Origin: a delta proteobacterium MLS_D
GTDB lineage: Bacteria > Desulfobacterota > Syntrophia > Syntrophales > UBA2210
Length of the DNA: 33,066 bases
Direction: 5' to 3'
Assembly (NCBI GenBank): GCA_002030015.1
Contig: LQBH01000017.1
Coordinates: 1 to 33,066, forward strand
Shown here: positions 1-33,066 of the stretch, piece by piece
How the letters are laid out: each line of letters begins with the position of its first letter
Numbering within the stretch: the stretch's first letter is position 1
The notes under the pieces: generated by a model
Seen by the model: only the letters and a program-made list of their open reading frames with translations
Told to the model about the DNA's origin: nothing
Database searches by the model: none
Translations under genes and position numbers: made by a program

Positions 1-223
1 GAATATAACCATTGTTGAGCAGCATTCCCTGCTTGGTCCCATTGACCTCGAGTTTGAACATTTCACCCCTGGCAAAAACGGACTCCGGTCGAAAAACGTA
101 CACCAGGGCTTTGCCCTGATCAACGTCTGCTTTCTGGAATGAAGTGGTGCCGGCAACGCAACCCGCCACGAGACTCAGCAGCAGACTGCCCAAAACCATA
201 ATAACGGCAAACCTTGTTCTCAT
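1..223 (-). CDS. DUF2846-like lipoprotein, N-terminal part (runs off the window)
   Basis: This is the first 74 codons of an exported lipoprotein read on the minus strand; the rest lies before position 1. The start is ATG at 223-221, preceded by a strong AGGAGG ribosome site (complement of 229-234). The N-terminus has a basic end (MRTR), a hydrophobic stretch and a lipobox LVAGC with Cys22, so the mature protein should be lipid-anchored. The following segment (KALVYVFRPES, then EVNGTKQGMLL) resembles the beginning of the DUF2846 domain, a small domain of unknown function found in bacterial lipoproteins. The family call rests on about 40 residues and is moderate; the lipoprotein call is firm. 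A promoter lies at 271-299 and an insertion sequence ends just upstream of it. Confidence 0.7.
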   Translation of the reverse strand, partial: MRTRFAVIMVLGSLLLSLVAGCVAGTTSFQKADVDQGKALVYVFRPESVFARGEMFKLEVNGTKQGMLLNNGYI

Positions 224-270
224 TGTAGCCTCCTTGCTTTCGGAATAGTATCCGGAATTTCGGAGGCGCG

Positions 271-299
271 ATCCTACACAGTAACATCATGTTTTACAA
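271..299 (-). promoter_or_regulatory. Predicted sigma70-type promoter of the lipoprotein gene
   Basis: On the minus strand TTGTAA (complement of 294-299) and TAGGAT (complement of 271-276) are separated by exactly 17 bp. Each hexamer matches the consensus at 4 of 6 positions. The leader to the ATG at 223 would be about 40 nt. The insertion sequence begins at 316, so it sits immediately upstream of the -35 box and left the promoter intact. Confidence 0.45.
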
Positions 300-316
300 G
301 CATTTATTTGCGCCAT

Positions 317-364
317 GTTAGTAACACGTAAACTGTCCGGGTTAGTAGCACATAAACTGTCCGG
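317..364 (+). repeat. Tandem 24-bp repeats at the left end of the insertion sequence
   Basis: Two adjacent 24-mers (317-340 and 341-364) differ at only two positions; both start GTTAGTA and end AAACTGTCCGG. A related pair with lower identity is present in inverted orientation at the right end (1660-1684 and about 1637-1655). Such paired copies are a likely transposase-binding arrangement. Confidence 0.75.
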
Positions 365-393
365 TTTATAGGGTATCGTTTTGGAGGTGGCCT

Positions 394-1563
394 ATGAGAC
401 GGACGGAGCTGCTACAGGAGACGCGGAAGATGCGATTTGAAGAGTTGTATACCAGTTGGACTGATGGGCATGTAACCCAGGAACAGGCGGCACTGGTGTT
501 AGGGGTATGTGATCGGACCTTTCGCCGGTACATCAACCGCTACGAGGAAGATGGATTGGAGGGGCTTTCAGACAAGCGACTGACCCAGGCCTCTCACCGC
601 CGAGCCCCGGTTGATGAAGTGATGAAGATTGCCGATACGTACCGGCAGCAACACCGTGGCTGGAACGTGAATCACTATTACAGCTGGTACCGTCGTGCAG
701 GAGGCACCCGGAGTTACACCTGGGTGAAGAACACCCTTCAGTCCGAGGGGCTGGTGACGAAGTCCCGTAAGCGTGGTTCTCACCGCATCAAGCGGGATCG
801 CGCCCATCTGCCGGGGGTGATGATCCATCAGGACGGCAGTCGGCATGAGTGGGTCCCGGGGTGCATGTGGGACCTGATTGTGACCATGGATGATGCCACC
901 GGTGAGCACTACTCAATGTTCTTTGTCGACGAGGAAGGGACTGACAGCAGTTTCCAGGGGGTGCGTAACGTCATTCTGCAACGGGGCCTGTTCAGTTCAT
1001 TTTATAGCGATCGAGGAAGTCACTACTGGTACACCCCCAGGGAAGGCGGGAAGGTCAGCAAGACCCAGCTCACCCAGTTCGGACGCGCCATGAAACAGCT
1101 GGGCATCCTGATGATCCCGGCCTATTCACCGGAGGCGCGGGGACGCAGTGAGCGCGTCTTCAGCACACACCAGGATCGGCTGGTGAAGGAGTTGGCCTTC
1201 CAGGGGATTACTACCATGACCGCCGCCAATCGCTATCTGAACCGGGTTTACCGGCCCGCCTACAATGCCGAGTTCATGCAGCCCGCTCCTGAAGAAGGGA
1301 CCGCCTTTGTGCCATGGACGGGAGACACCCTCGACGATATCTTGTGTTACCAGGAGGAACGAACCGTCCGGGCCGACAACTGCGTCACCTTTGAAGGAAA
1401 GCTGCTGCAAATCCCCGCAGATCAGTATCGGTGTCATTATGTCAGGGTCAAGGTGCGGGTCCATCGGTATATCGACGGAACCCTTGCCCTGTTCCATGGA
1501 CCACGAAAACTGGCCGACTATGACGCCCAGGGAACACAGAAGAACAAAACAAAGGCAGCCTGA
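394..1563 (+). CDS. ISNCY-family DDE transposase
   Basis: This 389-residue protein should cut and join the ends of the surrounding insertion sequence. Residues about 20-65 form a helix-turn-helix (VTQEQAALVLGVCDRTFRRY) of the HTH_29 type, seen in ISNCY and related transposases. The DDE catalytic core follows: Asp147 (IHQDGS), Asp206 (YSDRGS) and Glu253 (PEARGRSERVF). The stretch around Glu253, continuing HQDRLVKEL, is characteristic of ISNCY transposases. The ATG at 394 follows GGAGG with good spacing. The gene is full length with no stop or frameshift, so the element may still be active. The closest IS subgroup cannot be fixed without a database. Confidence 0.88.
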   Translation: MRRTELLQETRKMRFEELYTSWTDGHVTQEQAALVLGVCDRTFRRYINRYEEDGLEGLSDKRLTQASHRRAPVDEVMKIADTYRQQHRGWNVNHYYSWYRRAGGTRSYTWVKNTLQSEGLVTKSRKRGSHRIKRDRAHLPGVMIHQDGSRHEWVPGCMWDLIVTMDDATGEHYSMFFVDEEGTDSSFQGVRNVILQRGLFSSFYSDRGSHYWYTPREGGKVSKTQLTQFGRAMKQLGILMIPAYSPEARGRSERVFSTHQDRLVKELAFQGITTMTAANRYLNRVYRPAYNAEFMQPAPEEGTAFVPWTGDTLDDILCYQEERTVRADNCVTFEGKLLQIPADQYRCHYVRVKVRVHRYIDGTLALFHGPRKLADYDAQGTQKNKTKAA

Positions 1564-1796
1564 CCAGAAATCACTATGTCATGGTGAAGAGTCCACGTCC
1601 GCTACTCTTCCCAACCATAAAGCGACCAAACAAAAGCGGACAAATCACGTGCTATAAAACCGGACATTTCTATTTGTTGCTAACATTGCTGAGTTCAGAG
1701 TGATATCGCTATTCAGGCATTCAGAGACGAAGGAACCCTGGATGAAAAAAGGGGGCTTGTGCCGGGGGAAACGGAGAGGCTTGTAGAGACCAAGCA

Positions 1797-1821
1797 AAAG
1801 GGGTTGCTTTCGCAACCCCTT
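1797..1821 (-). terminator. Rho-independent terminator after tRNA-Phe
   Basis: A perfect hairpin with arms GGGGTTGC (1800-1807) and GCAACCCC (1812-1819) and a 4-nt loop lies 8 bp beyond the CCA end of the tRNA. Read on the minus strand it is followed by TTTTGCTT, a short U-rich tail. Confidence 0.7.
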
Positions 1822-1826
1822 GTAAC

Positions 1827-1902
1827 TGGTGGGTCAGGGCAGAATTGAACTGCCGACACCCGGATTTTCAGTCCGGTGCTCTACCGACTGAGCTACCGAC
1901 CC
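1827..1902 (-). tRNA. tRNA-Phe (GAA)
   Basis: The minus strand folds as a standard 76-nt tRNA. The acceptor arm GGGTCGG pairs with CTGACCC (one G-U), followed by A73 and an encoded CCA at 1829-1827. The D arm contains AGCTCAGTCGGTAGAGC. The anticodon stem CCGGA/TCCGG encloses CTGAAAA, giving anticodon GAA. The T arm contains GGCAGTTCAATTCTGCC. All stems pair, so the gene looks functional. It has its own promoter (1949-1977) and terminator (1797-1821). Confidence 0.97.
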
Positions 1903-1948
1903 GTTTTATTCGGTTTTTCCCGGGACCTCCCGTCCCGTGAGGGATAGT

Positions 1949-1977
1949 TGATTATCCGATCTCCTTTTTTTTGTCAA
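1949..1977 (-). promoter_or_regulatory. Promoter of tRNA-Phe
   Basis: On the minus strand a perfect -35 box TTGACA (complement of 1972-1977) is followed after 17 bp by TAATCA (complement of 1949-1954); alternatively GATAAT lies at 15 bp. A run of eight A begins at the last base of the -35 box. Transcription would start about 40 nt before the tRNA, past a GC-rich stretch near 1919-1941. Confidence 0.65.
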
Positions 1978-1996
1978 GCACTTTTCCCGTTGTATC

Positions 1997-2548
1997 TCAA
2001 TAAGGGAACTGATTCCGCTGACCGGCGGTCGCTGGGTGTTCGGAGATTCGGGAAACAGCTTGGGTGCCGTATGCCCGGGAATCGTCGATTCGGTCATGAA
2101 CGGGCATTCCGCGTGTCTTTATGACGACGGTGTCGGCGATCTTGTCGTGCCAGCCCTGTTTCCGGGCGTCAAAGGCAACCCAGAGGAAGCCCAGCATAAG
2201 AAAAATCCGGGATACCTGGTAGCCGACCCAGCGAAGGAAGGCGAATCCCGGAGTTAATTCAGCGCCGTTGCTTCGTACGACCTTGAGTCCCATGACCATT
2301 TTACCGGGAGTGCGGCCGCCCGTGCCGTGGAAGAAGGTGAAATAGGCCATGTTAAGCACGATGCCGCCGCAGGTGTAAACGATGCCGATGAGGGACACCG
2401 ACATGGAGTCAACGCCGAACCGGCCAGCGGCTATGAACAGGTCCTGTGTCGCGAAAAAAAGTGAAATGACGATGCCGTGAAGCAGTAGGCCGTCGATCGA
2501 GATAGCGATGAGACGACGCCAGAAACCGCCGTATTGGTACCCGTTCAC
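1997..2548 (-). CDS. RDD family integral membrane protein
   Basis: This 183-residue protein belongs to the RDD family of small membrane proteins; some members have been linked to ion exchange, but most have no known function. The N-terminus (YGGFWRRLIAISIDGLLL) carries the family's Arg-Asp pattern at the start of the first membrane span. A second span follows at about residues 50-75, then the conserved GGRTPGKMVMGLKVV loop and a third span near 110-125 ending WHDKIADTVVI. About 35 residues after that (VHDRIDDSRAY onward) are a non-conserved tail. The start is GTG at 2548, preceded by AAGGAGG. It overlaps the end of rsmE by four bases (GTGA), so the two are translationally coupled. Confidence 0.85.
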   Translation of the reverse strand: MNGYQYGGFWRRLIAISIDGLLLHGIVISLFFATQDLFIAAGRFGVDSMSVSLIGIVYTCGGIVLNMAYFTFFHGTGGRTPGKMVMGLKVVRSNGAELTPGFAFLRWVGYQVSRIFLMLGFLWVAFDARKQGWHDKIADTVVIKTRGMPVHDRIDDSRAYGTQAVSRISEHPATAGQRNQFPY

Positions 2549-3321
2549 GTGACGGCCTCCTTTTCCGGGAATGTCCCGATCGCTCCTCTTTCGTACTGAA
2601 TGATGGATAGGATTACCAGCGGAGCCGTTTCGGCACGCAGAATACGCCGACCCAGGTGGGCCGTGGTAAAGCCCCGCAGCTCCGCGGCTTCGACTTCATT
2701 TCGTGAAAAGCCTCCCTCCGGTCCGACCACGAAGAACAGCGGGATGTCCGCCAGGCGCGTTTCCCCCTTAAGGACGTCTCCGATTCCCTGCCGTGATTCT
2801 TCTTCCCAGAAGAACAGTTTAAGCGGTACATTGGCGGCCTCGTCGAGTATGGCGTCAAAAGGAAGAATGTTCGAGACCTCGGGGACTTTCGGGCTTCCGC
2901 ACTGTTTCGATGCTTCCGCAGCTATTTTGCGCCATCGCTTCAGCCGGGCCGCCGCCTTGTCGGTGCTGAGCCGGGGCACCGTCCGGGACGACGTGAAAGG
3001 TATAATGCGTTCAACGCCCAGTTCCGTTGCTTTCTGAATAATGAAATCCATTTTGTTTTCTTTCGGCAGGGCCTGGGCCAGCGTGAGGGGCGGCAGGGCG
3101 TCTTCGATTTCGTGCGACGAGATGATGTCGACCAGAACGGATTTTTTGCCGAATTCCCTGATAACTGTTTTGTATTCCCGTCCCCGCCCGTCAAAAAGGA
3201 CGAGACGGTTTCCCGGTTTGAGCCGCAGGACGTGTTTGATGTAGTGGTGGTCCTCCGGTCCCAGCTCCTCCTCCGTGCTGCTTTCTTTTATGCCGGGACG
3301 GTAAATTCTCTGGATCGACAC
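2545..3321 (-). CDS. rsmE: 16S rRNA (uracil-1498-N3)-methyltransferase RsmE
   Basis: RsmE methylates N3 of U1498 in 16S rRNA using S-adenosylmethionine. The 258-residue length is typical. An N-terminal PUA-like region (HYIKHVLRLKPGNRLVLFDG) is followed by a SPOUT methyltransferase domain. Diagnostic motifs are ALPKENKMDFIIQKATELGV, the SAM-binding knot FFVVGPEGGFSRNEV and LGRRILRAETA near the C-terminus. The start is GTG at 3321, one base after the prmA stop. Its overlap with the RDD gene places all three in one transcript with prmA, a translation-related gene pair commonly seen together. Confidence 0.95.
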   Translation of the reverse strand: MSIQRIYRPGIKESSTEEELGPEDHHYIKHVLRLKPGNRLVLFDGRGREYKTVIREFGKKSVLVDIISSHEIEDALPPLTLAQALPKENKMDFIIQKATELGVERIIPFTSSRTVPRLSTDKAAARLKRWRKIAAEASKQCGSPKVPEVSNILPFDAILDEAANVPLKLFFWEEESRQGIGDVLKGETRLADIPLFFVVGPEGGFSRNEVEAAELRGFTTAHLGRRILRAETAPLVILSIIQYERGAIGTFPEKEAVT

Positions 3322-3322
3322 G

Positions 3323-4261
3323 TCAGGCGTCCCTTTTATTGAAGCTGATGCAGACCCATTCTTTTTCGGCGAGCCGGTTTTCGATGATAATATTGTCTGA
3401 GGCGAATATTTTTTCTATCTGACTTATGTACATGTCGGTGATCCCGGAAGCGATGAGAAAACCGCCGGGCGAAAGCAGGGAAAGCAGTTTCTCGTGAATA
3501 TTGATAAAGGTGGGGGCCGTGAGGTTCGCGACGATCAGGTTGAACGAGCCGTCCATCATGGTCACGTCGCGGTTCTGAATTTCGATACTGTCCTTCAGAT
3601 CGTTGATGGCCACATTGGTCGTGGCGATTTCGACCGCCTGCTGGTCAAGGTCGATGGCGATCACGCGATTCGCCCCGAGCCGCACGCAGCACATGGCGAG
3701 TATGCCCGTCCCGGTTCCCACGTCAAGGACATTCCATCCGCCGACCGGCCTGTTTTTTAATATTATATTCTCGATGGCGTTTACACAGAGTCGTGTCGAA
3801 GCATGTTGCCCGGTACCGAAGGCCATTCCCGGATCAATGTCGATCACGATCTCACCGCCCTCGGGTGAGTAACGTTCCCATGTCGGCTTGATGACTATGT
3901 TCCTGCTGATGCGAAGGGGCTTGAAATATTTTTTCCACCGTTCCGCCCAGTCAGGGTCGACGATCTCGGTGGTGACGTACGATGGTTTCGAGTAATCGGG
4001 AAACAGTTCTTCCAGGCTTGCCAGGTAGCGGTCCAGTTCGGCCAGCTTTCCCGCAGTCGCATCGTCACCGGGAAGGTAGGCCTTGATGATCTCGGCCTGG
4101 TCCGGGCGATCGGCGAGACCGTTAAAAGACTCGTTCTGAAGGGCTTCGTCCTGAAATACGCCCTGAGTCCCGAGTTCTTCCAGAAAATTGGCGAGCGCGT
4201 CGGTAAGTTGCGGCGGAGTTGTAACCGTGATTTCAACCCAGGTTTCCTTGGCCGGCGACAT
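3323..4261 (-). CDS. prmA: Ribosomal protein L11 methyltransferase PrmA
   Basis: PrmA trimethylates ribosomal protein L11. The 312-residue product has an N-terminal substrate-recognition domain (ETWVEITVTTPPQLTDALANF) and a C-terminal Rossmann methyltransferase domain with the SAM motif NVLDVGTGTGILAM, the acidic strand VIAIDLD and NLIVANLTAPTF. The preceding segment IDIDPGMAFGTGQHASTRLC is the family signature. The frame is open back to 4351, but ATG at 4261 is preferred: it has GGAGGTG just upstream, it begins exactly where the family homology begins, and a promoter (4305-4333) lies inside the longer version. It is first gene of the minus-strand operon prmA-rsmE-RDD. Confidence 0.93.
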   Translation of the reverse strand: MSPAKETWVEITVTTPPQLTDALANFLEELGTQGVFQDEALQNESFNGLADRPDQAEIIKAYLPGDDATAGKLAELDRYLASLEELFPDYSKPSYVTTEIVDPDWAERWKKYFKPLRISRNIVIKPTWERYSPEGGEIVIDIDPGMAFGTGQHASTRLCVNAIENIILKNRPVGGWNVLDVGTGTGILAMCCVRLGANRVIAIDLDQQAVEIATTNVAINDLKDSIEIQNRDVTMMDGSFNLIVANLTAPTFINIHEKLLSLLSPGGFLIASGITDMYISQIEKIFASDNIIIENRLAEKEWVCISFNKRDA

Positions 4262-4304
4262 CCAACACCTCCATCTCGTGATTGCAGCTCCGATCCATGT
4301 CGTG

Positions 4305-4333
4305 TCTATAGCCTCTTTCATCCTATAATTCAA
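4305..4333 (-). promoter_or_regulatory. Predicted promoter of prmA-rsmE-RDD
   Basis: On the minus strand TTGAAT (complement of 4328-4333) and TATAGA (complement of 4305-4310) are 17 bp apart, with 4 of 6 and 5 of 6 consensus matches. The leader to the preferred prmA start would be about 35-40 nt. Confidence 0.5.
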
Positions 4334-4338
4334 GCCGC

Positions 4339-4367
4339 TTGAGTTTTCCAAACCTTCATGTTATTCA
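4339..4367 (+). promoter_or_regulatory. Predicted promoter of the tetrapyrrole operon
   Basis: TTGAGT (4339-4344) and TATTCA (4362-4367) are separated by 17 bp. The predicted start near 4374 leaves a leader of about 25 nt to the first gene, which has its ribosome site at about 4382-4389. Its -35 box lies only 5 bp from that of the divergent prmA promoter. Confidence 0.45.
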
Positions 4368-4398
4368 CACTCACTTACACGAAGGGTGACGTCTATTC

Positions 4399-5094
4399 AT
4401 GACAAATTTCTATCCCTTATTTCTCGATCTTCTCGGCAGAAAATGTGTTGTCGTAGGCGCGGGCGAGGTGGCGGCGCGGAAAACGGTGCGACTTCTCGAA
4501 TGCGGTGCGCGTGTTACGGTGGTCGGCAAATCACCGGGTGCCGGAATAACCGAGCTGAATGGCGAGGGCGTGATTGACCTCATCGACGGGGAATACCGCG
4601 AGGAATACCTGGATGGCGCGTTTCTGGTCATTGGCGCGACCGATAACGGGGATGTCAACCGTCGCGTTTACGAAGACGCCGAAGAGCGGGGAATGCTTGT
4701 CAATATCGTGGATTGTCCCGAGTTGTGTAATTTTATTTTGCCTGCGCTCTTGAGGCGGGGCGACCTCACCGTCGCCGTATCGACGGGAGGACGAAGTCCC
4801 GTCATGGCACGAAGAATCAGAAACGAACTCGAGACGAAACTCGACGAGGGATACAGTCCCATGCTGCGGCTCATGGGGGATCTCCGGGGGAAAATCCTGG
4901 CGCGCGGGCTGTCTCCCGAAGACAACAAGCCGATATTCGAGTCGTTGGCCGATTCACCGCTGCTTGATCTTCTGAGAGAAAAGCGGTGGGCTGAGGCGGA
5001 AGAGGTTGTTCTCAATCTGACCGGCGAGATGGTGAATCTGTCGGCACTTCTCGACGAAGAGGCGTCGGCGGACCGTTATTCAGGTGATGATTGA
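4399..5094 (+). CDS. Precorrin-2 dehydrogenase / sirohydrochlorin ferrochelatase (Met8/CysG N-terminal type)
   Basis: The 231-residue enzyme oxidises precorrin-2 to sirohydrochlorin with NAD+ and probably inserts Fe2+ to give siroheme, the entry compound of the Ahb heme route. The N-terminus has a Rossmann NAD site (KCVVVGAGEVAARKTVRLLE). It is followed by VNIVDCPELCNFILPA, which contains the Asp considered important for catalysis in Met8/CysG, and by the dimer/chelatase region AVSTGGRSPVMARRIRNELE. It lacks the methyltransferase half of CysG, which is encoded separately downstream as CobA-HemD. ATG at 4399 is preceded by AAGGGTG. It is the first gene of the operon and ends overlapping the next ATG by one base. 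Confidence 0.93.
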   Translation: MTNFYPLFLDLLGRKCVVVGAGEVAARKTVRLLECGARVTVVGKSPGAGITELNGEGVIDLIDGEYREEYLDGAFLVIGATDNGDVNRRVYEDAEERGMLVNIVDCPELCNFILPALLRRGDLTVAVSTGGRSPVMARRIRNELETKLDEGYSPMLRLMGDLRGKILARGLSPEDNKPIFESLADSPLLDLLREKRWAEAEEVVLNLTGEMVNLSALLDEEASADRYSGDD

Positions 5095-5906
5095 TGGAAT
5101 ACTGCGTTTTCACGACCGCCCTTGTCGTTTATTGCGTGAGCACGGCCGTATTCGCCGTCTCGATGCTGGTGAAACGGGTTGTCCTGGCGAAACTGGCCGT
5201 AGCGGCCCTTGGTTTCGCGGTTCTTGTCCATACTGTTTTTATCCTGTGGCACTGGGCGGGATCCGGCATAAGCCCCGTGGTCAACATTTACGAGGCGCTT
5301 TCTTTTGTGGCCTGGGCAGTGTCGGGATCGTACCTTGTGTTCCAGGCAATAACAAAAACTCGCGTCCTGGGCGCTTTCGTGTCGCCGCCGGTGCTCCTGT
5401 TGATGATAGTCGCATCAGCCGGCATCGCCGGTCCCGACGAGATTGACAGGTCTCTCGAAACATACTGGGTGACGGTTCACGTTATTTTCACGCTGACCGG
5501 AACGGCATTTTTCGCCCTGGCATGCTGCGCGGCGCTCATGTATCTGGTGCAGGACAGGTTAATTAGAAAAAGAAAAATAAGCGATTTCAGTCGCTTGCTT
5601 CCTTCCCTGGGCGATCTTGACAAAATCAGTCACGTGTCGGTCGTCTGGGGATTTCTGCTTCTGACCGTGGGAATCGTTTCGGGGTCGCTCTGGGCTAGAA
5701 CAGCCTGGGGGGATCACCTGCTGTGGGACGCGAAACAGGTTGCCACGCTGGCGGCCTGGGTCCTGTGCGCGTTGCTTCTTCACCAGCGCCTGGCCATCGG
5801 ATGGAAGGGAAAACGGGCTGCCTATCTTTCCATCGGGGCATTTATAATTTTATTGTTCTCATTCGTGGGCGTGAACATGTTTTTCCCGACGGTTCACCGG
5901 TTTTAA
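5094..5906 (+). CDS. CcsA/HemX-type membrane protein of the heme operon
   Basis: The 270-residue protein has about eight predicted membrane spans and belongs to the cytochrome c assembly (CcsA/ResC/HemX) family. Visible landmarks are the histidines in ILWHWAGSG, WVTVHVIF and LLLHQRLAIG, and the segment TAWGDHLLWDAKQVATL. The last is a diverged form of the WWD heme-handling motif (WGxxWxWDPKE), with Ala for Pro and Gln for Glu. Its place directly before hemA recalls the Bacillus hemAXCDBL operon, where HemX lowers HemA levels. A HemX-like role is therefore at least as likely as cytochrome c assembly. ATG at 5094 has AGGTGA six bases upstream and overlaps the preceding stop codon. Confidence 0.85.
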   Translation: MEYCVFTTALVVYCVSTAVFAVSMLVKRVVLAKLAVAALGFAVLVHTVFILWHWAGSGISPVVNIYEALSFVAWAVSGSYLVFQAITKTRVLGAFVSPPVLLLMIVASAGIAGPDEIDRSLETYWVTVHVIFTLTGTAFFALACCAALMYLVQDRLIRKRKISDFSRLLPSLGDLDKISHVSVVWGFLLLTVGIVSGSLWARTAWGDHLLWDAKQVATLAAWVLCALLLHQRLAIGWKGKRAAYLSIGAFIILLFSFVGVNMFFPTVHRF

Positions 5907-5915
5907 ACTGACATC

Positions 5916-7193
5916 ATGAATATTGTCTTACTTGGAATGAATCATAAATCGGCGCCTCTGGAACTGAGAGAGCGATTGACGATTGCCTGCGGCGAAGAGC
6001 AACAGACCGTCGATCACGTGAAAAGTCTGCCGCAGGTGAAAGAGGCGCTTTACCTGGCGACATGCAACCGCGTCGAAGTGCTCGCGGCCGTGGATAATCC
6101 CGACCGGGCCATGGACCAGCTGAAGGATTTCATCGTGACCCACGGAAACCTGCCGCTGGATGACATGGAGGCCTGTATTTACCGCTATCGTGATGATGAG
6201 GCCGTTCGACACCTGTTCCGGGTGGCCGCAAGTCTCGATTCAATGGTCATGGGCGAGCCGCAGATTCTTGGGCAGGTGAAAGACGCCTACCGGGCGAGCG
6301 TTGAACGGAAGGCGACGGGCGTTCTGTTGAACCGCCTCCTGCACCACGCCTTCCGCGCGGCGAAACGGGTGCGCACAGAAACGGCTATTTCGTCAAACGC
6401 GGTTTCCGTGGGGTATACGGCGGTGACGCTGGCAAAAAAAATTATGGGCGGCCTCGCGGGCAAAACGGTGCTGATCGTCGGTGCCGGCGAAATGGCGGAA
6501 CTCGTCACCCGGCACCTCGTGAAAAACGGCGTGGAATCCATCATCGTGGCGAACAGAACCGTTGAAAACGCCCGGTCTCTCGCGGAGTCCTTCGATGGAC
6601 AGGTTGTCGGGTTCGAGTCGTTGCCCGGCGCCGTGGGCGAGGCGGACATTATAATAACGTCGACGGGGGCTTCAGGGTACGTTATCGACCGCGGCATGAT
6701 CACAGCGGCGCTGAGGCGTCGCCGGAACAGGCTGCTTTTCATGATAGACATCGCCGTTCCCCGGGACATCGATCCAGTCGCGGCAGCGATGGACAACGTG
6801 TATCTTTACAATATCGACGATCTGCAGGCGGTCGTCGATGAAAACCTGAAGACCCGCCACGTGGAGGCTGAACAGGCAGGACGCATCATCGACGAAGAGG
6901 TGGAGAATTTTGAGCGATGGCGGCATTCTCTCGCAGTTGTCCCCGCCATTGTTGATCTCAGAGAAAAAGTTGAGTCGATCACGCGCCGCGAGTTTGACAG
7001 GTGCGGAGGATGGCTGGATGCACTTGGTGAAGAAGACCGGCAAAATGTTGAAATCCTCGTAAACGGAATTATTAATAAAATTTTGCATGAACCGGTGACC
7101 GGGCTCAAGGAAGTCTGCGAGGACGGCGGAGCTGAAGAGTACGTGGCGGCTCTCAGGCGCCTGTTCGGCCTCGAGGACGATTTCCGCCGCTGA
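5916..7193 (+). CDS. hemA: Glutamyl-tRNA reductase
   Basis: HemA reduces glutamyl-tRNA(Glu) to glutamate-1-semialdehyde with NADPH, the first committed step of C5-pathway tetrapyrrole synthesis. The 425-residue length is typical. The catalytic cysteine is residue 50 in LATCNRVEVL. The N-terminal MNHKSAPLELRERL, the signature MGEPQILGQVKDAYR and the NADPH site VLIVGAGEMAELV are all present, followed by the C-terminal helical dimerisation domain. ATG at 5916 begins nine bases after the previous gene; only a weak ribosome site is visible, consistent with translational coupling. The next enzyme of the pathway, HemL, is not in the window. Confidence 0.97.
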   Translation: MNIVLLGMNHKSAPLELRERLTIACGEEQQTVDHVKSLPQVKEALYLATCNRVEVLAAVDNPDRAMDQLKDFIVTHGNLPLDDMEACIYRYRDDEAVRHLFRVAASLDSMVMGEPQILGQVKDAYRASVERKATGVLLNRLLHHAFRAAKRVRTETAISSNAVSVGYTAVTLAKKIMGGLAGKTVLIVGAGEMAELVTRHLVKNGVESIIVANRTVENARSLAESFDGQVVGFESLPGAVGEADIIITSTGASGYVIDRGMITAALRRRRNRLLFMIDIAVPRDIDPVAAAMDNVYLYNIDDLQAVVDENLKTRHVEAEQAGRIIDEEVENFERWRHSLAVVPAIVDLREKVESITRREFDRCGGWLDALGEEDRQNVEILVNGIINKILHEPVTGLKEVCEDGGAEEYVAALRRLFGLEDDFRR

Positions 7194-7218
7194 CGCGTGA
7201 AAAGAAAGGAGTGGATTT

Positions 7219-8136
7219 ATCAAACCGACACTGCGTATAGGGACAAGAGGCAGTGACCTGGCGCTGACGCAGGCGCAGTCCGTCGCCGAACTCCTGAAGA
7301 GAAGAGAAGCCGGACTGTGTTTTGAAATCGTGCCCATACGGACCAGGGCGGACAATATGCAGAACGTGGCCATCGTGGAACTCGGCGGCAAGGGCGTGTT
7401 CGTCAAGGAAATAGAAACTGAACTGTTGAACGGGAGCATTGACATCGCCGTTCACAGCATGAAAGACGTACCCGTCGAGCTGCCGCCGGGGCTGGAAATG
7501 GTCGCCTATCCCGAACGGGAGGATCCGCGTGACGTGCTGGTGACGAGGAATAATGTGAAGTTCGAGGAACTTCGACGCGGAGCACGGATCGGGACGGGTT
7601 CGCTCCGGCGCAGGATGCAGTTGCTCAATGCCATGCCGGATCTGGCGGTTATGCCTCTCAGGGGCAATGTCATGACAAGGATTAAAAAAATTGAAACAGA
7701 CGAACTGGACGGTATCGTCCTCGCGGCGGCGGGCATGCGCCGCATAGGCCTCCAGCACCTGGTCTCGCAATATCTCGATCCCGATCTGATGGTCCCGGCA
7801 GCGGGGCAGGGAGTCCTGGGCATCGAAATACGGGCCGATGACAATGACCTGCGCGAGCGACTGTCCTTTCTCAACCACGAGGAAACGGTCATTGAAATCA
7901 AAGCTGAGAGGTCGTTCCTGAGACGTCTTGGAGGAGGGTGCCAGGTTCCCATAGCGGGGTTTGCCCGTCTCAAGGGGCGGATGCTCAAGATCCGCGGCAT
8001 AGTGGGAACTCCCGACGGCAGAAGGCTCGTCGATGACACCCTTCGAGGCGGCAGGGATGAGGCGGAGAAGCTGGGGGAGGCCCTGGCCGATTCACTTCTT
8101 GACAAGGGCGCCGGGGAAATCCTGGCGATGGAATAG
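7219..8136 (+). CDS. hemC: Porphobilinogen deaminase (hydroxymethylbilane synthase) with apparent ATC start
   Basis: HemC joins four porphobilinogens into hydroxymethylbilane. The reading frame is unambiguous: LRIGTRGSDLALTQAQ near the start, LGGKGVFVKEIE, HSMKDVPVELP, GSLRRRMQL and LGGGCQVPIAG. With translation from 7219 the cofactor-binding Cys is residue 241, matching Cys242 of E. coli. The frame has a stop at 7198-7200 and contains no ATG, GTG or TTG until GTG at 7330, which would remove the conserved TRGS region. ATC at 7219 lies 7 nt after AAAGGAG (7205-7211) and before KPTLRIGT, just where Met is expected. Either the gene uses a rare ATC start or the base is an error for ATG. The product is 305 residues. 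Confidence 0.93.
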   Translation: MKPTLRIGTRGSDLALTQAQSVAELLKRREAGLCFEIVPIRTRADNMQNVAIVELGGKGVFVKEIETELLNGSIDIAVHSMKDVPVELPPGLEMVAYPEREDPRDVLVTRNNVKFEELRRGARIGTGSLRRRMQLLNAMPDLAVMPLRGNVMTRIKKIETDELDGIVLAAAGMRRIGLQHLVSQYLDPDLMVPAAGQGVLGIEIRADDNDLRERLSFLNHEETVIEIKAERSFLRRLGGGCQVPIAGFARLKGRMLKIRGIVGTPDGRRLVDDTLRGGRDEAEKLGEALADSLLDKGAGEILAME

Positions 8137-8179
8137 GTGAACTGCTGAAAAGACGTTCGTCACGGGAGAAGGGCGCGAC

Positions 8180-9700
8180 TTGACGATGAATCGGGAAGGC
8201 AAGGTTTATATAATAGGGGGTGGTCCGGGGGATCCCGAACTTATCACGCTCCGCGGCGCGAGGTGCATGGCGGAAGCGGACCTGGTGGTTTACGATTATC
8301 TGGTCAGCGAGGAACTCCTTGATTACGCGCCGCGGGAAGCGCGGCTGGTGTACGCCGGGAAACGGAGCGGACAACACACGCTGACCCAGGACGAGATCAA
8401 CAGCCTGCTTGTCGACGAGGCGCGGAAAGGGCAGGTGGTGGCCCGTCTCAAGGGCGGAGATCCCTTCATTTTTGGCCGCGGGGGCGAAGAAGCACTGGCC
8501 CTGGCGCGCGCGGGCGTGTCCTTCGAGGTCGTACCGGGAATAAGTTCGGCGGTTGCCGTTCCCTGCTACGCGGGCATTCCCCTGACGCAACGAGAATATA
8601 CCTCCACCGTGGCTTTCATCACGGGACATGAGGATCCGACAAAATCGGAGAGTCGGCTGCACTGGAAACAACTGGCGGCCCTGGAAACACTGGTTTTCCT
8701 CATGGGGGTGAAAAATCTTGCGCTTATAACGGAACAGCTGATTCGGCACGGAAAGGATCCCGCAACTCCGGCGGCTCTGATACGCAGGGGGACGACGCCG
8801 GACCAGGAAACACTGGTGGACAGCCTGGGCTCTATCGCCGAGTCGGCAAAGGCGAGAGGCATGACGCCCCCGGCGGTGTTCGTGGTCGGAGAGGTCGCCG
8901 CGCTGCGGAAAGAGCTTTCCTGGTACGAGAACAAGCCCCTGTTCGGGAAGGGCATCGTCGTTACCCGCCCCCGTGGGCAGGCGGATGAATTTGCTGAACT
9001 GCTCCGTGCGGAAGGAGCGCGGGTGATTCTTTTCCCCGTGATAACGGTGGAGCCGCTGGAGAACACCGCGCCGCTGGACGAGGCACTGGACCGGATCGGC
9101 GAATACCGGTGGCTTATTTTCACCAGCGCGAACAGCGTGAGGTTTTTCTTTCAGCGACTGCGCGACCGCTCAATGGACATCAGGGACATGAAAGGACCGC
9201 GGATCGCCTGTATCGGTCCGGCGACGGCTCAGGCCATACGACGGAAGGGGTTGAACGTGGATATCGTACCGGACGATTACATTTCCGAAGGCGTGATAAA
9301 GGCGTTTGACGGAATCGATCTTGACGGTGCGAAAGTGCTCCTGCCGCGGGCCGAGACGGCACGCGACGTGATTCCGGAAGGACTTGCCGCACGGGGTGCC
9401 TCAGTAGAGGTCGTTCCCCTGTACCGGACGACCGGTTCCGGCAGGGAAGGGGCGGAGCTTATCGCAATGATGGAGGAAGGCCGCGTGGACGTGCTTACCT
9501 TCACAAGTCCTTCTACGGTGAAACACTGCCTGAAAATGATCGGTGGCGTCGAATCGATCCCCGATGCGGTTAAAATCGCCTGTATCGGCCCGGTGACGGC
9601 GGAAGCCGCGAAGAAGGCAGGTCTCGGCGTTGACATCATGCAGGGCCCGTATGATATGAAGGGATTTGTTTCGGCGATAGTGAAAGGAATGACGCACTAA
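8180..9700 (+). CDS. Fusion of uroporphyrinogen-III C-methyltransferase (CobA) and uroporphyrinogen-III synthase (HemD)
   Basis: This 506-residue bifunctional protein closes hydroxymethylbilane to uroporphyrinogen III (HemD half) and methylates it twice with SAM to precorrin-2 (CobA half). Residues about 8-250 are the methyltransferase: VYIIGGGPGDPELITLRG, VARLKGGDPFIFGRGGEE, VPGISSAVAVPCYAGIPLT and MGVKNL. Residues about 260-505 are HemD: GIVVTRPRGQADEFAELL, FTSANSVRFF, IACIGPATAQA and TFTSPSTVKHC. Such fusions are well known in anaerobes. The TTG at 8180 is spaced 7 nt from GAGAAGG; ATG at 8186 is an alternative that loses only two residues. It overlaps the following ATG by one base. It supplies precorrin-2 for siroheme, heme and cobalamin. 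Confidence 0.95.
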   Translation: MTMNREGKVYIIGGGPGDPELITLRGARCMAEADLVVYDYLVSEELLDYAPREARLVYAGKRSGQHTLTQDEINSLLVDEARKGQVVARLKGGDPFIFGRGGEEALALARAGVSFEVVPGISSAVAVPCYAGIPLTQREYTSTVAFITGHEDPTKSESRLHWKQLAALETLVFLMGVKNLALITEQLIRHGKDPATPAALIRRGTTPDQETLVDSLGSIAESAKARGMTPPAVFVVGEVAALRKELSWYENKPLFGKGIVVTRPRGQADEFAELLRAEGARVILFPVITVEPLENTAPLDEALDRIGEYRWLIFTSANSVRFFFQRLRDRSMDIRDMKGPRIACIGPATAQAIRRKGLNVDIVPDDYISEGVIKAFDGIDLDGAKVLLPRAETARDVIPEGLAARGASVEVVPLYRTTGSGREGAELIAMMEEGRVDVLTFTSPSTVKHCLKMIGGVESIPDAVKIACIGPVTAEAAKKAGLGVDIMQGPYDMKGFVSAIVKGMTH

Positions 9701-10887
9701 TGATCGGAATATCGAAACTGTACTGCGGAGGAGTTGAACCATCGGACGTGTTGCGGTACGGAGGCGATTCGAAACGTCTCCCATCGCACCTGCTTCAGTT
9801 TTCGCGCGACAAGCGGCCTGTCGTCGTCTGGAACGTAACCCGGCGGTGTAATCTGAAATGCATTCACTGTTACTCGAATTCGCAGAATATTCAGTACGAC
9901 AATGAATTGACCACTGAACAGGGCATCGCGCTGCTCGACGACCTGGCCGATTACGGGTCGCCCGTGGTGCTTTTTTCAGGCGGGGAACCGTTTACCCGGG
10001 ACGATCTTCCCGAATTGATCAACCACGCGGCCGCGCGGGGCATGCGCGCCGTCATATCGACCAACGGAACACTCATTACCCCCGAGCGGGCCCGGATCTA
10101 TGCCGGCGCCGGACTGTCATACGTGGGCGTGAGTCTTGACGGCATAGGAGATGTTCACGACCGTTTCAGGGGCGTCAGGGGCGCCTTTGACGCGGCCATG
10201 CGGGGAATCAGGAACTGCCGGGAAGCCGGAATCAAGGTAGGCGTCAGGTTCACCCTGACGCGGGCGAACGTGTCGGAGGTACCCGCTATCTTTGACCTGG
10301 TTGAAAAAGAAAACATTCCCCGTATTTGTTTTTATCACCTGGTTTATTCGGGACGCGGCTCGGAGCTGGTGAAAGAAGACCTGACGCATGAAGAAACGCG
10401 GCGCACGGTTGATCTCATCATGGAAAGAACGCGGTTGCTGTTCGACAGGGGAATACCGACTGAAGTGCTCACCGTGGACAACCACGCCGACGGTCCATAC
10501 GTGTACCTGCGGCTGCTGCGGGAAAATCCGGAACGGGCGGCGGAAGTCATGGAACTTCTCCGCATGAACGAGGGAAACAGTTCGGGGCGCGGCATCGGAT
10601 GTGTCAGCTGGGATGGCGACGTTCACCCTGACCAGTTCTGGCGCGACATCGTTTTCGGAAACGTAAAGGACCGGCCTTTCAGTGAAATCTGGGAAGACAG
10701 GTCGAACGATCTGCTGATGAAACTGAAGGACAAGAAGCCGTACCTGAAGGGTCGTTGCGCTACCTGCCGATGGCTTGATGTCTGCGGCGGTAATTTCAGG
10801 GCGCGGGCTGAGGCGGTAACGGGCGATATATGGCAGCCGGACCCCGCCTGCTACCTGACGGACGAAGAAATCCGCGAGGAGGAGTGA
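9700..10887 (+). CDS. ahbC: AhbC: radical SAM didecarboxysiroheme deacetylase
   Basis: AhbC converts 12,18-didecarboxysiroheme to Fe-coproporphyrin III by removing two acetate side chains, the second step of the alternative heme pathway. The 395-residue protein has the radical SAM cluster at Cys50, Cys54 and Cys57 (RRCNLKCIHCYSN), then the SAM-binding FSGGEP. A C-terminal SPASM-type cysteine region (GIGCVSWDGD, GRCATCRWLDVCGGN, DPACYL) binds an auxiliary cluster. The assignment over other SPASM proteins relies on family resemblance and on the operon, which also encodes AhbD and a siroheme decarboxylase subunit. The ATG at 9700 shares a base with the preceding stop. Confidence 0.93.
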   Translation: MIGISKLYCGGVEPSDVLRYGGDSKRLPSHLLQFSRDKRPVVVWNVTRRCNLKCIHCYSNSQNIQYDNELTTEQGIALLDDLADYGSPVVLFSGGEPFTRDDLPELINHAAARGMRAVISTNGTLITPERARIYAGAGLSYVGVSLDGIGDVHDRFRGVRGAFDAAMRGIRNCREAGIKVGVRFTLTRANVSEVPAIFDLVEKENIPRICFYHLVYSGRGSELVKEDLTHEETRRTVDLIMERTRLLFDRGIPTEVLTVDNHADGPYVYLRLLRENPERAAEVMELLRMNEGNSSGRGIGCVSWDGDVHPDQFWRDIVFGNVKDRPFSEIWEDRSNDLLMKLKDKKPYLKGRCATCRWLDVCGGNFRARAEAVTGDIWQPDPACYLTDEEIREEE

Positions 10888-10889
10888 TC

Positions 10890-11864
10890 ATGCAATATCC
10901 CGAATACAGGCCCCGGCGGCTGAGGGCGAGCGAAACAATGCGCCGGTTGACGGCTGAAACAAAATTATCCGTTGATTCCCTTGTATGCCCGCTTTTCGTC
11001 GTGGAAGGCGAAAAGGTAAAAAAACCTGTTTCCTCAATGCAGGGGTGGTTCCAGTTATCCATCGATTATGCCGTGAAGGAAGTCAGGTCGATCCGCGACC
11101 TGGGCATACCGGCGGTTTTGCTTTTCGGCGTTCCCGATAAGAAGGATGAGCTCGCAAGCGGCGCTTTCGCTGCCGACGGTATCATTCAGCGGGCCGTGGC
11201 GGCGATAAAAAAAGAAGTTCCCGATATCATCATCATTACCGATGTGTGTCTCTGTGAATATACCAGTCACGGGCACTGCGGCATGCTCGACGGCGAAATC
11301 GTTGACAACGACTCAACCATACAGGTTCTTGGTGAAACAGCACTCTCGCACGCGAAGGCGGGCGCCGACATGGTGGCGCCGTCGGCCATGATGGACGGCC
11401 AGGTGCTCGCATTACGTGAAACCCTTGACGAGGCCGGATACGAGTCCATTCCCATCATGGCGTATTCCGCGAAGTACGCGTCCGCTTTTTACGGTCCCTT
11501 CCGGGAAGCGGCTGAAAGCGCTCCGAGTTTCGGAGACCGCAAATCCTACCAGATGAATCCGGCCAACAGCGACGAGGCCGTGCGGGAAATGACCCTGGAC
11601 GTGGCTGAAGGCGCCGATATTCTCATGGTAAAGCCGGCGCTCCCCTACCTCGACGTTATCCGCAGGGCGAAGGAGGAATTCGACCTGCCGCTGGCCGCCT
11701 ACAACGTAAGCGGCGAATATGCCATGATAAAAGCGGCTGCCGCAATGGGATGGCTCGACGGCGAGCAGGCCATGATGGAATCCCTGCTCGCGATCAGGCG
11801 AGCGGGAGCGGACATCATTATAACCTACTTTGCCCGTGAAGCGGCGGCGCTTCTGGCGCGGTGA
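10890..11864 (+). CDS. hemB: Delta-aminolevulinic acid dehydratase (porphobilinogen synthase)
   Basis: HemB condenses two 5-aminolevulinates to porphobilinogen. The 324-residue sequence carries both active-site lysines, Lys195 (MAYSAKYASAFYGPFREA) and Lys248 (MVKPALPYLDV). It has the three zinc cysteines Cys120, Cys122 and Cys130 (DVCLCEYTSHGHCGML), positions that coincide with the E. coli numbering, so this is the zinc-dependent type. ATG at 10890 follows GAGGAGGAG closely and begins two bases after ahbC. The frame is open further upstream into ahbC, but the family N-terminus starts here. Its position between ahbC and ahbD shows that early and late steps share a transcript. Confidence 0.97.
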   Translation: MQYPEYRPRRLRASETMRRLTAETKLSVDSLVCPLFVVEGEKVKKPVSSMQGWFQLSIDYAVKEVRSIRDLGIPAVLLFGVPDKKDELASGAFAADGIIQRAVAAIKKEVPDIIIITDVCLCEYTSHGHCGMLDGEIVDNDSTIQVLGETALSHAKAGADMVAPSAMMDGQVLALRETLDEAGYESIPIMAYSAKYASAFYGPFREAAESAPSFGDRKSYQMNPANSDEAVREMTLDVAEGADILMVKPALPYLDVIRRAKEEFDLPLAAYNVSGEYAMIKAAAAMGWLDGEQAMMESLLAIRRAGADIIITYFAREAAALLAR

Positions 11865-11882
11865 GGCGAGGGCGGTGAAACA

Positions 11883-12965
11883 ATGACGACGGCAAGATCC
11901 TCGATGAAACTTCCCGCCGATCTTCGCATGATAGCCTGGGAAATAACCCGCAGTTGCAACCTCAATTGCATTCATTGCCGCGCGGCTTCGCAATACGGTC
12001 CTTATGAGGGCGAGTATTCCACCGAACGCTGCGTTTCCCTGCTTGATGAGATAGCCGAGGTCGGGCACCCCGTGATTATTCTTACCGGTGGTGAACCCTA
12101 TATGCGCGATGATATTTTTCATGTCGCCGCCGAGGGGGACCGTCGCGGGTTCCGTATGGTGCTGGCGACGAACGGAACCCTGGTGACAGGTGAGACGGCT
12201 GAGAGAACAAAGCGGGCCGGCATCAAGCGGGTCAGCGTCAGTCTGGATGGTCCGGACGCCGCTGGTCACGATCTCTTCCGTGGTGTTTCCGGCGCATTTA
12301 AGGGCGCACTTGAAGGAATTGAGGCATTCCGGCGAGCCGGCGTTGAGTTCCAAATAAACACCACCATCACGGAAACGAACAGAAACGACCTTCCGAGAAT
12401 CATGGATCTGGCCGTCCGTCTCGGTGCGGCGGCACATCATATTTTTCTTCTCGTTCCCACCGGACGGGCACGGGACATGGCGCATCAGGCGATCGGCGCG
12501 GCGGAATATGAAGAAACGCTGACATGGTTTCACGAGCAGACGCGGACCAGCACGATGCAGCTAAAGGCCACCTGCGCGCCGCAATATTATCGAATTTACC
12601 ACCAGGACAAGAGAAAAAACGCGGGTGGTAACCAAAACGACGCCGGAGGACTGCACAGCATGACGCGGGGTTGCATGGGCGGCAGTTCATTCTGTTTCAT
12701 TTCGCACCGCGGGCAGGTCCAGCCCTGTGGTTTTCTGGAACTGGACTGCGGACAACTGAATGAGAAGTCCTTCAGGGATATCTGGGAACATTCAAAGGTT
12801 TTTAACGATCTCAGGGATCTTTCGCTGTACAAGGGGAAGTGTGGGCGCTGCGAGTTCCTCAAGGTCTGCGGCGGCTGCAGGGCAAGGGCGTACGAGGCGA
12901 CGGGCGATTACCTGGAAGAGGAGCCGCTTTGCGCGTGGATACCGGCGGGCGACAGGGATCTTTGA
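11883..12965 (+). CDS. ahbD: AhbD: radical SAM heme b synthase
   Basis: AhbD oxidatively decarboxylates the two propionates of Fe-coproporphyrin III to the vinyl groups of heme b, the last step of the Ahb pathway. The 360-residue protein has Cys25, Cys29 and Cys32 in TRSCNLNCIHCRAASQYGP, then TGGEPYMRDD. A cysteine-rich C-terminal half (TRGCMGGSSFC, QPCGFLELDC, GKCGRCEFLKVCGGC, PLCAW) would hold one or two auxiliary clusters. It is about 35 residues shorter than AhbC of the same operon and clearly paralogous to it. GGTGA precedes the ATG. Its stop overlaps the next start (TGATG). Confidence 0.93.
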   Translation: MTTARSSMKLPADLRMIAWEITRSCNLNCIHCRAASQYGPYEGEYSTERCVSLLDEIAEVGHPVIILTGGEPYMRDDIFHVAAEGDRRGFRMVLATNGTLVTGETAERTKRAGIKRVSVSLDGPDAAGHDLFRGVSGAFKGALEGIEAFRRAGVEFQINTTITETNRNDLPRIMDLAVRLGAAAHHIFLLVPTGRARDMAHQAIGAAEYEETLTWFHEQTRTSTMQLKATCAPQYYRIYHQDKRKNAGGNQNDAGGLHSMTRGCMGGSSFCFISHRGQVQPCGFLELDCGQLNEKSFRDIWEHSKVFNDLRDLSLYKGKCGRCEFLKVCGGCRARAYEATGDYLEEEPLCAWIPAGDRDL

Positions 12966-13411
12966 TGGATGACCTGGATAAGTCCATATTGACCATTCTG
13001 CAGCGGGATTTCCCGTTGGAAAAACATCCCTTCGACGTGGTGGGTGAAAGACTGGGTGTCACCGGTGACGAGGTTCGCCGCCGTGCCGCAAGAATGAAGA
13101 AAGAGGGACTAATACGAAGGATCGGCGGCGTGTTCGACAGGGAAGCCCTGGGCTGGTCGGGGACGCTCTGCGCGGCCCGCGTGCCGGAGGATCGTCTGGA
13201 CGATTTCGTCTCGGCAGTCAACGCCCTTCCGGGGGTGACTCACAATTACAGAAGAAACCACGAATACAATGTATGGTTCACGCTTCTCGCGCCTTCGCGG
13301 GAAGAAATTGATGCGATACTGGACTCGATTCGCCGGCAAACCGGCGTTGACGACATCGTTGACATGCGGGCCGTTCGAACTTTTAAAATAAACGCGACAT
13401 TTAACCTGTAA
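12965..13411 (+). CDS. Siroheme decarboxylase subunit (AhbA/AhbB type, Lrp/AsnC-like)
   Basis: AhbA and AhbB together decarboxylate siroheme to 12,18-didecarboxysiroheme, the first step of the Ahb pathway. This 148-residue protein has an N-terminal AsnC-type winged-helix region (residues about 1-60, LDKSILTILQRDFPLEKHPF, then EEVRR-like helix and KEGLIRRIGGVFD). A ligand domain follows, with the family signature THNYRRNHEYNVWFTLL near residues 95-111. Only one such gene is present; the usual partner is not found in the window. Either the partner is elsewhere or the enzyme is a homodimer. I cannot decide between AhbA and AhbB by eye. Despite the DNA-binding fold, the operon context argues for an enzyme rather than a regulator. 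Confidence 0.88.
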   Translation: MDDLDKSILTILQRDFPLEKHPFDVVGERLGVTGDEVRRRAARMKKEGLIRRIGGVFDREALGWSGTLCAARVPEDRLDDFVSAVNALPGVTHNYRRNHEYNVWFTLLAPSREEIDAILDSIRRQTGVDDIVDMRAVRTFKINATFNL

Positions 13412-13443
13412 AGACATCGCACCCACATGTGAGAAATTATTTT

Positions 13444-14013
13444 ATGACGAAGAATCCGGTGAGAGAAGCAGGTCCGGGAATTCGGCATTCGTCCGGGCGA
13501 GGCCTGGTAATGGTAATCACAGGCGACGGGAAGGGGAAAACCATCGCCGCGTTCGGGCAGGCGTTGCGCGCCGCCGGGCACGGTTACCGGATTTTCGTCG
13601 TGCAGTTCATGAAGGGCAGGGACTACGGCGAGTACCTGGCGGTAGAACAATACCTGCCCATGATTATCATTCGCCGTTCGGGGCTTGACAGCTTTGTCAA
13701 ACGCGGCAGTCCTTCGCCCGAAGATATCGAGCTGGCGAGGCGGGGATTTGAACTCGCCCGAGAAGCGGTCATGTCCGATGAATACGACATGGTGATACTG
13801 GATGAAATCAACGTGGCCGTCGATTATTCGCTGGTCGCCCTCGAAGACGTCATCACGTTGATAAAGGACAAACCGCCCGCGGTTGATCTTGTTCTTACCG
13901 GCAGGTACGCCGCCGACGCGATAATCAAACTCGCCGACACGGTCAGCGAGGTAAGGGACATCAAGCATCACTACGCCGCCGGTATAACGGCCAGGGCGGG
14001 AATTGAATATTAG
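13444..14013 (+). CDS. cobO: Cob(I)yrinic acid a,c-diamide adenosyltransferase (CobO/BtuR/CobA type)
   Basis: This enzyme transfers the adenosyl group of ATP to cob(I)alamin or its precursors. The 189-residue protein has the P-loop GDGKGKT at residues 27-33, then FVVQFMKGRDYGEY, the Walker-B-like MVILDEIN and LVLTGRYA, which are typical of the family. ATG at 13444 is chosen; GTG at 13429 in the same frame would add five residues. No clear ribosome site is seen for either. It lies 32 nt after the decarboxylase gene and closes the operon, linking corrinoid maturation to the branch that shares uroporphyrinogen III and precorrin-2. No B12 riboswitch fits into the short gap. Confidence 0.92.
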   Translation: MTKNPVREAGPGIRHSSGRGLVMVITGDGKGKTIAAFGQALRAAGHGYRIFVVQFMKGRDYGEYLAVEQYLPMIIIRRSGLDSFVKRGSPSPEDIELARRGFELAREAVMSDEYDMVILDEINVAVDYSLVALEDVITLIKDKPPAVDLVLTGRYAADAIIKLADTVSEVRDIKHHYAAGITARAGIEY

Positions 14014-14053
14014 CTTCGGACGGCGCGCGGCAGATTCCCGAATAGTGTCTGTG

Positions 14054-16474
14054 CTACGTAATCGTTGCAAGAAGGGCTTCGATGTCTTCTTTTTTGAAAG
14101 GTTTCGTGAGTGAGCCCGCGAATCCGTGACGTCGGAAGTCTTCGATGACGGGATCGTTGGTATAGCCGCTGAAAACGATCGCTTTCACGCCCGTATCGAG
14201 TGCGCGAAGCCGTTCCATAGTCGCGAGGCCGCCCATTCCTTTCTTGACGGAGAGATCCAGCATCACCAGGTCGAAGGCTGTGGCGCCTGACGACATGGCG
14301 GCGCTGTATAGTTCCACTGCCTCTTCGCCGTCGCCGGCCGTGGACGTCCGGTACCCCATGTTGTTTAGTAATTCTTTCAGCAGCAATAGTATCTCCGGCT
14401 CGTCGTCCATTACGAGAATTCGTTTTACACGGCTGTTCGTTCCCGTTTGTTCCGTGTCTTCGGAAGACCGCGTATCCGCTTTCAGAGAAGGAACATAGAC
14501 ATGAAAAACGCTTCCGACGCCGGGTGACGATTCAACGGTGATACACCCGCCATGCTTGGCGACGATGGAATGGCATACCGCCAGTCCCAGCCCCATGCCC
14601 TTCTCGGTTCCCCGCTGCTTTCGAGAAAAATACGGGTCGAAAATAAACGGAAGGTCTTCGTCGGGGATGCCTCGGCCCGTGTCCTGTAGGGATATCCTGA
14701 TATAGGGACCGTCGGTGGCCGGAATCGAGTTTAAGGCCGACGCCGTGATCTTTTCCAGGTTTACGGTCAGAATCCCTCCGTCAGGCATTGCCTCGAGTGC
14801 GTTCTCGGCCATGTTGCGGATAACCTGCCGGAACTGGCTCTCGTCGATGTTGGCCTGCAGGAGATCTTCCGGAACGTGCACGTCCGTCTGTATAGATGTT
14901 TCCGAAACAATATCCCGAAGCACATTTTCGACGAGTACTCCCATGTTTTTCGGTTCCCTGACGGGGCTTCCTCCCGCGGAGAACGTAATAAGACGGCCGG
15001 TGAGTTCCGCCGCCTTTTCAGTGGCTCGAATGGCTGATCCGAGGTTGTCGAGGTAACGTTTCGTTCCGGGGAGAGCTTCCTTCGCCAGTTGTACGTGTCC
15101 CTGAATGATGGCCAGCAGGTTGTTGAAATCGTGGGCGATGCCCGCGGCAAGGGTGCCGACCGATTCCAGTTTCCTGGCATTCAGCAGTTCCTCTTCCATG
15201 CTCTTTCGTTTCGTGATGTCGTGAACAAGAGAAAGAATATAGTTCCTGTCGCCAAAAAATATTTTCCCGGCGGTCATCTCAATTGGAAAGATAGTCCCGT
15301 CCTTGCGTAAGTGCCGGCCTTCTATGGTCAGGGGAGGTTCATCGGGGTTCCATTGCTCAATCATGTGCAGTATCACGGCCCGGTCGACACCGCCGGAAAA
15401 AAAATCAAAGACGTTCATACCCAGGAGTTCTTCCCGGGAATATCCGGTATGTGAGACGGCAGCGCGATTGACCTCAAAAAGGACACCATCCCAGTCGTGA
15501 AGGTAGAGCATATCGGCGAACTGCTCGACGAGGGCCCGGTATTTTCTCTCGCTTTCCCTGAGTTGTCTCTGCGCCTCCTTACGATCTGTTATATCCCTTG
15601 ATATGCCGTGCAGCCCAGCTATTTTTCCGTCCCGGTCGCGGATGGCGCGTACGGCGTTCTCCAGCCAGATGGTCCCGCCGTTTTTGTGATAGTATTCCAT
15701 TTCTATCAAAACGAAGCGGTCGGGATCGGTGTCTTCATTTTGTTCCCGGGCCAGCTCCCGCTCAAGCGTGTCGGTGATCCTCGCGTACGTTTCGGGTGTA
15801 ACCATTTCCGAGAGGTGTTGCCTGATCCGCTCTTCCGGCGTGTAACCGGTCACTTTTGTGCTGTTCGGGCTCACATAGGTCGGGCGCATGTTCATGTCAA
15901 GCGTCCAGACAGTGTCCGTCAACCGCTCAGTCAGGAAACGATATCGTGCCTCGCTTTCCCTGAGCGCTTCAATATCTGACTCGTGCTGCAGTTCAGCGCG
16001 GCGGCGTTCGGTGATGTCAATGCCGATACCGATGAAGTAGTTAAATTTGCCTGAAGGACTAAAAACAGGCCTGCCGTGCCATTCCACCAGACGATGTTCG
16101 CCATCTTTCGCGAGCACGTGGTTTTCATTAACGGATGGTTCATTCCGGACGACAAGCTGTTCGAAAACATTTTTCACGGCGTCGCGTTCAGACGGGGGAA
16201 CAAAACAGTCGAGGTAGTTTTTCCCCGCGACTTCGTCTGCTCTGTATCCCAGGGTCGCGAGAAGTGAGTCGTTCATCATGATCGTATCACCATCGGCGCC
16301 GATGGCGACGATGAAAACCGGTGAAGATCGAATAATCGCTTCACTGAACATCCGGTCGCTGTGCATTTTATCGAGTTCTTTTGTGAGCCGGGACAGTTCG
16401 GCGCGGTGTTTTTTCTCGAGAGCTTCCAGTTCGACGACCCGTTCTCTCAGCGGTGAGGTCTTCTCTTGGGGCAT
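14054..16474 (-). CDS. Hybrid sensor histidine kinase with three PAS domains and a C-terminal receiver
   Basis: This 806-residue protein has no membrane span and is probably a cytoplasmic sensor. An N-terminal coiled coil (residues about 8-40) leads into three PAS/PAC units (about 42-160, 175-300 and 305-430), each ending in a ITERR / ITDRK / ITKRK-type linker. The kinase core has the H box GIAHDFNNLLAII with His448, an N box NMAENALEAMPDG, and G boxes DTGRGIPDED and GTEKGMGLGLAV. The receiver (about 685-806) has DDEPE, phosphoacceptor Asp740 (VMLDLS) and the lysine in LTKPFKKED. This His-kinase class without DNA-binding output usually passes phosphate to another protein; no partner is adjacent. 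The gene faces the tetrapyrrole operon convergently. Its signal is unknown. Confidence 0.93.
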   Translation of the reverse strand: MPQEKTSPLRERVVELEALEKKHRAELSRLTKELDKMHSDRMFSEAIIRSSPVFIVAIGADGDTIMMNDSLLATLGYRADEVAGKNYLDCFVPPSERDAVKNVFEQLVVRNEPSVNENHVLAKDGEHRLVEWHGRPVFSPSGKFNYFIGIGIDITERRRAELQHESDIEALRESEARYRFLTERLTDTVWTLDMNMRPTYVSPNSTKVTGYTPEERIRQHLSEMVTPETYARITDTLERELAREQNEDTDPDRFVLIEMEYYHKNGGTIWLENAVRAIRDRDGKIAGLHGISRDITDRKEAQRQLRESERKYRALVEQFADMLYLHDWDGVLFEVNRAAVSHTGYSREELLGMNVFDFFSGGVDRAVILHMIEQWNPDEPPLTIEGRHLRKDGTIFPIEMTAGKIFFGDRNYILSLVHDITKRKSMEEELLNARKLESVGTLAAGIAHDFNNLLAIIQGHVQLAKEALPGTKRYLDNLGSAIRATEKAAELTGRLITFSAGGSPVREPKNMGVLVENVLRDIVSETSIQTDVHVPEDLLQANIDESQFRQVIRNMAENALEAMPDGGILTVNLEKITASALNSIPATDGPYIRISLQDTGRGIPDEDLPFIFDPYFSRKQRGTEKGMGLGLAVCHSIVAKHGGCITVESSPGVGSVFHVYVPSLKADTRSSEDTEQTGTNSRVKRILVMDDEPEILLLLKELLNNMGYRTSTAGDGEEAVELYSAAMSSGATAFDLVMLDLSVKKGMGGLATMERLRALDTGVKAIVFSGYTNDPVIEDFRRHGFAGSLTKPFKKEDIEALLATIT

Positions 16475-16780
16475 TTCCGTTTCCCTTCAGTCATGTCCGT
16501 TTATTGTATTCCCGGGTTAAGAAGATGTACATATCAACAGTTCCTGTTCAGTATATACAAAACATCTTATATCATACTTAAACGTGAAATAATCTCCGGA
16601 AAATGAAAATCAGTGAGTGGTTAAGGATGGTTGTGGCTCTTCGTGAAGGGGAATACTCTTAAAATGTATTGATTCGAAGAGGTACTCCGTGATAACTGCT
16701 AATTTCTGCGGTTCTCTTGTGATACCCGGCGAATATAAACCGTTGCGGCATTTTAGAATGACCGCCCCACCGAATAAAAA
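16475..16780. other. Divergent intergenic region between the kinase gene and polA
   Basis: About 306 bp, AT-rich compared with the genes on either side. I see no gene. It contains a nested inverted repeat at 16522-16568, described separately. A TATAAA at 16734-16739 could be the -10 box of a polA promoter, but I find no good -35 partner, so I do not call one. Confidence 0.5.
16522..16568. repeat. Nested inverted repeat upstream of the kinase gene
   Basis: Outer arms AAGATGT (16522-16528) and ACATCTT (16562-16568) are exact complements. Inside them AACAG (16536-16540) and CTGTT (16544-16548) form a second pair around TTC. The two centres differ by 3 bp. It lies about 50-95 bp before the kinase start, a position suited to an operator; this is inference only. 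Confidence 0.4.
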
Positions 16781-19477
16781 GTGACAACCGTGAAAAACGA
16801 GAAAAGCGAAAAAAACGGTCACAATACACTTGTACTCGTAGACGGCAGCAACCTGGTCTACCGGGCGTTTTTTGCCATTCGCGAGCTCAGCAACTCCAGG
16901 GGATTCCCCACGAACGCCGTCTACGGGTTCACAACCATGCTGTTAAAGCTGTTGCGGGACTATAATCCCGAAGGCATAGCCGTTGTCTTCGATTCAAAGG
17001 GACCGACCTTCCGCCACGAGGCGTACGAGGAATACAAGGCGACACGGGCGGCCATGCCGGACAACCTGGGCCTGCAGATTCCCAGGATCAAGGAGGTCGT
17101 CGAGGCGTTTTCAGTTCCCGTTATTGAAAAGGGGGGCGTCGAGGCGGACGATATCATCGGGACCCTCGCGAAAAAGGCCGCCGCGTCTGGAAAAACCGTC
17201 CTCATTGTTTCGGGCGACAAAGACCTGTTGCAGCTCGTATCGGACCGGATCAGCATGGTCGATACCATGAAAGACAAGTCCTATGATGTGGATGCGGTGA
17301 AAGAACGGTTCGGTGTATCTCCTGGCGAGGTCACGGAAATACTCGGCCTGGCCGGCGACGCGTCCGACAACATACCGGGCGTTCCGGGAGTCGGCGAGAA
17401 AACCGCCCGGAAACTGGTGGAGCAGTACGGTTCACTGGAAGGTGTGCTGGACAACCTGGCGGGCGTGAAGGGCGCGCGGCTGAGAAACAACCTCGAGGAA
17501 TACGCCGAACAGGCGCGCATGAGCCGGGAACTCGCCACGATCAGAACCGATCTGGACACGGGCATTTCTCTTGAAAGCCTGGTGGTCCGTGAGCCTGACG
17601 TGGCAGCCCTCACGAAGCTTTTTGCCGAGTTCGAATTTTCGTCGCTGCTCCAGCAACTGCGAAACAGTGAGAGTCCACCGGATGACGGCCGGTATGAAAC
17701 AGTGTCCGACGCGGACAATTTTTTAAAAATAATAAAAAAAATTAAGAATGACGGTCGGTGCTGGTTTGATTTTCTTCTTCCGGGAGGGCGGCGTCCCATG
17801 GACGGTGACCCTCTGGGAATCGCCTTGTCATCCGGTACGGGTGAGGCCTGGTACGTGCCCTTGTCGGACGGGGGAGGCGGTCCCGACCACGAGGCCGCAT
17901 GGAAAGCACTGGAGGATCTGTTTTCCGATGCCGGGGTTTCGAAGGTCGGTCATGACCTGAAAAGGGCCTTCATCGTGCTGGCACGGAAGAAAATCGATCC
18001 TCGGGGGATGGATTTCGACACCATGGTGGCCGCTTATCTGCTGGACCCCGCGAAGCGGGATTTCAGCGTACCGTCTATCGCTGAGCGGTATCTCAACAGG
18101 CGCGTCGCATCGCTGGAAGGGCTGACCGGAAGCGGCGCCAGGGCGGTCGCGCCGAGCGAGATAGCAGCGGAAAAACTTGCCGCCTGCCTCTGCGGCATTG
18201 CCGATGCAATCGGCCGCCTCCGGCCCGTCCTGGGCGACCTGATCACCGAGGAAGGCTTCGAGAAGCTTTTCAGGGAAATAGAGATGCCCCTGGTGAAAGT
18301 CCTTGCCGCGATGGAATACCACGGTGTTCTTGTGGACAGGTCGCTTCTCGCCGACATGTCCCATGAGCTGGGCGAGCTGATGAGACTTTCAGAAGAAAAA
18401 ATTTATTCGCTGGCGGGCGAAGAGTTCAATATTAATTCTCCAAAACAGCTCCAGGTGATTCTCTTCGACAAGCTGGGACTGCCGAAGGGGCGGAAAACGA
18501 AAGACGGTTACTCGACAGACATGGAAGTTCTCGCCCACCTGGCGAAATCTTATGAACTCCCCGGAGAAATACTCGCCTACCGCGGCCTGGCGAAGCTCCG
18601 GTCAACCTACGTGGACGCGCTGCCGGAGCTCATCAATCCCGAAACGGGAAGAATTCACACGTCATACAACCAGACCGTAACCGCGACGGGGAGGCTCTCG
18701 AGCAGCGACCCGAATCTGCAGAATATTCCCATCAGGACCACCGAGGGGAAACGCATCCGCCAGGCCTTTATCGCTCCCGAAGGGTGGGAGCTTCTTTCAG
18801 GGGACTACTCGCAGATCGAGCTCCGTATCCTGGCGCACTTGTCGGAAGATCCCGAATTGACGGCGGCTTTTGAGGCGGGCGAAGATATTCACAGGATGAC
18901 GGCGTCAAACGTGTTCGGCGTTTTCCCCGAGATGGTGAACGACGAGATGCGTCGCCAGGCGAAGGTTATCAATTTCGGTGTCATTTACGGCATGAGCCCC
19001 TTCGGCCTTTCGCGGGAGCTGGGCATCAACCAGAAGATGGCAAAGATCTATATCGACGAGTACTTCAAGCGTTTCGCCGGTGTTGCCCGCTACGTCGAAT
19101 CCACCATAGAACAGGCGCGCAGCGACGGGTTTGTAACCACTATCATGAAACGGCGGCGGTCCATTCCGGAGATCAACAGTTCCGTTGTCCAGGTTCGCCA
19201 GTTCGCCGAACGGACAGCGGTGAACACGCCTATACAGGGATCGGCGGCTGATCTTATTAAAATTGCCATGATACGGGCAGCCGCGGCCATCGATGAAGAC
19301 GGTCTTTCGGCCCGCATGATCATGCAGGTGCACGACGAGCTTGTCTTCGAATATCCGGCCGAAGAAAAGGAACGACTCATCAGGCTGGTGCGCGCCGCGA
19401 TGGAGGGTGTCGCCAGCCTGAAAGTGCCCCTGGTGGTGAATATCAAGACGGGGAAAAACTGGGACGAGGCACACTGA
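16781..19477 (+). CDS. polA: DNA polymerase I
   Basis: PolA fills gaps and removes RNA primers. The 898-residue protein has an N-terminal 5'-3' exonuclease (LVDGSNLVYRAFFAI, VEADDIIGTLA, VSGDKDLLQL, GDASDNIPGVPGVGEKTA). Next is a degenerate 3'-5' exonuclease domain (about 300-490). The family-A polymerase domain has motif A at about residue 673 (GDYSQIELRILAHL), motif B (RRQAKVINFGVIYG) and motif C (MQVHDELVFEY). In the middle domain the FDTET motif reads FDFLL and the usual LKYD reads LKRA, so proofreading is probably lost. Only GTG codons (16781 or 16790) can start the frame and no ribosome site is evident, so the exact start is uncertain. It is transcribed alone and ends at a terminator. 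Confidence 0.96.
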   Translation: MTTVKNEKSEKNGHNTLVLVDGSNLVYRAFFAIRELSNSRGFPTNAVYGFTTMLLKLLRDYNPEGIAVVFDSKGPTFRHEAYEEYKATRAAMPDNLGLQIPRIKEVVEAFSVPVIEKGGVEADDIIGTLAKKAAASGKTVLIVSGDKDLLQLVSDRISMVDTMKDKSYDVDAVKERFGVSPGEVTEILGLAGDASDNIPGVPGVGEKTARKLVEQYGSLEGVLDNLAGVKGARLRNNLEEYAEQARMSRELATIRTDLDTGISLESLVVREPDVAALTKLFAEFEFSSLLQQLRNSESPPDDGRYETVSDADNFLKIIKKIKNDGRCWFDFLLPGGRRPMDGDPLGIALSSGTGEAWYVPLSDGGGGPDHEAAWKALEDLFSDAGVSKVGHDLKRAFIVLARKKIDPRGMDFDTMVAAYLLDPAKRDFSVPSIAERYLNRRVASLEGLTGSGARAVAPSEIAAEKLAACLCGIADAIGRLRPVLGDLITEEGFEKLFREIEMPLVKVLAAMEYHGVLVDRSLLADMSHELGELMRLSEEKIYSLAGEEFNINSPKQLQVILFDKLGLPKGRKTKDGYSTDMEVLAHLAKSYELPGEILAYRGLAKLRSTYVDALPELINPETGRIHTSYNQTVTATGRLSSSDPNLQNIPIRTTEGKRIRQAFIAPEGWELLSGDYSQIELRILAHLSEDPELTAAFEAGEDIHRMTASNVFGVFPEMVNDEMRRQAKVINFGVIYGMSPFGLSRELGINQKMAKIYIDEYFKRFAGVARYVESTIEQARSDGFVTTIMKRRRSIPEINSSVVQVRQFAERTAVNTPIQGSAADLIKIAMIRAAAAIDEDGLSARMIMQVHDELVFEYPAEEKERLIRLVRAAMEGVASLKVPLVVNIKTGKNWDEAH

Positions 19478-19478
19478 A

Positions 19479-19512
19479 CCCCGTAATGGAAACAGAACGG
19501 GGCCTTATTTTT
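19479..19512 (+). terminator. Rho-independent terminator of polA
   Basis: Arms CCCCGT (19479-19484) and ACGGGG (19497-19502) enclose a 12-nt loop and are followed by CCTTATTTTT. The T tract lies inside the last codons of the convergent manC gene, so the terminator and the manC 3' end share sequence. Confidence 0.6.
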
Positions 19513-20593
19513 CCCGTTCGGTCATGGCTTCGACCACGTCTTTCAGGTCTTCCAGCCGGTCTTTCGAGGCGACAAGAGTCCTGTTTCCCGCCCTGACGAT
19601 TACCAGGTGCTCCACGCCCGCGAGAACGACCGTTTCTTCAGGATTGTCGCAGTAGAGTAAATTGTCCCGCGCGTCGAGCACGTGAGCGTCGCCCCTGACA
19701 TGGTTGCCTGAGTCGTCGGCGGGAAGCAGTTCCTGAAAAGCCGGCCAGCCTCCAACATCCTTCCACAAAAATTCGCCTGCAACGCAACGGACATCCCGTG
19801 CCTTTTCCATGACGGCGAAATCAATGGATATGCGCTTCAGCTCAGTAAACGCAGACCTGAGCGACTGAATCCACAGCGGACCGTCAAGGTCTTCGACAGC
19901 CCGTTCAAGCCGGGCGACGTGTTCGGGCAGATATCGCTTCAACTCCTCGAGAATGGCATCCACAGTCCAGACGAACATGCCGGAATTCCAGAGATAGCGA
20001 CCAGATTTGAGATAGCGCCGTGCCTGTTCGGATGAAGGCTTTTCCTTGAAAGAAACAACCTGGAAATGTTCTATTCCTCCATCGTCCGCCCGCTTCCGTC
20101 CCATTTCAAGGTACCCGTAACTCGACGAGGGGAAGGTCGGTCTGACGCCGAATGTGTACAGGACGGGTTCCTCGCGCGCGCGGTCAACGGCCGACAGGAG
20201 GGTACGCGTGAACAGTTCGACCGGCTCTATAATGTGGTCAGCCGTCAGTACGACCATCACGGGATTGTCGAAGCGCTTCCGGGCGATCAGGGCGCCGAGG
20301 CACACCGCCGCGGCCGTGTCTTTGCGCTCAGGCTCGCCGATAATGTTTTCCGTCGGTATGTCGGGCAGCTGTTCCGAAACCACCTTGGTATACCTGTCGC
20401 TGGTGAGTACGAAAACACATTCCGCCGGAATGACGCCCGCAATCCGGTCGTAACTCTTTTGCAGGAGGCTGCGGTCGTCAAACACCTGCATGAACTGTTT
20501 CGGCCGTTCGCGGGTGCTGAGCGGCCAGAAACGGGTGCCGGCGCCGCCTGCCATGATGAAGACGGCTATGTTACCTTTCTCGGTTTCATTCAT
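19505..20593 (-). CDS. manC: Mannose-1-phosphate guanylyltransferase (GDP-mannose pyrophosphorylase), cupin-less form
   Basis: The enzyme makes GDP-mannose from mannose-1-phosphate and GTP for polysaccharide or lipopolysaccharide synthesis. The 362-residue protein has the nucleotidyltransferase signature IMAGGAGTRFWPLSTRERPKQF-like start, LTADHIIEP, VSFKEKPSSEQA, YLWNSGMFVW and GEFLWKDVGGW. Many ManC proteins are near 470 residues because they end in a phosphomannose-isomerase cupin. This one ends after the beta-helix region (VIVRAGNRTLVASKDRLEDLKDV) and has no cupin; that domain is found instead on the upstream glycosyltransferase. GAGGTGA precedes the ATG. It is the last gene of the minus-strand cluster. 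Confidence 0.94.
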   Translation of the reverse strand: MNETEKGNIAVFIMAGGAGTRFWPLSTRERPKQFMQVFDDRSLLQKSYDRIAGVIPAECVFVLTSDRYTKVVSEQLPDIPTENIIGEPERKDTAAAVCLGALIARKRFDNPVMVVLTADHIIEPVELFTRTLLSAVDRAREEPVLYTFGVRPTFPSSSYGYLEMGRKRADDGGIEHFQVVSFKEKPSSEQARRYLKSGRYLWNSGMFVWTVDAILEELKRYLPEHVARLERAVEDLDGPLWIQSLRSAFTELKRISIDFAVMEKARDVRCVAGEFLWKDVGGWPAFQELLPADDSGNHVRGDAHVLDARDNLLYCDNPEETVVLAGVEHLVIVRAGNRTLVASKDRLEDLKDVVEAMTEREK

Positions 20594-20606
20594 AGTGTCA
20601 CCTCTA

Positions 20607-20769
20607 TTACAGGGCGGAGCGGGGGTTCGAAAGGCACAGGTTGACCATGTTACCCGGCACGGCCGTTCCGGCGCGTATGAGGAAATACGCTTCGCCCCGG
20701 TATATGTTTATCGTGCCGTCGTGCTTAACCACGGCGGCGTTGTGGACCGTTTTGACAGGGGGGGCACAT
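20607..20769 (-). pseudogene. Possible small ORF frameshifted at a 7-C tract
   Basis: Between the glycosyltransferase stop and manC, one minus-strand frame is open for 53 codons (20765-20610) and reads like protein: VKTVHNAAVVKHDGTINIY, then GEAYFLIRAGTAVPGNMV, ending NPRSAL and TAA at 20609-20607. It has no start codon of its own near the beginning. An ATG at 20769-20767 overlaps the TAATAATG after the glycosyltransferase but is in the wrong frame; losing one C from the run of seven (complement of 20758-20764) would join it and give a 53-residue product. I do not recognise the protein. It could be a decayed gene, a sequencing error, a phase-variable gene or chance. Confidence 0.35.
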
Positions 20770-20771
20770 TA

Positions 20772-22175
20772 TTATGTTTCGTGAACACGGGGGTTCCCTT
20801 CAAGCGTCTGATAACCGGGCCCCTCGACACGGCCATAGTCGTCCTCCGATCTCTCGATGTCGTCTTCCCCGAAGTAGTCACCCCTCTGTACCTCGATGAA
20901 TACGAGGTCTAGCGGTCCCCGGTTGGAAATGCGGTGCCAGGCGCCGACGGGTATGTCAACGGAATCGCCCGCGGAAACTGTCATATCTTTTCCGTTGATG
21001 GTGATTACCGCGGCGCCGTTCACGATAAACCAGTGTTCCGAGCGGCGGGCGTGTCGCTGATAGCTCAGCCGTTCTTCAGGATGGACGGTGATCCGTTTGA
21101 CCTTGTGCTCCGGCCCCTCTGAGAGGATTTCAAAGAAACCCCAGGGGCGGTGATCATCACGGCGGTTCAAGGTTATTACGCGCTCGTACACGGTGATATA
21201 GTCGTCGATCATGCGGTCGACGCTGAAACGCTGTTCAACCCATGAACGGCAATTCCGTCGATCAAGTCGTCCCACGTCGCCGATTTTCTCAGCCATTTCC
21301 GCGGTGTCACGCACCAGAAATCCCGAGACGCCGTCCTGTATTATTTCAGGCATGCTTCCCCGGTTTACGGCTATGACCGGAGTCCCGCAGGCCATTGCTT
21401 CCACCGTGGAGAGTTCGAAGGGCTCGTCGAAATTAACAGGGTGAAGCAGGGCGCGGGCGCCGCCCAGTAACTCGTTGAATCTGTCCGGTCCGACATTTCC
21501 CATGTAGACGATGCGGCTGTCGTCAAGGTGAGGCTGCACGAAACGTTCAAAATAGTCCCGATCCTGGACGATTCCTGCGATGATCAGTTTCATTCCGGTT
21601 TGTTTCGCCACCTCGATGCATTCCTTTGTTCCCTTGTCTGGATGAATATGTCCACAACTCAGAAGGTACTCGCCTCGCTTCGGCTGAAAGGTAAACAGCC
21701 CGAGGTCGATTCCGTGATGAATGGTCGCGATGTAATCCAGTTCGGAACTCCTGTCCGCTTCACTGATCGCTACGTAGCGGGTGCGGCCGTTGTACTTTTT
21801 GTACACGGGCAGTATCTGTTCCGACGGGGAGCCGTGAATCGTGGTGACGACGGGGGTTGTGGTCATTGCCGCATACGTAAGAGGCAGACAGCCGAAATTA
21901 TTATGTACAAGGTCAAAATGATTCGCCTGTTCAAAGAGTTGTGATATGTGGAGGCATTTTCTAATCCCGGAAAGTATCGAGGGGTCTTCTTCGTGGTTCC
22001 CGGGACAGACGCTCACCAGACGCCCGCGGTTTTCCGAGTCTCCCGCGGCGAACAGGGTAACGTCGATGCCGCGCTTTATGAGTCCTTCCGTCAGAAGTGA
22101 GATGATGTTTTCCCGGGGTCCGTAATGCCGGTGCGGCGTACGGGGGGCGATAGGCGAAAGCATCGCGATTTTCAT
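20772..22175 (-). CDS. Glycosyltransferase (GT4) fused to a type II phosphomannose-isomerase cupin
   Basis: Residues about 1-345 are a GT-B fold glycosyltransferase: N-terminal MKIAMLSPIAPRTPHRHYGP, the acceptor-side TTIHGSPSE, and the donor-side HPVNFDEPFELSTVEAMACG and PVIAVNRGSMPEII, typical of family GT4. Residues about 350-467 are a cupin of the mannose-6-phosphate isomerase type II kind: HRPWGFFEILSEGPEHKVKR, HPEERLSYQRHARRSEHW, IPVGAWHRISNRGPL and EVQRGDYFGEDDIERSEDDY. That domain is normally the C-terminus of ManC, and the adjacent manC lacks it. The fusion may couple isomerisation of fructose-6-phosphate with mannose transfer, or the cupin may only bind sugar. ATG at 22175 has GGGAGAG upstream. 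Confidence 0.9.
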   Translation of the reverse strand: MKIAMLSPIAPRTPHRHYGPRENIISLLTEGLIKRGIDVTLFAAGDSENRGRLVSVCPGNHEEDPSILSGIRKCLHISQLFEQANHFDLVHNNFGCLPLTYAAMTTTPVVTTIHGSPSEQILPVYKKYNGRTRYVAISEADRSSELDYIATIHHGIDLGLFTFQPKRGEYLLSCGHIHPDKGTKECIEVAKQTGMKLIIAGIVQDRDYFERFVQPHLDDSRIVYMGNVGPDRFNELLGGARALLHPVNFDEPFELSTVEAMACGTPVIAVNRGSMPEIIQDGVSGFLVRDTAEMAEKIGDVGRLDRRNCRSWVEQRFSVDRMIDDYITVYERVITLNRRDDHRPWGFFEILSEGPEHKVKRITVHPEERLSYQRHARRSEHWFIVNGAAVITINGKDMTVSAGDSVDIPVGAWHRISNRGPLDLVFIEVQRGDYFGEDDIERSEDDYGRVEGPGYQTLEGNPRVHET

Positions 22176-22221
22176 GTATTCAGCTCTCCCTGTCCTGCTT
22201 CTGCTGATTGTTGAATTCAGG

Positions 22222-22398
22222 TCATTCCAGCAGTTCGTTCAATCTCGCCGTGGCGGGGGCGATGTACTTGTCGTCGCCGAAGTACTGCCCGGCCGCCGTT
22301 TCACAGCATACCATATTATCGAGGTAACGTTTCAGATTTTCTCCCATCGCCAGTCGCGATAGCCCGTCCGGGACGGGCTGCATGACCATTCGGTTCAT
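22222..22398 (-). CDS. Small hypothetical protein, 58 residues
   Basis: A 59-codon minus-strand frame (ATG at 22398, stop TGA at 22224-22222) lies 46 bp before the glycosyltransferase start. The last 41 residues (MGENLKRYLDNMVCCETAAG, then YFGDDKYIAPATARLNELLE) have the composition and GC-rich third positions of a real soluble protein, with a predicted helix at each end and a Cys-Cys pair. The first 17 codons cross a GC palindrome, so translation might instead start at the internal ATG (22347). No good ribosome site precedes either. I do not recognise the family. It may be a small partner of the mannose-related cluster or the tail of a decayed gene. Confidence 0.4.
   Translation of the reverse strand: MNRMVMQPVPDGLSRLAMGENLKRYLDNMVCCETAAGQYFGDDKYIAPATARLNELLE
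22361..22379. repeat. Perfect GC palindrome
   Basis: AGCCCGTCC (22361-22369) and GGACGGGCT (22371-22379) are exact complements around one base; as RNA this gives an 8-bp stem with a 3-base loop. It lies within the first codons of the small ORF and has no T tract. It resembles short dispersed palindromic repeats, but only one copy is in the window. Confidence 0.45.
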
Positions 22399-22508
22399 CT
22401 ATCACGCGACGGAGCAGCATATAATGAATCACCAGGAGCAAGGGAAAAATTCGCAACCAGGCGGAAAAAATAGGCACACCCATCAGTGACGGTGTCTTGA
22501 CGTGGATG

Positions 22509-22540
22509 AAAAAGCCCGCGGAATCGGCGATCCCGCGGGC
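22509..22540 (-). terminator. Rho-independent terminator of the FadJ-like gene
   Basis: On the minus strand GCCCGCGG (complement of 22533-22540) and CCGCGGGC (complement of 22514-22521) form an 8-bp GC stem around 11 nt, followed at once by TTTTT (22513-22509). It lies about 30 bp past the stop codon at 22572. Confidence 0.85.
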
Positions 22541-22571
22541 CCGGAAACACAATTGAAATTGTCGGAAAGTT

Positions 22572-24656
22572 CTACTTGGAATAAAAACCCTTGCCTTCTT
22601 TCGCCAGTTTCTCCAGAAGCGGCGAAGGAGTCCAGAATTCGGGTCCGACCAGGTCACGGTATTTCAGAATGGCTTCGTAAATCTTGTCCAGTCCCACGAG
22701 ATCGGCATAGAACATCGGTCCGCCTCGGTAAACGGGGAACCCGTAACCGTAAATCCAGACAACGTCGATATCGAGCGGTCTGGCCGCGATGCCTTCTTCG
22801 AGAATTTTTGCTCCCTCGTTGATCATTGAGTATATGGCGCGCTCGATGATTTCCTGGTCGCTTATCTCACGGCGTTCGATACCGACTTCCTTCGAGTGAT
22901 TGATAATAAGTTCCTCGATGAGCGGGTCGGGTGTCGCCTTGCGCTTGTCGTCATACTGATAGAATCCCGCGCCGGTCTTCTGGCCGTAACGGCCCATCTC
23001 GCAGATCTTGTCCAGTATGTTGCATTTTTTCTCACGTTCGGTGAGCTGGTCGAACTTGGCTTTTCGGTTTCTCCAGCCGACATCAAGACCGGCCATGTCC
23101 CCCATGGCGTACGGTCCCATGGGGAATCCGAAATCATAGATGACTTTGTCGATCTGCCAGGGCAGCGCGCCTTCTTCAAGCATGAAACCGCACTCGCGGG
23201 TTCTCTTGGCAAGCATACGGTTGCCCACGAACCCGTCGCAGACGCCCACGAGCACGGGAACCTTGCCGATCTTTTTGCCGATTTTCATGGCCGTCGCGTA
23301 GACTTCGGGCGAGGTTTTTTCGCCTCGCACATTTTCCAGGAGGCGCATGACATTGGCAGGGCTGAAAAAGTGCATGCCCATCACATCTTCGGGACGCTTT
23401 GTTGTCGCAGCGATATCGTTGATATTCAGGTAAGACGTGTTGGAAGCGAGAATCGCACCGGGTTTGCACACGGCGTCGAGTTTCTCGAAGACTTCCTTCT
23501 TGATGGCCATATCTTCGAAAACGGCTTCGATGACCAGATCGACGTCCTTCAGATCGTCGTAGGAAAGGGTCGGCGTGATGAGCGACATGCGTTTGTCCAT
23601 ATCTTCCTGTTTCAGCCTGCCTTTCGATACGGTATTGGCGTAATTTTTCTTGATGGTGGCCATGCCTTTGTCGATGAAATCCTGCTTGATGTCGAGCAGG
23701 TAGACGGGAATGCCCACGTTGGCGAAACACATGGCGATGCCGCCGCCCATGGTTCCCGCACCGAGAACGCCCACGGACTTGATGTCGCGGGTCTGCTGAT
23801 CGTCGGGCAGGCCGGGAATACGCACCACTTCACGTTCAGCGAAAAATACGTGACGCTGGGCCTTTGATTGATCGGAGGCCTGCAATTCCGTAAAAATTTC
23901 GCGTTCGCGTTTCATTCCCTCCGGGAAGGGAAGTTCCGTCGCGGCCTTGACGGCCTCGATGCACTTGTAGGGCGCCAGGAATCCACGCGACTTGCGGGCG
24001 ATGCTCCTGGTGAAATCTTCAAATATGGTGGGTGTTTCCAGCTTGGGTTCCATCTGGCTCACGCGGCGGATGGGCACCTGTTCGTCGATAAGGCGCTTCG
24101 CGAAGGCCAGCGCGGCTTCCTTCAGGTCTCCGTCCGTTATCTCGTCTATGATTCCCAGTGACTTTGCTTTCGTCGCCGGTACAGGGTTCCCTGACGCGAT
24201 TATTTCCAGTGCCGCCTGAACGCCGGCTACACGTGGAAGGCGCTGTGTTGCACCGGCGCCCGGAATCAGGCCGAGTTTGACCTCCGGAGTGCCGACGCGC
24301 GCGCTCGAGTGGGCGATGCGGAAATGACTGCCGAGGGAGACCTCGAGGCCGCCGCCGAGAGCGGTGCCGTGTATGGCTGCTATGACAGGTTTCGGTGAAT
24401 CTTCGATGAACTGAACGACATCAGGAAGGTGAGGTTCCATCGGCGGTTTGCCGAATTCGCGTATGTCGGCGCCTGCGATGAATGTGCGGCCGGCGCAAAT
24501 AATGATCATGGCTTTTACATCGGCGTCGGCGATTCCCTTTTCCACCGAGGTCTTGAGTCCGGCCCGGACTGCCTGGGAAAGGGCATTGACTGGAGGATTA
24601 TTCACGGTGATTAAACCGAGAGGACCTTCTTTAGAAAACGACACAACGTCAGACAT
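22572..24656 (-). CDS. FadJ-like enoyl-CoA hydratase / 3-hydroxyacyl-CoA dehydrogenase
   Basis: This 694-residue protein hydrates trans-2-enoyl-CoA and oxidises the 3-hydroxyacyl-CoA with NAD+, two consecutive beta-oxidation steps. The N-terminal crotonase domain (about 1-190) has [20 protein letters not shown] and [20 protein letters not shown], with both catalytic glutamates (GGGLE and TPEVK). The dehydrogenase NAD site is [20 protein letters not shown] (near 300), the catalytic His is in [11 protein letters not shown], and two C-terminal 3HCDH domains follow ([11 protein letters not shown], then [17 protein letters not shown]). The frame is open to 24695, but ATG at 24656 has GAGGAG upstream and matches the family start. 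No thiolase is adjacent. A palindrome at 24701-24730 lies just before it. Confidence 0.93.
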
Positions 24657-25019
24657 GGGACATTTCTCCTCGTGTTTTTTCAGGATTGATGGCACGTTGC
24701 CGGCGATTTGTCAAGATTGATAAATCGCCGACGTTCGGAACAGCAATGTCTCCATGCGACTGTGAGGAATCCGGCCGCGACGCGAATTACTAATTTTTCC
24801 ATAAAAATCAGGTGTCGGCAGAAATAAATCTTGACATTTTGCCGTGGCCATTTTAGAGATAAATATCTTTTTTAAGCGCTTATTTTATTTCAGCGGTTTC
24901 TTCAAAATCCTCTCCCTACTTGTATTTTCCGCTTATTCCGAGACAAGCACCGAATACCGCGACCAGCTCTGATAACTTATCCTGAGCGGGATGAACCACG
25001 AAACAATCGGGGGATAACG
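24657..25019. other. Divergent regulatory region between the FadJ-like gene and the DUF1566 genes
   Basis: About 363 bp, AT-rich in its right half, with no gene seen. It contains the palindrome at 24701-24730. On the plus strand TTGACA at 24831-24836 is followed after 17 bp by TAGAGA, a weak -10 match that could serve the DUF1566 gene with a leader of about 150 nt. Confidence 0.5.
24701..24730. promoter_or_regulatory. Perfect 9-bp inverted repeat, candidate operator of the FadJ-like gene
   Basis: CGGCGATTT (24701-24709) and AAATCGCCG (24722-24730) are exact complements separated by 12 bp, a spacing that suits a dimeric repressor. On the minus strand a consensus TTGACA (complement of 24709-24714) begins inside it. 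A start from that box would leave a short leader before the gene at 24656, although the -10 region there is poor. Binding of a fatty-acid-type regulator would block it; no regulator gene is nearby. Confidence 0.5.
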
Positions 25020-25850
25020 ATGGAACGACTTTTTAAAGCCGTGATGTTCTGCATGGCGATTGCTGTGCTCGGAATGGTCTTCTACGCTGTGGCCTGGCCT
25101 GTAGCAGGTAAAGAATCGGCGCGACATTCCCGTGGCGCCGGAGATAGTATCAATGAACCGCGGGTGGACGCCGTCAGCGAGTCCGTACAAGCCGGTCAGA
25201 ATAACACGGTGTCTCAAACCTCCGGGACCGGCTCCAGTAATGAAAAGCCCCGCGTCATGGTTCGGCAGGGGGGAGATTCCCCGGGTTCGTATACCAAGCT
25301 GGGACACGGGGGCGCGGAACTTCCCGAAACGGCCGATCATATAGATGACGGAGGCCCGTGGCTTATGACCCGTGACAACAAGACGGGATTGATCTGGGAA
25401 GTCAAAAGCGGGTTACCGGGACTCCGTTTCAAGGGGAATACCTATACCTGGTACGACCCCGACCCGGATTCGAACGGGGGGCAATCCGGCACGCAGAACG
25501 GCGGTTGCTGTGACGGATCGTCATGCGACACGGGTTCTTTCCTTCAGGCTGTAAACAAGATGGAATTCGGGGGATTTTCCGACTGGCGATTGCCCAATGT
25601 AAGGGAGCTCGGGTCGCTCGTTAACAGTGAAACCTATAATCCTTCCATAGATACCGCCTGGTTTCCCAACACGGTTCCGAACGGGTACTGGACGTCCACC
25701 ACCTATGTCCTGGACAAAGATCTTGCCTGGGTGGTGCCCTTTTATCACGGCCTGGTAAATTACTGCGGGAACAAGTCCGGCTGTTTCCATGTGCGCGCCG
25801 TCAGGAAAGAGACGGGCAAGGCTGTAGCATACATGATACCGAATAAATAA
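25020..25850 (+). CDS. Exported DUF1566 (Lcl C-terminal domain) protein, first of a tandem pair
   Basis: The 276-residue protein starts with a basic end and a hydrophobic segment (AVMFCMAIAVLGMVFYAVAW), a signal peptide or membrane anchor. A polar linker of about 60 residues is followed by a DUF1566 domain from about residue 90: LGHGGAELPETADHIDDGG, MTRDNKTGLIWEVKSG, FGGFSDWRLPNVRELGSLVN and a closing CFHVRAVRK. DUF1566 is a C-type-lectin-like fold found on many secreted bacterial proteins; its ligand is unknown. Cysteines in NGGCCDGSSCDTG and NYCGNKSGCFHV could form disulfides outside the cytoplasm. ATG at 25020 follows CGGGGGATAA. It is paralogous to the next gene. Confidence 0.85.
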   Translation: MERLFKAVMFCMAIAVLGMVFYAVAWPVAGKESARHSRGAGDSINEPRVDAVSESVQAGQNNTVSQTSGTGSSNEKPRVMVRQGGDSPGSYTKLGHGGAELPETADHIDDGGPWLMTRDNKTGLIWEVKSGLPGLRFKGNTYTWYDPDPDSNGGQSGTQNGGCCDGSSCDTGSFLQAVNKMEFGGFSDWRLPNVRELGSLVNSETYNPSIDTAWFPNTVPNGYWTSTTYVLDKDLAWVVPFYHGLVNYCGNKSGCFHVRAVRKETGKAVAYMIPNK

Positions 25851-25860
25851 AATAATGAAG

Positions 25861-25889
25861 GTTCCGCCGCCGCTTTCGGACGGTGGAAC
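25861..25889 (+). terminator. Stem-loop after the first DUF1566 gene
   Basis: GTTCCGCCG (25861-25869) pairs with CGGTGGAAC (25881-25889), with one G-U, 11 bp after the stop codon. No T tract follows, so it may be an mRNA-stabilising hairpin or weak terminator rather than a standard intrinsic terminator. Confidence 0.4.
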
Positions 25890-26056
25890 GGGGGCTGAGC
25901 GGATCGAGCCGTCGGGACCGTGGAGTTCAGTTTCATCGCCTGTACGGCGGTCACGGCAATGAGAAATGCCAGACAGTTCATATTTCATATCGTGTTCCGG
26001 TCATAGTTAACCATAGGTTTTTCCGGGCACCGGTGAGGGCAAGGATCTATTACAAT

Positions 26057-27223
26057 ATGTTTTTGAAAGGACCAGATAATGTCGCGTTGATTCGCTTGAT
26101 AACGTTTGTTCTGTTTTTGAATCTCGGCATGCTTCCGGCGCCTCATCCGAGTGCCGCACAGAATGAATATCTGCATGATGATACCCGGTATGTTCCTTCT
26201 CCGCCGTCATACACCAAGCTCGGTCACGGCGGAGAAGAATTACCCGACGGGGCCCGGCACGTGGATGAAGACGGTCTCTGGATTATGACGAGAGACAATG
26301 TTACCGGGCTGATCTGGGAATTGAAAACGGGTACCCCCGGTCCTCGGCATAACGGGAATACATACTCCTGGTTCGATCCCAATCCTGATACCAACGGCGG
26401 TCATGAAGGTACGCGGAACGGCGGTGACTGCACGGGAAGCCCCTGTGATACCCATTCCTATATTCAGGCACTGAACGTCAAAAATTTCGGCGGGTATTTC
26501 GACTGGCGCCTTCCAAATGTCAGGGATCTGTCGACGCTTCTCAAGAGCGGCGACAATCCGGCTGTTCACATGGAATGGTTCCCCTACGTCTCTTCAAATC
26601 GTTACTACTGGTCATCAATGACCTGCAATGGCAACAGTTACGGGGCATGGCGCGTCAGCATGGAAGGGGGTGTCAACAAGGACTTCAAGTCCCACAGTTA
26701 CTACGTGATTGCCGTAAGGGAGGGAAATCTCGATATTATCTCCCCGGAAAGGGGGGCGGTCTTACCCCTCGGCGATGTCGTGAAAGTAACCTGGGAAACA
26801 CGGAATATTTCCGGTAAGGTCCGTCTGTCTCTTTCCCGGATGGCGGGTGCTGAAGAGACTTTCGAAATTATCAGCGCGGCTGCTGAAAACAGCGGTTCTT
26901 TCGAATGGAAGGTTACGGGACCCGGTTCAGCCTGGTGCGTACTCAGAATAGAGCCCCTGTCTAATCCTTTGCGTGGACAATCATTCGGGTATTTTATTAT
27001 TCCTTTTACATTGAAGTACCGGGCAGGCGAAAACGGTTCGATAAAGGGGAACGAGGTACAGATCGTTGAGCCGGGAGGAGAAGGCGCCCCTGTTGAAGCC
27101 GTGCCGAAAGAAGGGTATCGCTTTCTGAAGTGGAGCGACAGTCTACGGGACAATCCCCGTATCGACGTGAACGTGCAACGGGAACTCGAGGTGGAAGCGA
27201 TATTCGCCGCTGAGCAATCGTAG
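26057..27223 (+). CDS. Exported DUF1566 protein with extra C-terminal domains, second of a tandem pair
   Basis: From ATG at 26057 (AAGGAT upstream) this is 388 residues with a signal peptide (LIRLITFVLFLNLGMLPAPH, cleavage likely after PSAAQ). The frame is open upstream to 25883 but that part lacks any protein character. The DUF1566 domain (about 50-225) follows the neighbour almost block for block: LGHGGEELPDGARHVDEDG, MTRDNVTGLIWELKTG, FGGYFDWRLPNVRDLSTLL. Beyond it are two segments the first gene lacks: a beta-rich unit (SPERGAVLPLGDVVKVTWET) resembling Ig-like or Kre9/KNH domains, and a last unit (RAGENGSIKGNEVQIVEPGG, then GYRFLKWSD) like InlB-type bacterial repeats. It is probably a cell-surface or periplasmic protein; function unknown. 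Confidence 0.85.
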   Translation: MFLKGPDNVALIRLITFVLFLNLGMLPAPHPSAAQNEYLHDDTRYVPSPPSYTKLGHGGEELPDGARHVDEDGLWIMTRDNVTGLIWELKTGTPGPRHNGNTYSWFDPNPDTNGGHEGTRNGGDCTGSPCDTHSYIQALNVKNFGGYFDWRLPNVRDLSTLLKSGDNPAVHMEWFPYVSSNRYYWSSMTCNGNSYGAWRVSMEGGVNKDFKSHSYYVIAVREGNLDIISPERGAVLPLGDVVKVTWETRNISGKVRLSLSRMAGAEETFEIISAAAENSGSFEWKVTGPGSAWCVLRIEPLSNPLRGQSFGYFIIPFTLKYRAGENGSIKGNEVQIVEPGGEGAPVEAVPKEGYRFLKWSDSLRDNPRIDVNVQRELEVEAIFAAEQS

Positions 27224-27595
27224 GATAAAGTCGCGGGCTCGTCGGTTCGTACGTGGAATATCGGTGGAAGACCGCGCGTTTTATTCTTAAATCTTTACAT
27301 GACATCCTAAACAATATTTTACGTTAAAACATATAGATACATCGGTTAGTGAACGGTCACTTGCCGTGATGGCGAAGTATTCTCGTGTTCCAGCAGCACA
27401 TGTTCAAAGTCACCGGTGTTAAAAACCAAAATCCGCAATTGATTTTCTGCAGGGTAGGTTATCCAGCCATCGGCATGCAACATCACTGTATGAAAAGTCG
27501 AAAGATATAAAAAAGATGGTGCAGACACCTTGACTTCAACGGTGTCCTACTCCTGAAGTTGAGTACACAAGGCCGAACGGATTGGGCGACAACAG

Positions 27596-27622
27596 GTCAT
27601 CCTGAGCTCTGTCGAAGGATAG
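27596..27622. repeat. Short dispersed repeat-like segment (TCATCCTGAGC...GTCGAAGGAT type)
   Basis: The complement of this segment reads CCTTCGACAGAGCTCAGGAT. That closely resembles a short intergenic motif that I have seen recur in many bacterial genomes. Only one copy is in the window, so the assignment is from memory of the motif. Confidence 0.45.
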
Positions 27623-27784
27623 GCCAGTCAAGAAGAAGCAGGCAATAAAAGTTCCTCTTTCGAGATGAAACGGATCATGCGTGATGCCAGACCTTTATAA
27701 CCTTTTTCCCGTCATTCCGGACAAGCGAAGCTTAATCAAGCAAGGTCTTCTTTAGGGGGAATCAAGAAAGTACTTGACAGTATA

Positions 27785-27813
27785 CTGGATGCCGGCTTCC
27801 GCCGGCATGACGA
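27785..27813. repeat. Hairpin repeat ATGCCGGC-TTCC-GCCGGCAT
   Basis: Arms ATGCCGGC (27789-27796) and GCCGGCAT (27801-27808) form a perfect 8-bp stem around TTCC, flanked by CTGG and GACGAAA. A companion segment CGTCATTCCGGACAAGCGAA lies at 27710-27729. Both are of a common short-repeat type in bacterial intergenic DNA. Confidence 0.5.
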
Positions 27814-28013
27814 AATTGTTGGTTTTAAGAGGTTCCGCAAGGGTTTCGATTCAGCTGGTATTACCATTACGGCAAATTTGATGGTTCGGTCTGAATGTGC
27901 ATCGGATAGCACATATTTTTCCGAATTAACGGCGTGTTGAACTTTCTGTACCACGAACAGGGTAAACCAATAGCGGATTTGGGGTTAAAAGTCGACGGTT
28001 CCAAAGTAGCCTG

Positions 28014-28042
28014 TTGACCCATCTATAAAAAGAACATATACT
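28014..28042 (+). promoter_or_regulatory. Predicted promoter of the redox gene run
   Basis: TTGACC (28014-28019) and TATACT (28037-28042) are separated by exactly 17 bp; five of six bases match in each box. The start would be near 28049, giving a leader of about 55 nt. That leader contains ACGGTA (28056-28061) and TACCGT (28073-28078), an exact 6-bp inverted repeat that could be an operator or small hairpin. Confidence 0.65.
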
Positions 28043-28103
28043 TCGCCGTCAATCAACGGTAATGCTACATCATACCGTTTGTCATTGAGAAGAGAGGGTA
28101 ATG

Positions 28104-28595
28104 ATGCATCTGCGAAATGTGCTGGCGGCATGTGTTTTGTTTTTTTTCTTTGTTTGTCCGGCTGTGGTGGATGCCGAGGCTTCGCGGAGCAATGTCGTCG
28201 CCATCGACGCGCCCGGCGTTGAGCAGCTGACAAGGGAAGAAAACTGTCCGATATTCATCTCGATTATGACATCCCGTTGCGCGGCATGCCGAAGCGAGTT
28301 GACCGCTTACCAGGAGATGTACGAAAAGTACGGTGACGAGGGACTCGGTATTTTCGTGGTAAGTATTGATTTCGGTACGTCGGAGGAAATCCAGAACCTT
28401 GTCGACCAGTTGGGAGTGACGTTCCCGGTATACTGGGGCGGCGAGAAGGTCATGAGGGCATTTAATATTTCTTATGTCCCCTATAAAATAATTGTTTCAA
28501 ACGGAAGGGTTCTCGAAAAGCAGATCGGCGGCTGGAAATCAACGGATGAATTCGAGACAAAAATCAACGAACTTTTCGATGCCTGTGGACGGTAA
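28104..28595 (+). CDS. Exported TlpA-like thioredoxin-fold protein
   Basis: The 163-residue protein has a signal peptide (LRNVLAACVLFFFFVCPAVV, cleavage near VDA) and a thioredoxin fold with active site Cys59-Ala-Ala-Cys62 (TSRCAACRSEL). It continues with IFVVSIDFGTSEEIQNLVDQ and the cis-proline loop YVPYKIIV, as in TlpA/ResA-like disulfide reductases and peroxiredoxin relatives. It should act outside the cytoplasm on protein thiols or a small oxidant. ATG at 28104 is preferred over ATG at 28101 because of spacing from GAGAGGG (28092-28098). It is first gene of a seven-gene run and partly precedes a small CxxC membrane protein, a combination suggesting thiol electron transfer. Confidence 0.87.
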   Translation: MHLRNVLAACVLFFFFVCPAVVDAEASRSNVVAIDAPGVEQLTREENCPIFISIMTSRCAACRSELTAYQEMYEKYGDEGLGIFVVSIDFGTSEEIQNLVDQLGVTFPVYWGGEKVMRAFNISYVPYKIIVSNGRVLEKQIGGWKSTDEFETKINELFDACGR

Positions 28596-28626
28596 ATCCT
28601 TGCGGGGCAGCGAAGAGGTGGGCGAT

Positions 28627-28770
28627 GTGGAAACAAAAGGCGGCCTGATTCCATATTTGATGGTTATCCTGTTTCTCCTGATTCTGGTTGCGGGCGTCAA
28701 TGCGGGAGAAGTCTCGGCGGTCTGGGAGAAGGCGATCACGATTTGCCTGAGCTGCATGGGCGTAGGCTGA
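28627..28770 (+). CDS. Tiny CD1871A-like CxxC membrane protein, 47 residues
   Basis: This small protein has one membrane span (LIPYLMVILFLLILVAGV) and a conserved tail AGEVSAVWEKAITICLSCMG with a CxxC pair. The layout and the tail (GEV..V..KA..ICL.C.G.G) match the CD1871A family of CxxC-containing small proteins known from clostridia, where they neighbour polyferredoxin and thioredoxin-like genes. GTG at 28627 is chosen because AGAGG lies 8 nt upstream and the family is about this size; ATG at 28579, overlapping the previous gene, would give 63 residues. Its stop codon overlaps the next ATG. It may relay electrons or thiol equivalents between the thioredoxin-like protein and the polyferredoxin. 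Confidence 0.75.
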   Translation: METKGGLIPYLMVILFLLILVAGVNAGEVSAVWEKAITICLSCMGVG

Positions 28771-29666
28771 TGATCGATATCAGGCGTCTCATACAGGCAG
28801 TCTCGGTTTTGCTGTGTAACGCCTGGATGCTTTTCCCGTTTACAAAAAACATTTACCAGGGAAAACTAAAAAGCATCTGTGTCCCCGGGCTTAATTGTTA
28901 TTCCTGCCCGGCGGCGACAGGCGCCTGTCCCCTGGGGTCTCTTCAGACTTTTTTCGCGGGGATCCGGCCGTCCTTCAGAGCGGGGTCGTACCACGTCGGG
29001 CTGTATGTGGTCGGTATGCTCGGTCTTATCGGCGGCCTCGTAGGCCGCATGCCCTGTGCCTGGGTGTGTCCCTTCGGGTTTATGCAAGAGTTGATTTACA
29101 AGATTCCCTCGCAAAAAATTGAAATTCCCCGTTGTCTTTCATGGGTGAAATATGGTGTTCTTGCCCTGTTCATCATAGTATTTCCTCTTATGATCGTTGA
29201 TGCTTTCGGATACGGAGAAAACTGGTTCTGCAAGTACATCTGTCCTGCGGGTACACTGGAGGCAGGACTCCCGCTTTCATTCCTGCAGCCGCACTTGCGG
29301 GAACTCTGGGGGACGCTCTTTTACGGCAAACTGGCAATACTGGTTTTACTTCTTGTTCTCATGGTATATACACGACGGCCTTTTTGCAGAGTCCTCTGCC
29401 CGCTGGGAGCCATTTATTCGCTCTTCAACAAGGTAAGCGTGTTCCGGATGGTGCATTACCCTGATCGTTGCGTTCGGTGCGGCGAATGCTACCGGAACTG
29501 TCCAATGGGGATCAAGTTTTACGAAGGGGCGAACCAGAGTGATTGTATCCGATGTCTCCAATGCCTGAGAAAATCGTGCAAGTACGGCGCCATCGGTTTT
29601 ACCATAAACGGTGTAGCGACAATAATACCGGGACCGGAGGAGAAGACGGAGGCGGGGTCCGGCTGA
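28770..29666 (+). CDS. NapH/YccM-like membrane polyferredoxin
   Basis: The 298-residue integral membrane protein has about five membrane spans and repeated cysteine motifs: CVPGLNCYSCPAATGACPLG, CAWVCPFG, CKYICPAG and CRVLCPLG, the CxxxCP pattern of the NapH/NosR/RnfD-associated family. Two [4Fe-4S] ferredoxin motifs follow near the C-terminus (CVRCGECYRNCP and CIRCLQCLRKSCKYG). Family members pass electrons across or along the membrane from quinol or ferredoxin to exported acceptors. The start is ATG at 28770, overlapping the stop of the small CxxC gene, so translation is coupled. The end user of the electrons is not identified; the thioredoxin-like protein is a reasonable candidate. Confidence 0.88.
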   Translation: MIDIRRLIQAVSVLLCNAWMLFPFTKNIYQGKLKSICVPGLNCYSCPAATGACPLGSLQTFFAGIRPSFRAGSYHVGLYVVGMLGLIGGLVGRMPCAWVCPFGFMQELIYKIPSQKIEIPRCLSWVKYGVLALFIIVFPLMIVDAFGYGENWFCKYICPAGTLEAGLPLSFLQPHLRELWGTLFYGKLAILVLLLVLMVYTRRPFCRVLCPLGAIYSLFNKVSVFRMVHYPDRCVRCGECYRNCPMGIKFYEGANQSDCIRCLQCLRKSCKYGAIGFTINGVATIIPGPEEKTEAGSG

Positions 29667-29693
29667 AAAATGGAAATGTAAAGGGGGGATTCG

Positions 29694-30689
29694 GTGTCAC
29701 GGCTGACGAGAAGAAATTTTTTGCAGGTATCGGCGGGGCTGGTGGCTCTTTCAGGTGTCGCCGCAACGCCGTCGACGGCTGAGACTTCACTCGACGAAGA
29801 AACGCTGGCGACGCTTATTGATTGTACCAGGTGCGACGGGTGCGTTGATTACGATGTTCCTCTCTGCGTAGCAGCATGCAGGGAGCGTGCACTGAGCCGG
29901 ATTCCCGATCCCGTTAATCCGATTCCGCCGTTGTTCCCGCGCGGCATGATCGAAGACTGGTCTACACGAAAGGACGTGTACGACCGGCTGACCCCCTACA
30001 CGCAGTTGTTTGTTCAGCGGGCGGACATTCCCGAGGATGGGGGAATCCGCACCGTGTACCTGCCGAGACGGTGCATGCACTGCGACAACCCTCCATGCGC
30101 GACACTCTGTCCATTCACGGCTAATCACAAGTATCCAGACGGTTCGGTCGTCATCGATCCCGACCTTTGTTTCGGCGGCGCCAAGTGCCGCAGTGTCTGT
30201 CCCTGGAGCATTCCGCAACGCCAGTCGGGCGTGGGGATATATCTCGAAATCATGCCCACGCTCGCCGGAAACGGCGTGATGTTCAAATGCGATTTGTGTC
30301 ACGACCGGCTTTTAAACAAGCAGCTGCCGCTTTGCGTCGAGGCATGTCCCAGGGACGCTATGGTAATAGGTCTGCGACGCGACATAATTAAAGAAGCGGA
30401 ACGAAGAGCGGCGGCGACCGGCGGATATCTTTACGGGTTAACTGAAAACGGAGGCACGGGGACTATTTATCTTTCGCCGGTTCCCTTCGAGGAAATAAAC
30501 AAGGTAGTGGAAAAAGGCCCCGGACGTCCTCATTTCGACAAGGTGAGCCGTCGTCCGGCGCGTGCGTCGCTCATGGAAACGTCGGTTCTCATGTCGCCTG
30601 TAATCGGCATGGGAGCCGGTCTGACCGCCGCCATGCTCGCCGTGCGAAATCGCGGGATAAAAAAGGGGGGAGGCGAAAGCGATGACTGA
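29694..30689 (+). CDS. Tat-exported multi-cluster [4Fe-4S] ferredoxin-like electron-transfer subunit
   Basis: The 331-residue protein begins with a twin-arginine signal (SRLTRRNFLQVSAGLVALSG) and should be periplasmic. Four cysteine groups follow: CTRCDGCVDYDVPLCVAAC, CMHCDNPPCATLCP, CFGGAKCRSVCP and CDLCHDRLLNKQLPLCVEAC. This is the arrangement of the beta subunits of formate dehydrogenase-N and related complexes. A hydrophobic C-terminal span (VLMSPVIGMGAGLTAAMLAV) would anchor it beside the cytochrome b encoded next. GTG at 29694 follows AAGGGGGG closely. No molybdopterin catalytic subunit is adjacent, so it is either an orphan electron-transfer pair or works with a partner encoded elsewhere. 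It overlaps the next gene by eight bases. Confidence 0.88.
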   Translation: MSRLTRRNFLQVSAGLVALSGVAATPSTAETSLDEETLATLIDCTRCDGCVDYDVPLCVAACRERALSRIPDPVNPIPPLFPRGMIEDWSTRKDVYDRLTPYTQLFVQRADIPEDGGIRTVYLPRRCMHCDNPPCATLCPFTANHKYPDGSVVIDPDLCFGGAKCRSVCPWSIPQRQSGVGIYLEIMPTLAGNGVMFKCDLCHDRLLNKQLPLCVEACPRDAMVIGLRRDIIKEAERRAAATGGYLYGLTENGGTGTIYLSPVPFEEINKVVEKGPGRPHFDKVSRRPARASLMETSVLMSPVIGMGAGLTAAMLAVRNRGIKKGGGESDD

Positions 30690-31506
30690 TCATGTTAGTG
30701 AAGGAAAAAACCTGGTCAGGCGTCACAGCGTGCTGGAACTCGTCGAGCATTGGGCGATCGCGCTGTCAGGTCTTTTGCTTATTCTGACGGGTCTTCTGGA
30801 GCTTCCTATCGGAAAGCGTTATTATGTTACCGAAATACCGGGATTTTCATGGTCTGGCGATTTTTACACGACCCTTACCATTCACTACATAGCCGCTGTT
30901 GTGTTCATTGTCGCAGCGTTCTTCCATGTTTTTTACCACGGTCTCTTGGGCGAAGGAGGGATGTTGCCGAGGCGGGGGGATTTGAAGGAGTCCGTCGGAG
31001 TAATAAAAACATTTTTCGGCAAGGGAGATGAACCGCCCTTTGAAAAATATCTTCCCGAACAGAGGCTGGCCTATGCGGGCATGGCCGTTATCATTGCCAT
31101 GCTCATTATTTCGGGATTGGTGAAAACATACAAAAATCTCCTGGATCCGCAACTTTCTCACACGGTCACGATGGCGGCTACCTGGATTCATAATATTTTC
31201 TTCGTGCTGTTCGTGGCGGCCGTTATCGCCCACATAGCGGCACTTGTTATCAAACCGAACCGGCCGATGATACGAGGAATTTTCACCGGTACCGTCAGGC
31301 TCGATTATGCGAGGAGAAGACATCCCCTCTGGATGGCTGGCCTGGAAAGGACAAAAACGCCGTCAGCTGACGGCAGGGGGTGGGTTGGTGGCGAGGTTGC
31401 CGGATCAGGTGCGGGGGCAGACGGGAATGTATCGTCAGGGGAAAAACCGGATCCGGAACATGTCGCCGGTTCCGAAAGAGCCAACGACAAAAAGGAGGAA
31501 TCGTAA
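30682..31506 (+). CDS. Membrane cytochrome b, formate-dehydrogenase gamma-like
   Basis: The 274-residue protein has four predicted membrane spans with histidines placed as in di-heme cytochrome b subunits: LELVEHWAIALSGLLL, TIHYIAAVVFIVAAFFHVFY, and WIHNIFFVLFVAAVIAHIAA. It would oxidise or reduce menaquinol and exchange electrons with the preceding Tat-exported iron-sulfur protein, with which it overlaps. The last 50 residues (after PLWMAGLERTKTP) are a Gly/Ser/Asp-rich polar tail, probably disordered and not typical of the family. Its stop codon overlaps the ATG of the superoxide dismutase gene. Confidence 0.87.
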   Translation: MTDHVSEGKNLVRRHSVLELVEHWAIALSGLLLILTGLLELPIGKRYYVTEIPGFSWSGDFYTTLTIHYIAAVVFIVAAFFHVFYHGLLGEGGMLPRRGDLKESVGVIKTFFGKGDEPPFEKYLPEQRLAYAGMAVIIAMLIISGLVKTYKNLLDPQLSHTVTMAATWIHNIFFVLFVAAVIAHIAALVIKPNRPMIRGIFTGTVRLDYARRRHPLWMAGLERTKTPSADGRGWVGGEVAGSGAGADGNVSSGEKPDPEHVAGSERANDKKEES

Positions 31507-32102
31507 TGAGCGTCAAACGGTGGGAACTGCCCTACGAGAAAAATGCACTGGAACCCTTTATAAGCAGACGGACGATCGAGTTTCATTATGACAAGCACCA
31601 TGCTGCCTACGAAGCAAAAGCTAATGAACTGCTTGAAGGAACGTTCCTGCAGGATGAACCGCTTGAAACAATAATGAGAATGACCGTTGAGGACCCGACC
31701 CGTGCCGTGCTCTTTAATAATGCGGCTCAGGTATGGAACCACAGTTTTTTCTGGCGTTGCATGAAACCTGGCGGGGGAGGTGTTCCCGGAGGGCACATCG
31801 CCGAATTGATAGACGAATCCTTCGGCGGATTCGAACCCTTCGTGGAACAGTTCACGAGTGAGTCACTGGCCCGCTTTGGAAGCGGTTGGGCGTGGCTGGT
31901 CATGCGTGACGAAAAACTCAAAATCATGACGACGGCCAACGCCGATTCGCCCGTGGCGCGGGGCATTCACACCCTGTTTACGGTAGACCTCTGGGAACAT
32001 GCCTATTACCTGGATTATCAGAACAGGCGGGGAGATTATCTGGACGCCCTGTTGCGTAACCTCGTTGACTGGGATTTTGTCAGCGGCCGCCTTGGCGGAT
32101 AA
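31506..32102 (+). CDS. sodB: Superoxide dismutase, iron type
   Basis: The 198-residue enzyme converts superoxide to hydrogen peroxide and oxygen. The metal ligands are visible: His in RTIEFHYDKHHAAY, His in NNAAQVWNHSFFW, and Asp and His in FTVDLWEHAYYLDYQNRRGDY. The Gln in NNAAQVWNH is at the position usual for iron enzymes. There is no signal peptide, so it is cytoplasmic. ATG at 31506 follows AAGGAGG and shares a base with the stop of the cytochrome b gene, so an otherwise membrane-redox transcript ends with a superoxide defence enzyme. Confidence 0.96.
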   Translation: MSVKRWELPYEKNALEPFISRRTIEFHYDKHHAAYEAKANELLEGTFLQDEPLETIMRMTVEDPTRAVLFNNAAQVWNHSFFWRCMKPGGGGVPGGHIAELIDESFGGFEPFVEQFTSESLARFGSGWAWLVMRDEKLKIMTTANADSPVARGIHTLFTVDLWEHAYYLDYQNRRGDYLDALLRNLVDWDFVSGRLGG

Positions 32103-32168
32103 GGGGATCTGGCAAGGACTGAATAATAGACAACAGGACGATGGATAAGACGAAGAGGTACGAGCAGT

Positions 32169-32426
32169 ATGCGCGAAAATAAAAAACCGGCCGTGGATTA
32201 CCCCTGTGACTGGGTATACACGGTTATCGGAACCAACAGGAATGCGCTTCACGAGGCCGTTGAAGACGTGTTCCGGGAACGGTCGTGCAGCGTGGTCTTG
32301 TCGAGAACCAGTGCGGCGGGAACCTATTGTTCATTACGCGTTGAAGCCGAAGTATTCAGCGATGATGATCGAACCAACCTGTTCGAGCGCCTGAGTGCAC
32401 AGGATGATATCAGGATAGTCCTGTAG
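32169..32426 (+). CDS. DUF493 (YbeD-like) protein
   Basis: The 85-residue protein matches the DUF493 family: an ACT-like alpha/beta fold with an N-terminal PCDWVYTVIGTNRNALHEAV and VFRERSCSVVLSRTSAAGTY, then a strand-rich middle and a C-terminal DDIRIVL. In E. coli YbeD lies next to lipB, but its function is not established. Here it follows sodB by 66 bp, with GAGG before the ATG. It probably belongs to the same transcript, which then ends at the hairpin at 32493-32523. Confidence 0.8.
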   Translation: MRENKKPAVDYPCDWVYTVIGTNRNALHEAVEDVFRERSCSVVLSRTSAAGTYCSLRVEAEVFSDDDRTNLFERLSAQDDIRIVL

Positions 32427-32492
32427 CTCCGCTCCGGTTGCCGGACATTTCTGTGCCGTAAGACAATAAACTGAGGAGAAACGGAATGTAAC

Positions 32493-32523
32493 ACGGGGGA
32501 CGGACCGGAAGTCCGTCCCCCGT
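32493..32523. terminator. Strong 13-bp hairpin between convergent genes
   Basis: ACGGGGGACGGAC (32493-32505) and GTCCGTCCCCCGT (32511-32523) are perfect complements around 5 nt. It lies after the DUF493 gene and before the stop of the convergent dehydrogenase gene, so it could stop transcription from either side. Neither side has a full T tract. Confidence 0.6.
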
Positions 32524-32548
32524 TAGTTTCCGGTTCGTAACCTGTTAC

Positions 32549-33066
32549 TCAGACCTTGATGTTTCCTTCCTTCATGGTCTTCGTCGGTTTGAATATATCC
32601 AGTTTGAACTTGTTGTACAGTTCTTCCAGTTTCGCGTTCAGCACTTCATAGCCGATGCCCTGGGCAAGCGCGAACGGACCGAAGGGAGACCCTCCGCCAT
32701 TGGCCATGGCCAGGTCTATCTCTTTGGGGTCCGTGCAGACACCCTCTTCAATAAGCTTGGTGGCCTCGTTTACCTGCAGGGCGACGAGGTGGTTCAGGTC
32801 ATATTCCTTGGTTGCTTTTGCCGTGTCGATCTGGGGCCGACCCTGCGACCAGTCGTAGAAACCCTTGCCGGTTTTCTTACCGAGCGTTCCGGCCGTCATG
32901 TATGCTTCGAACGCTTTTGACGGCTTGTAATCAGGCGAGAGCACCTCGGCGAAGTATTCCAGCCCATGGTAGGCGATGTCAATGCCCACGTAATCCATCA
33001 GTTCGAAGGGCGCCATGGGCATGAAGGGTTTCAACGCCGCGTCGAACTCTTCGGGAGCGGGACTCC
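32549..33066 (-). CDS. 3-hydroxyacyl-CoA dehydrogenase, C-terminal part (runs off the window)
   Basis: The last 172 codons of a minus-strand gene whose start is beyond 33066; the frame is open to the window edge. It has the two C-terminal 3HCDH units: PMAPFELMDYVGIDIAYHGL, GTLGKKTGKGFYDW, then LNHLVALQVNEATKLIEEGV and GGSPFGPFALAQGIGYEVL. These act in the NAD-dependent oxidation of 3-hydroxyacyl-CoA and in dimer contacts. Whether the missing part includes a crotonase domain, as in the gene at 22572-24656, cannot be seen. It differs clearly in sequence from that gene, so it is a paralogue rather than a recent copy. Confidence 0.9.
   Translation of the reverse strand, partial: SPAPEEFDAALKPFMPMAPFELMDYVGIDIAYHGLEYFAEVLSPDYKPSKAFEAYMTAGTLGKKTGKGFYDWSQGRPQIDTAKATKEYDLNHLVALQVNEATKLIEEGVCTDPKEIDLAMANGGGSPFGPFALAQGIGYEVLNAKLEELYNKFKLDIFKPTKTMKEGNIKV

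Follow-up and report, generated by a model that had tools for sequence, protein, structure and literature searches.

Organisation and conservation of the locus

The analysed window, a stretch of 33,066 nucleotides from the delta proteobacterium MLS_D, carries seven genes on the + strand between positions 28104 and 32426 that are joined by tiny gaps or overlaps. The first gene (28104..28595, +) encodes a TlpA/ResA-like exported thioredoxin with the active site RCAAC and the conserved cysteines C48, C59, C62 and C161. It is followed by a CD1871A-family mini-protein (28579..28770, +), which has one transmembrane (TM) helix and the C-terminal sequence CLSCMGVG, and by a NapH-type membrane polyferredoxin (28770..29666, +) with four TM helices and a C-terminal ferredoxin domain. 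The next two genes encode a HybA/HmcB/FdnH-like ferredoxin with a Tat signal and a C-terminal anchor (29694..30689, +) and an FdnI-like b-type cytochrome (30682..31506, +) with conserved His23, His68, His170 and His184. An Fe-type superoxide dismutase (SOD; 31506..32102, +), identified by its Sod_Fe_N and Sod_Fe_C domains (Sod_Fe_C 6e-35), and a protein matching the DUF493/HP0495 family (32169..32426, +) complete the run.

The thioredoxin gene stops at 28593-28595 and the start of the mini-protein is uncertain (28579, 28600 or 28627); depending on this start, the junction ranges from a 17 bp overlap to a 31 bp gap. Further downstream, the mini-protein and polyferredoxin genes overlap by 1 bp (28770), a 27 bp gap precedes the Tat ferredoxin (29694), the latter overlaps the cytochrome b gene (30682) by 8 bp, cytochrome b and SOD (31506) share 1 bp, and 66 bp separate SOD from DUF493 (32169). 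Upstream of the first gene lies a sigma-70-type promoter, TTGACC-N17-TATACT (28014..28042, +), with 10/12 consensus matches. By consensus scan alone this site is weak, as 10 sites were found versus 4.4 expected. Four species share the -35 element TTGACCC and the spacing without variation, and one of them has an otherwise unrelated upstream flank. Together with the junctions, this invariance bears out the co-directional, close-packed run behind a promoter that the earlier note had described from the MLS_D sequence.

A search for the same gene order in other genomes, suggested in that note, showed that the order is not unique to MLS_D. G106, G052 and G126 have all seven genes in this order, with about 50-95% identity and rearranged upstream flanks, and in G022 the order is kept up to the contig end. 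The seven genes are a real operon, common to four species that belong to a single genus of uncultured anaerobes. SOD is part of the unit, and SOD and DUF493 are joined to the run only in this genus. The operon is assembled from two older parts that are found apart elsewhere: a thiol module formed by the first three genes and the pair of Tat ferredoxin and cytochrome b.

The thiol module and its relation to CcdA

The first three genes had been likened to a clostridial module of thiol and iron-sulfur proteins, and this assignment is confirmed by domain searches. The thioredoxin matches AhpC-TSA with 33 bits (gathering cutoff 26), the mini-protein with its C-terminal CXXC matches the CD1871A model NF040920 with 36.1 bits (curated cutoff 32), and the polyferredoxin matches Fer4_5 (PF12801, 4e-21) with 75.2 bits (gathering cutoff 22). 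With the NapH/MauN model TIGR02163, the polyferredoxin reaches 60.4 bits and stays below the cutoff of 213. Charges around the helix of the mini-protein (+2.8 before, 0.1 after) place the CXXC outside according to the positive-inside rule, and the Cys motifs of the polyferredoxin are located in loops predicted on both membrane faces. No solved structure covers the membrane part of this protein, and its AlphaFold model (pLDDT 39) is too poor for use.

The class has 13 genomes with the mini-protein, and these are also the ones with the polyferredoxin. Among 80 named polyferredoxin loci, 79 mini-proteins were found, and 77 of these 79 carry the CXXC five residues from the C-terminal end; a TlpA-like thioredoxin is encoded near the polyferredoxin in 38/80 loci. 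Its active site is W/FCxPC in most cases. The WCxPC motif is missing in MLS_D (RCAAC) and in three genus mates (RCGAC), and this change to RC[AG]AC may reflect an altered, less reducing role of the thioredoxin in this genus. In some loci the module thioredoxin is fused to a rhodanese-like domain. A fusion with methionine sulfoxide reductase, suspected from long open reading frames, was ruled out by the sequences, two of which show the rhodanese-like domains.

The three proteins constitute a widespread, uncharacterised module of anaerobes. Both the score above cutoff and the same neighbour connect it to the CD1871A CXXC protein with its 4Fe-4S protein (NF040920); a literature search found no published function for the CD1871A family, and the C. 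difficile matches for this name were a conjugative transposon gene and an ABC permease instead. NapH-like transmembrane iron-sulfur systems (NapH, NosR, PceC) have been surveyed (PMC8238504). These systems likewise use a Fer4_5 membrane ferredoxin with CX3CP motifs for transmembrane electron transfer (PMC8238504), but the partner in the module is a CXXC mini-protein plus thioredoxin and not an FMN-binding domain or a nitrate, nitrous oxide or dehalogenase enzyme.

Within the class, housekeeping CcdA (PF02683) is present in 0/13 module genomes versus 120/141 others (Fisher p 3.5e-10), a count in which the genomes are not independent and the signal corresponds to perhaps two to four switches. 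The same exclusion was observed in the family of MLS_D (0/9 module genomes versus 8/10 others) and inside one genus, where G021 and G058 carry the module and G029, G098, G101 and G152 carry CcdA. According to the domain search, PF02683 is absent from all seven proteins and from the MLS_D genome. Weak PF02683 matches were examined in two module genomes, that of L061 and G021, and belong to arsenic-type clusters. In the class, a TlpA-like gene almost invariably comes after CcdA, and at the syntenic site TIGR02757-MKLDxW-(CcdA-TlpA)-PaaK this pair is found in G066 and G091 and missing from the module genomes G023 and G037. From the exclusion and the missing pair we infer a CcdA-like function: in this class, the module appears to replace CcdA for the transfer of reducing power across the membrane. 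Like CcdA/DsbD with TlpA/ResA, it would supply an exported TlpA-like thioredoxin with reducing power from the cytosol, but with a polyferredoxin and a separate CXXC mini-protein in place of a six-TM thiol relay. This replacement may be lineage-specific, because the anti-correlation is weak at phylum scale (6/36 module genomes versus 78/261 others, p 0.12) and in Clostridia (any PF02683, 11/30 versus 84/162, p 0.16); canonical CcdA occurs in some module genomes of other groups. Many anaerobes lack housekeeping CcdA/DsbD and the upkeep of their reduced exported thiols is unexplained. The exclusion pattern and the locus-level switch inside one genus make the three-gene module a concrete and widespread candidate for this task.

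The Tat ferredoxin and cytochrome b pair

The Tat ferredoxin (Fer4_11/Fer4_7, HmcB/HybA-like matches) and the cytochrome b (Ni_hydr_CYTB) resemble the four-cluster ferredoxin and diheme cytochrome b of FdnHI, HybA, HmcB and NarHI. Unlike these systems, the pair lacks a catalytic subunit, as noted earlier for MLS_D: no FdnGHI-type molybdopterin subunit is adjacent to the MLS_D pair, and the other loci that were read have no catalytic subunit beside it either. In the order, 90/155 genomes carry the pair, as do 61/297 in the phylum, and no constant neighbour was found in about 40 loci. The pair is an orphan quinone/ferredoxin unit that occurs across the phylum and can be recognised by its cluster motif. 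The Tat ferredoxin has 15/16 cluster cysteines of HybA/HmcB/FdnH, with Gly at the second group III Cys (CFGGAKC). Nearly all pair members share this Gly, where NarH has Trp and FdnH and HybA have Cys. Since Gly occupies the NarH-Trp position and leaves three cluster ligands by sequence, the pair is likely a [3Fe-4S]-like, quinone-linked shuttle. An AlphaFold model of the Tat ferredoxin (pLDDT 51) is too poor for use. In G044 and G142 the pair also adjoins CcdA, a second and different link to a thiol unit.

A catalytic partner elsewhere in the genome had been named as an observation that would speak against a common pathway. MLS_D has a complete formate dehydrogenase (contig C8, with an in-frame TGA), but this enzyme comes with beta and gamma subunits of its own, so such a partner was not found in this simple form, and the pair as the missing half of the formate dehydrogenase was rejected.

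Proposed function and alternative readings

It seems probable, if only just, that the run is a genus-specific operon of a CcdA/DsbD-like first unit, a separate shuttle as second unit and a cytosolic SOD. In the first unit, the C-terminal clusters of the polyferredoxin would take up electrons of low potential, for which cytosolic ferredoxin is the likeliest source, and its Cys motifs on both faces would relay them through the membrane. The C-terminal CXXC of the mini-protein (45-60 residues) would receive them outside and reduce the exported thioredoxin, which in turn would keep exported thiols reduced, for example those of apocytochrome c or damaged proteins. The second unit would act as a shuttle that links the menaquinone pool to a periplasmic partner whose gene lies elsewhere, and the cluster beside its heme would probably be [3Fe-4S]-like and of high potential. 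One promoter would transcribe both units and SOD, probably for oxidant handling. In this scheme, the genes with their order and conservation, the conserved ligands and the exclusion with CcdA in the class are observed, whereas the direction of electron flow, its donors and acceptors, the type of cluster and the role in stress are deduced. The more general formulation, that strict anaerobes possess a second, iron-sulfur replacement of CcdA/DsbD which carries ferredoxin electrons from polyferredoxin via CXXC to exported thioredoxin and is wired here to the pair and SOD, is offered more tentatively.

The oxygen-tolerance role suggested earlier for the whole run gained no clear support outside the genus: oxygen-defence genes lie near the pair in 5/48 loci there, a share that does not clearly exceed the control values of 4/80 for polyferredoxin loci and 2/23 for CcdA loci. 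Judged from the SOD, co-regulation of the operon for oxidative stress is plausible.

A different target of the second unit is a possibility of some weight, though we would not favour it. The pair might form the quinone-facing end of a molybdoenzyme, a hydrogenase or a cytochrome in the periplasm whose catalytic part is encoded elsewhere, and the neighbourhood of the pair would then reflect co-regulation only. The HybA/FdnH homology is in line with this, as are multiheme cytochromes near the pair in L140 and L244, but both the lack of a constant neighbour and the completeness of the formate dehydrogenase count against it. This reading can be combined with the first unit as a CcdA substitute and differs from our favoured explanation only in the target of the second unit.

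The single seven-part membrane pathway of the earlier note is unlikely. Here, electrons from menaquinol or ferredoxin would pass through cytochrome b and Tat ferredoxin to polyferredoxin, CXXC and thioredoxin, in a NapH to NapG-like manner, and detoxify outside oxidants. The conserved order in four species, the NapH-like polyferredoxin next to a HybA-like Tat ferredoxin and a thioredoxin active site that is altered only where both units are joined would fit such a route. However, module and pair each occur without the other in most genomes and show no positive association at phylum scale, where the pair is present in 3/36 module genomes versus 58/261 others. The run is neither a single known nor a universal pathway, and its units are independent outside the genus. 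Additionally, the potential of menaquinol is too high for the reduction of TlpA-type thioredoxins. Judged by midpoint potentials, the direction from menaquinol to thiols is uphill, making this route, also proposed earlier, thermodynamically unlikely.

Reverse flow in this genus would run downhill; we regard it as quite improbable. In a VKOR/DsbB-like manner, the RCAAC thioredoxin and CXXC would oxidise thiols or form disulfides and pass electrons via the polyferredoxin and the pair to menaquinone. A thioredoxin active site without Trp and Pro is expected to be less reducing, and a quinone-type cytochrome adjoins the module here; on the other hand, the rest of the module family has WCxPC-type thioredoxins with no quinone protein beside them, and CcdA, with which the module shows exclusion throughout the class, is a reducing system, which speaks for the opposite direction. 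A chance cluster held by drift without functional coupling would explain the restriction of the order to one genus but is very unlikely given the translational overlaps, the conserved promoter and a block that stays intact between rearranged flanks at 50-70% protein identity.

The seven-gene run and its two units

The earlier note described a co-directional, tightly spaced run of seven genes, which was borne out by gene coordinates and domain searches. The run lies on the forward strand at 28104-32426 of the window, its junctions range from -8 to +66 bp (the start of the mini-protein is uncertain), and all seven assignments were upheld: exported thioredoxin, CXXC mini-protein, polyferredoxin, Tat ferredoxin, cytochrome b, Fe-SOD and DUF493. 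The promoter, called good in that note, was unremarkable in a consensus scan, yet three genus mates, one of them with otherwise unrelated upstream sequence, retain TTGACCC, the -10 element and the spacing of 17 bases. A search of other genomes, as proposed there, found the identical order in G106, G052 and G126 of the same genus, and G022 matches over the part its contig covers. Proteins of G052 and G126 are about 50-73% identical to those of the window (mini-protein up to 78%). At this level of identity the upstream flanks differ (one genome has DUF1566-like genes there, the other DNA polymerase I), so the block has been retained as a unit. By reading, 25020-27223 of the window encodes two exported proteins in tandem whose sequences are DUF1566-like, and relatives are also found upstream of the run in locus L018.

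Outside the genus, the block splits and is thus a composite. Thioredoxin, CXXC mini-protein and polyferredoxin (the module) stand by themselves in further genera of the family, in a second family, and also in 80 named loci of Desulfobacterota, Clostridia, Acidobacteriota and others. In up to 6 kb of flanking sequence, no Tat ferredoxin, cytochrome or SOD was found at any of these 80 loci. The cytochrome b is present in 90 of 155 genomes of the class Syntrophia; for the Tat ferredoxin, the count is 61 of 297 genomes of the phylum. In the loci read, the two form a unit of two genes. SOD, of which one copy only was found in the genome, has other neighbours elsewhere and no DUF493 alongside. The proposed single-pathway reading was partly right: the genes form one block, but the units occur separately outside the genus. 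Among the rows compared, the thioredoxin active site RC[AG]AC was observed only where the units are joined, with mostly W/FCxPC otherwise. This change points to an altered redox potential or partner, and it is the best hint that the joining is functional.

The thioredoxin-CXXC-polyferredoxin module and CcdA

In the class, 13 genomes have the CXXC family, and exactly these 13 have the polyferredoxin. In a PF02683 search, housekeeping CcdA was found in none of these, seven giving no match and six a weak match only; the two weak matches that were read (G021 and the genome of locus L061) are part of arsenic-type clusters that have small thioredoxins of their own. A strong match was observed in 120 of the 141 other class genomes (p 3.5e-10 against module carriers, without tree correction), and the housekeeping CcdA of the class has, in nearly all cases, a TlpA-like thioredoxin following it. 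At the shared site TIGR02757-MKLDxW-...-PaaK, CcdA-TlpA follows MKLDxW in G066 and G091 but is missing from G023 and G037, which carry the module. Genus g2 has the module in two members and CcdA in four. In the polyferredoxin tree (moderate support), its copies group with those of genus g3, which is compatible with horizontal transfer; G062 is set apart. Across the phylum the exclusion is weak, with 6/36 against 78/261 (p 0.12), and likewise in Clostridia, where the figures are 11/30 against 84/162 (p 0.16, the baseline of 84/162 including module carriers).

It is likely that the module substitutes for CcdA, which is the strongest new claim of this analysis and of which no report was found in the literature searched. 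We infer the electron direction and the donor; ferredoxin is favoured as donor, because menaquinol is a much weaker reductant than thioredoxins of this type. A survey of extracytosolic systems covers NapH-like and DsbD-like kinds, and the passages of it that were consulted do not describe the combination seen here (PMC8238504).

Charge predicts an outside location for the CXXC of the mini-protein, whose sequence is basic (+2.8) ahead of the single helix and neutral (0.1) behind it. This motif lies almost at the C-terminus, from which its distance is constant in 77 of 79 sequences. By hydropathy, the polyferredoxin of the window has four helices (in the other rows shown, three exceed the threshold). 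Loops on each of the two predicted faces carry cysteine motifs, and the C-terminal ferredoxin domain is predicted to lie on the inner side, which is basic. Reading of other loci revealed module thioredoxins fused to a rhodanese-like domain (L132 4893-5822, L139 4414-5355), hinting at sulfur-related substrates. In Desulfobulbaceae-type loci (L067-L096), a UPF0045-like gene and a conserved secreted SH3-like protein flank the module, also by reading.

The Tat ferredoxin-cytochrome b pair

The Tat ferredoxin and cytochrome b are predicted to be an orphan quinone-type shuttle. That the pair lacks a molybdopterin catalytic subunit, as noted earlier, held: no catalytic gene adjoins it in the loci read, and the formate dehydrogenase of the genome is complete elsewhere (FdnGHI, L028 4854-9406 on contig C8) with its own beta and gamma subunits and an in-frame TGA read as selenocysteine U186. 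Of the 16 cluster cysteines of FdnH/HybA, 15 are present in the Tat ferredoxin. The one lost is the second cysteine of group III, a position with glycine here (CFGGAKC), cysteine in FdnH and HybA, and tryptophan in NarH. In NarH, the site with tryptophan holds a [3Fe-4S] cluster adjoining heme. The aligned class members have CFGGAKC; of the phylum members read, nearly all have CxGGxKC, the exception being one second copy in L233. The heme-ligand candidates of the cytochrome (His 23, 68, 170 and 184) are all kept. Two sister genera carry, by reading, a cytochrome b with a C-terminal alpha/beta-hydrolase-like domain (533-547 residues; L140 4632-6275, L141 194-1795).

Control of the pair varies, since CsoR-family repressors (PF02583) lie directly upstream in several genomes (L144, L147, L150, L152, L157 and L231) and, by sequence reading, CRP/FNR-like genes in others. 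Some of the repressors have Cys-His-Cys and others Tyr in place of His; therefore, both metal and persulfide types may occur. A second arrangement links the pair to a thiol unit: CcdA comes after it in G044, and CcdA and TlpA in G142. In G037 the pair lies near cytochrome bd, rubrerythrin and redoxin genes; genes of these types are not clearly enriched near the pair overall.

Other features of the window

A cluster for the siroheme-dependent heme b pathway was identified at 4399-13411 by profile tests, with HemC, HemB and the regulator assigned by reading. It comprises a CysG N-terminal domain, a CcsB-like protein (170.5 bits, just below the cutoff of 187.6), HemA, the HemC region, a CobA-HemD fusion, AhbC, HemB, AhbD and an AhbA/B-like regulator. 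An ISNCY-family transposase is encoded at 394-1563 (337 bits).
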